From Natrinema caseinilyticum (GTDB lineage: Archaea; Halobacteriota; Halobacteria; Halobacteriales; Natrialbaceae), in contig NZ_CP100446.1 of NCBI RefSeq assembly GCF_024227435.1, positions 434,001 through 498,000 on the forward strand: a stretch of 64,000 bases of DNA, read 5' to 3'. Below, in pieces: positions 1 to 64,000 of this stretch. The stretch's first letter is position 1; each line of letters begins with the position of its first letter. Both the position numbers and the translations under genes were made by a program. The notes under the pieces are model-generated. The model searched no databases. It saw only the letters and a list, made by a program, of their open reading frames with translations, and was not told where the DNA came from.

Positions 1-667
1 CGCGGGCGTCGTGCTGGTCGAAGTCTCCGACAGGGTGCTCGACAGATTCGATTTCGGTACCGACGATGCGTCCCACCACGCCGGAGAACCGGACACCGAC
101 GGGGGAGTCCCGATCGATAATCCGGGCCACGATCACGACGAAATCGCGCTCGAGGCGAAAGCGTTCGCCGAGGGCGACCTGAAGAAACTCGTGCTCATCC
201 TCGGCATCCTCACGGTTCACAGTTTCCCCGAGGGCGTGGCGGTCGGCGTCTCGTTCGCCAGGCTGGGGCTCGACGGGGGCGTGCCCGTACTCGGGTTCGC
301 GGTTCCGTTACTCGCGGTGTTCATGACCGTCGCCATCGCCATTCACAACGTCCCCGAGGGAACCGCGATCGCCATTCCGATGCGAGCGATGGGGCTGTCG
401 AACTGGCGGATGGTCGGTGCGGCGATCTTCTCCAGTCTCCCTCAGCCGATCGGGGCGGTCATCGCGTTCGTGTTCGTCTCGTGGGCCGAGTCGTTCCTCC
501 CGTTCGGCTACGGGTTCGCCGCCGGCGCGATGGTCTATCTGGTCGCGACGGAGTTTATCCCCGAAGCGCTCGAGACCGGCGCCGAACTCCCGACCCACGG
601 CCACCGAGAGTTACTGGTCGGGTTCGCCGTCGGCGTTCTTTCGATGCTACCTATCGTCTACGTGTGA
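1..667 (+). CDS. ZIP-family divalent metal permease (5' end outside window)
   Basis: This is the 3' part of a ZIP-family metal transporter of the cytoplasmic membrane. The open frame enters from before the window (frame starting at base 2), so the true start is not visible. Two family signatures are present, HSFPEGVAVGV starting about residue 70 of the part counted from the GTG at 11, and HNVPEGTAIAIP some 40 residues later. In known ZIPs the His, Pro and Glu of these helices form the metal path. A His/Asp-rich stretch (HDHDE) before the first signature fits the cytoplasmic metal-binding loop. Four to five hydrophobic segments follow and the protein ends in a short hydrophobic tail. The metal (Zn, Fe or Mn) cannot be told from sequence. 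Confidence 0.9.
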   Translation, partial: AGVVLVEVSDRVLDRFDFGTDDASHHAGEPDTDGGVPIDNPGHDHDEIALEAKAFAEGDLKKLVLILGILTVHSFPEGVAVGVSFARLGLDGGVPVLGFAVPLLAVFMTVAIAIHNVPEGTAIAIPMRAMGLSNWRMVGAAIFSSLPQPIGAVIAFVFVSWAESFLPFGYGFAAGAMVYLVATEFIPEALETGAELPTHGHRELLVGFAVGVLSMLPIVYV

Positions 668-1206
668 ATCGTGACTAGGACGTCGTCGTAGCGCCACTCG
701 CCGTACTCGGACGACGCCCGTCGTTCGGCCGGAGTATTGGGATTGTAGCGGCTGATCGATCATCGACGGCCGGTACCGATCGAACTTCGTGCTGCAGTGG
801 CGTTGTTCGCGGGTTACAGAAGATCAAGGAGAAAGCCCACGTCTTCAGTCGTGGGTGCAGTCAGGAGCTGCCAGAACCCCTGAACGCGTCTTCCGATCGT
901 CGAGGGCACCCACTCGGGGCGCTCGTCGGCGGCAGGTGCGGATACTCGAAGACGGAGGTCCCGCCATCACCAGACACCGTCGCGAACCGTGACGTGATCG
1001 GGGTTGGAGGGGCCGCTCGAGCGCCTCCGAGGATCGGAGTACCCTGTGACGAGATACACGGGGTGTTCTCCGCGAGACGGTGCGGCCGATCGTGTCCGTC
1101 GAAAACGGTGCCGTGGCATCCCCTTCGGCGAACGGGAACGGGCCGACTCACGGCATCGTGAGTCGAACGCCCCCGGGTCGGCACTCCCATCCGTGCGCTC
1201 GAACGG
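668..1206. other. Intergenic stretch, no supported gene
   Basis: No frame here has convincing coding character on either strand. The only structure I see is the short hairpin at 836-855, described separately. The gene on the right (VOC dioxygenase) ends here, so this is a convergent-type 3' region. Confidence 0.5.
836..855 (+). repeat. Short hairpin resembling the end of an IS200/IS605-type element
   Basis: CCCACG and CGTGGG pair perfectly around the eight-base loop TCTTCAGT, preceded by GAAAG. This layout resembles the subterminal hairpin that closes haloarchaeal IS200/IS605-type elements (and the 3' end of their TnpB guide RNA). No tnpA or tnpB coding sequence lies nearby, so at most this is a solitary relic end. 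The resemblance is from memory of the family, not from an alignment. Confidence 0.3.
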
Positions 1207-2070
1207 TCAGTTCGGTGCCGTCGTCCGGAGCCGCACCTCGATACCGTCCGCGTCGGTAACCGCGAGGCCGTCGTCCGTCTCGGTCGCCGCAACTCCGCGG
1301 GCCGCTATCCGCTCTCGAACTGCGTCGAGTGCATCCCGGTCCGGCACGACGATCTCGAACCACGACAGCCCTCGTCCCTCGACCGGTGTCGTCCGGTCGT
1401 GCCACGTGTTCGCGCCGAGGTGATGGTGATATCCGCCCGCCGAAACGAAGCACGCGTCCGGGACGGTCGTTTGCACCTCGAACCCGAGGACGTCCACGTA
1501 GAATTCCCTGAACGCCTCCAGCGAGGTGACCTCGAGATGGACGTGACCGACATCCGTTCCGGTGGGTGCTCGGTCGGCACCCGTGGCAGCGGCTTCGATG
1601 CTGGCGAGATCGAGCGGCTCGGTGCCGATTCGAACGGTTCCGTCGTCGGCGATGGGCCATTCGTCGCGGGGGAAATCGCGGTACATCTCGACGCCGTTCC
1701 CTTCGGGGTCCCTGAAATAGAGCGCCTCGCTGACCAGATGATCGGAGGCTCCACTGAGTCGCCAGCCGTCCCGAATCCGAGCGAGCGAATCACCGAGTGC
1801 CTCGCGGGAGGGCACTCTGAAGGCGTTGTGGTAGAGGCCGGCCCCTGATCTCTGTCGCTCGAGTGCGTCTCCGGCTCCGTCCAGGACGAGGAGCGGTGTT
1901 CCGGCGACCCCGAGAACCGAGCCGGTCTCGGATCGGTGTCGCACACTGAGACCAACGACGTCTCGGTAGAACTCGGTCATCTCCTCGACGTCGGTGACAC
2001 GGAGCGCAGTCCGGCCGATGTGCGTTCCTCGCGGAAGCGCGTTCGTGTTCGTGTTCGATGGCGTGGTCAT
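1207..2070 (-). CDS. VOC-family (CatE-like) extradiol dioxygenase/glyoxalase-fold protein
   Basis: A 287-residue protein of two vicinal-oxygen-chelate modules, roughly residues 15-130 and 170-285, the two-module layout of CatE-type catechol 2,3-dioxygenases. Candidate metal ligands are the His of THIGRTALRV (residue 17), the His of GHVHLEV opening the second module, the His cluster in GGYHHHLG and the Glu of WFEIVVPD. Segments such as YFRDPEGNGVEMY are typical of the family. It acts in the cytoplasm; ring cleavage of a catechol-like substrate is the family role, but many members are of unknown substrate. It stands alone, with no aromatic-degradation neighbours, so the substrate is open. Confidence 0.85.
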   Translation of the reverse strand: MTTPSNTNTNALPRGTHIGRTALRVTDVEEMTEFYRDVVGLSVRHRSETGSVLGVAGTPLLVLDGAGDALERQRSGAGLYHNAFRVPSREALGDSLARIRDGWRLSGASDHLVSEALYFRDPEGNGVEMYRDFPRDEWPIADDGTVRIGTEPLDLASIEAAATGADRAPTGTDVGHVHLEVTSLEAFREFYVDVLGFEVQTTVPDACFVSAGGYHHHLGANTWHDRTTPVEGRGLSWFEIVVPDRDALDAVRERIAARGVAATETDDGLAVTDADGIEVRLRTTAPN

Positions 2071-2673
2071 TTTGGATGGTCTGGAACGACCCGTCTCGGA
2101 ATTTCCGCGGTAGTAAACGACTGATGAACGTCGTCGACGAACCGGTCGGTCATATACAGGTCCGCGTCACCGGCGGCACCGGCCACGAGCACCGTCGATC
2201 GTCGTGGTTTCATTACGTTACGTAGTTCGCTCCCAAACCCATATATAGTTCAAGTGACATCGATGTGACCAGGTTATGATGGCCCAACCACCGGCCGACA
2301 GCGATCAGGACTCCGATATCGTGGCCGAAGGTCTGCGATGCCTACCGGAACGCGAGAGTAATTGGCGTCCCGCTCGAACGTCCCAGGTCTGCAAGTCGCG
2401 CCCCTCGTATCGTCGAGTCCAGGCTCGGCCACAACGTGTTCAAACGTTGTACAGACCACTCAAGCGTTCTGAGGACGCCGTACACGGCGGGACCGTAGCG
2501 AGTAGCGTACGTTTTCGCCCTTTTATCGTGGTAGATCATCCACGTAATAAACTTACAGTGACCGATTTAGAGGATGAATGCAGTAATCCGACGCCGTTTC
2601 TTCCAGCCGATTCGTGCTGAATCAGTCGATCAGTAGACCTGCAAACTTATCGGCAATTATCGATCAGAAGCCA
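2071..2673. other. Intergenic stretch between divergent genes; doubtful coding remnants
   Basis: Promoter region for the VOC gene (minus) and the lipoprotein gene (plus). An AT-rich patch sits at 2235-2255. Short frames exist at 2276-2620 (+) and 2342-2539 (-); the latter reads somewhat protein-like (TYATRYGPAVYGVLRTLE) but I do not recognise it and it has no clear start signals. I do not call a gene. Confidence 0.4.
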
Positions 2674-2679
2674 TTTATT
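2674..2679 (+). promoter_or_regulatory. TATA element for a leaderless transcript
   Basis: TTTATT centred about 25 bases before the ATG at 2701, the usual distance for a haloarchaeal leaderless mRNA. It supports the start chosen for the lipoprotein gene. Confidence 0.45.
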
Positions 2680-2700
2680 CGCACCCAGTCACGGAATTAC

Positions 2701-3269
2701 ATGAACCGACGGCAGTATCTCGCTTCAACTGGATTGATTGCTATACCCGTAGCTGGGTGTACCACGGTTGGGGGTGAGACGCAACTCATAGCCGGAGACG
2801 TAATCGAGGACGGCGGAAGTGTCATACTGCCGTTTAGCGAGAACGGCGAAGACGTGTTGAGAATCCAGTTTCAAAAACAGATCACCGCCGACGAGAAGCG
2901 TGAGTACTATCCGTTCCTGTGGTTTCGTGGCAACCAGACGGAGTGCGACTCGACGCACTCCAACTCAAGTTTCGCTCTCCACCTCACACTGCGGGCTTCT
3001 CACCGGCTGGAATCTCTCTTCGGGAAGGTGCTCACGCACACGAGGCGACACTCTCTCGGGACAGTGACGACCCATCGACGACCATTCTTGACATGTCCGA
3101 TACTACCGACATCGGACACGGCAGCGTGAGGGTAGATTTTCTTCTTACTATCGATCACGAACGAGACCCTCAAGAACTGTGGATAGGAACCGAGGCCACG
3201 CTTTCGACTGATGCGTTTTGGGGAGCTGACTATCGTGCAACTGGTGACTTTGCTGTCGAGTTTCCATAG
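2701..3269 (+). pseudogene. Haloarchaeal lipoprotein gene interrupted by a frameshift
   Basis: The start MNRRQYLASTGLIAIPVAGC is a lipoprotein leader with a twin Arg-like pair and a lipobox ending in Cys 20, so the product would be anchored outside the membrane. The frame from 2701 reads well to about 2925 (YYPFLWF), then turns to nonsense. From the same place the frame of 2919 reads as normal acidic protein (DGVRLDALQLKF ... TGDFAVEFP) up to the stop at 3269. Joined, they would give about 188 residues. The shift is of one base near 2925-2945. It may be a real lesion or a sequencing error. I do not recognise the family; the two halves together look like one small extracytoplasmic domain. Confidence 0.65.
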
Positions 3270-3418
3270 TGGACTACGGAAAAGGGCCGTTCATCACTGC
3301 ACACAAATCGCACCCTCTGACCGTTCGATACCTGCACTTCCTGTACTGATCGATCATCACTTTGGCAGATCGAACCAGATCTGGTGCTATACTCGCACGC
3401 TGTATTCATCGCTGCGGT

Positions 3419-3715
3419 TCAGCGCGAGTCGGATTCGTCATCCGTCGCTGGTGGCCGCCGGGATAACTCGTCGAATCGCCGTCGTGCCTCCGTCGCTCGG
3501 TCGCTCGTCTCCCGGCTCTCGTACGTAATCTGGACCGGGTCCCCGTCCTCGAGTTCGACGCGCAACACGGCATCGACGTGCCGTCCGCTCTCGGGGAGTC
3601 GGTCTTCGGTGACCACCAGTTCGCCGACCGTTTCGCCGTCGTCTTCGAGCAACACCACCGCGAGGTCGTCCTCGAACCGGTCCACGACCGCCGTGTAGGT
3701 TCCGTCGCACGTCAT
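3419..3715 (-). CDS. DUF3006 small protein
   Basis: A 98-residue acidic protein opening DGTYTAVVDRFEDDLAVVLLEDDGETVGELVV, the pattern of DUF3006, a small beta-rich domain. The ATGA at 3712-3715 overlaps the stop of the metallo-beta-lactamase gene upstream, so the two are translationally coupled on one transcript. DUF3006 genes very often sit directly behind ComEC/Rec2-like metallo-beta-lactamase genes, and this is that pairing. Its molecular role is not known; the fixed pairing suggests that it works with the hydrolase. Confidence 0.85.
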   Translation of the reverse strand: MTCDGTYTAVVDRFEDDLAVVLLEDDGETVGELVVTEDRLPESGRHVDAVLRVELEDGDPVQITYESRETSDRATEARRRFDELSRRPPATDDESDSR

Positions 3716-5136
3716 CGGTAGTCCTCCTGAAGCACGATAGTTCCGCTATCGTCGCGGACGATAATAACGTCTCCGGCGTTGTTCCAGACTGCGCCGTCGG
3801 CGCCCCAGTGGAGGTCGCTCGAGGAGTCCGTCCCGCTGCCGGTGTGTAGCGTCACCCGCGCACCCGAATCGAGCGCGAATCCGCTCGGGAACGCGTAGGC
3901 GTGACCCGCCTCGTCGGCCACCGACCAGCCGGTGAGATCGAGCGGTTCGGAACCCGTATTTTCGAACACGACGTACTCGTCGTTCAGATTGACGGTGTCG
4001 TCCCCCGAGGCGTCCTCGTGAATCGCGCTGATCGATAGCGCGCTCCCTTCTCCCGTCGGGTCGGTCGTCGTTGCGCCGTCGGCGACGGTCGTCGTTGTCG
4101 CCGATCCGCCCACCGGAACGATCGCGCGGACCTGCATCGGCTCGTCGGAATCCGGTTCGATGGGCTCCCCGTCTCGAAGTGCGAGCGGTGCAGTCGGGGC
4201 GTCGCGTTGGGTCGCGACCGTGATCGCCGACCCGTTGCTCGTCAGCGCGACGTCTCCGTGGGTCGCCGTCCAGTACGTCCGGATCGACCGCCGAGAAAAC
4301 CGCCGAAGAACCTCCTCGTGGGGGTGGCCGTACTGGGACTCGTACGCGCTCGAGATGACGGCGATGCGCGGCTCGGTGACGTCCAAAAACTCGCTCCCGG
4401 AACTCGATTCGCTCCCGTGATGGCCCGCTCTCACGACGGTCGCGTTCAGCCCGGACCCGTATTCGTCGACGAGGTACCGCTCACTGGCTGTTTCTCCGTC
4501 TCCTGGCAGCAGGAAGCTCGAGCGGCCGAAGCCGAGTCGAACGATGATACTGTTCTCGTTCCGATCGCCGCTCGCGAGATACGCTGCAGGTGGCGCGAGC
4601 ACGTCGATCTCGACGCCCTCGAGCGGGATCCGGTCCCCGGCTCGCGTCTCGTACAGCGTCACGTCGTGTTCGTCGATGGCGTTCAGGTAGTCGCCGTACG
4701 TGTGCGAACTCGACGTGATCCCGGGATCGTACACCGCTCCGATTCCCTCGCCTCGCGTCTCGAAGTAGTCGATGACGGCCTCGTGGCCGCCGATGTGATC
4801 CGCGTCGGCGTGCGTCGTCACGAGGTAGTCGATCCGTTCGATGTCGTGGTCTCTGAGATACGCGAGAACGTGTTCGCCGTCGTCGGACCAGTCACCCGAA
4901 TCGATGAGCATTGTCTCGTTCGTCGGCCCGACGACCAGCGTACTCGTCCCCTGGCCCACGTTGATAAAATGGACGGAGAGCGTTCCGTTCGGACTCTCGA
5001 TCGGTCTGTCAGGGGTCTCGTCCGACGGATCGGCCGTCGTCCCCCTCGGCGCGTCCTCAGTGACGAGAGCGCCACACCCCGCGAGGACGATGAATCCCGT
5101 CACGACTACCACGGCCAGAATACGATTCCCCATCAT
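3712..5136 (-). CDS. Secreted ComEC-like metallo-beta-lactamase with C-terminal lamin-tail domain
   Basis: 474 residues. The leader MMGNRILAVVVVTGFIVLAGC ends in a lipobox Cys, so the protein is a membrane-anchored lipoprotein facing outside. Residues about 50-300 form a metallo-beta-lactamase domain of the soluble ComEC/Rec2 type: HFINVGQGTSTLV, the metal motif THADADHIGGH, then RAGHHGSESSSG and YGHPHEEVL. Residues about 365-474 form a lamin-tail (LTD) domain (ISAIHEDASG ... EYVVFENTGSEPLDLTGWSVADE). In the family the fold cleaves phosphodiesters, and here extracellular DNA is the natural guess. An LTD could tether it to DNA or a surface polymer. DUF3006 overlaps its stop. Regulation is not evident. 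Confidence 0.85.
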   Translation of the reverse strand: MMGNRILAVVVVTGFIVLAGCGALVTEDAPRGTTADPSDETPDRPIESPNGTLSVHFINVGQGTSTLVVGPTNETMLIDSGDWSDDGEHVLAYLRDHDIERIDYLVTTHADADHIGGHEAVIDYFETRGEGIGAVYDPGITSSSHTYGDYLNAIDEHDVTLYETRAGDRIPLEGVEIDVLAPPAAYLASGDRNENSIIVRLGFGRSSFLLPGDGETASERYLVDEYGSGLNATVVRAGHHGSESSSGSEFLDVTEPRIAVISSAYESQYGHPHEEVLRRFSRRSIRTYWTATHGDVALTSNGSAITVATQRDAPTAPLALRDGEPIEPDSDEPMQVRAIVPVGGSATTTTVADGATTTDPTGEGSALSISAIHEDASGDDTVNLNDEYVVFENTGSEPLDLTGWSVADEAGHAYAFPSGFALDSGARVTLHTGSGTDSSSDLHWGADGAVWNNAGDVIIVRDDSGTIVLQEDYR

Positions 5137-5424
5137 GGGGCCACCGAGGAGATACGTTTGGATAGATGTATCGGATTCCAGATAAACCTGATTTGGCTCC
5201 TTAGGCCTCTAAAATGACATGAGATAACAAAATATAATTTACTATGTATTTAAATTTATAAAAATTTACAAGTAATATACGCGACTGATCCCTCTCCGGT
5301 CTCCGTTCACTCACGGTGCCGTGGCAGCGTCGACTACTCGACTCTCGAGTACTCGCCGTGCCCGGGTTGAGCGTTCGTCTCGAGCGAAGGCCGACGGCGG
5401 ACGAGTGACCGGGCCGACCGACGC

Positions 5425-6021
5425 CTACCGGACGAGACTCGAGATCACCAGGTCGAAGAGAAGATCACGGACCATCGGATACTGATCGGTTCCGAACTCG
5501 TCCCGATGCAGCGGGAGAGAGGACACGTAGATCAGCGACTGGGCGATAAGTTCTGCATCCGCGTCGATGAGCAGGCCTCGTCGCTGCCAGTCTTTGAGTT
5601 GGGGAATCAGAACCGACCGTTTCTCGAGTCGCGTCGATCGTAGCGTGCTCTGATCGAGTTCGTCTCGGAGGTGGTCGCGCTCGTCGCGTTCGATCGTTCC
5701 TCGGAACAGGGGATTCGACGCGATGGAGTCGCTGGCGATCTCGAGGAACCGCCGGAGTCCCGTCTCGGGGTCGTCTTCGTGATCGCGAAGGGCCTCGCGG
5801 AGGTCTTCGTATACCGTCTCCGCTTCTCGTTGGAGGATCGTCGCGAGAAGGTCTTCTTTCGAGTCGAAAAACGAGTAGAACGTTCCCGCGGCGATGTCGG
5901 CACCGTCGGTCAGCTCCGCGATACTCGTTTTCTCGAGTCCCTGGGCTCCGAACCGTTCCCTTCCCGTTCGAAGGAGCGACTGACGAATCTCGCGACGCCG
6001 GTCATCGGTGAATTTTGGCAT
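5425..6021 (-). CDS. TetR/AcrR-family transcriptional repressor
   Basis: 198 residues with the start taken at MPKFTDDRRREIRQSLL (6021); frames reaching further upstream lack any family similarity. The N-terminal helix-turn-helix reads RFGAQGLEKTSIAELTDGADIAAGTFYSFFDSKEDLLATIL, classical for TetR. The rest is an all-helical ligand and dimer domain. It is divergent from the alpha/beta hydrolase at 6234, and the space between holds two matched inverted repeats (6084-6117 and 6179-6212) that are the obvious operators. The likely role is repression of itself and the hydrolase, relieved by an unknown small molecule. Confidence 0.9.
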   Translation of the reverse strand: MPKFTDDRRREIRQSLLRTGRERFGAQGLEKTSIAELTDGADIAAGTFYSFFDSKEDLLATILQREAETVYEDLREALRDHEDDPETGLRRFLEIASDSIASNPLFRGTIERDERDHLRDELDQSTLRSTRLEKRSVLIPQLKDWQRRGLLIDADAELIAQSLIYVSSLPLHRDEFGTDQYPMVRDLLFDLVISSLVR

Positions 6022-6083
6022 GAATCGTCCCTCGGTATCGTGGTCTCGTCGGCCCGGACATCGTATGCGGCGCCGGCTCCTCT

Positions 6084-6117
6084 CTATATGAACTGATTTA
6101 TATCCATGTTCATATGA
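6084..6117. promoter_or_regulatory. Candidate TetR operator 1 (inverted repeat)
   Basis: Arms CTATATGAAC (6084-6093) and GTTCATATGA (6108-6117) are reverse complements except for one base, with a 14-base spacer. It lies about 60 bases before the tetR start. Confidence 0.6.
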
Positions 6118-6178
6118 GTATCGATCTCTATTTTGACCTATTCCGGCTATTCGAGCCGTATAACGGGGTGCTACTTCC

Positions 6179-6212
6179 TCATATGAATCCAAAAACAATC
6201 ATATTCATATGA
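6179..6212. promoter_or_regulatory. Candidate TetR operator 2 (perfect inverted repeat)
   Basis: TCATATGAAT (6179-6188) and ATTCATATGA (6203-6212) are perfect reverse complements with a 14-base spacer, the same arm length, spacer and core (TTCATATGA) as operator 1. It ends 21 bases before the hydrolase ATG, a position where a bound repressor would block transcription. Confidence 0.65.
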
Positions 6213-6233
6213 CTGCCCGTCGAATCGGTTCGT

Positions 6234-7628
6234 ATGACCAATCGGCTCCGGACGCCCCGAATTCACAAGCTCATCACGTCGCCGGTCGGGCGTCTCTTCC
6301 ACTCCGGTCTGTTCGAACGATTCAAAATTGCATCCGTGGACCGGGAGTTCACCGTCCTGCGCGCTCGAGCCGCAGCGGACGTGGCAGGAACGGACGTGGA
6401 CGCGTTCCTCCGCGAGCTGGACGCGCCAGGGACCGTCGATTCGGGGATGCGCGACTCTATTTCTGAAGCGTTGTACAGCCACCGGGACGCTCGAGTTCGA
6501 TTCCAACGCATCTCGGACGAGTGGAACCGGTACTTCTGGAACGGCCGGGTATCGACCGTCGACGAACGGAACGATCTCGAGACGAAGCGGCGAGAAGTGG
6601 GCGGCCAATGGGTGTCCCCGCAGAAGACGTTCAAATTCCTCAACAAGGCCGGCTGGATCGATATCGTGGACTTCTCGATTCCGGATCCCGCCGCGACGAT
6701 CGAGGACTGGAGCGACCTGTCTCCCGAGACTGTGTACGGGCCGCCCGATTCGGTTCCCGACGTACACTCGTCGGAGACCATGCAGGGGCCCGAGACGAGG
6801 GAATATCTCCTCCGATTCCCCTCCCCCTCGAATTTTATCGACGACGAGGCGTACGCCCGCGTGTACGATCCCTGGGGCGCTCCTGAGGACCAGGCGCTTC
6901 CGACGCTCATCTTCGGGACCGGGCTGGCGATGGCGTGTGACGTCATGGAATACTGGACCGAGGAGGAGTACGTCGGACGCCAATTGGCCCCTGCTGGCTG
7001 TCGCGTTGTCCTTCCGATTCCGCCGTGGCACGGACGTCGCGAACGGACGGGGTTCTACACCGGCGAGCCCTACCTGGCCGAAATGCCCGTGAGCGCGGTA
7101 GAACTGTACGAGGCACAGGCCGCAGAAATAGCGGTGCTCACGAAGTGGGCCCGCGACCGCGGCGCACCTCGGGTCGGCGTCGGCGGTATCAGCATGGGCG
7201 GGATCGTCTCGATGTTCGTTACGAGCTATGCAGACGTGTGGCCCGAGTCGATGCGACCCGACTTTGCCCTCCCGGTGGCCGCATCGGCGGACGTCTCGGA
7301 ATTACTGTTCGAGAGTTCGCTGACCGAGATCCTCGGCGTGACGGACGCGCTGTCCGAGGCCGGATGGACTCTGGAGGACATGGGTGCGCTCGACAACGTC
7401 CTCACTGCTCCCTCGTCGCCGGGGATCGACCCTGACGAAATCTACCCAGTCGGCGGACTGGTCGACGATATGACGAAATACGCCACGTTTCGGCAAACGC
7501 TGGACGAGTGGGACGTCCCAGCGGAGAACCGACTCGAGTGGGATTGTGGTCACTTCGGTGTGACGCTACGTGCGATGCGGACCGACGAATTCCAGAAATT
7601 CGTCCGGGAGGCCATCGGCGGACGGTGA
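6234..7628 (+). CDS. Alpha/beta hydrolase, ABHD18-like
   Basis: 464 residues. The C-terminal half is an alpha/beta-hydrolase fold with the nucleophile elbow GGISMGG (Ser), and the last catalytic residue is probably the His of WDCGHFGVTLRAM close to the end, as in the ABHD18/DUF2048-type family. The N-terminal 150 residues are a helical extension without recognised domain. There is no signal peptide, so it is cytoplasmic. Family members are poorly characterised esterase or lipase-like enzymes. Control by the divergent TetR gene through the operator just before the start suggests that it acts on an inducing compound such as an ester or lipid-like molecule (inference). Confidence 0.8.
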   Translation: MTNRLRTPRIHKLITSPVGRLFHSGLFERFKIASVDREFTVLRARAAADVAGTDVDAFLRELDAPGTVDSGMRDSISEALYSHRDARVRFQRISDEWNRYFWNGRVSTVDERNDLETKRREVGGQWVSPQKTFKFLNKAGWIDIVDFSIPDPAATIEDWSDLSPETVYGPPDSVPDVHSSETMQGPETREYLLRFPSPSNFIDDEAYARVYDPWGAPEDQALPTLIFGTGLAMACDVMEYWTEEEYVGRQLAPAGCRVVLPIPPWHGRRERTGFYTGEPYLAEMPVSAVELYEAQAAEIAVLTKWARDRGAPRVGVGGISMGGIVSMFVTSYADVWPESMRPDFALPVAASADVSELLFESSLTEILGVTDALSEAGWTLEDMGALDNVLTAPSSPGIDPDEIYPVGGLVDDMTKYATFRQTLDEWDVPAENRLEWDCGHFGVTLRAMRTDEFQKFVREAIGGR

Positions 7629-7740
7629 CGATTACGTGTGGCGCTTCGTCGCACGGAGGGCGCAGGAACACCTCAGACGCGAGGACTCGATAGATAGCTA
7701 TATCGGGTCTGGATGACACACGTTTGCCACGTCCCCACCA

Positions 7741-8514
7741 ATGCCCGCAATCGAAACAGCAGCGTTGACGAAGCGATACGATTCGACGACCGCCGTTCGC
7801 GAACTCGACCTCAGTGTCGCCGAGGGCACCGTCTACGGTTTCCTCGGTCCGAACGGCTCGGGAAAAACGACGACCATGCGGATGCTAACCGGGCTAACGA
7901 CGCCGACGAGTGGCACCGCCATCGTCGCCGGTGTCCCGGTCACTGATCGCGATCGTTTGCGACCTCACATCGGGTATCTACCCGAAGAGCCGCCGCTGTA
8001 CGAGCAAGCAACTGCTTACGAACAACTGGAGTACGTCGCCGGCCTCCGGGACCTCCCCTCCCCCGAGACAGAGGAGCGAATCGATACGTTGCTCGAACAA
8101 CTGGACCTCACTCCGGACGATGCGACGACCCGGATCGCCGACTACTCGAAGGGAATGCGTCAGAAGGTCGCGTACGTCCAGGCCGTCCTCCACGAGCCCG
8201 ATGTCGCGTTCCTCGACGAGCCGACCTCCGGGCTCGATCCGCGGGCAGCCAGGACGATCCGCGAGATGATCCGGACCCTCGCCGATGGGGGTACGACGGT
8301 TTTCCTGTCGACGCACATCCTCCCGGTTGTCGAAGCGGTGGCCGACAGAATCGGCATCCTCTACGACGGGACGCTCGTCGCCGAAGATACGCCGGAACGC
8401 CTCACTCACAGAGCCGAAACCGGCGAAACGCGGACGCTCGAAGATGCGTTCCTCGAACTGACGAGTACGGATCCCGCAGACGTAACGCGCGAGTCGGAGA
8501 CTCTCGATGGCTGA
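7741..8514 (+). CDS. ABC transporter ATP-binding protein
   Basis: 257 residues with all ABC ATPase motifs: Walker A GPNGSGKTTT (around residue 36-45), signature YSKGMRQKV, Walker B VAFLDEPTSGLDP and the switch His in STHILPVVEAVADR. It belongs to the single-domain ATPases of the CcmA/Nod type that serve exporters with a separate membrane subunit. The last 8 bases overlap the start of the permease gene, so the two proteins form one transporter. The substrate cannot be inferred. Confidence 0.95.
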   Translation: MPAIETAALTKRYDSTTAVRELDLSVAEGTVYGFLGPNGSGKTTTMRMLTGLTTPTSGTAIVAGVPVTDRDRLRPHIGYLPEEPPLYEQATAYEQLEYVAGLRDLPSPETEERIDTLLEQLDLTPDDATTRIADYSKGMRQKVAYVQAVLHEPDVAFLDEPTSGLDPRAARTIREMIRTLADGGTTVFLSTHILPVVEAVADRIGILYDGTLVAEDTPERLTHRAETGETRTLEDAFLELTSTDPADVTRESETLDG

Positions 8515-10276
8515 ACGGAACTGGCCACAGCACGCCGTCCAGATCGGCGTGTTCGAGTTTCGACGGACCCTCCGAGCCATCCGAGAGGACAAAGCACGAG
8601 CCGTGCTACTCGCGGCGGGGCTGGTTTTCCCCTCGTTCTTGCTATCCGTGTTCGTCTACCTGTTTGCCGACCTGATTCGCGATCAGGGACTCGTTCAGCT
8701 TCCGGCCGTGGCCCGCGGGATGGTCGCCCTGCTCTGGCTGTTCGGCGTCTTCATCGCCACACAGCGCGTCGTTTCCGCGCGCCCGCGAATCGACGCCGAA
8801 TCGCTCATGCTAACCACGGTCTCGCCGAGAACCGCCGCTGGCGGACTGGTCGTCGCGGAAACGTTGCGCGGCCTCGCGTATCTCGGGTTACCGACACTCG
8901 TCCTCACAGCGAGCGCCGTCTACCTCTTCGTCTCGCCGGTGAGCGTCGTGGCGATTCCGCTTGCGGCGGTGCTGTTCACGGTGACTGCCGTCCTCGCCGG
9001 CATGGGTCTCGGATATGCGATCGCGTTGCTGATCGCGACCTCTCCGTTCGTCGCCCGGCACAAGACCGTCCTCGGCGGGATCGCGGTGCTCGTCGCCATG
9101 GGCGCGTATCTCCTTCTCACGCTCCCTCAGTTCGCCGGGTTCGATCAATCGTCGCTCGCGTGGCTCCCCGTCGGTTGGTATGCCGATCTCGCAGCGGTCG
9201 GGACGCCGATTCGCGGATCCGTTTCACGGACGGCCGGCATTCTCGCGGGAAGCCTCGTCCTCATCGGACTCGGAGGTTCGCTCGTCGAGCGAGAGGCGAC
9301 GGCGCTGTGGTTCATCGATCCCGTAAGCGGCGAGAAATCGTCTACGAACGACACTCGTGGTACTATCGACGTAGCCGATGATGGTGTTCGTGAGTCACTC
9401 CGCGACGCGATTCGACCGGTCGTCGTTCCCACGTCCGTCTCACAACCGACCCGACGAGTCGCCCAGTGGAGCATCTTGCGGACGCGCCGGGATCCGCGCC
9501 GGCTCAATTTTCTTCTCATGCCCGTGGTCATGGTCGGAAGCGGACTCTTCAGTACCGCTCTCCAGGCGGAGTCGTTCTGGTCGCTACTCGCGCCGGCCTG
9601 TGCGGTACTTCTCCCGTGGATGGCCGGTGCGACGTTCGCGATGAACCCCTTCGGAGACGAAGGTGCGGTCCTCCCGGTCACGTTGCTTTCGGTCACCGGA
9701 CGGTCGTACGTACGCGGATCGATGCTCCCCGGACTCCTCTTCGGATTTCCGATCGCCGTCGCGGTCACGACGCTCACCGCCGCCATCGCTCCGTACGGGG
9801 TCGTCGCGACGCTCGGACTCGGAGGTGTCTGTGCGCTCGTGACGCTCGTCGCGGTTAGCACCGCTCCCGCGGTCGGGCTGTGGTTCCCCCGTTTCAGCGC
9901 CATTAGCGTCGGCCAGAGCAGAGAAGTAATTCCACCGCGGCTACTGACGACGGCCCTGCATTTCCTCGGAATCGTGATTCCGGGATCGCTTCTCGCACTG
10001 CTCGTCGTCGCGCCACAGCTCGCTCGTGCGCTACTCGCCGGAGTCTTCGGATACGTTCCCGCATTGATTCTTCAGTTGGCCGCTCGCGGGAATAGCGGGA
10101 TCATGTCGAAGAGCGCGATGTGGTTCGGCGAAATCGGAACCGACGTTCAGGCCCTCGCCATCGACCAGTTACAGGGTTCCGGTGGTGTTCTTCTGGTCGT
10201 CGTCGGTCTCGGAATCGTCGTCGGTTCGTATCGAATGGCGATCCGTCGATTCGATCGGTACTCGCCACCGACGTGA
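8507..10276 (+). CDS. ABC transporter permease, about 12 membrane segments
   Basis: 589 residues, very hydrophobic in two blocks (about residues 35-260 and 335-580), separated by a polar loop rich in Asp, Arg and Ser. The start ATG lies inside the 3' end of the ATPase gene, showing coupled translation. No substrate-binding lipoprotein is encoded nearby, so an exporter is more likely than an importer. The sequence has no motif that names the cargo. The paired ATPase is of the type used for lipids, antibiotics or membrane-protein processes. Confidence 0.85.
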   Translation: MAERNWPQHAVQIGVFEFRRTLRAIREDKARAVLLAAGLVFPSFLLSVFVYLFADLIRDQGLVQLPAVARGMVALLWLFGVFIATQRVVSARPRIDAESLMLTTVSPRTAAGGLVVAETLRGLAYLGLPTLVLTASAVYLFVSPVSVVAIPLAAVLFTVTAVLAGMGLGYAIALLIATSPFVARHKTVLGGIAVLVAMGAYLLLTLPQFAGFDQSSLAWLPVGWYADLAAVGTPIRGSVSRTAGILAGSLVLIGLGGSLVEREATALWFIDPVSGEKSSTNDTRGTIDVADDGVRESLRDAIRPVVVPTSVSQPTRRVAQWSILRTRRDPRRLNFLLMPVVMVGSGLFSTALQAESFWSLLAPACAVLLPWMAGATFAMNPFGDEGAVLPVTLLSVTGRSYVRGSMLPGLLFGFPIAVAVTTLTAAIAPYGVVATLGLGGVCALVTLVAVSTAPAVGLWFPRFSAISVGQSREVIPPRLLTTALHFLGIVIPGSLLALLVVAPQLARALLAGVFGYVPALILQLAARGNSGIMSKSAMWFGEIGTDVQALAIDQLQGSGGVLLVVVGLGIVVGSYRMAIRRFDRYSPPT

Positions 10277-10375
10277 GCACGCGAGGGCCAACGAGAGTGC
10301 TCGAGCCCGCGGATGCACCCATTTTGCGGGCCGATGACCCTGCTGCCAGTCACAGCACGAAGCGACCGTGACCAG

Positions 10376-11287
10376 TTACGGGGTGGAGCTAGCGCCGTCG
10401 CGTCGCTCGAGTGTGACCGTCGCCGTCTCGTCCATGCTGAGACGGAGTGACTCGTCGGCCAGCGTAACGTCGAACGACGCTGCGAACGGATCGTCGGAGA
10501 CGATCGTCGTTGCAATCGTCCCCGATGTGAGATACTCGAAAAACTCCCACAGTGGAACGTCCAGTACCGAAATACCGTGTTCCCAGAACGAGTAGTGGAC
10601 CGCCGGGTGAAACGCGACTGGCACTTCGACGGGCAAACTGACTCTGTGCTGGCACTCGCGACACGAATTGACGTGGAGGTGAACCGGTTTCCCGCCGTGT
10701 TCGTACACGTCAACAGTTCTCTCGACCGGGCCGAAACACTCCGGGCAGACGTCGCCTCGTAGCTGAACGTACATACTCCAGATACGGTATCCGAAGCTCT
10801 CGATCACCTCCACTGGCGACCGGTCACGCGTTTGGCTTTGCGGGAAGAAGTCAGTGATGAGGATCGCATCGCATTCCGTACAGCGAATTCGGAATTGTTC
10901 GGCATCGAGCGTCGCGATGAGCGAGGCCGCTTCACAGAAGAGGCAAACCCCAGAAACCTCGCTGTCCTCGAACGTCGAAGTACTTTCGTACACGTCGGAG
11001 ACGATCGTGCGTACGATCTTGTGGCCGCTGTACGTGAGTCTGTATCCGTCGGACGTTTCACGTACGAACTGCCCGACGAGCCGATCCAAGTGATACGAAA
11101 ACTGGGACGTGCTGTCGACATCCATCGCGTTGTACAGTTCCGTAAAGGACATCGTGTGCCACGGCTCTTGATGCTCTTGCTCCACGTTATCTAACGCCAT
11201 CAATATTTGTAGTCGGTGTGCGTTTCCGAGCGAACTAATCGCATCGACCACGTCCTGACCGATTTGGTCGCCGACCTCTTCTTCCAT
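10376..11287 (-). CDS. Winged-helix regulator with zinc-ribbon segments
   Basis: 303 residues. The N-terminal 95 residues form an ArsR-like winged helix (SSLGNAHRLQILMALDNV ... FSYHLDRLVGQFVRETSDGYRLTYSG). Two Cys pairs follow, CLFCEAASLI with RCTECDAILI and then CPECFG with CRECQH, probably two zinc ribbons, before an acidic C-terminal domain. This is a common haloarchaeal regulator build (DUF7347/7351-like; the number is from memory). It points away from the ABC genes and is followed upstream by an AT-rich space, so its targets are not obvious. Confidence 0.8.
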   Translation of the reverse strand: MEEEVGDQIGQDVVDAISSLGNAHRLQILMALDNVEQEHQEPWHTMSFTELYNAMDVDSTSQFSYHLDRLVGQFVRETSDGYRLTYSGHKIVRTIVSDVYESTSTFEDSEVSGVCLFCEAASLIATLDAEQFRIRCTECDAILITDFFPQSQTRDRSPVEVIESFGYRIWSMYVQLRGDVCPECFGPVERTVDVYEHGGKPVHLHVNSCRECQHRVSLPVEVPVAFHPAVHYSFWEHGISVLDVPLWEFFEYLTSGTIATTIVSDDPFAASFDVTLADESLRLSMDETATVTLERRDGASSTP

Positions 11288-11568
11288 AGTCAGTACCTAT
11301 TGTTCTCCGTTACGATGTCTTCATCGCTCGGTCGTACTGAGTCCGTTGGCTCTGGCAACCCGGAGCGTTCTCTGTGTTGGTCATGCTGATTCTAACAGAA
11401 AATAGGTAGGTCAATAGCAATCGCGTAAGATACACAGCGGTAACAGGAAGTTGACATGGCTCAAATTAAACCGAAAATAGTTTATTATTATGGTCGAGAC
11501 GACGTTTGTCGTTCCGGGATGTCGTAGCCAACATTGAGCCAGGACCGTTGTATAATATTTCTCATATT

Positions 11569-12777
11569 TTATATTCCACCTTTGAGAAATACGCCCGTTA
11601 CGACGGAATAGACAGCGTATCCAATGCCGAGGGAAAGTGCGAGTGAGCCGACCCATCCGGCGATCGTGTACAGTATTTTTTGTTTGCTCACGTCCGACCC
11701 ACCGGCAGCGTATCCGCTTCCGATGATCCCAGAAACGATAACTTCGTTGAACGATACGGGAATTCCAAACAGAATGGCCGCCTGCGCGATGAGGAACGAC
11801 GGGATGAGCGCCGCGATGGACCGCCGCGGACCGAGCGAGGAGTAATCCCGCGCGAGCGCCTTGATCAATCGGGGAGCGCCGGTCCACGACCCCACCAGTA
11901 GTCCGATTCCCCCGCCGACCAGTAGCCAGACGACAGGGATGGAGACGGTGTCGCGGAGCGGTAAGAGCGGGCCGACTGCGAGTCCAACCTGACTGCCGCC
12001 TGCGGAGAATGCGACGAGCCCGCCGAGGACGAGCAGGAAGCGACGTTGGCCAGCCGTGGCGTCCGATCGAACGTCCGATGCGACGACGGACCCACAACCG
12101 ACGGCGACGGTGAGCGAGACCGCGAGCTGTGCGAGCGTGACGTCCACGAGCGGGAGAGACGCGAGAGACGGGGCTGTGACAGCAGCCAGCGAGGTGCTTT
12201 CCCCGGACGAGCCGAGGAATACGAACTCGATGTTCGCGAGCGTGAGTCCGACGATACCGGCGAGAACCGGAACGGCGATTCGCTCGGAGACGCGCTCGTC
12301 CCTGAGAAGCGACGCGGTCGTATACGCCAGGAAGCTCCCGACGAACGGCACCGCGACCCAGAGGCCGACTATCTGGCGATATGTCGCCCACGCTGGATTT
12401 CCACCGCGCGCGATTCCGACCCCGACGACGGCGCCGGTCACGGTGAACGCCGTCGCGATAGGATAGCCGGTGTAGACGCCGAGGGCGACCAGCGCCGCCG
12501 CAGTGAACAGTGCGACGACGACCGCAATCGGCGAGAGGATGACGCCATCGACGAGACTCTTTCCGATCGTCGCCGAGACGTTCGCACCCTGGAACACCGC
12601 GCCAGCGAATCCCAGCAGACCGACGACGAAGCCAGCCCGCATCACGGAGATTGCGTTCGCGCCGACGGCCGGTGCGAACGGCGTGGAGCCCGAAGACCCC
12701 GCACCGATGGTCCAGGCCATGAACAGGCTCGCTCCGGCCGCGACGACGAGCGTCGCCAACGTGTTCAGTCCTATCAT
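11569..12777 (-). CDS. PiT-family inorganic anion permease, last gene of the molybdoenzyme operon
   Basis: 402 residues, about 10-11 membrane helices, with the family's repeated GANDVA-like motif in the form VGANAISV and FQGANVSATIGKSLVDG. In haloarchaea such proteins are annotated as phosphate permeases of the PiT family. Here the gene starts only 24 bases after the stop of the 114-residue gene that closes the molybdoenzyme/Mrp/MobA series, all on the same strand, so it is probably co-transcribed. PiT relatives such as Bacillus CysP carry sulfate, so sulfate or thiosulfate is a reasonable alternative substrate in this setting (inference). No PhoU-like partner gene is adjacent. Confidence 0.85.
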   Translation of the reverse strand: MIGLNTLATLVVAAGASLFMAWTIGAGSSGSTPFAPAVGANAISVMRAGFVVGLLGFAGAVFQGANVSATIGKSLVDGVILSPIAVVVALFTAAALVALGVYTGYPIATAFTVTGAVVGVGIARGGNPAWATYRQIVGLWVAVPFVGSFLAYTTASLLRDERVSERIAVPVLAGIVGLTLANIEFVFLGSSGESTSLAAVTAPSLASLPLVDVTLAQLAVSLTVAVGCGSVVASDVRSDATAGQRRFLLVLGGLVAFSAGGSQVGLAVGPLLPLRDTVSIPVVWLLVGGGIGLLVGSWTGAPRLIKALARDYSSLGPRRSIAALIPSFLIAQAAILFGIPVSFNEVIVSGIIGSGYAAGGSDVSKQKILYTIAGWVGSLALSLGIGYAVYSVVTGVFLKGGI

Positions 12778-12801
12778 CTCGTTTGTGTCGGTGTCGTTCC
12801 G

Positions 12802-13146
12802 TCACCCCGCGGCGTCAGTCGTCGGGGACGTCGATTCCCTCGGACGCTTCGGCGTGTCTGTCTCTGTCTCCGCGGCGTGGTGCCAGCGGTCTATCTCGCT
12901 CTCTACGGTTACGATCAGTGTGCGGACCGCGTCCGTTCGTTCGTCGTCGTTGATGTTCATCTCGAACGTGTACCCGTACTTGTCGGACAGCCGACGCTGT
13001 TGGATGGTGGCGCTGACGAGTTCGTCGTCGAAGTAGAACGGCGATAGTTTCGTCACCATCCGAAGTGCAGCCGTTATCCGGTGGCCGTGTTCGACGACGT
13101 CCGCCCAGTCGCTCTGGACCACGAATCCGGAGACGTGTTCTTTCAT
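12802..13146 (-). CDS. Uncharacterised 114-residue protein in molybdoenzyme operon
   Basis: The start is set at MKEHVSGFVVQSDWADVVEHG (13146), five bases after the mobA stop, because upstream sequence in this frame belongs to the mobA region. The protein has a compact core (KLSPFYFDDELVSATIQQRR, YTFEMNINDDERTDAVRTLIVTVESEIDRW) and a Thr/Ser/Pro-rich tail of some 25 residues. It has no Cys, no signal peptide and no membrane helix. I do not recognise the family. Position inside the operon suggests an accessory or assembly role for the molybdoenzyme, but that is context only. Confidence 0.7.
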   Translation of the reverse strand: MKEHVSGFVVQSDWADVVEHGHRITAALRMVTKLSPFYFDDELVSATIQQRRLSDKYGYTFEMNINDDERTDAVRTLIVTVESEIDRWHHAAETETDTPKRPRESTSPTTDAAG

Positions 13147-13151
13147 GGTAG

Positions 13152-13829
13152 TTACTGGTTGGGTAGCAACCGCTGGACCGCCGTCTCGAGGTCGGTTCGC
13201 GTGTTGACGTTGGTCGTCGACTCCTCGATGGGAACTCGTGGGGGTGTGGCCTCGACGGGGAGCGTCACGACTCGCTCGAGGGTCTCCAGTAGCGCACGCG
13301 GTCCAGCACTTCGCGGGAGTTCTGCCCGCGCACGCGCTACTGACGACCGTCGATACAGCGTGTGCAGCGGCTCGGTCGTTCCGTCGGGGTGTCGAATCGC
13401 GACCGCGTCCGGGCGTCCTTCGGACGGACAGCTTCTGCTGTGGAGTTCGTCGACGAGCCACTGAATCGCCGCCGATGAGAGCAACGGCATATCACAGCCA
13501 CAACAGAACAGCCACTGAGAGTCGACGGTATCGATGCCGCCGAACAGTCCGGCCAGCGGACCGTCGAACGCGCCGTCGTCGACTGCGAACGACACATCGC
13601 CAGCTGACACAGCCTCGGCGTACGCATCGCGCTGATCGTCGGAACGGACGGCGACCACCGGCGGCCGAGTCGTCGCCGCGGTGACCGCCTCGACGACGCG
13701 GCCGAGCAGCGTCTGCCTGCCGACCGTCGCGACGGCCTTCTGCTCGTCGGCGTCGCCGAACCGGGTGCTTCGTCCGCCAGCGAGGACCAGGCCTGTCACC
13801 TCGTGCGCGAGGTCAGTCGATGCTGTCAT
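13152..13829 (-). CDS. mobA: Molybdenum cofactor guanylyltransferase
   Basis: 225 residues from MTASTDLAHEVTGLVLAGGRSTRFG (start 13829). LAGGRSTRFG is the nucleotide-binding loop of MobA, and GCDMPLLSS is the metal/GTP motif. MobA attaches GMP to molybdopterin to make the guanine dinucleotide form that enzymes of the DMSO-reductase family need. It follows the Mrp gene by 16 bases and comes before the 114-residue gene by 5, so it is part of the operon and probably serves the molybdoenzyme encoded upstream. A longer frame to 14249 overlaps the Mrp gene and is not used. Confidence 0.9.
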   Translation of the reverse strand: MTASTDLAHEVTGLVLAGGRSTRFGDADEQKAVATVGRQTLLGRVVEAVTAATTRPPVVAVRSDDQRDAYAEAVSAGDVSFAVDDGAFDGPLAGLFGGIDTVDSQWLFCCGCDMPLLSSAAIQWLVDELHSRSCPSEGRPDAVAIRHPDGTTEPLHTLYRRSSVARARAELPRSAGPRALLETLERVVTLPVEATPPRVPIEESTTNVNTRTDLETAVQRLLPNQ

Positions 13830-13845
13830 TATCTGTCGTCCTCCA

Positions 13846-15000
13846 TCAAACGGCCAGACTGTTGATGCGTGCGGCTGTTCGCGTCGCCAGCCGTTCCATC
13901 GCAGCGCGGGAGTCGCCCCCACCGTCTCTGACTGCGATGGGCGGAAGGGACGAGGAGCGCTCGCGCTCCTCGCGCATCCGTGGGAGCTGTAATCGGCCGA
14001 TGCCCGGAATCGAGACGCCGGGCGTCCCCTCGTCGGTATCGGGGTCCAACGTGCCGACCGCGGGGTCGACTGGCAGCTCGCCGAGCACCGGGATGTCGAA
14101 CTCAGCCGCCAGCCCCTCGCCGCCGCCCGCGTCGAAGATGTCGTGTTCACTCTCGCAGTCGGGGCATTCAAAACTCGCCATGTTCTCCGCGATGCCCAGG
14201 ACGGGGACGCCGTATCGAGCGAAGCCCTGCAGGCCGCGGCGAGCGTCATCGACCGCGACCGGCTCGGGCGTCGTCACGATTACCGCACCAGTGACCGGGA
14301 GGTGTTGGACCAACGAGAGCTGTGCGTCGCCGGTGCCAGGCGGGAGGTCGACGAACAGGTAGTCGAGGTCTCCCCACTCGACGTCGCTGAACAGTTGCTT
14401 GATGAACTCGTCGACGAGCGGGCCGCGCCAGATGACGGGGTCGTCTTCCTCGACGATGAAGTCCATACTCATCACTCGTACGCCGTGAGCCTCCCGCGGG
14501 ACGATTTGATCGTCGAGCGTCGCGTCCGGCGTTCGCTCTTCGAGGCCGAGCATCGTCGGTGCGTTCGGCCCGTAGATGTCCGCGTCAAGTAGCCCGACGG
14601 TCGCACCAGCGGCCGCGAGCGCGGACGCTACGTTCACTGCGACCGTGCTCTTGCCGACGCCGCCCTTGCCGCTGGCAACCGCGACGACGTTTTTAACCTC
14701 CGGGATGAAATCGACGCGGTCCTCGAAGCTCGGAACTTCGGATTCGAACCGACACTCGACAGTCGAGACACCATCGACGTCCTGAGCGACGTGTGTCACG
14801 TCTCGTGCGATGGTGTCGCGGACCATCGCCGAGGGAATCGGGAGCGTGACGGTTACCTGTGCCGTTTGCTCTCGGACACGCACCGCCAGCGCATCCAGGT
14901 CGGCGAGCCCGGTGAACAGCACATCACGGGCTATTTCGGCGTCGGCCAGCGCGCGCCGGACGCGTGCGGTGAGTTCGTCGGATTGGTGTCGTGCATCCAT
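13846..15000 (-). CDS. Mrp/NBP35-type FeS-cluster carrier ATPase
   Basis: 384 residues. An N-terminal MIP18/DUF59-like domain (about 1-95) precedes a P-loop ATPase with the deviant Walker A of the family, SGKGGVGKSTVAVN (around residue 114), switch region DADIYGPNAPTMLG and LFVDLPPGTGDAQL. The cluster-binding pair is CPDC in MASFECPDCESEHD. Mrp/ApbC proteins hold and transfer [4Fe-4S] clusters. The gene starts 10 bases behind the catalytic molybdoenzyme gene, so it is probably a dedicated carrier for the five FeS clusters of the complex (inference). A Ser/Arg-rich tail follows the core. Confidence 0.9.
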   Translation of the reverse strand: MDARHQSDELTARVRRALADAEIARDVLFTGLADLDALAVRVREQTAQVTVTLPIPSAMVRDTIARDVTHVAQDVDGVSTVECRFESEVPSFEDRVDFIPEVKNVVAVASGKGGVGKSTVAVNVASALAAAGATVGLLDADIYGPNAPTMLGLEERTPDATLDDQIVPREAHGVRVMSMDFIVEEDDPVIWRGPLVDEFIKQLFSDVEWGDLDYLFVDLPPGTGDAQLSLVQHLPVTGAVIVTTPEPVAVDDARRGLQGFARYGVPVLGIAENMASFECPDCESEHDIFDAGGGEGLAAEFDIPVLGELPVDPAVGTLDPDTDEGTPGVSIPGIGRLQLPRMREERERSSSLPPIAVRDGGGDSRAAMERLATRTAARINSLAV

Positions 15001-15010
15001 GGTTGTTCAA

Positions 15011-18000
15011 TCAGTCGTCGTCCGCCGACCAGTCTTCCGTCGTGGACGTTCGACTGTCGGGGTCCCAGCGTTCCGACCGCCCGACCGGACCGTCGACGTA
15101 CCACGCATCGTCCTCGTCGGGCTCCGTCGGTGGCGCGATAGGGCGTTTGAGCCACTTGGGCCGTCGGAGTCCGTCGGGACCCGGCGCGGGGTTGGTATCG
15201 TCGAGCCACTCGCGGTAGATCTCCATCGACTTGTCGGTGTCGACGAAGATGTCGCCGTAGTAGTCGTCTTCGCCCGCAGGCTTGACGGTCACCTTCTGGT
15301 GCCAGCAGTGCATCCCCGAGATGGGGTCTGGATGCGGTGCGTGGGTGAGGTTCTGGGCGACGCCGCCGTCGGTCCACCAGATGCGCTCGGAGTCGGGATC
15401 CTCGGATTCGAACGGCTTGATGCCGGAGGTCTGGCGCATCCCCCACATCGCCCGGTCGTTGTCGAGGTCGACCGTCACCTTCCCGTAAGGGTCGCCGCCT
15501 TCGTCGAAGTCGCCGTCGGATTCGCCGTCGTTGTCGCGGTCGATCTTCCACTGGCCCATGTGGTGGCTCATCGCCACGATGCCGGGCTTGATGGACTCGG
15601 TCACCCACACCTCGTTGACGTAGTAGCCGATGTCGGTCTCGACCCGAATCAGGTCGCCGGTCTCGACGCCGAGGCGCTCTGCATCCTTGGTGTGGACCCA
15701 GACGGGGTTGTTGTGCGAAATCTCTTCGAGCCACTTCGAGTTCGAGGACCGCGAGTGAATCTGGGTCGGCAGGCGGAACGTCGGCACCAGTACCATCTCG
15801 CCGTTCTCGTAGTCGATGTTCTCGGGGTGAACGTGGGACTTGAGGTAGTTCGGGACGACGTACTCCTCGTCCTCCCAGCCCCAGTCGTCCAGGGTCTTCG
15901 AGTAGAACTGCTGTTTGCCAGTCGGCGTCGGGAAGCCGCGTCGGGGCTCGCCGTCGACCATCACGCCGAGGACCTCGGTGTCGTATTCGGCGATGGTCTC
16001 GCGGTCGACCTCGTCGTAAGAGTAACCGAGGTCGCTGTCGGAGACCGATTCGACGCCCGCCGCGCCCTCATCGCCGTCCGACCCGCCGTCGGCACTGGCG
16101 GTCGTCTCGACCGAGGCGCTTTCGGGAATGCGGCGGATGGTGCCGTACTCGTCGACGTAGACGTCGTCCGCTTCGAGGATAGCGGAGTCGAGCGTGTCCT
16201 CGTGGAGGCCGTAGCGGTTCTGCTTGGCCTCGAACGCGCCGTGGTGTTTCATGTATTCGAGGGGCTCCATCCCCTTCTCCTCGGCGGCCTCGACGAGGTT
16301 CTCTTCGTTTTCGAAGACGTACCGGTAGTACTCGTCGATGGACATCTGGGCGGGCTCGCCGTCCTCGCCATCGCGGTACGGGCTCTCGAAGTACTCGCGG
16401 ATGCCGAGTTCGCCGTCCTCGTCGAGTCGCCACGAGAGGTCCATCCAGAACTCGTCTTCCTCCCAGACCTCGCCGGGGTTGGCCTCGTAGGTCCGCTCGA
16501 CGTCCTCGCCCTCGCGCTCGGCGTATTCCCGGAGCACGGGCTGGCGGTAGGTCACCCACGTCGCAGCGTGGGTCTCCTGGCTCTGGATGTCGTGGCGTTC
16601 GGGACTGTGCCCCATCGGTAGCACGTAGTCGGCGAAGTACGCCGTCTCGTTCCAGGTCGGCGTCAGCGCGACGTGCATCCCGACCTTGTCCTCGTCGGTC
16701 AGCGCCTCGATCCACGAGAAGCCGTCCGGGTAGGTGTAGACGGGGTTGAACACGCGGGTGAAGTACACCGAGATGTCACCCCGACCCTCCTTCAGGAAGT
16801 ACGGCAGGAGATAGCTCAGCTCGTAGTGGGCGAAGGGGTACTCCACCGGCAGCTGGAGTTCGTCCCAGAGTTTCTGGCGCGGCGGCTCTTTGGGCAGGTG
16901 CGGGTCGAACTTGTGCCAGGCGTTCGGCGACGTTCCGCCTTTGGTGCCGACCGACCCTGTGAGGACGCTCAGGAAGTGAAGCGCTCGGCTGACCTGCCAA
17001 CCGCCCTTGTTGCCGGAGGCCGCAGACCGCCAGATGTAGCTGGCGAAGCGGTCGCCAGCCAGGCCGATCTTCCGGGCGACCTTCTCGAGTTGCTCTGCGT
17101 CCACACCGCTCTCCTGGGCGGCATACTGGGGCGTGAAGTCGGCGTAGAGGTCGTTTTTCAGCAGGTCGATGTAGCTCTCGAACGTCCGCGGCCGGTCGGG
17201 ATGCCGCTCGTCGAGGAACTGCTCCCAGTTGACCCACTGGCGCACGAAGTCGGCGTCGTACAGGTCCTCCCGGAGGATGACGTTCGCCATCGACAGGAGG
17301 ACGGCCGCCTCGCTACCAGGCTGAGTCGGCATCCAGAAGTCGGACATCGCCGCGGTGTTCGACAGCCGCGGGTCCATCACGGCGAGCTGGCCGCCCTCCA
17401 TCACGCCCTCCATGATGCGCTGGGCGTGGGGATTGAAGTAGTGGCCTGATTCGAGGTGGGCCGACAGCAGGAGGATGAACTCTGCGTTTGCGAAATCGGC
17501 GCTCGCCCGGTCGTACTTGTGCCAGAACGCGTAGCCTGCTCGCGCGCCCGCCGAGCAGATGTTTGTGTGGGAGTTGTGGCCGTCGAGGTCCCACGCGTTG
17601 ATGACCCGGTCCATGTACTCCTCATGGCCGGGGCGCCCGACGTGGTAGGTAATCTCGTTTTCGCGGCCGTCCTCGATGGTCTGACGCATCTCTGAGGCGA
17701 TATCGTCGAGCGCTTCGTCCCAGGTGGTACGCGTCCACTGGCCGCTGCCGCGCGGGCCGTCGCGCTTCAGCGGGTACTCGATGCGCTGGGTGTCGTTGAT
17801 CTGGTTGACGGTCGCCGGCCCCTTCGCGCAGTTGCGACCCCGACTGCCAGGGTGTTCGGGGTTGCCCTCGATCTTCTGGATGTCGCCGGTGTCCTTGTCG
17901 ATGTAGGTCAACAGGCCACAGCCAGCTTCACAGTTGAAACAGGCGGTCGGCACCACCGAGTAGTCGGTGGGGTCGCCGTCCGACCCGTACTCTCGCCAGT

Positions 18001-18175
18001 CGTCCCACTGTTCGGGATCGGGGTAGCTCCGCAACTGGCCCTCCGGAGCGATTCGTTCGACGCCGTCTGCTTTCCGCCGCTGTCGTTGCCTATTCGTGTC
18101 GTCGGTTCGGTTCGAGATGAGACCCAGCTTCTGGGCGATTCTCTCGACCGAACTCGGATCGAAATCGTGTCCCAT
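15011..18175 (-). CDS. Molybdopterin oxidoreductase catalytic subunit, Soe/Psr-like, no Tat signal
   Basis: 1054 residues of the DMSO-reductase superfamily. The [4Fe-4S] motif is C79-x2-C82-x3-C86-x29-C116, and the next conserved region has C207 in HTNICSAGARAGYAFW, a candidate Mo ligand of the Cys type as in Psr/Phs/Soe enzymes. Further family segments are PTWNETAYFADYVLPM and the C-terminal dinucleotide-binding domain (LRVETDIGYYVNE-like, SHHMGQW). The N-terminus lacks any twin-Arg leader or hydrophobic stretch, so the enzyme should stay in the cytoplasm, which fits sulfite dehydrogenase SoeA better than the exported thiosulfate, polysulfide or tetrathionate reductases. It starts one base after the stop of the FeS/NrfD gene. 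The substrate is not proven; the sulfur neighbours favour sulfite. Confidence 0.85.
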   Translation of the reverse strand: MGHDFDPSSVERIAQKLGLISNRTDDTNRQRQRRKADGVERIAPEGQLRSYPDPEQWDDWREYGSDGDPTDYSVVPTACFNCEAGCGLLTYIDKDTGDIQKIEGNPEHPGSRGRNCAKGPATVNQINDTQRIEYPLKRDGPRGSGQWTRTTWDEALDDIASEMRQTIEDGRENEITYHVGRPGHEEYMDRVINAWDLDGHNSHTNICSAGARAGYAFWHKYDRASADFANAEFILLLSAHLESGHYFNPHAQRIMEGVMEGGQLAVMDPRLSNTAAMSDFWMPTQPGSEAAVLLSMANVILREDLYDADFVRQWVNWEQFLDERHPDRPRTFESYIDLLKNDLYADFTPQYAAQESGVDAEQLEKVARKIGLAGDRFASYIWRSAASGNKGGWQVSRALHFLSVLTGSVGTKGGTSPNAWHKFDPHLPKEPPRQKLWDELQLPVEYPFAHYELSYLLPYFLKEGRGDISVYFTRVFNPVYTYPDGFSWIEALTDEDKVGMHVALTPTWNETAYFADYVLPMGHSPERHDIQSQETHAATWVTYRQPVLREYAEREGEDVERTYEANPGEVWEEDEFWMDLSWRLDEDGELGIREYFESPYRDGEDGEPAQMSIDEYYRYVFENEENLVEAAEEKGMEPLEYMKHHGAFEAKQNRYGLHEDTLDSAILEADDVYVDEYGTIRRIPESASVETTASADGGSDGDEGAAGVESVSDSDLGYSYDEVDRETIAEYDTEVLGVMVDGEPRRGFPTPTGKQQFYSKTLDDWGWEDEEYVVPNYLKSHVHPENIDYENGEMVLVPTFRLPTQIHSRSSNSKWLEEISHNNPVWVHTKDAERLGVETGDLIRVETDIGYYVNEVWVTESIKPGIVAMSHHMGQWKIDRDNDGESDGDFDEGGDPYGKVTVDLDNDRAMWGMRQTSGIKPFESEDPDSERIWWTDGGVAQNLTHAPHPDPISGMHCWHQKVTVKPAGEDDYYGDIFVDTDKSMEIYREWLDDTNPAPGPDGLRRPKWLKRPIAPPTEPDEDDAWYVDGPVGRSERWDPDSRTSTTEDWSADDD

Positions 18176-18176
18176 G

Positions 18177-19952
18177 TTATGCGAGTGAGATGGTCTGCGG
18201 TGCGGTTATCCAGCAATACTCGTAGGCGAACAGTCCGACGAGCGTGGCCACGCCCGCGAGTGCGACCACGACCGGCGATGCACTCAGCGCCAGCGCGACC
18301 AGTGGCACCGCGATGCCGAGCGCCATGCCACCGGCCCAGAACGCGGTGGCGAATCGTCCGCGGACGATGCGTGCAGCTGCCTCTTCGGCGTCTTCGGTCT
18401 GATGGGGCGTGAACAGTTCGGAGGCCACCAACGCGAGGTGAACCACCAATCCGCCCGCCAGGACCAGTCGCGACGGTGTGACGAGTTCCTCGAAGCCGAC
18501 GAGACCGAGGAGCGCCGTCGCGGCCGCCCCGGCGACGATCGCCTGCGTGAGCATGTGCAGCGGCATCGCAGGGCTCTGCCAGAGGTCTCGTCCCTTCGAC
18601 TGGCTGAACAGGAACGCGGTGTAGATGGCCGTCGCGGCCGCCAGCACCGACCCGATCGACAGCACGATCGGGTTGACGACGAGCGCTGCGCCGAGCAGCC
18701 AGCCCAGTACCATCAGGCCGAGGAAGCCGCCGAACGCGGTGATGATGTACGCTCCTTTCACCAGCCAGGAGTTCCAGTTCGGCCGCAACAGCACCCAGTG
18801 GAATCGCGTCGGTTGTTCGAGGTCGAGGATGAGCAATACGCCGGTCAGCCCGAGGAACACCGCACTGAGTAGCGAACTCACGCCCATCAGCGTGACGTCG
18901 GGTTCGAGGAGTCCGAACGCCATCAGCAAGGCCGGAAGCAGGAAGATTCCCGCCGAGATGGACTTGGTCATCGTGTAGGAGTACACTTCCCAGCCCCAGG
19001 ACTCGTAGTGGCTCTCACCGATATCGTAGACTCGCCTGGCTTCTTCGTTGAGCAGTTCGTACGCTTTGGCGGTCCGGTTTTTCTTCTCGCTCGTGGCTCC
19101 GGTGTTCGCTTCCGTGCTGTAGCCGCCGTCCGAGGCGACCTGATCGTCGGAGCCACACGAACACTCGCCGCCGCAGCTACAGTTACCGCCGCAGCCACAG
19201 CCGCCACCGCCGTGGGCGTGTCCGCCGTCGGCGCGCGCCGATTCGTCGTCCGAGGCGTTCAGCGAGACGTCCGACTCGGCGAGCGACTCGGCAGCTTTCT
19301 GGAGATCGAAGTCCTCGCGGGCCGCACCGTGCGTTTCGACCTGGTTCGGGGCGTCCGACCACATGTAGTGTTCTTCGCGGCCGGTCGAACCGGGTGTGAT
19401 CGAACCTTCGTCGCCGTCGACGTAGTACAGCTTGGGTTCGGTCCCTTTCTCGGGCTTTCGTGCCTGGACTTCTTCGTCGGCGATTGTCTGGGAGAGGTCC
19501 GTGTTCGGGTTCTCCATGTCGCCCGCGATGATGGCGTCCTCTGGACAGACCGTCACGCAGGCGGGTTCACGGCCTGAGTCCACCCGGTGAGAGCAGTAGT
19601 TACACTTCGCGGCCGTGGAAGTTTCGGGGTCGATGTACAGCGCGTCGTACGGACAACCCTGCATGCAGGCTTTGCAGCCGATACAGCGCTCAGGGTCGAA
19701 GTCGACGATCCCGTCCTCGCGCTCCCAGAGAGCGGTAACTGGACAGACGTCCGTACAGGGTGAGTCGTCGCAGTGGTTGCACCGCATCACCGAGAAGTTA
19801 CGATTCGTATTTGGGTAGTCGCCCTTCTCGATGTACTTTACCCAGGTTTTGTTTACGCCGATCGGATCGTCGTGTTCGGTCTTGCACGCCACCGTGCAGG
19901 CGTGACATCCGATGCACCGTCGATTGTCGATGACGAAACCGTAGTTTGTCAT
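18177..19952 (-). CDS. Fused four-cluster ferredoxin and NrfD-type membrane anchor subunit with Cys-rich linker
   Basis: 591 residues from MTNYGFVIDNRRCIGCHAC (19952). Residues 1-145 carry four [4Fe-4S] motifs (C13IGCHACTVAC, C58NHCDDSPCTDVC, C90IGCKACMQGC, C117NYC with ACVTVC), as in DmsB/PsrB. Residues 325-591 hold about eight membrane helices with the NrfD/PsrC pattern LDLEQPTRFHWVLLRPNW. These are normally two proteins. The linker contains six cysteines in three CxC pairs, CGCGGNCSCGGECSC (residues 252-266), after a His/Gly run. Together with the next gene it forms a quinone-linked A-B-C enzyme: catalytic subunit to FeS wire to membrane quinone site. Confidence 0.85.
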   Translation of the reverse strand: MTNYGFVIDNRRCIGCHACTVACKTEHDDPIGVNKTWVKYIEKGDYPNTNRNFSVMRCNHCDDSPCTDVCPVTALWEREDGIVDFDPERCIGCKACMQGCPYDALYIDPETSTAAKCNYCSHRVDSGREPACVTVCPEDAIIAGDMENPNTDLSQTIADEEVQARKPEKGTEPKLYYVDGDEGSITPGSTGREEHYMWSDAPNQVETHGAAREDFDLQKAAESLAESDVSLNASDDESARADGGHAHGGGGCGCGGNCSCGGECSCGSDDQVASDGGYSTEANTGATSEKKNRTAKAYELLNEEARRVYDIGESHYESWGWEVYSYTMTKSISAGIFLLPALLMAFGLLEPDVTLMGVSSLLSAVFLGLTGVLLILDLEQPTRFHWVLLRPNWNSWLVKGAYIITAFGGFLGLMVLGWLLGAALVVNPIVLSIGSVLAAATAIYTAFLFSQSKGRDLWQSPAMPLHMLTQAIVAGAAATALLGLVGFEELVTPSRLVLAGGLVVHLALVASELFTPHQTEDAEEAAARIVRGRFATAFWAGGMALGIAVPLVALALSASPVVVALAGVATLVGLFAYEYCWITAPQTISLA

Positions 19953-20078
19953 ACTGTCATTGTTTTTCGTAGTGGTGACTTGGCTGTACAGCCATGCGAT
20001 CACCGGCTCGCCCAATCATGTTACTTAACACCAAATAGCAAGCATGCGATTTACATTATAGTTTTCGCTGTTCGAGCG

Positions 20079-20117
20079 CGGCGAACGTTCACATACGTTA
20101 TCTGTATGCGTTCGCCG
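20079..20117. promoter_or_regulatory. Strong inverted repeat upstream of the molybdoenzyme operon
   Basis: CGGCGAACG (20079-20087) with CATAC (20092-20096) pairs with GTATG (20104-20108) and CGTTCGCCG (20109-20117), 14 pairs with a four-base bulge and a seven-base loop. It lies about 125-165 bases before the first gene of the operon and has no T-run, so an operator or 5'-region element is more likely than a terminator. Confidence 0.55.
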
Positions 20118-20133
20118 AAATTTCCATTTAGCG

Positions 20134-20151
20134 CCTAAATTGTATTTTAGG
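20134..20151. promoter_or_regulatory. AT-rich palindrome upstream of the molybdoenzyme operon
   Basis: CCTAAAT, three bases, ATTTTAGG: a near-perfect palindrome close to the larger inverted repeat. It could be a regulator site. The same ATATTAGG block recurs before the rhodanese gene (22543-22550). Confidence 0.4.
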
Positions 20152-20252
20152 AATATTAGGGGGATAATTCAGTTTGGACCGACGGTAAACCGCGAGTCGG
20201 ACGGTAGACGTTCGGACGCGACACCGTTGGAAATCGAGTTCGTATCCGACGC

Positions 20253-20264
20253 AAAAGAAAAAAA
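20253..20264 (-). terminator. T-run terminator after the TauE gene
   Basis: On the minus strand this is TTTTTTTCTTTT, about 30 bases after the TauE stop. Archaeal transcripts end at such T-runs. It separates the TauE transcript from the molybdoenzyme operon. Confidence 0.6.
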
Positions 20265-20295
20265 CGGGACCGCTACGTAGGTCGTATCGACCCGC

Positions 20296-21216
20296 TTACA
20301 GGAACAACACCGGAATGGTATTGCGGAAGATGTTGAGCGCGATGACCAACAGCATGACGATGACCAGCCAGTTGAATTTCTTCTCGTCGATTTCGAGGCG
20401 GCGGAGATAGGTTCCGAACAAGAGCCCGACAATTGTAATGACCCCGATAGCCGACCCTAACCACAGCCGGTAGGGCGTCAGCAGCCCGTTGAACCACATA
20501 TGGATGATGCGCTCGGTGAATACGACGGTGAACACCATCGACAGCCCGCCGACGTACCGCTCGGTGTCGCGTTCGAACGTGTGCAGGTACGCGGGTAACA
20601 GCGGACCGAGGTTCGCGGCCGCCAGCAGGAACCCCTCACCGAGGCCGACCGCGCCGAGAGCGACGGGATTGCTGGCCTCCTCGATCATGACGAAGTTACT
20701 GATGACCTCGAACAGCACATACCCGAGCAGCAAGACCGCGATAAGGAACGGAATCAACGGTCCCTTCTGGAACGAATTGAGGAAAAACACGCCAATGATC
20801 GAGCCGAGGAGCGCGAGCGTAATGAGCGACCACTCGCGCTTGATGTACGTCAGCCCAGTTTTCGTCTCCCCGACCTGAAAGACGTTAATCATCCACGGGG
20901 GAATGGCCAGCACCACGACCGCGAGTGTCGGATCGATGACCGTCGCGAACACCGGAGTCGTGATGAGCGCATACCCGAAGCCGAGTGCGCCCTTGACCGC
21001 ACCTGCAAAAATTGCCACGAGGAAGAAGAACGCTAGCGTGACCGTGCCCACCTCGCTGTTCACCCCCGCGGTTACGTTCTCGAAACCGGGAAACAACACT
21101 ACGCTGGCAATCAGGACGAGCCCGGTCGCCACCACCATCGTCACCTCACGGTACCGAAATTCGAGCAGGTTCTTGGTGAACTGCCTCGGTTGGATTTTCG
21201 TATCTTCAGTCGCCAT
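20296..21216 (-). CDS. TauE/SafE-family sulfite/organosulfonate exporter
   Basis: 306 residues, about eight membrane helices, with the family's two related halves: VAIFAGAVKGALGFGYALITTPVFATV in the first and GEGFLLAAANLGPLLPAYLHTFERD in the second. TauE/SafE proteins move sulfite, sulfoacetate or other sulfur anions across the membrane. The gene follows the rhodanese-hydrolase gene by 128 bases on the same strand, and a T-run terminator follows it, so the two form one unit. Its place beside sulfite-producing and sulfite-oxidising genes makes sulfite export the best guess. Confidence 0.85.
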   Translation of the reverse strand: MATEDTKIQPRQFTKNLLEFRYREVTMVVATGLVLIASVVLFPGFENVTAGVNSEVGTVTLAFFFLVAIFAGAVKGALGFGYALITTPVFATVIDPTLAVVVLAIPPWMINVFQVGETKTGLTYIKREWSLITLALLGSIIGVFFLNSFQKGPLIPFLIAVLLLGYVLFEVISNFVMIEEASNPVALGAVGLGEGFLLAAANLGPLLPAYLHTFERDTERYVGGLSMVFTVVFTERIIHMWFNGLLTPYRLWLGSAIGVITIVGLLFGTYLRRLEIDEKKFNWLVIVMLLVIALNIFRNTIPVLFL

Positions 21217-21344
21217 TATGAACCACGCACCGGTGCCGTTTCACTTCACCGTAGTATTGGGTTTGTAAGGTGTTCGATGTCACTACCGACTGGAGTGCTG
21301 CGTTTTTCGTTGACATGTTGATCACGTATCGTTTGCTTGCGTCA

Positions 21345-22496
21345 CTACTCGACTGCGCATTTGTTCGGCCCGAGTTCGATTTCGGGGTCTTCGACCTCGT
21401 GTTTGCCCTCGTTGATGGCGATTATCTCCTCGTGATTCGCCGGCTTCGAACCCAACTGTTCGACGATGTAGTCGACGAACTCCTCCTTGGAGTCTTTCTG
21501 GACGGCCTCGTTCGTCGCCTCTATCTCGCCGATCGTCGCCGTGATCGGCGTGCCAGCGTCGACCTCTCCACCGCTGTAGTGAGCAGGGAAGACCGACACA
21601 TCGTCGTCGTGGGTGAGGATTTTGCCGAAGATCGACTCATAGAGCACTTCCGCATGCTCTTCGGCGCCCTCGTCGCCGTGTTCCAGATCGGGGCGACCGA
21701 CACTGTCGACGAACTGCGTGTCGCCCGTCAACATCGCTGCGTCGTCGACGAGGTAGGAGGTACTCTCCATCGTGTGACCGGGTGTATGGAGGACCTTGAT
21801 TTCGTGTCCGCCGAGGTCGAGCGTCTTGCCGTCCGCGACGGCGCGGAACTCCGAGCAGCCACCCGGCTGTTCGGTTCGGTCAGAGACGGGCGCGCCGACG
21901 ATGAGGTCGGCGTCGTGCTTTTCTGCGAGTTCGCAACCGGACGAGATATGGTCGGCGTGGATGTGGGTAAGCGCCACGTACTTGACGTCGACCTCGCCGT
22001 TCTCGTCCTGGAATCGTTCGTCGCTTTTGAGATTGCGCTCGAAGACGTCGGTGTACTGGACCGGGTCGACGATCATCGCCTCGCCGTCGGCGCCGACGAC
22101 GTACGACAGGCAGCCGTTGGCGACGCGTTTGGTCTGTTTGAACACGATGTCGGAACCGAGGTCGATGTCGACAACGTCGAAGACTTGACTCCAGCCGAGC
22201 ATGCCGTCCTCGAGAGTGGCGGCGTCGAAGCCGCGACGCGAGAGTGCACTCGCGGCCCGACGGCTCGTGTTCCCGTGTGCGCATACCACGACGATTCGCT
22301 CACCCTCGTCGAATAGTTCATGCGGGTCTACCTCGAATTCGTCTGCTTCGGCATCATACGGCAGATGGATGGCGCCGGGAATGTGCCACTGTTCGTACGA
22401 ATCATGCGACCGCACGTCTGCGATTGGCGTCTTGTAGTCGATTCTACCCATAAGTCCTTGGGGCGTGATTTGCCCCATGACGTGGCCTGATTGCAT
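21345..22496 (-). CDS. Rhodanese and metallo-beta-lactamase fusion, persulfide-dioxygenase type
   Basis: 383 residues if started at MQSGHVMGQITPQGL (22496); ATG at 22478 is an alternative. Residues about 10-100 are a rhodanese domain with active-site loop VVCAHGNTSRRAA, whose Cys would carry the persulfide. Residues about 125-330 are a metallo-beta-lactamase domain with ALTHIHADHISSGCELA, LHTPGHTMES and LTGDTQFVDSVGRPD, the last resembling ETHE1-type persulfide dioxygenases and their relatives. The tail ends NKCAVE. In the family the metal site oxidises persulfide to sulfite, and the rhodanese domain moves sulfane sulfur. It is cytoplasmic and heads a unit with tauE. A hydroxyacylglutathione-hydrolase-like role is less likely given the fusion. 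Confidence 0.8.
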   Translation of the reverse strand: MQSGHVMGQITPQGLMGRIDYKTPIADVRSHDSYEQWHIPGAIHLPYDAEADEFEVDPHELFDEGERIVVVCAHGNTSRRAASALSRRGFDAATLEDGMLGWSQVFDVVDIDLGSDIVFKQTKRVANGCLSYVVGADGEAMIVDPVQYTDVFERNLKSDERFQDENGEVDVKYVALTHIHADHISSGCELAEKHDADLIVGAPVSDRTEQPGGCSEFRAVADGKTLDLGGHEIKVLHTPGHTMESTSYLVDDAAMLTGDTQFVDSVGRPDLEHGDEGAEEHAEVLYESIFGKILTHDDDVSVFPAHYSGGEVDAGTPITATIGEIEATNEAVQKDSKEEFVDYIVEQLGSKPANHEEIIAINEGKHEVEDPEIELGPNKCAVE

Positions 22497-22551
22497 TAGA
22501 GTCACCTGCGATGTGTCGTGGTTGCAGTTACCACGATAAGGAAATATTAGG

Positions 22552-22560
22552 ACCAAATAG
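22552..22560. promoter_or_regulatory. ACCAAATAG element shared with the molybdoenzyme promoter
   Basis: The nine bases ACCAAATAG occur here, 56 bases before the rhodanese gene, and again at 20030-20038, 78 bases before the FeS/NrfD gene, in the same orientation. Two copies are weak evidence for a shared factor. Confidence 0.3.
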
Positions 22561-22643
22561 AAATATCTATGGTATTATCTAACTCGACAAATCAGCTGTA
22601 ATTTGGTTAATTGCAGGTGGGTGTGATACAATCGTAATTAACG

Positions 22644-22649
22644 TTTAAG
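22644..22649 (+). promoter_or_regulatory. TATA element of the universal stress protein gene
   Basis: TTTAAG centred 27 bases before the ATG at 22674 indicates a leaderless transcript diverging from the rhodanese gene. Confidence 0.5.
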
Positions 22650-22673
22650 AAGCGCCGTACCCTCACTCCGCGT

Positions 22674-23126
22674 ATGTTCGATTCGATCCTGATACCGGTC
22701 GACGGAACTGACACGATGGACGAGCTGATCAAGCGCGGCTACGAGTTGGCCCAGACGCACGACGCTGACGTCCACGGACTGTTCGTGAACAACGTCTCTG
22801 ACATTATCCCCACGACCACAGCGCCCGCAGCCCCGCGCGAAATCGATGAAGAAGTCGAACGGCAAGGTGAACGCACACTCGATCGAATGCGTCGGCTTTC
22901 ACCGCCGGGATTCGACCCCGTCACCGAGTTCCGTCAGGGCAATCCGGCCAACGAGATCATCAGGTACACGGACGAGAACGACATCGATTGCATCGTCATC
23001 GGCCGGAAAGGGACGTCCGTCCTCTCACACCTCGGGAGCAACACCTCCGGCGTCGTCCAGGGAAGCAACGTCCCCGTGTTGGTCGTGCCGTTCGGCGACT
23101 CGGACGCCGAATCCGAAGAAGCGTAA
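22674..23126 (+). CDS. Universal stress protein (UspA family)
   Basis: 150 residues of the UspA fold: FDSILIPVDGTDTMDELIKRGYELA at the start and IDCIVIGRKGTSVLSHLGSNTSGVVQGSNVPVLVV at the end. The glycine-rich region corresponds to the ATP-binding loop, GRKG-x9-G-x-NTSGVV, slightly altered from the usual G-2x-G-9x-G-S/T. The gene is divergent from the rhodanese gene and convergent with the soxB-like gene (31-base gap), so it sits inside the sulfur island and may respond to the same conditions. The precise role is unknown. Confidence 0.9.
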   Translation: MFDSILIPVDGTDTMDELIKRGYELAQTHDADVHGLFVNNVSDIIPTTTAPAAPREIDEEVERQGERTLDRMRRLSPPGFDPVTEFRQGNPANEIIRYTDENDIDCIVIGRKGTSVLSHLGSNTSGVVQGSNVPVLVVPFGDSDAESEEA

Positions 23127-23157
23127 GTCGCAGCGTCTCTCCGTACCCGCAGTCAAG

Positions 23158-24948
23158 TCACCGCTTTTCGTTGAACGCCTCCTCGAGGTGGACGTTACTC
23201 CGGGGAATCATCGACACCTCGCAGTACTCCTCGCCGTTGGCGTAGTCGACGCCGGGCTGGATGTGCGGGTACGGGCCGTCGGCAGGCGTGTTCTGGACCT
23301 CGCCGCCGTCCTCCGGGGTCTGGACGAGCCCCATCACGTCGTAGTCGACGGGCGAGTTGTTCTCGAAGTACTCGATGAGCACGTCGACGGGGATAGTGCC
23401 GTTCTCGATCTCGACGTTCCGGAAGGGGAACCCACAGTTGCCGAGGTCCTTCTCGGGGTCGCCGGGTCGCCGCAGCGTCGCCACCGTGTACGTCTCCTCG
23501 GGGTCCATCGGTTCGCCATCGACGGTCATCTCGACGAGTCGGCGGCCGCGTTTTGCGGTCGGGTCGACGGTGACCTCGACGTTCGAGGAGTAGTTACGGA
23601 GACGGCCGTCTTCCTGGTCGTAGACGTACGGCGTGAAGTTGTCCATCAGGAAGTTCTCCATGTGGTTCATGATCTGTTGGCCGTACGCGTCGCCCTTCGC
23701 GACGGGCGCGGTCATCGGGAAGAACGTGTAGAGGTCGCCGATAGTGACCTCGCCCGCCGGGATGGCCGACCCGTATCGGAACCCGTGGGAGATAGCCAGG
23801 TCGGCGTCCATGTACTGTTTGAGTGCGTCGTTGTAGAGGGTGTTCCAGGCGCTCTCCAGGAACGACTGGCGATACAGTGGTTGCTCCGTCTCACCGACGA
23901 CGGTGTCGATCGGTCGGTCGAGCGTGCCGTTCCCGCGTTCGGCCTCGACGTCCGCTTCGAGAAACGGTGCTCGTACCTCCTCAACCGTCCGTTGGGCGTC
24001 CGGGTCGGGTTCCGGGGTGTACTCGTGGTCCTCGACGAGACAGTAGAGGTTGTGCCGGAACTCCAGTTCGCCGTCGTTGATTCGCACGTCGACGCGACCG
24101 AGGCCGTCTCCCATCCCGGATTCGACGACCACGGTGTCGGTATCCTGGACGACGATGGGTTCGTGGGTGTATTCGTGGGTGTGGGCCGAGAACATCACGT
24201 CGATGGAGTCGAAGTCCTTGGCGGCCTGGACCATCCACTGGAGCCCGATTTCGGTGATGGCGACGACGATGTCTGCGCCGTCGTCGCGCGCTCGTTGGGC
24301 GTACGTATCGAGGAGGCGCGGGTGCTTTGCGAACTTGTATTTCTCTTTCCAGAACAGCGGCATCATCCGATCGACGTAGACGTTGGTCATGCCGACGACG
24401 CCTACTTTCGTCCCGCCGACATCCTCGATGGTGTAGGGGTCGAAGATGAGTTCCTCGCTGTCCCAGTCGAGGAGATTGTTGGCGAGGACGTGTGCGTCGA
24501 GGCTCTCCATCAGTTCCACCATATTACCGTCCTCGACGGCCTCGTTGGAGTAGTCCCAGTTCCCGGGCATGTAGATGTCGGGACGGAGGTGGTGGTTGAT
24601 GGGGTCGAGCATCGACTTACCAAGGGTGTAGGTCGTGACGGCGGTCCCGTGGAAGGTGTCGCCACTCATCAGGGTAAGGACGTCCTCGCCGTACTCCTCG
24701 CGGATTTGGTCGAGTTTCGCGGTCAGTATCGGGACGCCACCGCCTTTCTCGATGAGCTTGTCCGCGCCGTCGAAGTCGAGATCGGGTCGGGACTTCGGGT
24801 TGTTGTAGTATACCTGGTATCCGGGCGTGATTTGACCGTGCAGGTCACTCAGGTGCGTGAACACGACATCGGGGTCGCCCTCCGGGGCGTCGGACGGAGA
24901 ACCGTTCAGGCGCTTCCACTCCCCGAGGTAATCGGTGTCAAGGCGCAT
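23158..24948 (-). CDS. soxB-like: SoxB-like thiosulfohydrolase without signal peptide
   Basis: 596 residues from MRLDTDYLGEWKRLNG (24948). A metallophosphatase domain (about 25-300) has FTHLSDLHGQ, LMSGDTFHGTA, MPGNWDYSNE and FSAHTHEYTHEP, and a 5'-nucleotidase C-terminal domain (about 345-540) has SHGFRYGSAIPAGEVTIGDLYTFFPM. Trp in GNWDY instead of the His of GNHE, and the GFRYG loop (GFRWG in bacteria), are SoxB marks. SoxB hydrolyses sulfonate from a carrier-bound S-sulfocysteine using two Mn ions. Bacterial SoxB is exported by Tat; this start shows no leader, and the 46 in-frame codons upstream contain none. No soxYZ, soxXA or soxCD lies in the window. A cytoplasmic nucleotidase is the alternative. 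Confidence 0.75.
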   Translation of the reverse strand: MRLDTDYLGEWKRLNGSPSDAPEGDPDVVFTHLSDLHGQITPGYQVYYNNPKSRPDLDFDGADKLIEKGGGVPILTAKLDQIREEYGEDVLTLMSGDTFHGTAVTTYTLGKSMLDPINHHLRPDIYMPGNWDYSNEAVEDGNMVELMESLDAHVLANNLLDWDSEELIFDPYTIEDVGGTKVGVVGMTNVYVDRMMPLFWKEKYKFAKHPRLLDTYAQRARDDGADIVVAITEIGLQWMVQAAKDFDSIDVMFSAHTHEYTHEPIVVQDTDTVVVESGMGDGLGRVDVRINDGELEFRHNLYCLVEDHEYTPEPDPDAQRTVEEVRAPFLEADVEAERGNGTLDRPIDTVVGETEQPLYRQSFLESAWNTLYNDALKQYMDADLAISHGFRYGSAIPAGEVTIGDLYTFFPMTAPVAKGDAYGQQIMNHMENFLMDNFTPYVYDQEDGRLRNYSSNVEVTVDPTAKRGRRLVEMTVDGEPMDPEETYTVATLRRPGDPEKDLGNCGFPFRNVEIENGTIPVDVLIEYFENNSPVDYDVMGLVQTPEDGGEVQNTPADGPYPHIQPGVDYANGEEYCEVSMIPRSNVHLEEAFNEKR

Positions 24949-25517
24949 GCCAATAACAAACAGAACCGTCCCCCTTATTATTTTCGTCGGTTCGCCCAAA
25001 ACTCTGAGACTCCAGTTGCCGAGATACGCCAACTGAACGCGCCTACCGACTGTCCAGAGATTGTTCTGCATTATAGAATTGTACATTGTCGAAATACTGC
25101 CGATTCACTGACAACAGGCGACGAAAATCGGCCTGGGGCACGGCCATCGGTGACACAGAACGAGTCCGGCGGCAACGACACTGTTTTTCATTATAGAACA
25201 GCGCTTGCACCGTCACCGTACGTCTCCGTTCGTCCGCACACTATGCGCACTAAGCGGGCATCGCCCTCAACGGCTCAGCGACAGCATCGCTATCGAGGGC
25301 GGTCGTTCTACCGCGAAGACCGTGCCGAACACCAATGGTTCGGGGTTCTGAGCGGACGTAGGAATTCGTTCGCGGGCTACGGTGGTTATCCGATACCGAA
25401 CAGCGAACTGCGACGGCATCGTTTCGACTATCGTCTTTCGAGAGACGCGGCGACCTGTCGGAACACCTTCGGGGCGAAGGAACTAAATCCAATTACGATG
25501 ACACGGTATGGCAAGGC
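24949..25517. promoter_or_regulatory. Control region between soxB-like and iclR genes, with repeated CATTATAGAA
   Basis: No gene is supported in these 569 bases. CATTATAGAA occurs twice, at 25069-25078 and 25189-25198, exactly 120 bases apart, and CATTATAG again at 20054-20061 before the molybdoenzyme operon. The soxB-side copy starts about 120 bases before that gene and the operon copy about 100 bases before its gene, both in the same orientation. They could be sites for the adjacent IclR protein. A T-rich AT-patch (24969-24985) probably holds the soxB-like promoter. Confidence 0.4.
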
Positions 25518-26288
25518 ATGGGAAAAGAGGTAAAACATCCGGTGAAGGCGACCGAGAAAACGCTCGCGATCATCGAGGCGCTCAAAAATCAAGACGGTGG
25601 CCGAGTCACTGCCCTCGCAAATTCTCTCAATATGAGCAAAAGTGTCGTTCACAACCACCTCGCGACGCTGGAGAAACACGGGTACGTGGCTAAAGACGGC
25701 AACGAATACCGACTCGGGCTGAAGTTCCTCGACCTCGGCGGGTACATCCGCCATCACATGGAACTCTACCAGATTTCCAAGCCCGAAATCGACGCGATGG
25801 CCGAACAAACGGGCGAACTTGCGAACCTCCTGACCGAGGACGACGGGTGTGGCGTCTACCTGTACCGGGCGAAGGGAGAGCAGGCAGTCGACCTCGATAC
25901 GTACGTGGGCCGACGCACCAATCTCCATTACACCGCACAGGGAAAGGCGATTCTCGCCCATCTTCCGGAGAACCGTCTCGAAGATATCATCGAGGAGAAG
26001 GGGTTGCCCAAGGCGACTGAGAACACGATAACCGACCGCAAAGCGCTCGCCGAGACGCTCGCCACGATTCGCGACCGGGGGTACGCCTACCACGAAGAAG
26101 AGCGACTCGAAGGGCTCCGGTCGGTCGCCGCCCCCATCGTCACCGACGACGGCACTGTCCACGGTTCGATCAGCGTCTCCGGCCCCGCGAGTCGAATGCA
26201 GGACGAGGGAGGGGAGTCTGATATCCCCAAGTTGGTCTGCTCGACCTCCAACGCGATCGAACTCAACCTCAAGTACGCCAACGTTTGA
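25518..26288 (+). CDS. IclR-family transcriptional regulator
   Basis: 256 residues from MGKEVKHPVKATEKTLAIIEAL; an in-phase ATG a few codons earlier does not exist, and the ATG at 25508 is out of frame. The N-terminal winged helix (residues about 8-70: GGRVTALANSLNMSKSVVHNHLATLEKHGYV) and the effector domain with LHYTAQGKAILAHLP and EERLEGLRSVAAPIVTDDG are standard for IclR. It closes the sulfur island and is the only regulator inside it, so it is the best candidate for its control. IclR proteins sense small organic or inorganic ligands; the ligand here is unknown. Confidence 0.9.
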   Translation: MGKEVKHPVKATEKTLAIIEALKNQDGGRVTALANSLNMSKSVVHNHLATLEKHGYVAKDGNEYRLGLKFLDLGGYIRHHMELYQISKPEIDAMAEQTGELANLLTEDDGCGVYLYRAKGEQAVDLDTYVGRRTNLHYTAQGKAILAHLPENRLEDIIEEKGLPKATENTITDRKALAETLATIRDRGYAYHEEERLEGLRSVAAPIVTDDGTVHGSISVSGPASRMQDEGGESDIPKLVCSTSNAIELNLKYANV

Positions 26289-26388
26289 TTACGGCCACAC
26301 GCCACCGTCTCACGATGTCTGCCGTTCCTTCCCCGATCACACGCTTCGATTTGCGGTGCCGACATCTCCGACGGAGCTTCACGAGGTA

Positions 26389-26433
26389 CTTGTAAAGTAG
26401 AGACCAGCACTGCTTTACTTATACCTTGTAAAG
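26389..26433. repeat. CTTGTAAAG direct repeats with an inverted CTTTAC between
   Basis: CTTGTAAAG at 26389-26397 and 26425-26433, with CTTTAC at 26413-26418 in opposite sense. The cluster lies between the convergent ends of iclR and the SMC-related gene, where a promoter is not expected. Function unknown. Confidence 0.35.
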
Positions 26434-26531
26434 AACTCGGCCCGAGCGAGCCATCCGGACAGCGAAGACGGAATCGAGAACGAATGGTGGAACGAACGCG
26501 TAAACGACGAGAGCGGACGACGAACGATGGT

Positions 26532-28472
26532 TCACCCGAGCTGTTCGGCCGGGATGCGGTCGTACTCGTTCGAAAACGCCTGCGCGTCTTCGGGAAGCAC
26601 CGCGACAGCGAGGAATGGAGCGTACCCGGCAAAGTAGTCGACGAGAGCGACGATCCGGTCTGAGTCGATGGCTTCCAGCGAGTCAAGGAGGACGAACGGC
26701 ACGAACTCGTACACTTCGTGGACCAGGAACCCCGCGAGTGCGACGACCAGACCGATGGTTTCGCGTTCGGACTCCGAGAGGGTCGCGACGGTATCCTCGT
26801 ACATCGCGCCGTCGCTTTCGCGAACGACGTGGAGGTCGAAACTCGAGTCGTCCGCCGAGTTCGTCGTCTTGCGTTCGATCCACACGCGGGCGATGTCGTA
26901 CTCTAAGAGGTCGAGTACCGACGCCATCTCCTCGTTGAACGCCTCGACGGCCTCGCGTTCGAGGTCGTCGATACGCGACCGAAGCGACGCGAGTTCGTCC
27001 TGGACTACGGATAGTCGATCCGTCACGCGGTCGCGCTCTTCTGCAGCGTCGGCCACTGCTGCCAGTTCCGCCTCGGCATCCGAAAGGTCGCTTTCGAGTT
27101 TGCCCCGCTCGTACTCGAGTTCGCTGAGCGCTCGATACGCCGAGAGGACGTCCTCGCGGAGCGACCCGGTTTCTTCGACCTGCTCTTGGAGGTCGTCAAT
27201 CTCCGCTCTGAGCGTCGCCGCCTCGTCTTCGTAGTTCGTTACGTTTTGCTCTCGGTGAGAGATCTCTCGATCGAGTTCGTCCAGTCGACTACGGAGTTCC
27301 GCCTGTCGTTCGCTCGAGCGTTCCAGTTCGCGTCGCCGCTCTTCGACCGTCGTCAGGTCGGATTCGACGCTGTCGCGTTCGGCCTGTTTTTTAGTGACCA
27401 GGTTTCGGAGCGTCTCGAGGCGTTCGTCGATGTCCGACTGCTCGACCCGACTGCCGCAGGTCCAACACTGCATCGTCTTCGACGACGGATCGAGGTCGGC
27501 AGCGACGTCGCCCTCGTCTTCGACGTTCCGGAGGCCGCTCGTCTCGCCAGCCAACAGGTCCTCGGTGAACTCGACGACTCGCACCAAATCGTCGATCTCG
27601 TTCTCGACCTCGCGCTTGCGCCGCTTGAGTCGGGTACTCTGCTGGTCGAGTTCGTCGAGTTCCTCTTCGGACGACTCGATATCGTCGAGTTCGGCCGCCA
27701 CGTCCGCACGCTTCGTTCGAAGCGAGCGAAGCTCGGACTCCTGGTGGTCCTTGCGGTCGAGTGCGTCGTCCAGTTGCCCACGCAGTTCCTCCAGTTCGTC
27801 GAGCAACGATTCGGCCTCCTCGGCCTCGGCTTCCGCCGCGTCGAAGGCGTCTACGGTTTCGCGGACGTCGGCCAGTTCGTCTTCGACCGCCTCGAGGTCG
27901 GCTCGACGCTCGTCGCGGCGGCGTTCGAGTTTGGGGCGGCGGTCGACCGTCGCCTCGAGGTCGTCGAGCTTCGACCGAAGGTCGTCACGTTCGGCCTCGC
28001 GGTTCCGGATGTCGTCTCGAAGCTGGTCGGTATCGACCGGCCGCATGATGACCTCGCGCAGGTCGTCCCCGCGTTCGACCGCACGACGGGCGGGGTTGTC
28101 TTCGAGCAGACACGCGAAGGTGTCGACGTATTCCGGTTCGTCGACGAAGGGGTCGCCGTCGACGGAAACGGTTCCGGCTTGCCGCGTGTATTCGCGGGTG
28201 TAGGTCTCTCCGTCGAGCGCGAGTTCGACGCCGCCGTAGTCGGCGTCGGCTTTCAGCATGGCCGCGGTCCCGCCGAGCACGCCAGCGATAGCGCTCAGAA
28301 ACGACGTCCGGTTCGTGGCGTTTCGGCCGGTGAGTATGGTGATACCGGACGAGAGTGTGACTTCGCAGTCGTCGATACCGCCGACGTTCGTCACCGAGAC
28401 TGTCGCGGATCTCTCCGTGAATTCGTCGATTGTATCTCGAGTCTTTTGCCCGGTGTCGGCGTTACGTGACAT
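26532..28472 (-). CDS. Archaea-specific SMC-related protein with CxxC hook
   Basis: 646 residues. The N-terminal head has LSSGITILTGRNATNRTSFL, where the usual P-loop GxxGxGKS is replaced by GRNATNRTS. Residues about 150-600 are long coiled coils rich in Glu, Arg, Asp and Leu, broken by MQCWTCGSR (C336, C339), a Rad50-like zinc hook. The C-terminal head has TLSESERETIGLVVALAGF (signature) and PFVLLDSLEAIDSDR (Walker B). This matches the haloarchaeal archaea-specific SMC-related proteins. It is encoded behind rdfA on the same strand with a 215-base gap. Such pairs are linked to cell-shape control; a DNA- or membrane-associated ATPase is the family expectation. Confidence 0.85.
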   Translation of the reverse strand: MSRNADTGQKTRDTIDEFTERSATVSVTNVGGIDDCEVTLSSGITILTGRNATNRTSFLSAIAGVLGGTAAMLKADADYGGVELALDGETYTREYTRQAGTVSVDGDPFVDEPEYVDTFACLLEDNPARRAVERGDDLREVIMRPVDTDQLRDDIRNREAERDDLRSKLDDLEATVDRRPKLERRRDERRADLEAVEDELADVRETVDAFDAAEAEAEEAESLLDELEELRGQLDDALDRKDHQESELRSLRTKRADVAAELDDIESSEEELDELDQQSTRLKRRKREVENEIDDLVRVVEFTEDLLAGETSGLRNVEDEGDVAADLDPSSKTMQCWTCGSRVEQSDIDERLETLRNLVTKKQAERDSVESDLTTVEERRRELERSSERQAELRSRLDELDREISHREQNVTNYEDEAATLRAEIDDLQEQVEETGSLREDVLSAYRALSELEYERGKLESDLSDAEAELAAVADAAEERDRVTDRLSVVQDELASLRSRIDDLEREAVEAFNEEMASVLDLLEYDIARVWIERKTTNSADDSSFDLHVVRESDGAMYEDTVATLSESERETIGLVVALAGFLVHEVYEFVPFVLLDSLEAIDSDRIVALVDYFAGYAPFLAVAVLPEDAQAFSNEYDRIPAEQLG

Positions 28473-28604
28473 GATAACGGCAGATGTTCGTGTCGTTCAC
28501 TTGGGTATCATTTGACTTAGTCCTAAGGAAGTCCGTCTGTCTCTCCGCTATCTACGACGCTACTCGGACGACCGTACTGGGAGGCCAGTGCTAGAGGACG
28601 GAGC

Positions 28605-28688
28605 CGACACTAGGGAGGATTGCATCGTGACGCCCATGGATTGTACCGTGAGGCCGGTAGGACTGTCCGTGACGCCGATGGAAGTCCT
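28605..28688. repeat. 21-base tandem repeats between rdfA and the SMC-related gene
   Basis: CGTGACGCC-ATGGA begins at 28626 and again at 28668, with a diverged copy (CGTGAGGCCGGTAGGA) at 28647, so the period is exactly 21 bases. A weaker copy is seen at 28605 and possibly one before. On the minus strand this equals a seven-residue repeat (SIGVTDS, PTGLTVQ, SMGVTMQ), but in a frame that is not that of rdfA. Confidence 0.55.
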
Positions 28689-29290
28689 CATTTCTCACGA
28701 CACGCACAGCGGCCGCGGTCGAGGAGTTCTTCGACTGGGTACGACGAACCGCACACTGTGCACGTAATACGGACCGAGTGGGTTACGTCGAGCGAACCGA
28801 CTTTGAGTTCGTCGTTGCGTCGTAGTTGTTCGAGCGTTTGGTCGACGATGTGTTCGTCGCGGCCGCGTGCCCATTCGATGACTTCACGGCCTTCCGTGAT
28901 GTCGGTGACGCCCTGCCGTGAGGTGTCGATGTCGAGGCAGTCAGCGAGATGAGCGCGGACTGTCTGATGGGAGACGAAGTCGTCGGTCACTCCCGTGACG
29001 TCGATACCAGCGTAATTCAGTTGGTCACGGACGTCGGCGCGATGTTCGGGGGCGACATCGTCGCCGGTGAGTGCCTCGTACACCGATGAGGGGTCGCCCA
29101 CTACGTCGACGTCGGCGTTCTCCATGGCGGCTCCGAGGATGCGGGTGTTGGTGACGTCGGCGAGGGCTCGCAGGCTCAGGTCGTCGCGCTCACGTCGGTC
29201 GCGAAGTTCTGCATCGAGCTCCCGGAGACCGTAGGCGTCGATAGCTCGTCCAACTTTGCAGCCACAATGGTCCAATTCGTCGTCGGTCAT
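28688..29290 (-). CDS. rdfA: RdfA-family rod-determining factor
   Basis: 200 residues. The N-terminus DDELDHCGCKVGRAIDAYGL and the following DLSLRALADVTNTRILGAAMENA (a winged-helix-like region) are the marks of RdfA, known from Haloferax volcanii as a factor for rod shape. The C-terminus holds a zinc ribbon, CTVCGSSYPVEELLDRGRCAC. The middle has a helix-rich part (VSHQTVRAHLADCLDI). The next gene on the strand is the SMC-related protein, the usual partner. Many haloarchaea carry several such pairs, and accessory copies near mobile elements are common, as here with an IS630 element upstream. Confidence 0.85.
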   Translation of the reverse strand: MTDDELDHCGCKVGRAIDAYGLRELDAELRDRRERDDLSLRALADVTNTRILGAAMENADVDVVGDPSSVYEALTGDDVAPEHRADVRDQLNYAGIDVTGVTDDFVSHQTVRAHLADCLDIDTSRQGVTDITEGREVIEWARGRDEHIVDQTLEQLRRNDELKVGSLDVTHSVRITCTVCGSSYPVEELLDRGRCACREK

Positions 29291-29435
29291 GGATCAAATA
29301 CCTGGTTTGCAGTGTTGGTGTGGGGCCGAGGACCGCCACAGTGCGTCGTGCACGAGCAGTCGGACCCGGACTGCATCACGCCCGGACGTTAGCAGTGCCC
29401 AATAAAAAGGGTTCGGTGGACATCGTGGCGGGTAC

Positions 29436-30494
29436 TATAGTATCCGTTAGAACTTTCTACTCAGATAGTGTTGCTAAATACAGTGGATCATCTCGACGAG
29501 ATCTCTGTCGAGGAATTGCAAGATGCCCTTGACAACGTGGAGGGTAAAAAGCCGACACAACGGCTCTTAGCAGCAATAGCATACAAGAACGGCGTCACGC
29601 AGACTGAACTAGCCGAGTGGTACGACGTTCAGCGACGGACAATCTATAGCTGACTCAAGCGACTCGTCGGTGTCGAGTCGCTTGAGCAGGCCGTTACTGA
29701 TACTCATCCCACTGGGAGAAAACGGAAGCTCTCAGAAAAAGAGCAAAAAGAGTTCGAAGAAGTGTCCACGAATCACCAGAGAATGTTGGGGTTGATGCGC
29801 CGGCGTGGACGCCGGCGCTCGTCCAGCAGTATCTTGACGAGACGTACGATGTCGAGTACTCAATCCCGAGCTGTCGGCGGTTGCTCAAAGAAGCGGGATT
29901 GAGCTATCAAAAACCTCGCCGTACAGCCGCTGAGTCTGACGCTGATGAACAAGAAACGTTCCGTGAGGAGCTCAAAAAAAAGCGGCGGGAAATGGATGCC
30001 ACAGTAGTCTGTATCGATCAAACCAAGAAATCCGTCCAAGTTGAGCCGCGTGCCGCGTGGTTTCCCCGCGGTACGCGGCCGTCAGTTGAGTTATCTGGAC
30101 AACGCGACTGGACGTGTCTGCTAGGCGCGATCACCGAGGACGGTGATCGCTTTTTCTCTCGATTTGAAGAGTACGTTACCGCCGATCATGCAAAACATTT
30201 CATTCTCGCATTATGCAAAGAATTCAAAGATGATCTAATTATTGTCCTGGATGGAGCACCATATTTCCGGGCGTCGGCCGTCACGGACCTAGCGGCCCGT
30301 GACGACCTCGACTTCGTGACATTGCCGGCGTACTCACCAGAGCTAAATCCTGTTGAAGAGTGCTGGAGACAACTACAAGCGGCACTCAGCAACCGTTTCT
30401 TTGGCTCACTCGACGATCTCACAACAGCGATTGATACTACTATTGATCGAATCTCTGTACCAAATATGAGCAATTACTTCTAATGTATGCTATA
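29436..30494 (+). mobile_element. IS630-family insertion sequence, inactivated
   Basis: The ends are imperfect inverted repeats: TATAGTATCCGTTAGAA on the left (from 29436) and, read inward from the right, TATAGCATACATTAGAA. The TA at both edges fits the TA target duplication of the IS630/Tc1 group. Length is about 1.06 kb. The single transposase gene is broken twice, so the element cannot move by itself. Confidence 0.75.
29468..30483 (+). pseudogene. IS630-family transposase with nonsense and frameshift lesions
   Basis: The reading starts at a GTG (29468) with an N-terminal helix-turn-helix (GVTQTELAEWYDVQRRTIYS). A TGA at 29651-29653 stands where Trp is expected before LKRLVGVESLEQAV. The same frame goes on to KEFEE, then a one-base shift near 29760 moves the reading to the frame of VHESPENVGVDAPAW and on to 30483. 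The DDE residues are all present in the 3' part: VVCIDQTKKS, IIVLDGAPYF and LPAYSPELNPVEECW. The catalytic domain is intact, so decay is recent. Confidence 0.85.
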
Positions 30495-30849
30495 GAAAGT
30501 GAGGACATCGCCGCGAGAACGTATTGCTGTGATGGTCCGAACGACGTCAGTCGTGTTCGACGCTGTCGAAGAGCGTGACGATGTCGTCAAAGTATCACAT
30601 CACCTTCAAGACGTCGATGAGGGCGGTCATCAGTGCGTGTTGACTGATCGCGTTATAAGTATATCCGGTGGTCGATACGTATCTGGTTCACGTTTTTGAA
30701 CCGAACGTTACCGAGGCGGTTCACCGAGTACAACGACTGGTCGAAATTGTGCGGCAGGCGACCGTGAGTTCACGGGGGTGCTTCCGCCTGGATCGAGAGC
30801 AGACGATCGGACGGCACGGTTGCTCGAGAGGAACGATCACCGTCTCATT
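30495..30849. other. Gap between IS630 element and MITE, no gene seen
   Basis: Short frames on the plus strand (30499-30699, 30668-30865) have no family character. The base composition is mixed. I see no structure beyond the flanking elements. Confidence 0.4.
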
Positions 30850-30963
30850 CTATAGTAGTCGTTGAAACGATTCACTCACCACTCGCAGTGAAGCGGCCAG
30901 CGAAGCCTCGCTGGCCGCGAATTCGCGAGTGCGGTGTACACTGACTTTCAACGACTACTGTAG
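30850..30963. mobile_element. 114-bp MITE with terminal inverted repeats and nested hairpin
   Basis: CTATAGTAGTCGTTGAAA (30850-30867) and TTTCAACGACTACTGTAG (30946-30963) are reverse complements except for one base, and TA flanks both ends. Inside, GCGGCCAGCGA (30893-30903) pairs perfectly with TCGCTGGCCGC (30908-30918) around a four-base loop, and CACTCGC/GCGAGTG form an outer pair. No coding. The ends differ from those of the IS630 copy nearby, so another transposase must have moved it. Confidence 0.75.
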
Positions 30964-31067
30964 CTTCGGTGACCGGACGACTCACGATCAATGCGTCCAT
31001 CCGATGCTGTGAGGAGCGACGTGAACGGATGATGTTTGACAATCAGTCGCGCTTCCGTTTCACGCTG

Positions 31068-32066
31068 TCATCGTACTACCTCCTCGAGTGGCCGCCGCGG
31101 GGTGTGTTGCTCGTCCTCGTCACTGTAGCCGAGTCGAAAGAGGTGCTGCGGGACCGACTCCTCGAGTCCGAGTTCCGCGGCGAGTTCGGATCTTATCCGC
31201 GGGACCTCGAGCGTCTGGCTCACGGGGTGGTGAGCGATCCCCTCGCTCGTTGCGAGCAGCGTCAGTCGTTCGAAGGCCCGTCCGGCTTTCAGTCGTGATT
31301 CGTCGTCGTCGGCTTCCGTGACCAGAACCGCGAGCACCGGCGCCCGTTCGAGCAACGCTGCGTTCTTGCGTCCTTCTCGGCCGCCCAGATCGAGGTGCGT
31401 CACCGCGAGTCGTCCGACCCGCGCCATCACCCACGAGGCACCGAGCGCCCCCGTTCCGATCCAGTGTCCCAGTTCCGCTCGATACGCGGGGTCGTCGAAC
31501 TGGTGCTCGTCCGCACGGAACTGCAGTCTCCCGATCGACTCCTTCCTGTCGTCCTCGTCGATCACCAGGAGAGTCACCGTCGTCTCGCGGATGCAGTCTC
31601 GGAGCCGATCCAGGACGTCGCCTGGGATCGGCCGGTCGTCGTAAGGGTGGTGGGTCGTCCGTCGATCCGTCATCGCCTCGAACAGGCCGGGTCGCGCTCG
31701 AGACGCTGTTTCCGCTTTCGGGTCGAGGTGGACGGTCGCGGCGAGGTCGTCACCGTCACCGGGGACGTAATCGATCGACGCGGCGAACCCGAAACGAGCG
31801 GCTGCGATCCGGAGATTCTCGATCGCACACCCGACGCTGAGGAAGAGTTCGCGCTTGTCAGCGTCTGCGATTTCTAACCAGCGCGATTCGTCGGCGAAGA
31901 CGTCGATCGCGTCCGGACGAATTTCGAACTCCCACGGTTGCGAGTTGTGGCTCGAGGGCGCGAGAATCGCGTACCGAAGGAGAAAGCGTGCCTGCGCTTC
32001 GAACGGCGCGTTTGCCGGGAACGCTCGCTCGTCGACGTTCCACGGTGAATCGAGGTGGTCGTTCAT
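31068..32066 (-). CDS. Acg-type nitroreductase-like FMN protein
   Basis: 332 residues from MNDHLDSPWNVDERAF (32066); the frame runs on upstream but without family similarity. The segment FLLRYAILAPSSHNSQPWEFEI is the nitroreductase-fold FMN region, and FEAMTDRRTTHHPYDDRPIP, GWVMARVGRLAV-like and FERLTLLATSEGIAHHPVSQTLEVPRIRSEL follow in the order seen in Acg-family proteins (Mycobacterium Rv2032 group), which have two degenerate nitroreductase halves. Such proteins bind or store flavin; catalytic reduction is not certain. It is divergent from the M20 peptidase gene, and the two starts overlap in range only if the longer frame is used. Confidence 0.75.
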   Translation of the reverse strand: MNDHLDSPWNVDERAFPANAPFEAQARFLLRYAILAPSSHNSQPWEFEIRPDAIDVFADESRWLEIADADKRELFLSVGCAIENLRIAAARFGFAASIDYVPGDGDDLAATVHLDPKAETASRARPGLFEAMTDRRTTHHPYDDRPIPGDVLDRLRDCIRETTVTLLVIDEDDRKESIGRLQFRADEHQFDDPAYRAELGHWIGTGALGASWVMARVGRLAVTHLDLGGREGRKNAALLERAPVLAVLVTEADDDESRLKAGRAFERLTLLATSEGIAHHPVSQTLEVPRIRSELAAELGLEESVPQHLFRLGYSDEDEQHTPRRPLEEVVR

Positions 32067-32416
32067 AGCTTCTGCTTTACCGTCTGACGACCTAAGACTG
32101 TCTTCGAGTTCGGATGTGGATTCGTTCGTCGGATGGACAGCTCCGACTCTCGATTCGTCCTCGAGCGGGTGTCCGATACCGGTCTCCCATCGGAGCGCCC
32201 CGTGTGCGATGGCCGGTGGGAGGAATCGGCCGCGGTGGTTTCGAAACTGTTCGTACACGAGTCCTCGGTGAAACCGGTACGAGTAGACACCGCGCCGACA
32301 GCGGACGAACGATGCTCGTGGGGGCGTGACTTCGCTGCGGTCCGCAGCCGTCGATGGCCGTCGATATCTTCCGGAGAAAGAGGTAAATATAGCTATGATA
32401 TAGCATAGCGAGACAA

Positions 32417-33712
32417 ATGCGTTCAGCACACAGGGAGGTTCGGGGCCGTATCGAAGAAAAGCGCGATGATCTCGTCGATCTCGTGAGTGAACTCATCCGC
32501 CAGAAATCCGTTACCGGAAACGAAAAGCCCGCTCAGGAGGTCGTCTCGTCGCGTTTGCAGTCGTCCGGACTCGACGTCGACATCTGGGAACCGGATGCCG
32601 ACAGACTCGCGGACCATCCGGGGTTTTTCGAGACGTCGTCCTACCTGAAAGACGGATACGAGGACCGCCCGAACGTCGCAGCGACCAAAGAGGGCGTCGG
32701 AGATGGTCGGTCACTGACATTCAGCGGTCACGTCGACGTCGTGCCGGCCGATGCAAGCGAGTGGAAGTACGACCCGTGGAACGCCACCGTCGAGGATGGC
32801 CGTCTCTACGGACGCGGAAGCAACGACATGCTCGGTGGTGTCGCTTCCATTCTGATCGCCTTCGAAGCACTCCGGGACGTCGACATCGAATTGGCAGGCG
32901 ACCTCACTCTCCAGACGACCGTCGAGGAGGAGGCCGGCGGCCCAGGCGGTGTACTCTCCGCGCTCGAGCGGGGATACCAGCCCGATGCGGCGATCATTAC
33001 CGAACCTTCCGGGCTCCCGAACGTCGGAATGGCGAGTGCTGGTGTAATGTACTTCCGTATTCGCGTCCCCGGAAAGTCGTCACACGCTGCACGGGGCTAC
33101 GAAGGGGTCAACGCTATCGGAAAGGCGACGAAAATCTACCATGCGCTCGACGAACTCGACCGAGAACGGAAATCGCGAATCTCGTACGAACCGGCCTTTC
33201 GGACCGATCCGCGACTCGACGGCCACGAGACCAACCTGAACGTGGGCGCTGTCGAAGGCGGCGACTGGCCCTCGACGGTTCCGTCCGAAGCGATTCTGGA
33301 AGGACGTATCGGATGGCCGCCCGGCGAAACGCGCGAGGAGGTCCGGGCGGAAGTGGAAGCGACCGTGCGCGACGTCTCGGAGACCGATGAGTGGCTGTCC
33401 GCGCACCCGCCCGCGTTCGACTGGTTCGGGTGGAACGCCGCTCCTCACGAACTCGACACGGACGAAGAGATCGTCCAACTCGCACGGGAGAACGCCGAGA
33501 GGATCACCGGCCAGAAAACGACCTTCGGCGGCGGCAGCGGCGGAAACGACGAACGGTTCTACAACCGATATTACGACATACCCTGTCCCTCCGTCGGTCC
33601 GCGCGGCGAAAACATCCACGGCGCCGACGAGTACGTGGAAATAGATTCGTTAGTCGAGACGGCACAGACCCTAGCCCTGACCGCTATCGACTGGTGTGGG
33701 ATCGAGGAGTAA
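32417..33712 (+). CDS. M20-family peptidase/deacylase (ArgE/DapE-like)
   Basis: 431 residues with the dinuclear zinc motifs of the family: FSGHVDVVPA (His, Asp), YGRGSNDMLGGVAS (Asp), LQTTVEEEAGGPG (Glu pair) and a late His in GPRGENIHGADEYVEID. The lid or dimer domain is marked by PGKSSHAARGYEGVNAI. ArgE/DapE relatives remove acyl or aminoacyl groups from small amides. Length and layout match acetylornithine deacetylase-like proteins of this class. It stands alone, so the substrate cannot be inferred from context. Confidence 0.9.
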   Translation: MRSAHREVRGRIEEKRDDLVDLVSELIRQKSVTGNEKPAQEVVSSRLQSSGLDVDIWEPDADRLADHPGFFETSSYLKDGYEDRPNVAATKEGVGDGRSLTFSGHVDVVPADASEWKYDPWNATVEDGRLYGRGSNDMLGGVASILIAFEALRDVDIELAGDLTLQTTVEEEAGGPGGVLSALERGYQPDAAIITEPSGLPNVGMASAGVMYFRIRVPGKSSHAARGYEGVNAIGKATKIYHALDELDRERKSRISYEPAFRTDPRLDGHETNLNVGAVEGGDWPSTVPSEAILEGRIGWPPGETREEVRAEVEATVRDVSETDEWLSAHPPAFDWFGWNAAPHELDTDEEIVQLARENAERITGQKTTFGGGSGGNDERFYNRYYDIPCPSVGPRGENIHGADEYVEIDSLVETAQTLALTAIDWCGIEE

Positions 33713-34261
33713 CGTTGCCAAAATAGCCGCTCGAATCCCTCGTCTAACGGCGTACGACGTCTTCCGCGTCGATCACGGTCTCGTGAGCACTGTCAGTTTC
33801 TGAGCGCCGTGTTGCTCCGGTAAGGCGGACTTCGAGCCGGGGACGCCGTCGACGCTGCGCCGATGAGCGATTCCCTCACAACCATTCGCCGTGATTCTTG
33901 CGATCGAACTTTTTCGGAACGGTAGGTTTTGGGAACTACAGGTTGAATAATGTGTGGTATACATCCGAATCTACTGAAATTGCGCCATCAAAAACGTTTA
34001 TTATTGCATGTGTACTATCCTCTCGTGGGTGATGACATAGGTTCACAAACGGCACCCCGAGACGTCCAACGTCCTTCGCAGGAGTACACCTGTGGCCAAC
34101 GGCTGATCCGCTGCTGGCCTCCCGGCCCCACTTTCGCGCTCGAAATCCGCTGCTGACACGTTCGACCTTCCACTCCTTCCCAGCAGCGACAGCGCCGGTT
34201 TCCACGCGGTTTCCATGCACCGGCCTCGAGCAGACGAACCGCTCTCGCCGCTCGCGACTGC
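33713..34261. other. Intergenic stretch, no supported gene
   Basis: An AT-rich patch at 33945-34020 (for example ACGTTTATTATTGCATG) is promoter-like, but no good frame follows it on the plus strand. The rest is GC-rich without coding character that I can support. Confidence 0.4.
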
Positions 34262-34540
34262 TCAGTCGATATCCTGGAACCCGTCTTCGACCCGATCCGT
34301 GACCGCGCCGTCCGTCACGTCCGGCGTCCGAATCACCGACGGCACCTGCGGTCGATCGTGGTTTCGATGAAAGTCGCGTCTTCCTGACGTCCGCTTTTCC
34401 GGTCGGGTATCGAACCCGTGGGGGCAGCGCCGACACGGCAATTCGGTCGGCAGATTCGTGATCGCTCGCTCGAGCGGTGAGTCGTTCCGGAACTCGGCTC
34501 TCCACCCGTCGAGTCGTTCGCGACGATCACCCAGTGTACT
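34262..34540 (-). pseudogene. Possible start-less coding remnant
   Basis: The frame ending at TGA 34262-34264 reads like protein over 85 codons (ERLDGWRAEFRNDSPLERA, LPCRRCPHGF, PQVPSVIRTPDVTDG, RVEDGFQDID) with GC-rich third positions. It has no ATG or GTG before the middle and its 5' end collides with the 3' end of the reductase gene. It may be a truncated gene with a CxxC pair. I do not recognise it. Confidence 0.35.
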
Positions 34541-35552
34541 CGTCGACCTCGACGAGTTGTTTGCCGATATTCTCGCCCTCGAAGAGGCCGAGAAACGCCT
34601 CGGGAGCAGTTTCGATGCCGTCGGTCATCGTTTCTCGGTAGTGGAGCTCGTCCTCGCTAATCCAGCGAGCGAGCCGTTCGGTCGCGCTCTCGGCCAGGTG
34701 GTCGTAGTCGCTGACGATGAACCCTTCAACTCGGGTCCGTGTACGCTGGTAGAACCGACGCGGGCCGGTCATTCGCTCGTCGTCGGGTTCCAGATTGTAG
34801 AGCGAAATCTTCCCGCAGACGGCGACCCGCGAGTAGTCGGTGAGATGATCCAACACAGCGTCGCTGACTTCGCCGCCGACGTTCTCGAAGTAGAGATCGA
34901 CGCCGCGCGGACAGGCTTCTCCGACTGCTGCCGTGAGGTCATCGGCGGTCTGGTAGTTGATCGCCGCGTCGAACCCGAGGGCACCGGTGAGCCAGGCAGC
35001 CTTCTCGTCGGATCCGGCGATACCGACGACGCGACAGCCGGCTATTCTTGCAATCTGGCCGGCAACGGACCCGACAGCGCCCGCTGCTCCCGAGACGACG
35101 ACCGTGTCTCCCGGCTTCACCTGGCCGACCTCGATCGTTCCGATATAGGCCGTCAATCCGGGCATTCCGAGGACGTGCAGCGCAGCCGACACCGGCGCCT
35201 CGCCGGTGTCGATACGATCGAGGTCAGCCCCGTCGCTGGTGGCGTACTCGGCCCAGTAGAGGTTCCCCGTAACGAGATCCCCCGGCTCCAGACCGCCGTC
35301 GTTCGATTCGACGACCTCGCCGACGACGCGAGCCCGCATCGGATCGCCGGTCTCCCAGGGATCGGCGTAGGAAGCCGCGTCCCGCATCCGGCCGCGCATG
35401 TACGGATCGACGGACATGTACAGCGTCCGGACGAGGACTTCCTTCGGTCCCGGTTCTGGAATCGGTTTCTCGCGGAGCGTAACGTTCTCCATCGACGGCT
35501 CTCCCGTCGGTCTCTCGGACAAGATCCACTGCCGATTCGTCTCATCGGGCAT
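34527..35552 (-). CDS. NADPH-dependent medium-chain reductase, CurA/prostaglandin-reductase type
   Basis: 341 residues. PTGEPSMENVTLREKPIPEPGPKEVLVRTLYMSVDPYMRGRM at the start (a longer run is conserved) and the Rossmann motif VVSGAAGAVGSVAGQIAR are those of zinc-free MDR enzymes that reduce the C=C bond of enones. Segments NYQTADDL, YFENVGGEVSDAVLDHL and CGKISLYN follow in family order. No zinc-ligand Cys cluster is present. It acts in the cytoplasm with NADPH. No operon partner; the coding remnant at 34262-34540 overlaps its 3' end. Confidence 0.9.
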   Translation of the reverse strand: MPDETNRQWILSERPTGEPSMENVTLREKPIPEPGPKEVLVRTLYMSVDPYMRGRMRDAASYADPWETGDPMRARVVGEVVESNDGGLEPGDLVTGNLYWAEYATSDGADLDRIDTGEAPVSAALHVLGMPGLTAYIGTIEVGQVKPGDTVVVSGAAGAVGSVAGQIARIAGCRVVGIAGSDEKAAWLTGALGFDAAINYQTADDLTAAVGEACPRGVDLYFENVGGEVSDAVLDHLTDYSRVAVCGKISLYNLEPDDERMTGPRRFYQRTRTRVEGFIVSDYDHLAESATERLARWISEDELHYRETMTDGIETAPEAFLGLFEGENIGKQLVEVDEYTG

Positions 35553-36013
35553 AACTATCAGGTTCGACTCACGTCGATTTCAATCTTGCTCAGGTCGTCC
35601 CGTGCCCGGCGCCAGGTCGCGGAATCGTGCCCCTCGAGGTGATCGTCCTGGATCGGGTCACCGACAGGTCGCGTCCCACACGCGACTCGAGTACGTCCAC
35701 GAACTCTTCGACGCGGTAGTTGCGGCATCCGATTTGCGACTCGCTGTGGGAGTGTGGTCGGGGATGTCGATCGACACGAGAGTGTCACTCGACGTGCTGG
35801 TGTGTGACCGCGATCATCGACGCCCCACCGATCGAGAACAACAGGTGTCTCGCGATCCCGTATTCGCATTCGATGCGAACCGACCCGGAATCAGAACTCC
35901 CCAGACAGCTCCGTTCTGGCCGCGTTCGAGGTCGGCGCCGCAACGCACAACGAGTCCCGGATCGATCGGTGGGAGACGGTGGCTCCACGTCGCGGCCGGA
36001 TCACGGACGGTGA
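35553..36013. other. Intergenic stretch with weak coding traces
   Basis: On the minus strand, a short run near 35785-35875 reads like the hydrophobic end of a membrane protein (ARHLLFSIGGASMIAVTHQHVE, cut here to its core IGGASMIAVT), and another near 35570-35660 (DDHLEGHDSATWRRARDD) looks protein-like. Neither has a start or a full domain. Possible relics only. Confidence 0.3.
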
Positions 36014-36232
36014 CTAGGCTGTGTCGTTCCGTGTTCCCTCTCGAGTGAGCTCGAAATAGCCCCGTTCGTGACGAATCACGCCTTCGTCGTCGAGCCTGGC
36101 GATTGCTCGGGTAACGGCCGAGTCGGAATAGTCGTACTCGTCCGTGAGCGTCTGCCGTAGCGATTTGTGGGTGTGACGGTCGGATTCGAGTTCGTCGACG
36201 AGACGCTCCTCGAGTCGTTCTGGGTCACTCAT
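36014..36232 (-). CDS. Small winged-helix protein
   Basis: 72 residues from MSDPERLEERLVDELESDRHTH (36232). Almost the whole chain is one winged-helix unit: LVDELESDRHTHKSLRQTL, SDSAVTRAIARLDDEGVIRHERGYFELT. Small single-domain DNA-binding proteins like this are common in haloarchaea. It is on the same strand as, but not coupled with, the MFS gene (145 bases further along). The target is unknown. Confidence 0.7.
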   Translation of the reverse strand: MSDPERLEERLVDELESDRHTHKSLRQTLTDEYDYSDSAVTRAIARLDDEGVIRHERGYFELTREGTRNDTA

Positions 36233-36376
36233 CGGACTCGGTTCCGGTAGGAACCGCATACGCGTCTCCCCTGCGCTAGCCGGCGCTACAAAACGGTGGC
36301 TCGACGACCGGAGAACGCTCGACGACCGTTCTCGGGTCGCGTGGACGTCTCGAAAGGGAGACCGACGCGTCCGCGG

Positions 36377-37534
36377 TCAACTCGGCAACCGACCGGTGTG
36401 ATCGACGAGCGTCAGACCGACGACCGTGACGCCGAGAATCACGGCGGCGGTTCTGAACACCGAGTCGTAGGTATAGCCGGCTTCGACGAGCAGACCCAGC
36501 GCGAACGAGCCGAGCGATTGCGTGAGCATCCAGACGGAACTGAACACCGCGTAGGCGCTGCCTCGCGTCGAGTCCGGTAGCGTATCGAGGAGGAACGTAT
36601 CCGTGGCCGGAAACAGCGCGTGAACGACGAAGCCGACGGTCACGGAGAGAACGACGAGGCCGATCAGCCCGTCGACGACTGTCAGGACGAACAGCGAGAT
36701 GGAAAAGAGCCCGACGATACCGAGCATGTACGGAACGCGCGGTAGTCGATCGGCCAGATCGCCCCCGACGTAAAACGCGGGAATGCCGGCGGCGAAGACG
36801 AGCGAGAGAAGCAACCCCGACACCCGGCCGGAGAGGCCCTTCGACTGCATGTACAGCTCGTAGAAGTTGAACACGCCTTGCCAGACGAACGACGCTGCGC
36901 CGGCGATCGCGATTGCGGTCACGATGAGGCGCCACTCCGACAGCGCACTGGCGACGAAGGTTCGATCCTCCTCGTTGGTCCGCGGCAACTCGGTCTTCCT
37001 CGCGGCGACCCACGTGTATACCGTTACCGCTGCCCCACCGACAGCGATCGCCCACAGCGAGAGCCGCCAGTCGACGACGAGCGTCAGCGTCACGAGCGGC
37101 GCGGCGACGACCGCGGCGATCTGACTGGCGGCGCCGTGGGTCCCCATGACGCGCCCGACGCGATCCGGAAACAATTCGCTCAGAAACGGATTCGCCGAGA
37201 CGAAGTACACACCTGATGCGATCCCCATCAGGAAGGCCCCGACCATGAGGTGGCGGACCGTCGCCGCGGTCGCGGCGAACCCGGAGGCGACCGTGAGAAT
37301 CGTTCCGGACCCGATCACGACGCGATGTCGCGGCACTTTCGTCAGGAGCCACCCGGTCGGTAATCGAGGAGACGCGCTTCCGACCCACGCGAGCGTTACC
37401 AGCAGTCCAGCCGTCCCCTCACCGACCGAGAATTCCGCGATGATCACGTCCAGTAGCGGTGCAAAGACGATTCTGGCGAGGTTGAGGAGGAAAACGAGAC
37501 CACACAGGGAGGCGAAGACTCGGGCACGGCTCAT
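36377..37534 (-). CDS. MFS transporter, 12 helices
   Basis: 385 residues from MSRARVFASLCGLVFLLNLAR (37534). About twelve membrane helices in two halves; the loop GSASPRLPTGWLLTKVPRHRVV after helix 2 is the major facilitator motif A region, and GDLADRLPRVPYML is its copy in the second half. The frame is open far upstream, but that part is not hydrophobic and is not used. Related proteins of haloarchaea are annotated only as MFS. Substrate unknown. Confidence 0.85.
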   Translation of the reverse strand: MSRARVFASLCGLVFLLNLARIVFAPLLDVIIAEFSVGEGTAGLLVTLAWVGSASPRLPTGWLLTKVPRHRVVIGSGTILTVASGFAATAATVRHLMVGAFLMGIASGVYFVSANPFLSELFPDRVGRVMGTHGAASQIAAVVAAPLVTLTLVVDWRLSLWAIAVGGAAVTVYTWVAARKTELPRTNEEDRTFVASALSEWRLIVTAIAIAGAASFVWQGVFNFYELYMQSKGLSGRVSGLLLSLVFAAGIPAFYVGGDLADRLPRVPYMLGIVGLFSISLFVLTVVDGLIGLVVLSVTVGFVVHALFPATDTFLLDTLPDSTRGSAYAVFSSVWMLTQSLGSFALGLLVEAGYTYDSVFRTAAVILGVTVVGLTLVDHTGRLPS

Positions 37535-37902
37535 AGTCACACGTTCTGGGTCTGTCTGAGAAGTGTTCCGAATTGACCGCCGCCACGCCGTGAGGGACGA
37601 GAGGAGGACGCGCCAGTGGTACGCGCCACGTTGCTGGGATCGCGTTCCGACAGGGTGTGCTCGTTCTCGAGGGAGTCCCGCATTCGGTCGTTCCCGGGCC
37701 CGTGCCGGAGAACTGGTACGGACTGATCCCCGGAACCGGTCGCCGGATGCCGTCGAGGCGGGAGCGTCCGGCGCCGCTATCGTTCGGTCGTGCGTTCTTC
37801 GTTCGCCGTGACGACTTCGTCTCACGGCTCGAGCGCCTCCGTGGACGCGCGAAACCGTTCGACGGGGACGAGGGAGCCGACGGACTCGTGCTCCGAAACG
37901 CG
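37535..37902. other. Intergenic stretch, no supported gene
   Basis: GC-rich sequence between two minus-strand genes. A plus-strand frame (37657 on) starts with readable residues (VVPGPVPENWYGLIPGTG) but runs directly into the antisense of the phospholipase D-like gene. I do not call it. Confidence 0.4.
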
Positions 37903-39075
37903 TCACCAGTGAGATCGAATGATCGCCGTTACGTCGCCGCTGGCCAGGCGACGCCCCTGTTCGTGGACGCGCTCCCAGTCCCGGACGAACTGGGAGTAGA
38001 CGTCGTCGTCTTCGATCCGAAGGAGCGTCTCGTCGTTGTGGGACAAGCCGTTTTTGCTCAAGTTCTGCGAGCCCGTGTAGACGAGGCGTCGACGTTCCGT
38101 TTCGCCGTCCACGTCGACGTCGGCGTCGACGAGCATAGTTTTCGAGTGGACGTTCGGTGGCTGCCCCGGCGTGACGCGTCCCAGGGTGGTCGACGGGTAC
38201 TCGAGCACGTCCGCGCCCGCTCGTCGCAGGCGGTGGCCGACGGTGGATCTGTTCCCGTTGAGGATTACCTCGACCGTACAACCGCCGTCGACGAGTTCCC
38301 TGACGCGGTCGACGACCGCGGAACGCTTCTCGTTCCAAATCGAGTACATGAATCTGACCGTCGCGTCGCGGGTCGGAACGACGTCCTCCAGGGCCGCGAG
38401 GTGCGTATCGAAGTCGGATCGAGGCGAAAAGTACACGGTCGCCGAGTCGGTCTCTGCCGTGCGATTGTAGTGGCGGTCGGTGACGCCAGCGGCCAGTTCG
38501 TTCCAGTAACTCCGATAGACGTCGTAGAGGTCGTCGTCGCCGCGAAATACGACCGACGTGTTGTGGAGGTACCGCTGCGTGTTCGTGAAGTTCGACGAGG
38601 ACTGCCACACGACGTTCGACTCTCCGGTCTCCAGTTCCTCCACGAGCAGGAACTTGTTGTGATTACTCCCGTCGCCGATACCCCCGTCGATGGTGAGCGA
38701 GACGCGACCGACCGACGTTTCGCGGAGTCGCCGCGGTGCGTCCGCATCGGCGAGGTGGTCGTCCAGCAGGACGTTGACGTCGACGCCGCGGTCGGCGGCC
38801 GCGAGACACGCCGTCGCCAAGGGAGTGCGCGTGACCGTGTAGGACGTGAGGTGTACCGACGTCCCGTGAACGGCCCGTCGCAGCAGGTCGAGGACCGTTC
38901 GTTCGTGCACGTCGTCGGGCAGTCCGAACACCGACGGATAGCTGAACATCGGCTCGATTCGGGGGGCGGATCCGTCCCCCACCGACTCCTCACTTCTGTT
39001 CGATCCGAGCACCAGCGATCCCGCCACGCCCATCGACCCGACCGCCATGAAAAGGGACCGCCTGTTCGTGCTCAT
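37903..39075 (-). CDS. Phospholipase D-like protein with Tat-type leader
   Basis: 390 residues from MSTNRRSLFMAVGSMGVAGSLVLG (39075); NRRSLF followed by a hydrophobic stretch is a Tat signal, so the protein is exported. Two PLD-type half sites are visible: SNHNKFLLVEE (first HxK) with QSSSNFTN, and PNVHSKTMLVDADVD (second HxKxxxxD) with YTGSQNLSKNGLSHNDE. Together they make the single active site of the PLD family. Likely activity is on phosphodiesters (phospholipid or nucleic acid) outside the cell. It is monocistronic. Confidence 0.85.
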   Translation of the reverse strand: MSTNRRSLFMAVGSMGVAGSLVLGSNRSEESVGDGSAPRIEPMFSYPSVFGLPDDVHERTVLDLLRRAVHGTSVHLTSYTVTRTPLATACLAAADRGVDVNVLLDDHLADADAPRRLRETSVGRVSLTIDGGIGDGSNHNKFLLVEELETGESNVVWQSSSNFTNTQRYLHNTSVVFRGDDDLYDVYRSYWNELAAGVTDRHYNRTAETDSATVYFSPRSDFDTHLAALEDVVPTRDATVRFMYSIWNEKRSAVVDRVRELVDGGCTVEVILNGNRSTVGHRLRRAGADVLEYPSTTLGRVTPGQPPNVHSKTMLVDADVDVDGETERRRLVYTGSQNLSKNGLSHNDETLLRIEDDDVYSQFVRDWERVHEQGRRLASGDVTAIIRSHW

Positions 39076-39516
39076 GAAAACCGAATGGAAGCTCGACTCC
39101 GCTTCGGCAGGATCGTCCCGTGACACGTTCGTCGATCGTTCGATTCGATCGGTGAGAAACGGTGCCAGTGTTTTGTAGCGTTCATTTGGGGAGACGGTCT
39201 CGATCGATCGGTCTCACCGCGGGTGCATAATCGGCATTCTGTACCAATTCACCGTTGACGTTCGCGGGACCCCTCTCTCACTCGAGCGCCAGTCGGCTTC
39301 TGGTCGGATACCCGATCGATGCCCCGCTTCCTCGTCGTGTGGCTGCCAGGAGGAGAAGGATCGTCGAACGGGTCGAGAGCACGGGCGGTCGGTCTGAATC
39401 GCACCGGAGGCGACTTCGATGGCGCGTGACCGAGGTCGAACCGGCCCGAAACCGGCGTGGCGTCCGTCGGCAGACCCGGTGCGAGGTGTGGTCGACGTCT
39501 TCGGACTGCGTGTGAT
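39076..39516. other. Intergenic stretch, no supported gene
   Basis: Upstream region of the phospholipase D-like gene, then the 3' side of the small membrane protein. No frame of either strand has family character. Nothing else seen. Confidence 0.4.
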
Positions 39517-39702
39517 CTACTCCGAATTCACCGTTCGGTCCAGGATATTCATACCGATATAGACGGTCGCGCCGACGAAGAGTCCGTCCAGAACCGCGTG
39601 TGTCACATCCGATTCGATAAACGTCGGGTGTACGAGGAGCGTCACTGCCGTGCCAACGGCCGCCAAAAGACCCGCGGTAAACGCGGACTGTATTCCGTTC
39701 AC
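39517..39702 (-). CDS. Small two-helix membrane protein
   Basis: 61 residues with two hydrophobic helices: AFTAGLLAAVGTAVTLLVHP and GLFVGATVYIGMNILDR, joined by an acidic loop (TFIESDVTHAVLD). Proteins of this size and layout are widespread in haloarchaea and uncharacterised. The start ATG is preceded by an AT-rich sequence (AAAAGCTAACATTTGG on the plus strand), a plausible promoter. Function unknown. Confidence 0.6.
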   Translation of the reverse strand: MNGIQSAFTAGLLAAVGTAVTLLVHPTFIESDVTHAVLDGLFVGATVYIGMNILDRTVNSE

Positions 39703-40372
39703 ATTGAAAAGCTAACATTTGGAATCATAATCGTTTCGACCGATGGAGCGGCTTCCTCTGTCGGAACCGGTATGCTCGCTCCCAGTACGTACCGGGTGAC
39801 GCGAGGTTTTCTCGAGAGACGCGCCGACGCCCGTCTCGAACACGAACCGACGACGACCGATCCGCCGCGTTTATCGTTCCGGTCACGGAGCGGTTCGACG
39901 CCACGGTGAACGACTCTCGACCGTGTGCCACCTCTTCGACCAGAAGCCGACACGGACTCACGCTCCGATCGAGACGTCCGCGCCGCTATCGAGATGGACG
40001 GCGAACCTGCCGTCAGGAAGTGCATTCGACCCACTCACCGACCGGTACGCCATCGTTCGGCAGGCGCGACAGTTCTCGGAGACGATAATTACGTCGACGT
40101 CGCCGCCAGCGCGTCTCTTCGAGAACTACTCGGAGCCGATTCTCACCTGCACTAGCCATCAGCTCTGTAACCGAAAATGGCGACATAATCTCTGGTGATA
40201 GCGGTGCGCAGGCCGTTCGCGAGTACTTCGGAGACCGACCCCTTCGAGGCAAACGTGATGCCCAACGCTTCGCCGATACTGAGTCGCGTCGTTTCGACGA
40301 GTCTCAGTGGCCCCACTCGTCTGTGCAGACCGAAACACAGAAGTCATTATCGCAGTAATCATTAGGCAAAGT
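39703..40372. other. Intergenic stretch, no supported gene
   Basis: 670 bases between the divergent small membrane protein and the AAA ATPase gene. Several frames of 60-110 codons exist on both strands; all are Arg/Ser/Thr-rich and look like chance frames of GC-rich DNA. I see no repeats. Confidence 0.45.
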
Positions 40373-41764
40373 ATGACCTTCTACGACCGGGACGACGAAC
40401 TCGAATCGTTACGAACCGCTTTTGAATCACCCGGGCACGAGTTCTACGTCGTCTATGGACGCCGGCGCGTCGGAAAGACAGCGCTCCTCAAAGAATTCTG
40501 CGCCGACCGCCCGCATCTCTACTATCTCGCCGCTCAAGAGGCAGCGTATCGCCAGCGCGAGAAATTCGTGGAGCAAGTGGCCGATTCGTTCGACGATCGC
40601 GTTCCACGAACCGACGGGTGGGACGATGCGTTCGACTATCTGGGCGATAGGCTCGCGGTCGAAGACCGAATCGTCGTCGTCGACGAATTCCCGTATTTGG
40701 TCGCGGAGAACGACTCGCTCCCGTCCTACGTCCAGGCGTTCGTCGACGAAAGACTTCAGGAGACGGACTCGATGCTCGTCCTCTGTGGATCGAGTGTGAG
40801 TACCATGGAGTCCGAGGTACTCGGCCACGAAAGTCCGCTGTACGGCCGCCGTACCGGGCAGATCGATCTGAAACCGTTTTCGTTTCGGGAGGCTCGAGCC
40901 GTTATCTCCGACGATATTGCGGACGCGATCCGATCGTACTCGGTTACCGGTGGCACGCCGATGTACCTGACTCTCTTCGACTACGGGCGATCGCTGGCCG
41001 AGAACATCCAGACGCATATCCTGTCGCCGACGGCAGTACTCTACAACGAACCGGAGTTCCTGCTCCGGACCGAACTGCGAAATCCCGCTCGGTATCTGAG
41101 CATTCTCGAAGCAGTGGCACTGGGCCACACCACTCCGAACGAGATCTCGGGAGCAACTGGAATCGATTCGGGGCCACTTTCGAAGTATCTCCAAACGCTT
41201 CGTAACCTCCGGCTCCTCGACCGCAGTGTCCCAGTCACGGCGTCCGGCCAGAAATCCAAACGCTCCCGATATCACGTTGCTGATGAGTTTCTCCGGTTCT
41301 GGTTCCGCTACGTCGAGCCGAACCGTTCCAGCATCGAAGAAGCACCCTCGCTCGTTTTCGACGGCACCATCGAGCCCGATTTACCGATGCACGTCGCAAC
41401 AACCTTCGAAGACGTCTGTGAGGAAGCTGTCTGGGAACTGATCAGACGCGGCGACCTCGCATCGTACTCCGACGTCGGGCGATGGTGGTACGGCGAAGAG
41501 GAAATCGACATCGTCGGTCTCGCCCCCGCTGCTGACCGTATCCTCCTCGCCGAGTGCAAATGGACCGGCGACCCGGTTGGCCGTGGACTTGTTGCCGACC
41601 TTCGAGCGAAAGCTGACAGCGTCCGGTGGGGCCCACGCGATCGCTCGGAACGGTTCGCTATCTTCTCGAAAAGTGGATTCGACGACGGTCTCGGTGACGA
41701 TCTCGACGACAACTGGTCACTGTTCGATCTCGACGATCTAAATCGGATCCTCTCAAATACGTAG
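40373..41764 (+). CDS. Archaeal AAA ATPase with DUF234-type C-terminal domain
   Basis: 463 residues from MTFYDRDDELESLRTAF (40373). The archaeal ATPase domain has the P-loop YGRRRVGKTALLKEF (around residue 27), Walker B VVVDEFPYLV and the sensor region LCGSSVSTMES. A winged-helix part (GHTTPNEISGATGIDSGPLSKYLQTL) follows near residue 265. The C-terminal DUF234 region ends with a PD-(D/E)XK-like core, EIDIVG and LLAECKW. Such ATPases are frequent accessory genes of archaea with no proven role. It is monocistronic between gene-poor stretches. Confidence 0.85.
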   Translation: MTFYDRDDELESLRTAFESPGHEFYVVYGRRRVGKTALLKEFCADRPHLYYLAAQEAAYRQREKFVEQVADSFDDRVPRTDGWDDAFDYLGDRLAVEDRIVVVDEFPYLVAENDSLPSYVQAFVDERLQETDSMLVLCGSSVSTMESEVLGHESPLYGRRTGQIDLKPFSFREARAVISDDIADAIRSYSVTGGTPMYLTLFDYGRSLAENIQTHILSPTAVLYNEPEFLLRTELRNPARYLSILEAVALGHTTPNEISGATGIDSGPLSKYLQTLRNLRLLDRSVPVTASGQKSKRSRYHVADEFLRFWFRYVEPNRSSIEEAPSLVFDGTIEPDLPMHVATTFEDVCEEAVWELIRRGDLASYSDVGRWWYGEEEIDIVGLAPAADRILLAECKWTGDPVGRGLVADLRAKADSVRWGPRDRSERFAIFSKSGFDDGLGDDLDDNWSLFDLDDLNRILSNT

Positions 41765-42035
41765 ACGACGCCATCCGCGAGTGCCCACCGATCGCAACGG
41801 GCTATCCACGTCGGTGGACGTGAATTTCGACGATCGGAAAGCTGAACGGGGACACGCGAACCGGTGCCTTTCCGTCGATGTCGACGAGTACGATCGTCTG
41901 TGTCTTCGAAGAATCGGATACACGTCCGGACGTCCGACACGGCAGGAACGGTTGCCAAGCGCGTTCGGACGCGTGCCGAACCGGCGGCACGAGAACGAGC
42001 GAAATGGGCTCGTTCCTCCCTCGAACGACGTGCCT

Positions 42036-43037
42036 TCACGTAGTACTGACAGATCGCTCCACTGCGCCGCGTTGGCGTTCGAACGCCGTACGGACGTCTT
42101 CGTAGTCGTCGGAGGCCGATAGCGCCAGGCCGAGTTTGATCCGCGCTTTCCAGGGCGGCAGATCACCGGCCGGAATCGCCCCGTGATCGCGCAGCGTCTG
42201 ACTGCCGCCCGGACCGCCGTACCGAGCCCCCACAGCACCGTCGAAACACCGTGTTGCGACGACTACTGGAACACCGCTATCGACTGCGTCGGCGACCGCG
42301 TCACCGATCTCGGGCGTCGTATTCCCGATCCCGCTCGCCGCCAAGACGAGTCCGTCGACGCCATCGGCGACGGCGCGCTCGAGTTGCCGGGCGCCGACGG
42401 CCAGGCCGCTCGGGATCAGTTCGACCCGGGCCGGTGTCTCGACGGTGGGAAGCGATACCGACTCGCTGCGAGGATCGCGTCGGAGAGACAGCCCGTCGGC
42501 CGTGATTTCTGCGACGGGACCCGCATCGGGCGATGCGTACGCATCCGGACGACCTGCCCGCGCCTTCGTCACCCATCTGGCCGCGTGGACGAGATTTCCG
42601 AAGGCGATGTAGGCGCCATCCGCAAAGCGGTCGTCGGCTGCGACGCGGACCGCCTGGAGAAGATTCGCCGGTCCATCCGCGCCCGGCCGATCCGCGGGAC
42701 GCTGTGCGCCGGTGAACACGACCGGAACCGTCGCGTCACACACCAGATCGAGGTAGTACGCAGATTCCTCCATCGTGTCAGTCCCGTGGGTGACGACGAC
42801 ACCGTCGACACCGTCTTGGGCTGCGCGTTCGACGGCCTGAGCCAACGATGCGACGTTCGAGAACGAGAGATGAAAACTGAGTTCGTCACAGACGGCGTCG
42901 ACATCGATCTCCGCTATTTCCGTCAGTCGAGGGACGGCAGCGATAAGATCGTCACCGTTTTTGGAGGGTGTCGCCCCTCTCGGTCCAGCAGTCGATGCGA
43001 TCGTTCCGCCGGTACTCAACACGCGAACGTGTGGCAT
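42036..43037 (-). CDS. ansA: L-asparaginase
   Basis: 333 residues. The first catalytic Thr lies in VLSTGGTIAST, and the second Thr with its Asp in VVTHGTDTMEESA, both diagnostic of the type I/II asparaginase family. FTGAQRPADRPGADGPANLL, SGIGNTTPEIGDAV and VVATRCFDGAVGARYGG match the later conserved parts. No signal peptide is present, so the enzyme is cytoplasmic and hydrolyses asparagine to aspartate and ammonia. It is monocistronic. The gene symbol is by family; a glutaminase-asparaginase is also possible. Confidence 0.9.
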   Translation of the reverse strand: MPHVRVLSTGGTIASTAGPRGATPSKNGDDLIAAVPRLTEIAEIDVDAVCDELSFHLSFSNVASLAQAVERAAQDGVDGVVVTHGTDTMEESAYYLDLVCDATVPVVFTGAQRPADRPGADGPANLLQAVRVAADDRFADGAYIAFGNLVHAARWVTKARAGRPDAYASPDAGPVAEITADGLSLRRDPRSESVSLPTVETPARVELIPSGLAVGARQLERAVADGVDGLVLAASGIGNTTPEIGDAVADAVDSGVPVVVATRCFDGAVGARYGGPGGSQTLRDHGAIPAGDLPPWKARIKLGLALSASDDYEDVRTAFERQRGAVERSVSTT

Positions 43038-43120
43038 GCGCTTCTCTTTCGACCGGAACCACTTTGCTTACTGGCCCCTCGTCCTGGCTTCTGGCATCGT
43101 TTCACAGGGACACGCTAGCG

Positions 43121-43429
43121 TCACCCCGTCCGCTCACGTCCGCGAGAATTTGTCGAGATCCGAATGTCGAGCTTCTCGGTGTTCCGAATCCAGTCGAGGT
43201 ACTCCTGGAGTCGACCCGCTACACGTAGTGCGGTGATCGTGTCGTAGTCTTCTCGCAACTCTTCGTTCGTGAACACTGCGTGAATCTGCTTGTGGCACGG
43301 GCGACACAGCATCACCGTCGGACTTTCCGCTCGGTCTTCCGGTCGCAGGTGGTGTTTCTGAACGACCTGTGGATCACTGATCGTCTCGTCGGGAACGATG
43401 CGCCGACAGAGCGCGCACGTGGTCGGCAT
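43121..43429 (-). CDS. Small HNH-type protein
   Basis: 102 residues from MPTTCALCRRIVPDETISDP (43429); longer starts upstream add no conserved sequence. CALC and CRPCH form a zinc site around the core QKHHLRPED (HH of the HNH fold), with TVMLCRPCHKQIHAVFTNEELREDY at the end of the motif. This is the small stand-alone HNH family found in many prokaryotes (YisB-like). Its nuclease activity and role are unproven. Confidence 0.75.
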   Translation of the reverse strand: MPTTCALCRRIVPDETISDPQVVQKHHLRPEDRAESPTVMLCRPCHKQIHAVFTNEELREDYDTITALRVAGRLQEYLDWIRNTEKLDIRISTNSRGRERTG

Positions 43430-43663
43430 AGTCGAAACTACGGACGACGCGAGCAAAACAACTCGGTCCATCGTTTTCCGCGGCGACCGAACTTCCGGTG
43501 GTCGACCTCTGTCAGATGGACGCGATCGAGTGATTCGTGACGCGTTTCGATCCGGTCCTGGCTGGGTCACTCTCGTTCGGAACCGCCGGCAGTCGTACGT
43601 GCTGGTCGGCCGTCTCGGTGAATCGGATATCCGATACTACCCTTTCTGGGGTTGCTGAGGCTG

Positions 43664-44107
43664 ATGAAGTCCCGAAACCGCTCACCTGAGTACCTCACCG
43701 AACGAGAACTGTACAGGATCGTACTCGGTCTGGACGACTTCCGTACGGTTGCCACGAATCTCGTCGGACGGGTCGGATTTCGCTCCGCCAGCGTAGTCGA
43801 CTCGCGTCCGCACGACACCGTCATCTGCGCCGAACGCCGCGTCGGAGCCCAGAAACAACCGAGTTCGAACGACGCCGTCTTGGCGTCACCCGGTGTGTGG
43901 CTATCGAACACCGTATCCGTGCCGACTGTCGATGCAGACCCTGCTGCTCGCGAGTCTGGTGTCCGTCGCCGGCACGATCGACGTGGTGGGAGCGTCACAG
44001 TGACTCCAGGCGAACCGTCGGAAAGCCGTCGGCGATCGGCGAAACGACGGGTCGTCCGTACGGAACTCGTCCGTGAACACATCGAAGGCCGATCGGTGGG
44101 GCTGTAA
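43664..44107 (+). CDS. Doubtful 147-codon open frame
   Basis: The first 40 codons read as a sound protein start (MKSRNRSPEYLTERELYRIVL, DDFRTVATNLVGRVGF) with normal codon use, but the second half is Arg/Ser-rich and looks non-coding. It may be a truncated gene whose 3' part was replaced. I do not recognise the family. Confidence 0.25.
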   Translation: MKSRNRSPEYLTERELYRIVLGLDDFRTVATNLVGRVGFRSASVVDSRPHDTVICAERRVGAQKQPSSNDAVLASPGVWLSNTVSVPTVDADPAARESGVRRRHDRRGGSVTVTPGEPSESRRRSAKRRVVRTELVREHIEGRSVGL

Positions 44108-44440
44108 TTCGACGCTTTCCGAACGAGTGCCGAGGCTCTGGACGCTCCGGGCGGCGGCGCAACCGAGCCAACTCGCGCTCATCGCGCTGACCGTCGCACT
44201 CGGCGTCGGAATGGCGACCGCGGGACCACCGTTGACACCGAGCGAGTCCAGTCCCCTCGACGCGAGTTCGTCCTCGCTTCTCGAGTCGGTTCTTGTGGGC
44301 CCGATCGCACTGATTCCCGTTTCGATCGCGATCCACGACGCCAACGAGTACGTAGAGTCGAGACCGACGCACTGACCGATCGGACGCCGCTTTCGGGCGG
44401 TAGCGGGGCGCTCGTCCGGACGGGGTCTTCCACGATCGTG
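44070..44440 (+). pseudogene. UbiA-type prenyltransferase remnant with frameshift
   Basis: The frame ending at 44375 has RLWTLRAAAQPSQLALIALTV and VLVGPIALIPVSIAIHDANEY, close to the first helices of haloarchaeal UbiA proteins (the DANEY part stands for the NxxxDxxxD prenyl-diphosphate motif). From 44360 another frame continues the family sequence, ETDALTDRTPLSGGSGAL. So a one-base shift breaks the gene, and the remaining two thirds of a normal UbiA (about 280 residues) are missing. UbiA enzymes attach prenyl chains to quinone or other rings in the membrane. Confidence 0.65.
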
Positions 44441-44679
44441 CCGGGGTCGTCGCCGGCGCTTCGCTTTCTGGAATACGCCTGGACGAAAGAACCCGGACGG
44501 TTCGAGGCGCAATGTGTGAAACAGGTACTCACGCTCACTCGGGGTCGGACTGTCGTGTCACGAGCGACGCTGAGTTCGTGTCCACTAATCGATCGTTCGT
44601 GTCCGATGCACGATCGAGCACACGTTTTTACGTGCCCGTACCCGTGTCCTCGTAGGAATCGACCGACCGGAAAACGAAT

Positions 44680-45183
44680 ATGAAACGAAATACGTACGAC
44701 GCGATCGATGGCGTCTCGAGACGATCCGTTCTGACTCTCGGGATTACCGTCGGCGTCGGAACGATCGCAGGCTGTCTCGGAACGACCGACGAGACTGAGG
44801 AGGAGACAGAACGGGAAACCGGCGACGACGTTCCGCAGGGCGACGTCGGAAGTGAGATCAGCGAGGAAACGAGAGCGCTCGCTGCGGAGATGGTCGAAAC
44901 GATCGATGACGACCTCTCGGTTGCCGACTGGCAATTCCACAGCATGTTCGTCCCGGAATACACCGATAGCGGTGGCCTCGAGGCTGACGTCCAGATACTC
45001 GGAGACGCCTACGCCGACATCGTCGACCGGGGGTTCGACTATCGATCGATGCCCACCGCCCTGGACGAGAACGAGATCACGGACTTCATGGTCTTTCTCG
45101 AACCGGAGTGGGCAACCGCGTATCTCACCGGGGACTGGTCGAAAGAAACGTATTACGCGGAGATCGAAGCCTCCACGCACTGA
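44680..45183 (+). CDS. Tat-exported lipoprotein of unknown function
   Basis: 167 residues. SRRSVLTLGITVGVGTIAGC is a twin-Arg leader ending in a lipobox Cys near residue 32, so the mature protein is anchored on the cell surface. An acidic linker (ETEEETERETGDD) precedes a compact domain with DWQFHSMFVPEYTDSG and DFMVFLEPEWATAYLTGDW. No known domain is recognised. Upstream lies the short inverted repeat CACGT/ACGTG (44621-44634). Monocistronic. Confidence 0.75.
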   Translation: MKRNTYDAIDGVSRRSVLTLGITVGVGTIAGCLGTTDETEEETERETGDDVPQGDVGSEISEETRALAAEMVETIDDDLSVADWQFHSMFVPEYTDSGGLEADVQILGDAYADIVDRGFDYRSMPTALDENEITDFMVFLEPEWATAYLTGDWSKETYYAEIEASTH

Positions 45184-45487
45184 TCCCGAAAACCGTCCCA
45201 TCCTCTCGTTCGGCGTCGACTCAAGGGCTCACGGGAGTTCGAGCTATTTCTCCGATCGACGTGTTCTTGTCGGGTGTGTTTCCTCGACGAACGACCGCCC
45301 GTCGCTATTTATACGTTCCTGATGAACGTTCCGCTCGAATGTCCGATTTTGACGTCCTCGTCATCGGTGGCCGCAGACTCGGGCGGAACGGTCTTGTCCG
45401 GGCGGGCCCTCGGGCGGGGAACGGGAATCGTCTCGAATTTCTCGCCTCCGAACGTGGCGACGACCACCGAAATCAAGACGGGGCGGA
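45184..45487 (+). pseudogene. Promoter and first codons of a flavoprotein, rest lost
   Basis: TTTATA at 45308-45313 stands 28 bases before an ATG at 45339 that opens MSDFDVLVIGG, the start of FAD/NAD-binding oxidoreductases of the dihydrolipoamide dehydrogenase kind. After about 12 codons the reading loses all similarity. It appears to be the intact promoter and 5' end of a deleted gene. The remaining bases of this stretch show nothing else. Confidence 0.4.
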
Positions 45488-46207
45488 TCAATCCGTCGCC
45501 TCGAGCCGAACGGCAAACTCCCGGCCGAACGGCGGTTCGTAGGGTATTTCGATCGCTTCGTAAACGGCGGACGGGATGCTGATGTCGCCGAGGACGAGTT
45601 CGGCGGTCGTCTCGCAAAGCCCCGTTTTCGGAAGTGCGAGCGTAAGCGTTCGTGCTGGCCGAATTGCGGCGCCGGGTTCGTCGCCCGTCGTCGCGTCGAT
45701 ACCGGACGGAACGTCGAGCGACAGGACCCGCGTCGCAGCGTCGTCCGCCCACCGGACGAGTTCCTCCGACGGGCCACGGAGCGCCCCCTCGAGGCCGTAT
45801 CCGACGAGCGCGTCGACGACGAGTGCCGGCGTTTCGACGGTCGAAACGTCGGTCCGGATCGAGAGTCCCGTGCGCTCGAGTAGTTCGCACTGTCTCGCGA
45901 CGACGCCCTCGAGTTCCGCCGGCTCCCGATCGAGGACCACGGTTACCGGAAGCTCCCGATTTGCGAGATGGCGAGCGCACGCGAGGCCGCCACCGCCGTT
46001 GCCACCGCCGCCGGCGAGGACGACGACCGGGCCGTCCCGGGTGAGGGCTAGCGCCTCGCGGGCGAGTCCGCGACCGGCCTGTTCCATCATCTGGAGCAGG
46101 GACAATCCGTATTCTTCGACGGCGACTCGATCGACCTCGCGCATCTCGTCGGCGGTAACTGCAGTCACGCTACCACCGGACGTCGTTCGAAACGCGTGGA
46201 GATCCAT
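45488..46207 (-). CDS. NAD(P)H-hydrate epimerase (YjeF N-terminal domain)
   Basis: 239 residues from MDLHAFRTTSGGSVTAVTADEMREVDRVAVEEYG (start 46207; shown longer pieces are conserved). The family marks are MMEQAGRGLA, VVLAGGGGNGGGGLACARHL (the phosphate loop, usually GxGNNGGDG), VDALVGYGLEG and LDVPSGIDATTGD. The enzyme converts the R form of hydrated NAD(P)H to the S form for repair. The C-terminal dehydratase domain (YjeF C) is absent from this protein, as in some lineages. GGGGNGGGG in place of the usual GNNGGDG may affect the site. Monocistronic. Confidence 0.85.
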   Translation of the reverse strand: MDLHAFRTTSGGSVTAVTADEMREVDRVAVEEYGLSLLQMMEQAGRGLAREALALTRDGPVVVLAGGGGNGGGGLACARHLANRELPVTVVLDREPAELEGVVARQCELLERTGLSIRTDVSTVETPALVVDALVGYGLEGALRGPSEELVRWADDAATRVLSLDVPSGIDATTGDEPGAAIRPARTLTLALPKTGLCETTAELVLGDISIPSAVYEAIEIPYEPPFGREFAVRLEATD

Positions 46208-46654
46208 ATCGAGAGTACCGCGACGCGGGTGAACAGTCTTCGGTGGGGTAGTTCGGTACTCAGTCCGTGTCCGGCGGTACGTCGAGGTAATCGGATTCCC
46301 TCTCGCTTGCACGCCGCGTCACCGAAACCGTAAGCCCTCGCTGTACACGCTTTCTGCACGGAAGCGCACGTTGCCATCGTCGGTGCGTACGGCAGCGCCG
46401 GCGTCGCCCACTATCCCGAACTCGGCCTCTCGGCCGAGACGTCGGATTCGATCGCTCGAGGTGGCGTCGTTCCGTCGGTGGCCCGCTGGTCGCGCACGGA
46501 GTCGCTTCGCGAATTCTCACCGCCCCGATCTATCACACATCGGTGTGAACCGAAGACGGGGGCGGTATCGGGGTGAAGACGTCGTAACCCGGATACCTTG
46601 CAGTGTGCTAACGCTTTTAGGACACCAAACGTAAGTTGATAGTGTATAGTAACC
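46208..46654 (+). other. Intergenic stretch with a flavoprotein-like fragment
   Basis: On the plus strand near 46365-46410 a frame reads HVAIVGAYGSAGVA, the opening pattern of a haloarchaeal NAD/FAD-binding protein, then decays. The Gfo/Idh promoter must lie at the right end (AT-rich 46610-46650). No other gene is supported. Confidence 0.35.
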
Positions 46655-47773
46655 ATGGCACAATCAGCACCAACGAAGGAATCGGTTCGTGTGGGCGTCG
46701 TCGGACTCGGAGGCATGGGAGTACAACACGCCCGATCGGTCCAGTCCCTCGGCCATCGGGTCGTCGGCGGCGCCGACGTCGACTCGGAGACGCGAGAGCG
46801 ATTCGGCGAGGAGTTCGGCGCGCGAACGTACGACACCCACGAGGCGCTCTACGAAGGCGAAGAGCCAAACGCCGTGATCATCGCGACGCCGAACAAGTTC
46901 CACGAACCGACGGCCGTGGCGGCACTCGAACGCGGGATGAACGTACTCATCGAGAAGCCACTGGCACACACGCTCGAGAGCGCCGAACGAATCGCTCGAG
47001 CGGAACGGACGGCAGACGGGTTCGGAATGGTGGGCTTTCACAACCGATTTTCGCCAGCGACGACCGCCTTCAAGGAGTACCAGGCAAACGGCGCGTTCGG
47101 TGACGTGACGCACGTACAGGTCGACTACGTCCGACGTCGCGGCATTCCGGGGCGAAATTCCTGGTTTACGGATCCGGAGCACGCCGGCGGTGGTGCCTTG
47201 ATCGACATCGGCGTTCACGCGATCGATCTCGCCCTCTACGTGCTCGGATTCCCCCGCGTGGTCGAGGCGACGGGGATCAGCCGGTCCGAATTCGGCTGGC
47301 GATGGAAGTACGTCGATCCCGACCGTCCGGAATCGAGCGACTGGGACGGTGACGGAACGTCCTTCGCAGTGGACGACTCCGCGAGCGCGTTCATCCGAAC
47401 CGCAGACGACCGCACGGTCAGCGTCGAAGTGGCGTGGGCTGCCTCGCAGACGTCGCGAAACGACGTGGTCGTCCGCGGAACGGACGGGGGCGCGACGTTC
47501 GAACTCGGCGGTGACTCGCTGACGATCCACCACACGAGCACGAGGGGAACACCTCACTATCGGACGTCCGAGATCACCGCCACGCCACAGCTGACGCCGC
47601 ACGAAACGCAACTCGAGATGTTCCTCGAGGCAGTTGCGACTCGCGAACCCCCGGCGTGTAACACGTTCGACCAGGGGTTGATGGTCCAGAAGATCATCGA
47701 CTCCGTCTACCGATCCGAGGAGGACGGTCGCTCCATTTCCCTCGCACGTGCGGACGAGGAAATGCCGGCATAA
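46655..47773 (+). CDS. Gfo/Idh/MocA-family oxidoreductase
   Basis: 372 residues. The Rossmann start VGVVGLGGMGVQHARSVQSLG and the family motif VLIEKPLAHTLESAERI (EKP with the catalytic Lys) define Gfo/Idh/MocA enzymes. Substrate-domain marks are GGGALIDIGVHAIDLALYVLGFP and HETQLEMFLEAVATREPP. These NAD(P)-dependent enzymes oxidise sugars, inositols or sugar derivatives. No sugar-pathway partners lie next to it, so the substrate is open. Confidence 0.9.
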   Translation: MAQSAPTKESVRVGVVGLGGMGVQHARSVQSLGHRVVGGADVDSETRERFGEEFGARTYDTHEALYEGEEPNAVIIATPNKFHEPTAVAALERGMNVLIEKPLAHTLESAERIARAERTADGFGMVGFHNRFSPATTAFKEYQANGAFGDVTHVQVDYVRRRGIPGRNSWFTDPEHAGGGALIDIGVHAIDLALYVLGFPRVVEATGISRSEFGWRWKYVDPDRPESSDWDGDGTSFAVDDSASAFIRTADDRTVSVEVAWAASQTSRNDVVVRGTDGGATFELGGDSLTIHHTSTRGTPHYRTSEITATPQLTPHETQLEMFLEAVATREPPACNTFDQGLMVQKIIDSVYRSEEDGRSISLARADEEMPA

Positions 47774-48010
47774 TGTGACGAGGGCCAGGATTACTACGCC
47801 GTTCGACGGTCGATCGGGAGCGTCCCCGGCCGCATCGCTGGATCACGGTGACGAACGTCGTGTGGTGATCCCGAAGATGCGTAATCAACGGCGAAGGCGA
47901 TACAGCACGCTCGTCCCCGCGTCGCATCGCTCAGCCACCTCGAAATTGTCACACTCCTCGTTGGCGGTCCAATTGGAGCGCATGGTACACAGCAGACGGA
48001 TGCGACACTC

Positions 48011-49231
48011 TCAACCGACACCCTCCGCGAGCTTGTTCGCGTCCGGGTGACGGCGCAGCAACACCATCGATATCGTTCCCAGCAGCGGTCCGATCAGGAG
48101 CGGTGCGAAGGCCCATCTCCACCCCACCATCTCGGCGATTTTGGGTGTCAGCTGTATGGAACCGATCGTGAGAAGGAAGCCGATTGCCGTCTGAAACGTA
48201 AGCGCAGAGCCGACGTAACCCGGATCGGCCAGTTCCGAGACGGCAGCCGAGAACTGCGCCGAGTCCGCGACGATAACGAACCCCCAGAGCAAGACGAACG
48301 GTGCGACCACCCACACCGGAGCGCCGAAGACGAAACCGGCGAGCACGGTCGCCGAACCGCTGACGATCATGCTCGTCGCCGTGACGGTCGTCCGCCCCCA
48401 GCGGTCGGCTGCCGACCCGGCCAACCACGCACCGATGCCACCCACGGCGATAGTCCCGAACGTAAGCAGTGAAGCGAGTTCCTGGGGGTTCCGTACGCCT
48501 CGATGAGTGAAGCTGGCCACCAGAAACACGGGAATCCACGTCCAGACGGCGTACAGCTCCCACATGTGTCCGAAGTAGCCTCCGTTGGCGAGGATGACGC
48601 TCCGGTCGCGCAGGATACGCCCGAGGGCTCGCGGGTCGAACGGCGACGGGTCCGGTTGGTACGGTCCCTCTCTGTAGAACAAGGCGAGAACGGCGCCGAC
48701 CAGTGCGATGGTCGCCGATCCATAGAGAACGAGCCGTGGGTTTCCGACGCCACCGATCACTCGGAGGAGATGTGGCGCGGCCGAGCCGACCGTCAATGCG
48801 CCGACGAGGACGCCGATGGCCATTCCCCGCCCCGTCTTGAACCAGCCTGCCATCATCTTCATTCCGGTCGGATAGACACCTGCCAACGCGACACCCGTCA
48901 CGAATCGCAGCAGGATAGCCGGCAGGGCGGTGGTGACGAACGCTGCGAGGACGGCCGTCGCAGCAGCACCGAGGACCGCCGATCCGGCGAAGACGTACCT
49001 GGGCTGAAACGTATCCGAAATCGTCAGACTGGCAGACAGTAGCGCGCCGACGACGAATCCCAACTGGACGGCGTTGGTTAGCCACGCCTGTTGCGCATCC
49101 GAGAGTTCCCACAGTTGCGTCAACTCTGGAGAGACGGCTGAGGCGCTGAACCACAGCGTCATCGCGAACAGTTCGGCGAACCCCACCAGCAGGAGCGCCC
49201 GCCAGCGACCGCCGGCCATCGTATCCCTCAT
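48011..49231 (-). CDS. MFS transporter, CynX/NNP-like
   Basis: 406 residues with about twelve helices. The first helix FAELFAMTLWFSASAVSPEL, the motif A region VVGALLSASLTISDTFQPRYVF and GWFKTGRGMAIGVLVGALTVGSAAPHLL (helix 4-5) resemble the anion or cyanate/nitrate branch of the MFS. A second motif A copy, WLAGSAADRWGRTTVT, marks the C-terminal half. A start at the ATG 4 codons later is possible. Substrate not known. Monocistronic. Confidence 0.85.
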   Translation of the reverse strand: MRDTMAGGRWRALLLVGFAELFAMTLWFSASAVSPELTQLWELSDAQQAWLTNAVQLGFVVGALLSASLTISDTFQPRYVFAGSAVLGAAATAVLAAFVTTALPAILLRFVTGVALAGVYPTGMKMMAGWFKTGRGMAIGVLVGALTVGSAAPHLLRVIGGVGNPRLVLYGSATIALVGAVLALFYREGPYQPDPSPFDPRALGRILRDRSVILANGGYFGHMWELYAVWTWIPVFLVASFTHRGVRNPQELASLLTFGTIAVGGIGAWLAGSAADRWGRTTVTATSMIVSGSATVLAGFVFGAPVWVVAPFVLLWGFVIVADSAQFSAAVSELADPGYVGSALTFQTAIGFLLTIGSIQLTPKIAEMVGWRWAFAPLLIGPLLGTISMVLLRRHPDANKLAEGVG

Positions 49232-49362
49232 TATCCGATACCTTGTGCGAATCGTAGTAATGGTTGTGCTACCCTGCTAAACTGCCACGAAGTTGAATAC
49301 TTCGAGACGTCGAACGCGTCTCGACGGACCGAGAATAACGGTGTTCTCCACATCAAGGAGGT

Positions 49363-49709
49363 ATGGCTATCGATGAGTGGCCTCGAACGGCGCGAGAGCC
49401 ATCGACGGCACCGATGCCGATCCCCGAGAAGTGGGCGGAGCTGCGGCCAGTCCGCTGCTACGTGGCTGAATATCAGTTACGACGCGGTACCCGACTAACG
49501 GAATCTCGAGTACGGTCCTCTCGGACGTCCTGGCGGATCTCGAGGAGAAGCAGTTGATACACAGGGAAATCGTCAGCGAAAAACCGGTGCGCGTCGAGTA
49601 CTCGCCGACCAAACACGGCGAATCGCTCGAACCGGTCATCCAGGAGATGGCGAAGTGGGGCCAGGAACACCTCACGGCGGCGGTGGACGAGGAGAGTTCG
49701 ATCGTCTGA
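49363..49709 (+). pseudogene. HxlR-type winged-helix regulator, degraded
   Basis: The 3' half (frame of 49497-49709) is clearly HxlR family: GISSTVLSDVLADLEEKQLIHREIVSEKPVRVEYSPTKHG (in two pieces), EPVIQEMAKWGQEHL. The 5' half lies in another frame (from 49363) and retains only IPEKWAEL, where a normal HxlR has IGGKW followed by about 25 residues before the conserved part. So the gene has lost sequence and frame near 49450-49495. No intact product is expected. Confidence 0.6.
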
Positions 49710-49889
49710 GGGAGTGCGACGTGTTCGTTCGCGCTTCGTAGTTTCGTCACATTCTGCCGTATCGCACTCGTTGGGCAGTCCAACGTGTAGTACCGCCGAA
49801 TCGGCGCGACGACCTGTTCGCTTCTCGAGGGAGCCAGAACGTGATATTGCCAAGAGGGGAAATTTGCCGAATTGGATGATTTAAAACCA

Positions 49890-49900
49890 TATATATACAT
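49890..49900 (+). promoter_or_regulatory. TATA element of the transhydrogenase operon
   Basis: CATATATATAC lies about 30 bases before the ATG at 49927 and supports that start (rather than the TTG at 49906) with a very short leader. Confidence 0.5.
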
Positions 49901-49926
49901 ATCAGTTGTCGGTAGAGAAAATCGCT

Positions 49927-51150
49927 ATGATAATCGGTGTCCCAAGTGAGGATGCGGAAAACGAGACGCGAGCCGCGCTGACACCTTCTGTCGCGGAGGA
50001 CCTCGTCGAGCGTGGGTTCGACGTTCTCGTTTCGGCCGGTACCGGCGAGGATGCGGGCTGGAGTGATGCTGAGTACCAGGACGTCGGATGTGAACTGGTC
50101 GACGACCGCGCCGCGGTTTTCGAACGGGCCGATGTGATCTTTCAGGTCCGCGGGCTCGGTGCCGCGCCGGACGGCGAAGCCGACCCGTACGCCGAGGGCC
50201 AGTTCGTGATCGGGCTCCTCGGACCGTACGGTCTCGAGGACGAACTGGAGACGCTGGCCGAGCGCGACGTCACCGCGTTCGCACTCGAGCTCATCCCGCG
50301 GGTCAGTCGAGCACAGAGTATGGACGCGCTCTCGTCGATGGCCAGCGTCGGCGGCTACAAGGCCGCCCTGGTCGCGGCCGAGGAGTTGCCGAAGCTGTTC
50401 CCGATGCAGATGACTGCGGCGGGAACCGTCCGACCCGCGGACGTGTTCGTCGTGGGTGCCGGCGTCGCGGGTCTGCAGGCGATCGCGACGGCGGACCGAC
50501 TCGGTGCCAACGTGCGTGCCTACGACATCCGACCGGAAGTAAAAGAGGAAGTCGAGAGCCTCGGCGCGGAGTTCGTCGAACTCGACCTGGAAACTGACGA
50601 CGCGTCCGACGAGGAGGGCCACGCCAGAGAACAGGACGAGGAGTTCTACCGGAAACAACGCGAGATGATGAATCGCGTGATCGCCGACTCCGACGTCGTA
50701 ATTACGACGGCGGCCGTCCCCGGCAAACCGTCTCCGGAACTCGTGACCAACGAGATGATCGAGGGAATGGAGACGGGGTCGGTCATCGTCGACCTCGCGG
50801 CCGAAGGTGGCGGTAACTGCGAACCCACGCGGGCGGACGAGACGGTCACCTACGAGGGTGTCACCGTATTCGGCCCCACCAATCTGCCGGGAACTGTCTC
50901 TCGCACGACGAGTCGACTCTACGCGAACAACGTAACCAATTTTCTCGACAATTTACTCGAAGACGATGAACTCACGATCGATGCCACAGACGAAATCGTG
51001 GACGCGACGATGCTCACCCACGATGGAACGATCCGAAACCCGCACGAACAGTCCGACGAAGAAGATGACGAAGAGGCGGAGGGCGAATCCGACGACGCCG
51101 CAGGCGACGAAGACGAAGAGACGACCGCGGAGGCGACCGATGACGAATAA
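49927..51150 (+). CDS. pntAA: NAD(P) transhydrogenase, NAD-binding alpha subunit
   Basis: 407 residues from MIIGVPSEDAENETRAALTP (49927). Family marks are ETRAALTPSVAEDLVERGFDV, RAQSMDALSSMASVGGYKA, the NAD Rossmann motif VFVVGAGVAGLQAIATADRLGA and VITTAAVPGKPSPELV with the NAD-site loop. This is the NAD(H)-binding domain I of proton-translocating transhydrogenase. An acidic tail of about 45 residues (EEDDEEAEGESDD) is a halophile extension. The next two genes give the remaining parts, so the enzyme is of the three-subunit kind. It couples hydride transfer between NADH and NADP to proton flow. Confidence 0.95.
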   Translation: MIIGVPSEDAENETRAALTPSVAEDLVERGFDVLVSAGTGEDAGWSDAEYQDVGCELVDDRAAVFERADVIFQVRGLGAAPDGEADPYAEGQFVIGLLGPYGLEDELETLAERDVTAFALELIPRVSRAQSMDALSSMASVGGYKAALVAAEELPKLFPMQMTAAGTVRPADVFVVGAGVAGLQAIATADRLGANVRAYDIRPEVKEEVESLGAEFVELDLETDDASDEEGHAREQDEEFYRKQREMMNRVIADSDVVITTAAVPGKPSPELVTNEMIEGMETGSVIVDLAAEGGGNCEPTRADETVTYEGVTVFGPTNLPGTVSRTTSRLYANNVTNFLDNLLEDDELTIDATDEIVDATMLTHDGTIRNPHEQSDEEDDEEAEGESDDAAGDEDEETTAEATDDE

Positions 51151-51198
51151 TCGCCGCACCGACGAACGCACCGCAGTCGCCGTCGAACGGAGGGACCG

Positions 51199-51483
51199 AT
51201 GAGCGAGATCGTTACGTACCTGACGTTCTTCGTACTGGCCGCGTTCCTCGGTTACTCGGTCATCACGAAGATTCCGGCGACGCTCCACACGCCGCTTATG
51301 TCCGGTTCCAACGCCATTACGGGCATCACGCTGGTGGGCGCGGTCGTCGTCGCCGGCTCGAGTTCGTCCACCCTGGCGACGGCGCTCGGCTTCCTGGCGG
51401 TGGTCATGGCGACGGTCAACGTCGTCGGCGGCTACATGGTGAGCCACTTCATGCTCTCTGACTTTCACGGAGGAGGTGACTGA
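51199..51483 (+). CDS. pntAB: NAD(P) transhydrogenase, small membrane subunit
   Basis: 94 residues with three to four membrane helices: YLTFFVLAAFLGYSVITKIP, ITGITLVGAVVVAGS and LGFLAVVMATVNVVGGYMVSHFML. HTPLMSGSNAITGI is the strongly conserved family motif. It forms part of the proton channel (domain II) with PntB. It lies 48 bases after pntAA and the stop is 3 bases before pntB. Confidence 0.95.
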   Translation: MSEIVTYLTFFVLAAFLGYSVITKIPATLHTPLMSGSNAITGITLVGAVVVAGSSSSTLATALGFLAVVMATVNVVGGYMVSHFMLSDFHGGGD

Positions 51484-51486
51484 CGG

Positions 51487-52923
51487 ATGGTGGAACTGTT
51501 CTCCGAGACGGTCCTCTCGCTCGTCTATCTGATCGCCGCGATCCTGTTCATCCAGGGGTTGCGGGACATGACGCACCCACGGACTGCGGTTCGCGGGAAT
51601 CTCACGTCAGCGGCGGGGATGTTCGTCGCCGTCGGTGCGACCGTCCTCTGGTTCGACATCCTCCGACCCGAGGTGCTCCTCGGTGGGCTCGTCGTCGGTG
51701 CGACCCTCGGCGTGGGACTCTCAACGACGGTCGAGATGACGGAGATGCCCCAGCTGGTCGGGCTGTTCAACGGGCTGGGTGGCGGTGCCTCGGCGCTCGT
51801 CGCGGGCGCGGAGGTCTTCCAGCTCGGGACCGTAAACGGCGGTGCGATTCCAGCCGAGGTGGGGACCGCTGCGGCCGCATCCGGAATCGTCGGCGCGGTC
51901 ACCTTCACGGGAAGTATGGTCGCCGCGGGCAAGTTACACGGCGTGGTCACCGGATCGGCGATTCGATACACGGGTGAACACGTCGTCAAGGCGGTGTTGT
52001 TGCTGGTCGCGGTTCTGAGCGGCGTGTACATGATCGTCCAGCCGGACGTGCTCGCAGGTGTGCTCCAGGGGTCGATGGTGCCCTCCTACTGGCTCCTGAT
52101 CGTCGCCGCCTCGGTGCTCGGGGTGATGCTCGTCATCCCCATCGGGGGCGCGGACATGCCCGTCGTCATCTCGCTGTTGAACGCCTACTCCGGCCTGGCC
52201 GCCGCGGGGACCGGGTTCGTCCTCGGGAACAGCGCGCTGATCATCGCCGGTACGCTCGTCGGTGCGGCCGGCATCATCCTCACGGTCATCATGTGCGAAT
52301 CGATGAACCGCTCGCTGGCGAACGTCCTCTTCGGCGGGTTCGGCGAGGCGGCCGCCTCCTCCGAAGAGATGGACGAAATCTACGAGGGCAACATCACGGA
52401 GACCTCCCCCGAAGAGCTCGACATGCTCCTCGACACCGCCGGTCGGGTCGTCATCGTTCCCGGCTACGGGATGGCCGTCGCCCAGGCACAACACGCAGTC
52501 GCCGAACTCGCCGAACTGCTCGACGAAGACGACGTCGAGGTCGAATTCGGCATTCACCCCGTCGCAGGCCGAATGCCGGGGCACATGAACGTGCTCCTGG
52601 CCGAAGCGGACGTTCCCTACGACAAGATGAAAGAACTCGAGGAGGTCAATCCGACCTTCGCCCAGACCGACGTCGTGATCGTGATCGGCTCGAACGACGT
52701 CGTGAATCCGCTCGCGAATACTGACGACTCGAGCCCGATCGCCGGGATGCCCGTCCTCAACGTCGCGGAGGCGGGGACCGTCGTCGTCAACAAACGTAGC
52801 CTCAGTCCCGGGTTCTCCGGCATCCCGAACCCGTTGTTCGCCGAAGACAACTGCCTGATGCTCTTTGGTGACGGGCAGGAAACGATGCAGGAGGTCGTGA
52901 GTCAGTACAAAGAAAGTCACTGA
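51487..52923 (+). CDS. pntB: NAD(P) transhydrogenase beta subunit
   Basis: 478 residues. The first 280 form eight to nine membrane helices (GNLTSAAGMFVAVGATV, FNGLGGGASALVAGAEV, GGADMPVVISLLNAYSGLAAAGTGF), the last 180 the NADP-binding domain III: VVIVPGYGMAVAQAQHAVAELA, HPVAGRMPGHMNVLLAEADVPYDK and VVIVIGSNDVVNP, ending with FGDGQETMQEVV. Length and order fit PntB of the family. It completes the operon, which has no further gene except a malic-enzyme remnant. Confidence 0.95.
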   Translation: MVELFSETVLSLVYLIAAILFIQGLRDMTHPRTAVRGNLTSAAGMFVAVGATVLWFDILRPEVLLGGLVVGATLGVGLSTTVEMTEMPQLVGLFNGLGGGASALVAGAEVFQLGTVNGGAIPAEVGTAAAASGIVGAVTFTGSMVAAGKLHGVVTGSAIRYTGEHVVKAVLLLVAVLSGVYMIVQPDVLAGVLQGSMVPSYWLLIVAASVLGVMLVIPIGGADMPVVISLLNAYSGLAAAGTGFVLGNSALIIAGTLVGAAGIILTVIMCESMNRSLANVLFGGFGEAAASSEEMDEIYEGNITETSPEELDMLLDTAGRVVIVPGYGMAVAQAQHAVAELAELLDEDDVEVEFGIHPVAGRMPGHMNVLLAEADVPYDKMKELEEVNPTFAQTDVVIVIGSNDVVNPLANTDDSSPIAGMPVLNVAEAGTVVVNKRSLSPGFSGIPNPLFAEDNCLMLFGDGQETMQEVVSQYKESH

Positions 52924-53038
52924 ATTTCGAGCCGACACTACGACGATGCGAAAGATTGTTCGTCGCAGTACCGCGAGTGGTCGAGAATTTTGGCGTCCGT
53001 GAAGCATCTCTCTTCGATGGAGTAGCGTATTCGAATGA

Positions 53039-53806
53039 CTGAAGGTTCCGTACGTCGAGCACCTCTACGAGCGCCGGAGACGAAGCGGCATCACTCGCCG
53101 CGAGGCAGCGGCGCTGATCCGCGACGACCCCGATTACTTCGGTAGCGTCATGGTCGATCGCGGTGACGTCGACGCGTTGCTCACCGGGTTGACGAACCAC
53201 TACCCGTCGGCGTTGCGGCCCCCGCTCCGGGTGATCGGAACGGCCGAGGACGCCGACTACGCGGCCGGCGTCTACATGCTCACGTTCAAGAACCGCGTGA
53301 TTTTCGTCGCCAATGCGACGGTCAATCAAGCCCCCGACGCGGACGTTCTGGCGGAAGTCACCCGACACACGGCCGCGCTCGCCCGCCGGTTCGACGTCGA
53401 ACCGCGGGCGGCCGTGCTCTCGTACTCGGATTTCGGAAGCGTCGACAACGCGGGGACGCGCAACCCTCGGGACGCGGCCCGCCGCCTTCGCGAGGACTCG
53501 TCGGTCGATTTCCCCGTCGACGGCGAAATGCAAGCCGATACCGCAGTCGTCGACGAGATGCCGACCGGCACCTACGAGTTTTCCACACTGGAGAAGCCGG
53601 CGAACGTACTGATTTTCCCGAACCTCGAGGTCGGTAACATCGGCTACAAATTGCTCCAACGACTCGGCGGGGCGGACGCGGTCGGCCCGATGCTCGTCGG
53701 GATGAACGAGCCGGTCCACGTCCTCCAGCGGGGCGACGAAGTCGCGGATATCGTGAACCTGGCGGCCGTTGCCACGGTCGACGCCCAGGGAGATACGGAG
53801 AACTGA
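53039..53806 (+). pseudogene. C-terminal remnant of MaeB-type malic enzyme
   Basis: The frame reads EHLYERRRRSGITRREAAALIRDDPDYFGSVMV and on to LIFPNLEVGNIGYKLLQRLGG and GMNEPVHVLQRGDEVADIVNLAAVA, which is the phosphotransacetylase-like C-terminal third of NADP-dependent MaeB malic enzymes (about 750 residues in full). A TGA precedes the readable part at 53036, and no start or malic domain is present. The ATG at 53150 could give a 218-residue product, so expression of the domain alone is not excluded. It stands just behind the NADPH-making transhydrogenase. Confidence 0.75.
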
Positions 53807-55202
53807 TTCGTCCCCCTGCTGTGTTCGTCCGTTCCGGACGGGGTTCCGACGCGTTCGACCGCGATCAGCAACCGTCGAGAGCCTCGAGGGCGGCCGCTCG
53901 TCGTCCGCTCGACCCGTCGTGAGATCGGTGGTCGACGAGGAAAAACTCCGTTCGCAACCCGTTCGCCGTCGGTCAGAGCCCGTCGGCGACACCGCGTTCG
54001 ATGCCGAACCGGCGGAAGCGCGTCGGCTTCGTTCGCGGAGTCGCTTCGTCCGCCGAAAACTGACGAAAATGAGGTAACGAAGTGGCTAGGTGGTGTCGGG
54101 AAATCGACATCGGGGCAGCCGACAGCCACAGGTGTTCAGGTATCCAGAGGGTTTGGGTTGGTGCTTGTGATTTCTTGCCATCACCCAACGCCGATTTCTC
54201 CATATGCAATAATAAAGCTTCATGTTGGCGCAATATAGGCATACCCTACTCATTGATCTGCATTCGTACTCTAAGGATCCAGATAATATTAAATATAAAT
54301 ATTTGCATATTCGCTGGCCAGTGAGCGTACTCGGTGAGAACCGAACGTGCTCGATCCACCACCCAGGACAGTGGAACCGTCCGGGCGTGATCTGGGACGC
54401 GAGGGTTCCCTCGTACTGCGATTCTCGAGATCGGTCGCGCGGAGGGTGACACGAAGTCGGCAGATTCGTGAGGGATGTGTTTCGATGGTGGTGACCGACG
54501 AGGTCCGCGCCATCGCCCTCGCGGACGTCGGTGTCCGTCTCTCAGGCGACTTCGAACCCGTCCGCGGAAACTGCCTCGAGTTCGTGCAATTGTTATCGTC
54601 TCGTCCGGGACCCTGGACTCCGCGTTGCCCGCCGGCCCTCGAGTTTCGCTGTCGCATTGGGCTTCGTCCACGCCTCGGCCGTCCGTTCGGAGCATCGACG
54701 AGAGGTGCGTGGCTCCGGCACCGGCCGTCACGTGAGAGGGGAGTACGATTCCGACGCGATGGGAATCGGAAGGAAGTTGATAGCGATCGGGCCGATCGTA
54801 TCCGGTGTCACGCACCCTGCTGTGCGTGACCACCCGATTCGATCATCGCCTCCCTCCTATCGCCCCGTCCGGCGATCGTCACTCCCGAATCGCCGGACCC
54901 TTTCGAGAACCGCTCCGAGCAGCACGTGAAACTGAACACCGGTCGGAGAGGCCCCTCGATCGGCAGTCCTGGACGCGGCCATCGAGCCGTGTGACAACCC
55001 CGTACCGTCTCACGATGTCGATGGGGGCTTCGTTCGTTCGTCGAACGGCGGGCGAGCCAGAGTCGGTCCGTCGCTATCGGCTCCCGTCGTCTCGTCGGCC
55101 AGTTGTCCGCTGTCCCGTCCGTCGAACCCACGTCTCACCGCGGGGCTGTCGTGGTGATTGCTTCTGCGATGACGGTTCCCCTCGCAACCGAGGGCACCGG
55201 AC
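53807..55202. other. Long gene-poor stretch with AT-rich core
   Basis: About 1.4 kb without a supported gene. 54080-54330 is distinctly AT-rich (ATAATATTAAATATAAATATT near 54283, quoted only in part) and unlike its flanks, which suggests transferred or decayed DNA. A plus-strand frame from 54485 begins readably (MVVTDEVRAIALADVGVRLSG) but has no recognised domain and loses sense after about 45 codons. No repeats or inverted ends were found. Confidence 0.45.
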
Positions 55203-55982
55203 TCACCCGTCTTCCGACACGGTCCGGATCGTCAGGTCGTACGTTTGCGGCGCCCCCTCGAGGTCGACCCGGATGACGAGCACCTCGAGGTCGGCGCCCG
55301 CTTCGGCGGCCAGCCGGGCCATCCGGGTGCGCTGGTGGCGTTCGAAACTCGTCGAGCCGTGTTTGACCTCGGCGAGGTAGCGTTTGATCACCGGTCCCTC
55401 GTACCCGTCCGGATGTAATTCGTTCCGCCGGCGAACGATGAATTCGACGTCGGGCAGCCACCGACCGTCGCCGCCGTCGCGCTCCGAACGGCCGACGCTC
55501 CCTGGCGAGGGGTCGACTTCGACCCGAAATGCGTCCGGTTCGAGGCCGAGATCCGCGGCGGCGTACGACACGAGTGGCGGCGGGTTCCACGAATACGCGC
55601 TGAACACCGACTCCGCGAGCGCGCCGACCTGCTGGGCCCGCATAGCGAACGTCCAACCGTGTTCCGGTGGCCCTCGTTCGGTCGGCTCCGGCTCGGGATC
55701 GCTGATCGCGACGAGATACGTATCGACGACGTCGGGGTCGTTCGGTGCGGGTCGCTGAAACCGGAGGGTGTCACGATCGTCCCCCTCGAGCAGTTCGGAC
55801 TCCGCCTCCGCCCGCGACTCGAACGTCGCGACCGCTCCCGATTCGTCGCGAAGCGCCGCGATTTCGGCCGCGAGTTCGCAGGCCGAGGATTTGAGCGCGA
55901 CCCGGAATTCGGCCGTCGTCTTCTCCGTCGACTCGGTCTCCGGCTCACGCGGGAGTCCCGGCCACTGATCTCTCCAGCTCAT
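55203..55982 (-). CDS. Putative PD-(D/E)XK-type protein
   Basis: 259 residues. The C-terminal part has WLPDVEFIVRRRNELHP followed 25 residues later by RYLAEVKHGSTSFERHQRTRMARLAAEAGADLEVLVIRVDL (cut into conserved pieces: EVKHG, AEAGADLEVLVIRV). D-x(n)-ExK with a following helix and strand fits the PD-(D/E)XK nuclease fold. The first 150 residues have a conserved acidic alpha/beta character and the GWTFAMRAQQVGALAESVFSAY helix, but no named domain. It stands alone and may act on DNA in the cytoplasm. The assignment rests on motif spacing only. Confidence 0.6.
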   Translation of the reverse strand: MSWRDQWPGLPREPETESTEKTTAEFRVALKSSACELAAEIAALRDESGAVATFESRAEAESELLEGDDRDTLRFQRPAPNDPDVVDTYLVAISDPEPEPTERGPPEHGWTFAMRAQQVGALAESVFSAYSWNPPPLVSYAAADLGLEPDAFRVEVDPSPGSVGRSERDGGDGRWLPDVEFIVRRRNELHPDGYEGPVIKRYLAEVKHGSTSFERHQRTRMARLAAEAGADLEVLVIRVDLEGAPQTYDLTIRTVSEDG

Positions 55983-56174
55983 AGTTCGCGTTCATCTCTC
56001 CGTCGATTCACTGTCTCCGGTCAGTGGTCTATGTCTACCGCTTTCCCTTCTACCCGTCGTCCCGCCGTCGGTCCGATGGTCGGTCCGTGGACGACCGCGA
56101 TCAGTCCGGACATTCAGGCGTGCCACCGACTGCCGGCGCGTTTTATCTATCCCTGGTTGCGCAAAATCGGACAG

Positions 56175-56380
56175 TGACTGAAGTGACGAAACGAGAGATA
56201 AGTGTCCGTCTCGATACGGTCCCGAGTGATGACACCGACGGCTTTCGTAGCGGGGCCGCAGACGAAATTCTCAACCTGCTCGCCGATGCCCGCGAGACGG
56301 GTTCACGACAGACGGTCGCCTTCTTCGATAGCTGCTCGCGCCTGCTTTCCGTCCGACTGCGTACCGATTCCGGTGGTCAC
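56175..56380 (+). pseudogene. Possible 5' fragment of a winged-helix regulator
   Basis: The frame from GTG 56175 reads EVTKREISVRLDTVPSDDTD and AADEILNLLADARETGS, like the opening of haloarchaeal winged-helix regulators, then stops making sense where it meets the antisense of the next gene. Probably a truncated relic. Confidence 0.3.
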
Positions 56381-57090
56381 TCCTCGATTTCGCCCTCTTC
56401 CCACCCTTCGGAAAACACGCGGTCGTCGGGAACGCCCAGGTCGGCGAGGTGATCCTTGGTGTCGACGACCATCTGCGGAACGCCACAGACGTAGAAATCC
56501 CGTTCCAGCCCGTCGAGACGGTCCTCGAGGTGCGTCTGTACGTGGCCGGTGGGGCCGACCCAGTCTTCCTCGGAGAGCGAATACACGACCGAAAGCCGAT
56601 CGTGCTCGGTGACGAGTTGATCGAGCGTCTCCCGATACATGAGGTCCTCCTGTGTTTTCTCGCCGTAGAAGAACTGTACCTCGCCCGTGCCCGTCTCGAG
56701 GTACTGCTTTAGCATGGCCATCATGGGAGTGATACCGGTCCCGGTCGAGACGAAGACGACGTCCTCGTCCGCGTTCCGGAGCGTGAGGTTACCGTCGAGA
56801 TCGCCGAACGTCACGATATCGCCGGGATCACGGTCGTGCATGTAGACCGAGGCGGTGCCGTCGTCGTACCGCTTGATCGCGAGCGTGAACGTGTTCGCAG
56901 CCGGCGTACTGGTCGGCGTGTACGGTCGCACGACCTGTTCGTCTTCGTCCTCACCCGGCTCGTCCCGTTCGAACTGGACGGTCGTATGCTGGCCGGGATC
57001 GAACTCGAACTCCCGATCCGCTTCGATCACGAACTGTTTCACCCGCGGAGTCATCTGATGGATCGACGTGATCGTTCCCTCGAAGGGCAT
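56377..57090 (-). CDS. Ferredoxin-NADP reductase-like FAD oxidoreductase
   Basis: 237 residues from MPFEGTITSIHQMTPRVKQFVIEA (57090); upstream codons are not conserved. The FAD-binding barrel has VVRPYTPTSTPAANTFTLAIKRY (RPYTxxS), the NAD(P)-binding half has VFVSTGTGITPMMAMLKQYL and FFYGEKTQEDLMY, and the C-terminal DFYVCGVPQMV with the final aromatic EGW. It is a one-protein flavin reductase of the ferredoxin-NADP reductase superfamily. No ferredoxin gene is adjacent. Cytoplasmic. Confidence 0.85.
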   Translation of the reverse strand: MPFEGTITSIHQMTPRVKQFVIEADREFEFDPGQHTTVQFERDEPGEDEDEQVVRPYTPTSTPAANTFTLAIKRYDDGTASVYMHDRDPGDIVTFGDLDGNLTLRNADEDVVFVSTGTGITPMMAMLKQYLETGTGEVQFFYGEKTQEDLMYRETLDQLVTEHDRLSVVYSLSEEDWVGPTGHVQTHLEDRLDGLERDFYVCGVPQMVVDTKDHLADLGVPDDRVFSEGWEEGEIEE

Positions 57091-57605
57091 GTAAACGGCA
57101 TCGGGTGCGGTCGTTCTAAACGGACTGCTTGCACGGACTCGAGCACCTTGAGCCGGTTCGCGTCCGACGCGAAACTCGCCGCTCCGTCCCCGACCAGTCC
57201 AACCGACCGTACCGACTCCTCGACGGCGGCCGACGTGCACGAACGGACTCGACGACCTGATTGGACCGGGGAGTGCGAACACCTCTAGATCGATCGGAGC
57301 CGTGGGGTGCCAACGCCCCTCTAGAATCGATCGGTGCCGCACGTCGCGACTAGCGATTTGTATCGGCAAGCCGGTCCCACATAGTTGGCCAATAGCGTTA
57401 TAAGACGCCGAGAGAAGAGTCGCGTGACGAGGACAGGATCATACCGAACACCCACCACCGATCCGCTCCGAGACAGTCCTCGTCACCGCCGAGATCGACC
57501 CAGCGGGAAGTCATTCGTCACTTCGTCACCCGGTCTCGGACCCGCCCCGATTGACTCACCACCTACCGGGGACTCCCACGCCGACCCCTGTCGGCGTTTC
57601 TGTCG
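57091..57605. other. Intergenic stretch, no supported gene
   Basis: Upstream region of the reductase gene. Frames of both strands are Arg/Pro/Ser-rich and lack domains. A GCGTTATAAGACG patch (57395-57408) may be a promoter. Nothing else noticed. Confidence 0.4.
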
Positions 57606-58266
57606 GTGAGCGCCGATTTGTTTCTCGAGGCGGCGGTATCGGTCGTGACGACCGGGCGTCTCCGCGATGACCTCGTGACTGCCGACACTTCGCCGACCGC
57701 TCGTCTCCCACGAACCGTCGGATTCCGACCTGGCGGAACGGTCCTCGCGGCGTGCAGTCTCGCACCTCACGACCTGCGCCACTCGTCGCGACGGAAGAAT
57801 CGACGCGTTCAGAGCCGTCGACGAACTGCTCGCGCTGTCCGATGCGAGTCCGGCCGAGACGGTCGCGGACTATCGCCTCTCGGCCGACGTCCCCGACTAC
57901 TGGTATCCGTTTGCGATGGCGCGCGTCGACGGCGCGTACCGCCTCGAGCGATCGATCCTCCTCGACGCGAACACGCTCGGCGTCCCCGTCGAACACCTGC
58001 CCTGGCCCCGCGGTGAGGTCCTCGACCCGCCCTCGGATCTGTTGCCAACCGGTGAGGATAATCTCCTGCTCTACGAAACGCCGGTGTCCCGAAGCGGCCG
58101 CGAGGTGACCAGGAACTATCAGTTCGCTCGCTGGACCGACGGGGCGGCCCACCTCTGGAGCGCTCGGGAGTCCGGCGTCGGCGAGAGCGGCCTCTCGAGC
58201 GGTCTGGCGTTCGACGTCCTCGAGGACGGGGAGTGTCTCGGATTCGCTTCGAAACGACCCCGACCG
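57606..58266 (+). pseudogene. Decayed gene for an uncharacterised haloarchaeal protein
   Basis: From 57679 one frame reads soundly without an initiator: SDLAERSSRRAVSHLTTCA, FRAVDELLALSDASPAETVADY, DVPDYWYPFAMARVDGAYRLERSILLDANTLGVP (in pieces), RNYQFARWTDGAAHLWSARE, GLAFDVLEDGECLGFA. A different frame from GTG 57606 (MSADLFLEAAVSVVTTGRL) may be its proper start, so a frameshift near 57680 is likely. The 3' end runs into the convergent MaoC gene. I do not recognise the family. Confidence 0.5.
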
Positions 58267-58716
58267 CTACTTCCCGGGGGTTCGGCGCTCGATCATCCCG
58301 GTGACCGTATACGAGAGGACGACTTCGTCGTCCTGGTTCAGCACTTCTATGTAAGTGTCCACGTTTCCGCGGCGGGGATCGGTCTCGGAGGGGCGTTTGT
58401 CCACCACCTCGGTTCGGAGGGAGAGGGTATCGCCCGGCGTGACCGGCCGCTGCCACCGAAGTTCGTCGACGCCGCGACCGCCCATGCCCGCGTTCTCGGT
58501 GAGATAGTTCTCGACGAGCATCCGCATGGATATCGAAGCGGTGTGCCACCCCGACGCGACCAGTTCGCCGAACGCCGACTCCGCTGCGGCCGCCGCGTCG
58601 AGATGGAACGGCTGCGGATCGTACTGTTTTGCGAATTCGACGATTTCCTCGCGAGTGACGTGATACTCCCCGAACTCCCGTGTCGTGCCGACCTCGATGT
58701 CCTCGAAGTAGCGCAT
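58267..58716 (-). CDS. MaoC-family dehydratase (hot-dog fold)
   Basis: 149 residues from MRYFEDIEVGTTREFGEYHVTREEIVEFA (start 58716; quoted part is the conserved opening). The hydratase motif is YDPQPFHLDAAAA with FGELVASGWHT, giving the Asp/His pair of R-specific enoyl-CoA hydratases. ELRWQRPVTPGDTL is the family's second landmark. It would hydrate a short enoyl-CoA, as used in polyhydroxyalkanoate or fatty acid pathways, but no such genes are adjacent. Cytoplasmic. Confidence 0.9.
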   Translation of the reverse strand: MRYFEDIEVGTTREFGEYHVTREEIVEFAKQYDPQPFHLDAAAAAESAFGELVASGWHTASISMRMLVENYLTENAGMGGRGVDELRWQRPVTPGDTLSLRTEVVDKRPSETDPRRGNVDTYIEVLNQDDEVVLSYTVTGMIERRTPGK

Positions 58717-59051
58717 CGCTCGTGAGAACGGAAATCGGGAAGAAAAACGTAGCGGACGACGCGCCCTCGTCGAACGTCGGTGGATCCGCACCCACCTCGG
58801 CCCGGTGTTGAACGCGCGTCCCCGCGGGTGTACTCTCCGTTCCGCTCGAGATGTGTTAACAAATACATATACGAAAATGTGTAATATTGTATTTTAGTCA
58901 ATTAAGGCGACGTTGTCAGTAACAATGATTGCGAGTGTCTCCTCCCTCACTGGATCCGAAGTCAACTAATAATGGCGAGTAGATCCGGTTCGAACGGATT
59001 GTCACCTTTCACCGAAGCCACCCGTCGACACCGTGGGTAATTGTTTATTCC
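58717..59051. other. AT-rich intergenic stretch with repeated ACTAATAATGG
   Basis: 58860-58910 is AT-rich and probably holds the MaoC promoter. ACTAATAATGG occurs at 58965-58975 and again at 59069-59079, where it contains an ATG of the transducer fragment. No gene is seen between. Confidence 0.4.
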
Positions 59052-59666
59052 ATGAATGTATTGTGGCCACTAATAATGGGTGATAGTTTTCCAGTGTCCC
59101 CTCTCGGGGCACTCCGGAGCAGTTTTTCCAGGAAACTGGCCGTGTCGTTTTTGTGCGTCGTTCTACTCGTCGCGGCGGCCGGGGGGATCATTTACACTCA
59201 AACCGGAACGGCACTCGAGGAGAGTACCGAGAACGAGATGACTCAGTCGACGGCGTTGCAGGCCAACACCGTCGTCGAGTGGGTCGATCGAACTCAAGAG
59301 AAAACGCGTTACATTTCGGCCTCGGACCGCGTCGTCGACGGAGACCACTCGAACGTCGCGGAGTACCTGCGGGCCGAACAGCAGGATTCGTCCGCCGCCA
59401 TCGCGGGTATTCATCTCTACGATACGACCGACCACAGGGTGCTCGCGAGTACGGTCGATGGTGCTCCCGAAGTCGATTACCGAACGGCTGGCGTCGAATG
59501 GGCGACTGACGGCCTCTCCTTCGAAAACCCGGGCGAAACTCGAGTGACCCACCCGTACAACGATCCGGCGACGGAGACGGAATCGGTCGCCTTCGTCAGC
59601 CAGGTGCCGGACGCTTCCGACCGCGCGAGCGCACGATGGACTGGAGTAGCGCTCACTCCACTGTGA
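59052..59666 (+). pseudogene. Truncated haloarchaeal transducer (sensor domain only)
   Basis: About 204 residues. After a short start (ATG 59052, or 59076) the helix KLAVSFLCVVLLVAAAGGIIY leads to an extracytoplasmic sensor region like that of Htr methyl-accepting proteins (TALEESTENEMTQSTALQANTVVEWV, HLYDTTDHRVLASTVDG, VAFVSQVPDASDRA). The expected second membrane helix, HAMP and methyl-accepting signalling domain are missing, because the reading stops where the convergent Bat-type gene begins. A normal transducer of this kind has 500-800 residues. A membrane-bound fragment could still be made. Confidence 0.65.
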
Positions 59667-60354
59667 ATATCGTGGACAGTATCTTTCGCTCGGCCTTTCG
59701 CAAGTGTTCCGAGAACGTCGCATAGGAAACTCCGAGTTCGGCGGCGAGTTCCTCTCCGGTACGTTCGCGAGGCCAATCATAATACCCGTTCGTATATGCG
59801 AGCAGGAGAACTTCGTGTTGACGCGAAGTGAGTTTGCGAACGATCGCGTCGTAAAACTCTCGACGCTGGAACAGCGAGGTGGAATACGTCTTTTCTCGAC
59901 GAGCGAGTATCCGCATGGACGGATAGTACTCTCGAAAGTGTGAAATTACGTCGGAGGCGGAATACGCCGGCGGGATTTCGGCGGCGATGTGGGCGACGCC
60001 GTTTTTACTCCCCAACTGGGTCGGAATCGCCCCGGCGTCGGTCAGACTGGTGATGAAAAACGTTCCATCGTCGCGGATTCGAAATTCGACGATCAGGGCC
60101 TCATCGCCGGTGCTTATCACCCGTGCCTCAAACCCATCGTACGTACTAGCGAACTCGAGAATCTGTTCCGGAGACGCGCCACTGATCCGATGGAATACCG
60201 TGTACGCTCCGTCGCTGCGTGGGAGTATCTGAAGGAGTTGCGCGTCACAACCGGTCTCCGCAGAGAGCGCGACTAGGGGATACTCCGGATCCGAAACCTC
60301 GAATTCGACCTCGACGATCGAATTCTCGGGAGGGGTCTCTTCGGGCGAGCCCAT
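59653..60354 (-). CDS. Bat-type HTH_10 transcriptional regulator
   Basis: 233 residues from MGSPEETPPENSIVEVEFEV (60354); an ATG further out (60387) is possible. The C-terminal helix-turn-helix of the bacterio-opsin-activator family is complete: FYDAIVRKLTSRQHEVLLLAYTNGYYDWPRERTGEELAAELGVSYATFSEHLRKAERKIL (conserved pieces TSRQHEVLLLAY, WPRERTGEELA, SYATFSEHLRKAE). The N-terminal 150 residues are the usual alpha/beta sensing domain (VFHRISGASPEQILEFA). Targets are unknown; it converges with the transducer fragment. Confidence 0.9.
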   Translation of the reverse strand: MGSPEETPPENSIVEVEFEVSDPEYPLVALSAETGCDAQLLQILPRSDGAYTVFHRISGASPEQILEFASTYDGFEARVISTGDEALIVEFRIRDDGTFFITSLTDAGAIPTQLGSKNGVAHIAAEIPPAYSASDVISHFREYYPSMRILARREKTYSTSLFQRREFYDAIVRKLTSRQHEVLLLAYTNGYYDWPRERTGEELAAELGVSYATFSEHLRKAERKILSTIFTVE

Positions 60355-60963
60355 GGGGAGAACCACGAGAGTGATGGGCATACACATTATCGTGGCAATC
60401 GTAAGTGAGCCGCCCGGGTCGGATTCGTCCGTGACCGCGTGATCGATCCCCGTGTCGCGAACACGGTACGACTTCGTCGGCGTTCTCCGGTCCGGGTGGC
60501 TGGTTGGTCCCAGTGAGTACGGAAGAGAGGGTCCGAACAGATCGATAGAAGCGTATCGAATATCGTCCGTAGTCAGTCACATCGGTGGTCTGGCGCTTCT
60601 CACTCTCTGCGAACGGGACGAAAAGCAAAACCCGTTCCTGTGTGCGTTCTACATGGCCGGCTGGCGACCCGGCCGACAGGGAATACCAGGGGACCGCTCT
60701 TTCGCGGACGGTCCCTTTCCGAACGGGCGCGAACTGTTCCGGTCGAATGCGTGCCGTTGGAGTCGGTACAGTGACCACCGGCAGGTCAGTCCCGCGGTCT
60801 GATCGCGATTCCGCAGGCGCACGCGTCGTTGCCCGGCGCCGTATTTGGACGGGGCGTATCGAAGCCCCGATTTCGGCGGGCGAATCCCGATATCTCGGCC
60901 CGTGAACAGTACGAAAAGCTGACGAATGGGTGATAATATGTGGGCCGACGGTCGTTATACACC
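60355..60963. other. Intergenic stretch, no supported gene
   Basis: Divergent promoter space of the Bat-type and Usp genes. The sequence between shows no frame with family character. A TATA-like TGATAATATG patch (60929-60940) stands about 27 bases before the Usp ATG. Confidence 0.4.
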
Positions 60964-61389
60964 ATGGCTCGTACCATCCTCGTCCCGATCGACGGGTCGG
61001 ACCAAGCGTCGGACGCACTCGAGTACGCTGTCACGGAATACCCCGCCGATCGCATCGTTGCGATTCACGCCATAAATCTCGATACGGCTTCGATGCACGG
61101 TGAGGAGGGTTTCCCGTATCGGGACGAGTACTTCGACCAGTTACGTGAGGTAGGGCGACAGCGTCTCGAATCGGCCCGTGAGACCGCCGACGAACACGGC
61201 GTCGATATCGATACTGAACTTGCCCGCGGCAAACCAGCGCGGGCAATTACTGACTATATAGACGACCACGACGTCGACCACGTCGTCATCGGCAGCCACG
61301 GCCGTTCCGGACCGACGCGGATCCTTCTCGGCAGCGTCGCAGAAGCGGTAACGAGGCGATCACCGGTTCCTGTGACTGTCGTCCGGTGA
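60964..61389 (+). CDS. Universal stress protein (UspA family)
   Basis: 141 residues from MARTILVPIDGSDQASDALEYAV (60964). The ATP-binding loop is canonical, VIGSHGRSGPTRILLGSVAEAVTRRSPVPVTVV (G-2x-G-9x-G-S). It is a single UspA domain of normal length. It differs from the Usp at 22674, which has an altered loop. Monocistronic; general stress role by family. Confidence 0.95.
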   Translation: MARTILVPIDGSDQASDALEYAVTEYPADRIVAIHAINLDTASMHGEEGFPYRDEYFDQLREVGRQRLESARETADEHGVDIDTELARGKPARAITDYIDDHDVDHVVIGSHGRSGPTRILLGSVAEAVTRRSPVPVTVVR

Positions 61390-61949
61390 CTGATCTCGGC
61401 CCACCTGCCGACCGGTCTCAGAGCACCGACGTACGGTGGTTTTCTGAACTCGGTCGGGGCGGACATCTACGCTGGAATAGCCGCTGTGCGTGACGTGGAT
61501 TCGACAGGCAGTCACTCGGTTCCGTTGCATTGCGAACGTAGAACGGATCGGACTCCTCGTGTCACCGAAACGATCTATACGCGTCCTTCTCGGAAGCGCG
61601 GATTCGCTCGGCAGAGTCTCCGTCCACCGTGGACCGTGGAAATGACACCGTTTCGACCGTTCGACGCTGTCCGCCTCGTCGGTCGGATTATTCGTCACTG
61701 CTGAAACCTCCAGAAATTATAATTTTTCGAGACCGTGTTGAATACAACGCGCAAAATACGGGTGATCTACCTAATCTTCTACTCATTTTTATTTCTTTTC
61801 TATTCACTCCAGAAACAGAGGCACTGAACACCCCCGACATTGTTCAGTACCGGTGAGCCGATCGTGAAAGGGGCTAACCGGGCCAACTCAGGACCGATAA
61901 ATCGATCAGTTCTTCTCGCGCGGGTACCTCCTCCATCGTAAGACTGTTC
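61390..61949. other. Intergenic stretch with T-rich run
   Basis: No gene is supported. 61703-61810 is AT-rich with T-runs on the plus strand (CATTTTTATTTCTTTTC near 61784), which could end the Usp transcript although 400 bases away. The rest has no feature I can name. Confidence 0.4.
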
Positions 61950-62462
61950 GTGGAAATCCGACCCTTTACCGCTAGTGATGCTGACACTGTCTCCGAGGTG
62001 CACCGACGTGCGTTCGACGGACGGACCGACGAGTCACGCATCGTGCAGCGATTACACGACGCTGACGAGGCTGTCGTGTCACTAGTGGCGGTTGAAAACG
62101 ACCGAATCGTGGGTCACGTTCTATTTTCTCCAACATGCGTGACAAACAATCCAGATAATGCTAAACTTGCTGGGCTAGCACCGGTCGGTGTACTACCGGA
62201 AAACCAGAACGAGGGTGTTGGCTCGTCGCTGATTGAGCACGGTTTAGTGCAGTGTCGTGACGCCGGTGCCGACGCTGTAGTCGTGTTGGGCGACCCGGGG
62301 TACTATTCTCGCTTTGGTTTCGAACGAGCAAGCGTGTACGGGCTCGATAACGAGTACGGTGCTGACGAAGCGTTCATAGTCAAGCCGTTAACGGACGGGG
62401 CACTAGACGACGTGGATGGAATCGTCACATATCGACAAGAATTCCGATTGGACGAGGATTAG
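61950..62462 (+). CDS. GNAT-family N-acetyltransferase
   Basis: 170 residues starting at a GTG (61950). The opening EIRPFTASDADTVSEVHRRAF, the acetyl-CoA loop LAPVGVLPENQNEGVGSSLIEHGL (with Q/NxxGxG/S) and VVVLGDPGYYSRFGFERAS are standard for the YhbS-like GNAT group. Such enzymes transfer an acetyl group to small amines or protein N-termini; the substrate is unknown. GC content is lower than in neighbouring genes (for example ACAAACAATCCAGATAATGC), a hint of transfer. Confidence 0.9.
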   Translation: MEIRPFTASDADTVSEVHRRAFDGRTDESRIVQRLHDADEAVVSLVAVENDRIVGHVLFSPTCVTNNPDNAKLAGLAPVGVLPENQNEGVGSSLIEHGLVQCRDAGADAVVVLGDPGYYSRFGFERASVYGLDNEYGADEAFIVKPLTDGALDDVDGIVTYRQEFRLDED

Positions 62463-62540
62463 CGGCCGTCTCCGGATTCTCTCTCGAACCTGGTTCTCCG
62501 TCGTACTCCCACAGGTGTCTGTCCTGACCCCCAAACAATG

Positions 62541-62550
62541 TATACTTAAA
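62541..62550 (+). promoter_or_regulatory. TATA element of the aldehyde dehydrogenase gene
   Basis: TATACTTAAA centred about 24 bases before the ATG at 62570, indicating a leaderless transcript. Confidence 0.55.
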
Positions 62551-62569
62551 GTGAAAATTCGTCCCCGTG

Positions 62570-64000
62570 ATGGAAACAGCGTACCGGAATTTCGTCGACG
62601 GCGAGTGGATCGAATCTGAGCGCGGAGACACGTTCGAGGTCCGAAATCCAGCGAATCCCGACGAAATCGTCGGATCGTACCAAGCATCGGTACGGGCCGA
62701 TCTCGAGGCGGCGATCGACGCAGCGGTGGCCGCACAGGACGAGTGGGCAGACACTCCCGGCCCGGAACGAGGCCGAATCCTCAAAGGAACCGCGATCGCC
62801 CTCGAGGAGCAGCGAGAGTCCGCGACGGAGATGCTCGTCAGAGAGGAAGGGAAGACTCGCAGCGAAGCAGGCGGCGAAGTCGGGCAAGCGATCGATATTT
62901 TCCACTATTATGCACAGAAAGCCCGCGACCTCGGTGGAACTGCTAAATCGCCGAGCGCATCGGGGAAGGTTCTGTACACGAAACGCGAACCGCTCGGCAC
63001 TGTCGGCCTCATAACACCGTGGAATTACCCGGTCGCGATCCCGGCCTGGAAGCTCGCCCCGGCCCTTGCAGCCGGAAACACGGCAATCATCAAACCCGCA
63101 TCGGCGGCACCGAACATGACTCGGATTCTCATCGAGTCTTTCGACGAGGCTGGGCTCCCCGACGGAGTCGCGAACTTCGTGACGGGTTCCGGCAGCGAAA
63201 TTGGAACGCCGTTGGCGGAACACGACGACGTCGATGGCGTCTCGTTCACCGGAAGTACGACCGTCGGAACCATGGTCGCTCAGTCCGCGGCTGACGATCT
63301 GAAACGAGTGCAATGCGAGATGGGTGGAAAGAATCCGACGGTGATACTGCCAAGCGCGGATATCGAAAGCGCCGTCGACATCGTCGGTGTCGGAGCCTTC
63401 GGGACCACCGGCCAGTCGTGTACCGCCTGCTCCCGTGCGATCGTCCACGAGGATGTCTACGACGAGTTCGTCGAAGCCATCACTCAGTACGCGGACTCGC
63501 TCGAGGTGGGACCGGGATTGGACGATCCCGACATGGGCCCGCACGTCAGCCGAAGCGAACTCGATTCTACGCTCGAGTACGTCGATCACGCCCGCGAAGA
63601 CGGTGCGACGTTGAAAAGCGGTGGACACGAGGTCGACGGCGACGGATTCTTCGTCGAGCCGACAGTGTTCGTCGATGTCGAGAGTGACATGCGAATCGCT
63701 CAAGAGGAAGTTTTCGGTCCGGTTCTCGCCGTCATGCAGGTCGGCGACTTCGAAGAAGCCCTTCAGGCCGCAAACGACGTCGACTACGGCCTCTCGGCGA
63801 GTGTCGTGACGCAGGATATAACCGAGGCGAATCGGTTCGTCGAGGAAATCGAGTCGGGCGTTGCCAAGGTAAACGAGAAGACGACGGGGGTCGAGCTTCA
63901 CGTGCCGTTCGGCGGATACAAGGACTCGTCGACGAACACGTACCGCGAACAGGGTGATGCCGGTCTCGATTTCTTTACGACGACGAAAACGGTGTACATG
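62570..64000 (+). CDS. Aldehyde dehydrogenase, XacF-like (2,5-dioxopentanoate dehydrogenase), 3' end outside window
   Basis: 477 residues are visible from METAYRNFVDGEWIESERGDTFEV to the window edge (VYM), so only a few residues and the stop are missing. The catalytic Asn is in TPWNYPVAIP, the NAD-binding turn in SFTGSTTVG, the general-base Glu in CEMGGKNP and the nucleophile Cys in GTTGQSCTACSR. The C-terminal HVPFGGYKDSSTNTYREQG with FFTTTKTVY is like alpha-ketoglutarate semialdehyde dehydrogenase XacF of the haloarchaeal pentose pathway. A related semialdehyde is possible. No other pentose genes are in view. Confidence 0.9.
   Translation, partial: METAYRNFVDGEWIESERGDTFEVRNPANPDEIVGSYQASVRADLEAAIDAAVAAQDEWADTPGPERGRILKGTAIALEEQRESATEMLVREEGKTRSEAGGEVGQAIDIFHYYAQKARDLGGTAKSPSASGKVLYTKREPLGTVGLITPWNYPVAIPAWKLAPALAAGNTAIIKPASAAPNMTRILIESFDEAGLPDGVANFVTGSGSEIGTPLAEHDDVDGVSFTGSTTVGTMVAQSAADDLKRVQCEMGGKNPTVILPSADIESAVDIVGVGAFGTTGQSCTACSRAIVHEDVYDEFVEAITQYADSLEVGPGLDDPDMGPHVSRSELDSTLEYVDHAREDGATLKSGGHEVDGDGFFVEPTVFVDVESDMRIAQEEVFGPVLAVMQVGDFEEALQAANDVDYGLSASVVTQDITEANRFVEEIESGVAKVNEKTTGVELHVPFGGYKDSSTNTYREQGDAGLDFFTTTKTVYM

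Follow-up and report, generated by a model that had tools for sequence, protein, structure and literature searches.

A rhodanese-first metallo-beta-lactamase fusion beside a TauE-family gene in a haloarchaeon: a likely persulfide dioxygenase with a family-wide cysteine signature and a recurrent SoxB-like neighbour

What does a protein do in which a rhodanese domain precedes a metallo-beta-lactamase (MBL) domain, and in which pathway would it serve next to a gene for a TauE-type transporter? Such a pair occupies positions 20296-22496 of the window, i.e., the 64,000-nucleotide stretch of Natrinema caseinilyticum DNA analysed here, which belongs to a 715-kb contig (C2) of a 4.77-Mb haloarchaeal genome. 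The two genes form a unit on the minus strand, with the fusion gene upstream and the TauE/SafE gene downstream (Table 1). The right end given for this unit in an earlier note, 22496, is an ATG in the fusion frame, from which the protein would have 383 residues (377 from an alternative ATG at 22478); residues are numbered below from the codon at 22470-22472. Within the 403-residue open frame, Pfam assigns the N-terminal part to Rhodanese (PF00581, residues 39-124, 60.7 bits, E = 2e-16) and the C-terminal part to Lactamase_B (PF00753, residues 148-291, 41.7 bits, E = 1.6e-10). Full-length orthologs are encoded on plasmids of Natrinema gelatinilyticum (99%) and Halomicrococcus gelatinilyticus (81%), and two more, at 63-64% identity, in the haloarchaeal genomes G137 and G247. 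Because the plasmid orthologs align over the entire length, the fusion is no chance frame, and the pairing of a rhodanese-first fusion with a TauE gene is confirmed. A scan of contigs yielded six loci, namely the two plasmid orthologs and, confined to the rhodanese region, four short matches (39-111 residues, 32-48%). The orthologs of G137 and G247 were missed, so the scan is not exhaustive. AlphaFold models of the fusion, built on three-row alignments, reached mean pLDDT values of 42.3 and 29.4, too poor for use.

Table 1. Genes, codons and motifs of the fusion-TauE unit and its surroundings (window coordinates).
Feature	Position	Strand	Basis or remark
PHO4-family anion permease	11569..12777	minus	PF01384, 162.1 bits
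MobA-like molybdenum cofactor guanylyltransferase	13152..13829	minus	64% to Halomicrococcus gene so annotated
Mrp/NBP35-type P-loop protein (iron-sulfur carrier family)	13846..15000	minus	PF10609, 302.8 bits
Molybdopterin oxidoreductase catalytic subunit, Soe-like by location	15011..18175	minus	no Tat signal by eye
Fused Fe-S and NrfD membrane-anchor subunit	18177..19952	minus	PF13247, PF03916
TauE/SafE family membrane protein, predicted sulfite exporter	20296..21216	minus	PF01925, 61.7 bits
Rhodanese/metallo-beta-lactamase fusion, rhodanese first	21345..22496	minus	Pfam domains, PDB matches, active-site residues, tree
Codon of Cys372, C-terminal, GPNKCAVE tail	21357..21359	minus	Cys in 66/66 rows
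HIHADH metal-site motif, MBL domain	21948..21965	minus	motif alignment
Codon of Cys121, family-specific, start of MBL domain (GCLSY)	22110..22112	minus	Cys in 66/66 rows
Codon of catalytic rhodanese Cys64, loop CAHGNTS	22281..22283	minus	motif; Cys in 66/66 rows
Universal stress protein, between fusion and SoxB-like gene	22674..23126	plus	PF00582; in other four clusters
SoxB-like metallophosphatase/5'-nucleotidase-family protein, 596 aa, predicted cytoplasmic	23158..24948	minus	TIGR04486, PDB match
IclR-family regulator, candidate cluster regulator	25518..26288	plus	PF01614; in other four clusters

The domain order is indeed the reverse of that in CstB, as the earlier note had stated: the MBL motif and the rhodanese cysteine lie at residues 56 and 408 of CstB and at residues 170 and 64 of the window fusion. 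The order is nothing special, however. The rhodanese-first fusion is near-universal in the sampled haloarchaea (287 of the 292 genomes match at E ≤ 1e-20), and it is often present in several copies; matches also occur in Cytobacillus and Rhodococcus, where Pfam places Rhodanese before Lactamase_B in one protein of Cytobacillus and one of Rhodococcus jostii RHA1. Among the matches listed from the haloarchaeal protein search, the rows span the query from residues 1-45 to residues 401-403. That search scored at most six candidates per genome, so that its copy counts are lower bounds. The genome of the window carries seven copies, six of them full-length and at 35-44% identity to the window's own. 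Of 539 plasmid records with a match, 127 align to 80% of the query or more. Among 50 plasmid matches sampled at regular intervals, the first twelve cover at least 95% of the query; ten of these come from haloarchaea and two from Bacillaceae. Hence, the rhodanese-first order is a standard haloarchaeal architecture that is also found in Bacillaceae and Rhodococcus. A 2016 proteomics table lists Hlac_0596 of Halorubrum as a "rhodanese domain + metallo-beta-lactamase domain protein." Our literature search, which covered open-licence PMC papers, found no biochemical study of the rhodanese-first clade, and the available portions of PMC13384644 and PMC4048286 do not mention such a fusion.

Several comparisons make a persulfide dioxygenase (PDO) function likely for the fusion. 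Its closest PDB matches are 3r2u and 3tp9, followed by 9rhq, 4ysb, 8zbd, and 5ve3 (E values from 8e-26 to 5e-12); we take the first two to combine an MBL with a rhodanese domain, and the closest matches overall to be of PDO or PDO-rhodanese types. The literature names 5ve3 and 4ysb as PDOs. The ranking is not clean for a PDO call by itself, because the glyoxalase 7l0b (6.2e-11) stands above human ETHE1 (9.6e-10). All 64 distinct family rows share seven MBL-site residues (HxHxDH, H, D, H), the rhodanese cysteine, and the arginine of GR(P/T), and thereby the two histidines and one aspartate that serve as iron ligands in PDOs, a trait that is necessary but not sufficient for a PDO, as GloC has it too. 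The earlier note had made its reading depend on these iron-coordinating residues: they are present, which leaves the reading intact, but the test is weak, because E. coli GloC carries the same residues and they cannot separate a PDO from a glyoxalase II. The metal site would also suit an MBL domain that acts as a glyoxalase II-like or other thioester hydrolase with the rhodanese domain as an accessory, a reading that could also draw on the rank of 7l0b and on a match to the gloB model TIGR03413 (55.5 bits). That match falls far below the model's cut-off of 200.8 bits, however, and CstB of Staphylococcus aureus, a named PDO, scores higher on the same model (78.1 bits); across the NCBIfam scan, no model attains its cut-off with the fusion.

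A maximum-likelihood tree of 41 MBL domains, which included 31 of our 66 rhodanese-first rows and in which the program flagged long branches, separated the PDO rows from GloC and from three other MBL frames of the window's genome (100/99). The PDO set comprised the rhodanese-first clade, the CstB-like proteins, and the ETHE1/Blh proteins. With the tree and the sulfur genes of the neighbourhood both against it, we regard the thioester hydrolase as very unlikely. The 31 rhodanese-first rows form one clade (100/99), inside which the window fusion and two orthologs make up a separate deep branch (100/100), and the sister of the clade is a row from Leptospirillum.

The alignment also revealed a cysteine signature. 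Cys64, Cys121, and Cys372 are invariant in the 66 rhodanese-first rows, including those of Cytobacillus and Rhodococcus, and a simple count at the sequence ends finds a GPNxC tail in 43 of the 66. Since 64 of the 66 rows were picked by a coverage of at least 85% of the window query, which builds in the domain order, these figures gauge conservation within the type and not how frequent the type is. The other seven MBL rows aligned, i.e., CstB, Blh, GloC, Methylophaga, Leptospirillum, and two Rhodococcus rows, have neither a cysteine in the Cys121 column nor a GPNxC tail. The window protein itself shows all marks of the rhodanese-first clade, with PF00581 ahead of PF00753, the rhodanese cysteine, Cys121, and Cys372. 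Cys121 and Cys372 may pass sulfur from one active site to the other. The Leptospirillum row likewise terminates in a cysteine-containing NCA.

How does the fusion compare with characterized proteins? CstB of S. aureus, a type III PDO, represents the nearest type with a solved structure (3r2u) and a neighbouring tree branch, and its cst locus also holds a TauE gene; unlike the fusion, it has the type III order, in which the MBL domain comes first and two rhodanese-like regions follow, and it lacks the cysteine and the tail described above. Blh (Xylella, Agrobacterium, and a Sinorhizobium copy, L135) has a sulfurtransferase first, a PDO second, and a TauE-related transporter in its operon, and its measured activities couple thiosulfate and glutathione to O2 uptake and sulfite. 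Its sulfurtransferase is DUF442, whereas the fusion has a PF00581 rhodanese, and its MBL domain branches with the ETHE1-like Methylophaga row; against the Blh model NF040641, the fusion scores 56.6 bits, through its MBL part only, with a cut-off of 625. Identity with CstB or Blh was therefore rejected on domain order and scores. The Paraburkholderia PDO-rhodanese fusion BpPRF (5ve3) resembles the window fusion in joining a PDO to one rhodanese domain but carries the rhodanese C-terminally. A Bacillaceae protein, from Cytobacillus (L132), has the same order, the three cysteines, and adjoining TusA and TauE genes; it differs in being 32% identical, and the genes annotated over 9 kb of its locus include neither a SoxB-like gene nor a Mo complex. 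Judged by gene order, it is probably of the YrkH type in a Bacillus licheniformis paper, which calls YrkH a hypothetical or likely PDO.

The partner gene encodes a member of the TauE/SafE family (61.7 bits against a PF01925 gathering score of 32.6) with a predicted role as a sulfite exporter. It is the next gene downstream of the fusion in all five ortholog loci, the window counted, and in Cytobacillus a single TusA gene separates the TauE gene from the rhodanese-first fusion. The pairing as such is not new: it has a precedent in the literature on Blh, where a sulfurtransferase-first protein already accompanies TauE.

The unit is part of a larger cluster. Downstream of the fusion, on the same strand, lie the genes for the Fe-S/NrfD subunit (whose start we set by comparison with MTNYG of Halomicrococcus), the molybdopterin oxidoreductase, the Mrp and MobA-like proteins, and the PHO4 permease, so that TauE and the Soe-like complex share one run of genes with the fusion, as had been proposed. 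Upstream are the universal stress protein, the SoxB-like gene, and the IclR regulator. This gene set recurs on the plasmids of N. gelatinilyticum and H. gelatinilyticus and in G137 and G247; the H. gelatinilyticus cluster has no Mrp match, and the clusters of G137 and G247 have no MobA match and carry their Mo and Fe-S genes beyond the SoxB-like gene, on its opposite side. By eye, the catalytic Mo subunit lacks a Tat signal in the window-type proteins and in Natrinema halophilum, Thermomicrobium, and Rhodococcus, while a distant Azoarcus homologue carries one; lacking it, the subunit should face the cytoplasm. In a published table, SoeA and bacterial SreA are likewise cytoplasmic, and the bSreA/SoeA row apparently counts 5 archaeal against 1,339 bacterial entries. 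A molybdenum-cofactor subunit with no Tat signal visible by eye and an FeS-NrfD fusion would fit SoeABC, to which the complex is assigned tentatively; among NCBIfam models, none attains its cut-off with the Mo subunit.

The Mo subunit was found in 13 of 391 genomes of the class at E ≤ 1e-150. At 11 further loci, drawn from 10 genomes with the window's genome, G137, and G247 set aside, a Mrp gene is near in 10, TusA in 4, and a fusion-like match, judged by match at any length, in 4; two plasmid loci (L119 and L120) have Mrp near, with no TusA, fusion-like, or TauE match. With two TauE queries, none of the 11 loci and neither plasmid locus gave a TauE match beside the Mo complex, so sulfite export and oxidation are not always paired. 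In R. jostii RHA1, genes for TusA, DsrE, Mrp, and a rhodanese-first fusion accompany the Mo complex. Overall, these neighbourhoods support sulfite or sulfane chemistry of the complex, short of proof for a sulfite dehydrogenase. Organisms that use sulfonates commonly combine TauE with a sulfite-oxidising complex and an IclR regulator, and the cluster might accordingly handle sulfite from organosulfonates, with the fusion only clearing side products. We judge this most improbable, as the scan of nine cluster proteins identified neither a desulfonating lyase nor such a monooxygenase, and the recurrent partner of the fusion is a SoxB-like protein.

Taken together, we consider it probable that the fusion is a cytoplasmic sulfurtransferase-persulfide dioxygenase with sulfite as its predicted product. 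In the pathway that we propose from sequence comparisons, Cys64 of the N-terminal rhodanese would accept sulfane sulfur, with thiosulfate or a different sulfane compound as the donor, and the domain would hand it to a small thiol, for which gamma-glutamylcysteine is the likeliest candidate. At a mononuclear iron, the C-terminal PDO would then use O2 to oxidise the persulfide, yielding sulfite and the free thiol, with Cys121 and Cys372 possibly passing sulfur from the rhodanese to the PDO active site. Sulfite would leave through TauE, or the Mo/FeS-NrfD complex encoded nearby would oxidise it to sulfate and deliver the electrons to quinone. A GCS2-family ligase match was present in all seven genomes tested (E = 2.8e-77 in the window's genome), and assays with glutathione only could overlook the activity of the fusion. 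If the fusion is a PDO linked to gamma-glutamylcysteine, it would account for the disposal of sulfane sulfur in haloarchaea. The direction of a sulfurtransferase is not readable from sequence, and the fusion might work oppositely or in assimilation, making or using thiosulfate (persulfide plus sulfite) to balance sulfane sulfur, with TauE handling thiosulfate or sulfite. A PHO4/CysP-like permease lies inside the cluster (weakly matching the CysP sulfate permease model NF053884, 74.9 bits, cut-off 400), the title of a Burkholderia paper gives sulfur assimilation as the role of a PDO-rhodanese, and a title from 1985 names thiosulfate as a major small sulfur compound of halobacteria. We nevertheless find such a role unlikely, since the Soe-like complex and the SoxB-like gene of the cluster fit oxidation better.

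The SoxB-like neighbour, on which the earlier note is silent, bears on this oxidative reading. Its best PDB match (E = 1.3e-28) and its best NCBIfam match are both SoxB, yet it scores 212.6 bits on TIGR04486, whose cut-off is 550. As controls, two annotated SoxB proteins reach 842.8 and 725.9 bits, a UshA-like Sporosarcina protein 324.5, and a Pontibacter protein 292.3; being under the cut-off and outscored on the SoxB model by a UshA-like protein, the window gene is SoxB-like, and its identity as a true SoxB was rejected. It further differs from SoxB in that, by eye, none of the 42 haloarchaeal SoxB-like rows (the window, Halomicrococcus, and 40 loci) has a signal peptide, and in a GNWD motif, found in the five haloarchaeal rows displayed and in Sporosarcina, where two SoxB rows have HWE. 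We take the usual motif to be GNH, of which the histidine is a tryptophan in the window protein and in the UshA-like row. The protein may also be an ordinary 5'-nucleotidase, and 5'-nucleotidase or soxB labels in halophile genomes should not be trusted at face value. At E ≤ 1e-60, the SoxB-like protein occurs in 49 of 391 genomes of the class, and none of these 49 gave a match to the SoxY or SoxZ models (PF13501, PF08770), which were also silent in 14 built-in control genomes; on known Sox plasmids, the models do detect SoxY (1 of 1) and SoxZ (2 of 2).

We surveyed the SoxB-like loci in 40 regions from 39 of the 48 other genomes, or 38 regions after omitting G137 and G247, in counts that are inflated by kinship among the genomes. 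A rhodanese-first fusion neighbours the SoxB-like gene in 26 of the 38 and TauE in 25; combined by hand, both are present in 20 and neither in 7. In 25 of its 26 loci, the fusion gene follows the SoxB-like gene on the same strand after a gap of 59-143 bp. At the 26th (L092), over-calling of the SoxB frame meant that the gene order had to be taken from a separate cluster comparison. TauE is divergent, 124-377 bp upstream of the SoxB-like gene, in 22 of its 25 loci, and one TauE of the surveyed loci was confirmed with Pfam. The SoxB-linked fusions (eight tree rows) belong to a branch other than that of the window fusion, and one SoxB-linked TauE is only 23% identical to the window TauE, while the SoxB-like proteins are 62-71% identical. 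Accordingly, the trio seems to have been assembled on at least two occasions, or else its members have diverged rapidly. Of the evidence for a pathway shared by the three proteins, the recurrence of the trio is the strongest; the repeated partnership of the fusion with a SoxB-like enzyme appears to be new. Attention is due to the cysteine signature of the whole family and to the module that recurs in genomes without SoxYZ matches.

A bolder reading, which we hold to be quite unlikely, is that haloarchaea possess a cytoplasmic counterpart of the Sox system that is free of a carrier protein and consists of the SoxB-like hydrolase, the rhodanese-first PDO, and TauE or the Soe-like complex. The SoxB-like hydrolase would free sulfate from the S-sulfonate or thiosulfonate of gamma-glutamylcysteine, which would replace SoxY; the leftover persulfide would go to the rhodanese-first PDO, whose three cysteines would relay it to the iron; and the sulfite would be exported by TauE or oxidised by the Soe-like complex. 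Such a module would have been built at least twice, each time from a different branch of the fusion family and a different branch of TauE. The recurrent pairing with a SoxB-like protein in genomes without SoxYZ offers a concrete route to ask whether SoxB-type chemistry works on a small thiol. The "SoxB" of PMC3512248, a cytochrome oxidase subunit, was set aside.

At the 38 haloarchaeal SoxB-like loci, the proteins encoded to either side of the SoxB-like gene were clustered. A multicopper-oxidase-like protein recurred in 14 loci, and 8 loci had a protein resembling heavy-metal P-type ATPases, both names being assigned by reading the sequences. This recurrence suggests a connection between these loci and metal-resistance islands.

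Two genes, one SMC-related and one RdfA-like, adjoin the Natrinema caseinilyticum cluster at its IclR-SoxB end. This pair was observed again near the cluster in Natrinema gelatinilyticum, in Halomicrococcus (annotated there as “archaea-specific SMC-related protein” and “rod-determining factor RdfA”), and at one of the 38 loci, L096, and it had no match within two further stretches around the SoxB-like gene (L077 and L078). Also beside the cluster lies what we take, from its motif, to resemble an IS630-type transposase fragment, a possible trace of mobility.

Outside the haloarchaea, genes for a rhodanese and for a putative sulfate exporter lie close to that of a SoxB-like protein on a Pontibacter akesuensis plasmid, and SoxB-like proteins outside Sox operons may thus have sulfur partners in Bacteroidota too. 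On a single stretch of the Rhodococcus jostii plasmid pRHL3, three proteins of the persulfide dioxygenase (PDO) group were found near the same Mo complex, one with the rhodanese domain first and two with the MBL domain first.

Positions of the neighboring and comparative features
Feature	Sequence	Position	Strand
SMC-related gene	window	26532-28472	-
RdfA-like gene	window	28688-29290	-
Presumed IS630-like fragment	window	29881-30483	+
SoxB-like “bifunctional metallophosphatase/5'-nucleotidase”	P. akesuensis plasmid locus L141	2917-4569	
PDO-group protein	R. jostii pRHL3 locus L122	6295-7440	-
PDO-group protein	R. jostii pRHL3 locus L122	3281-4660	-
PDO-group protein	R. jostii pRHL3 locus L122	16128-17492	+
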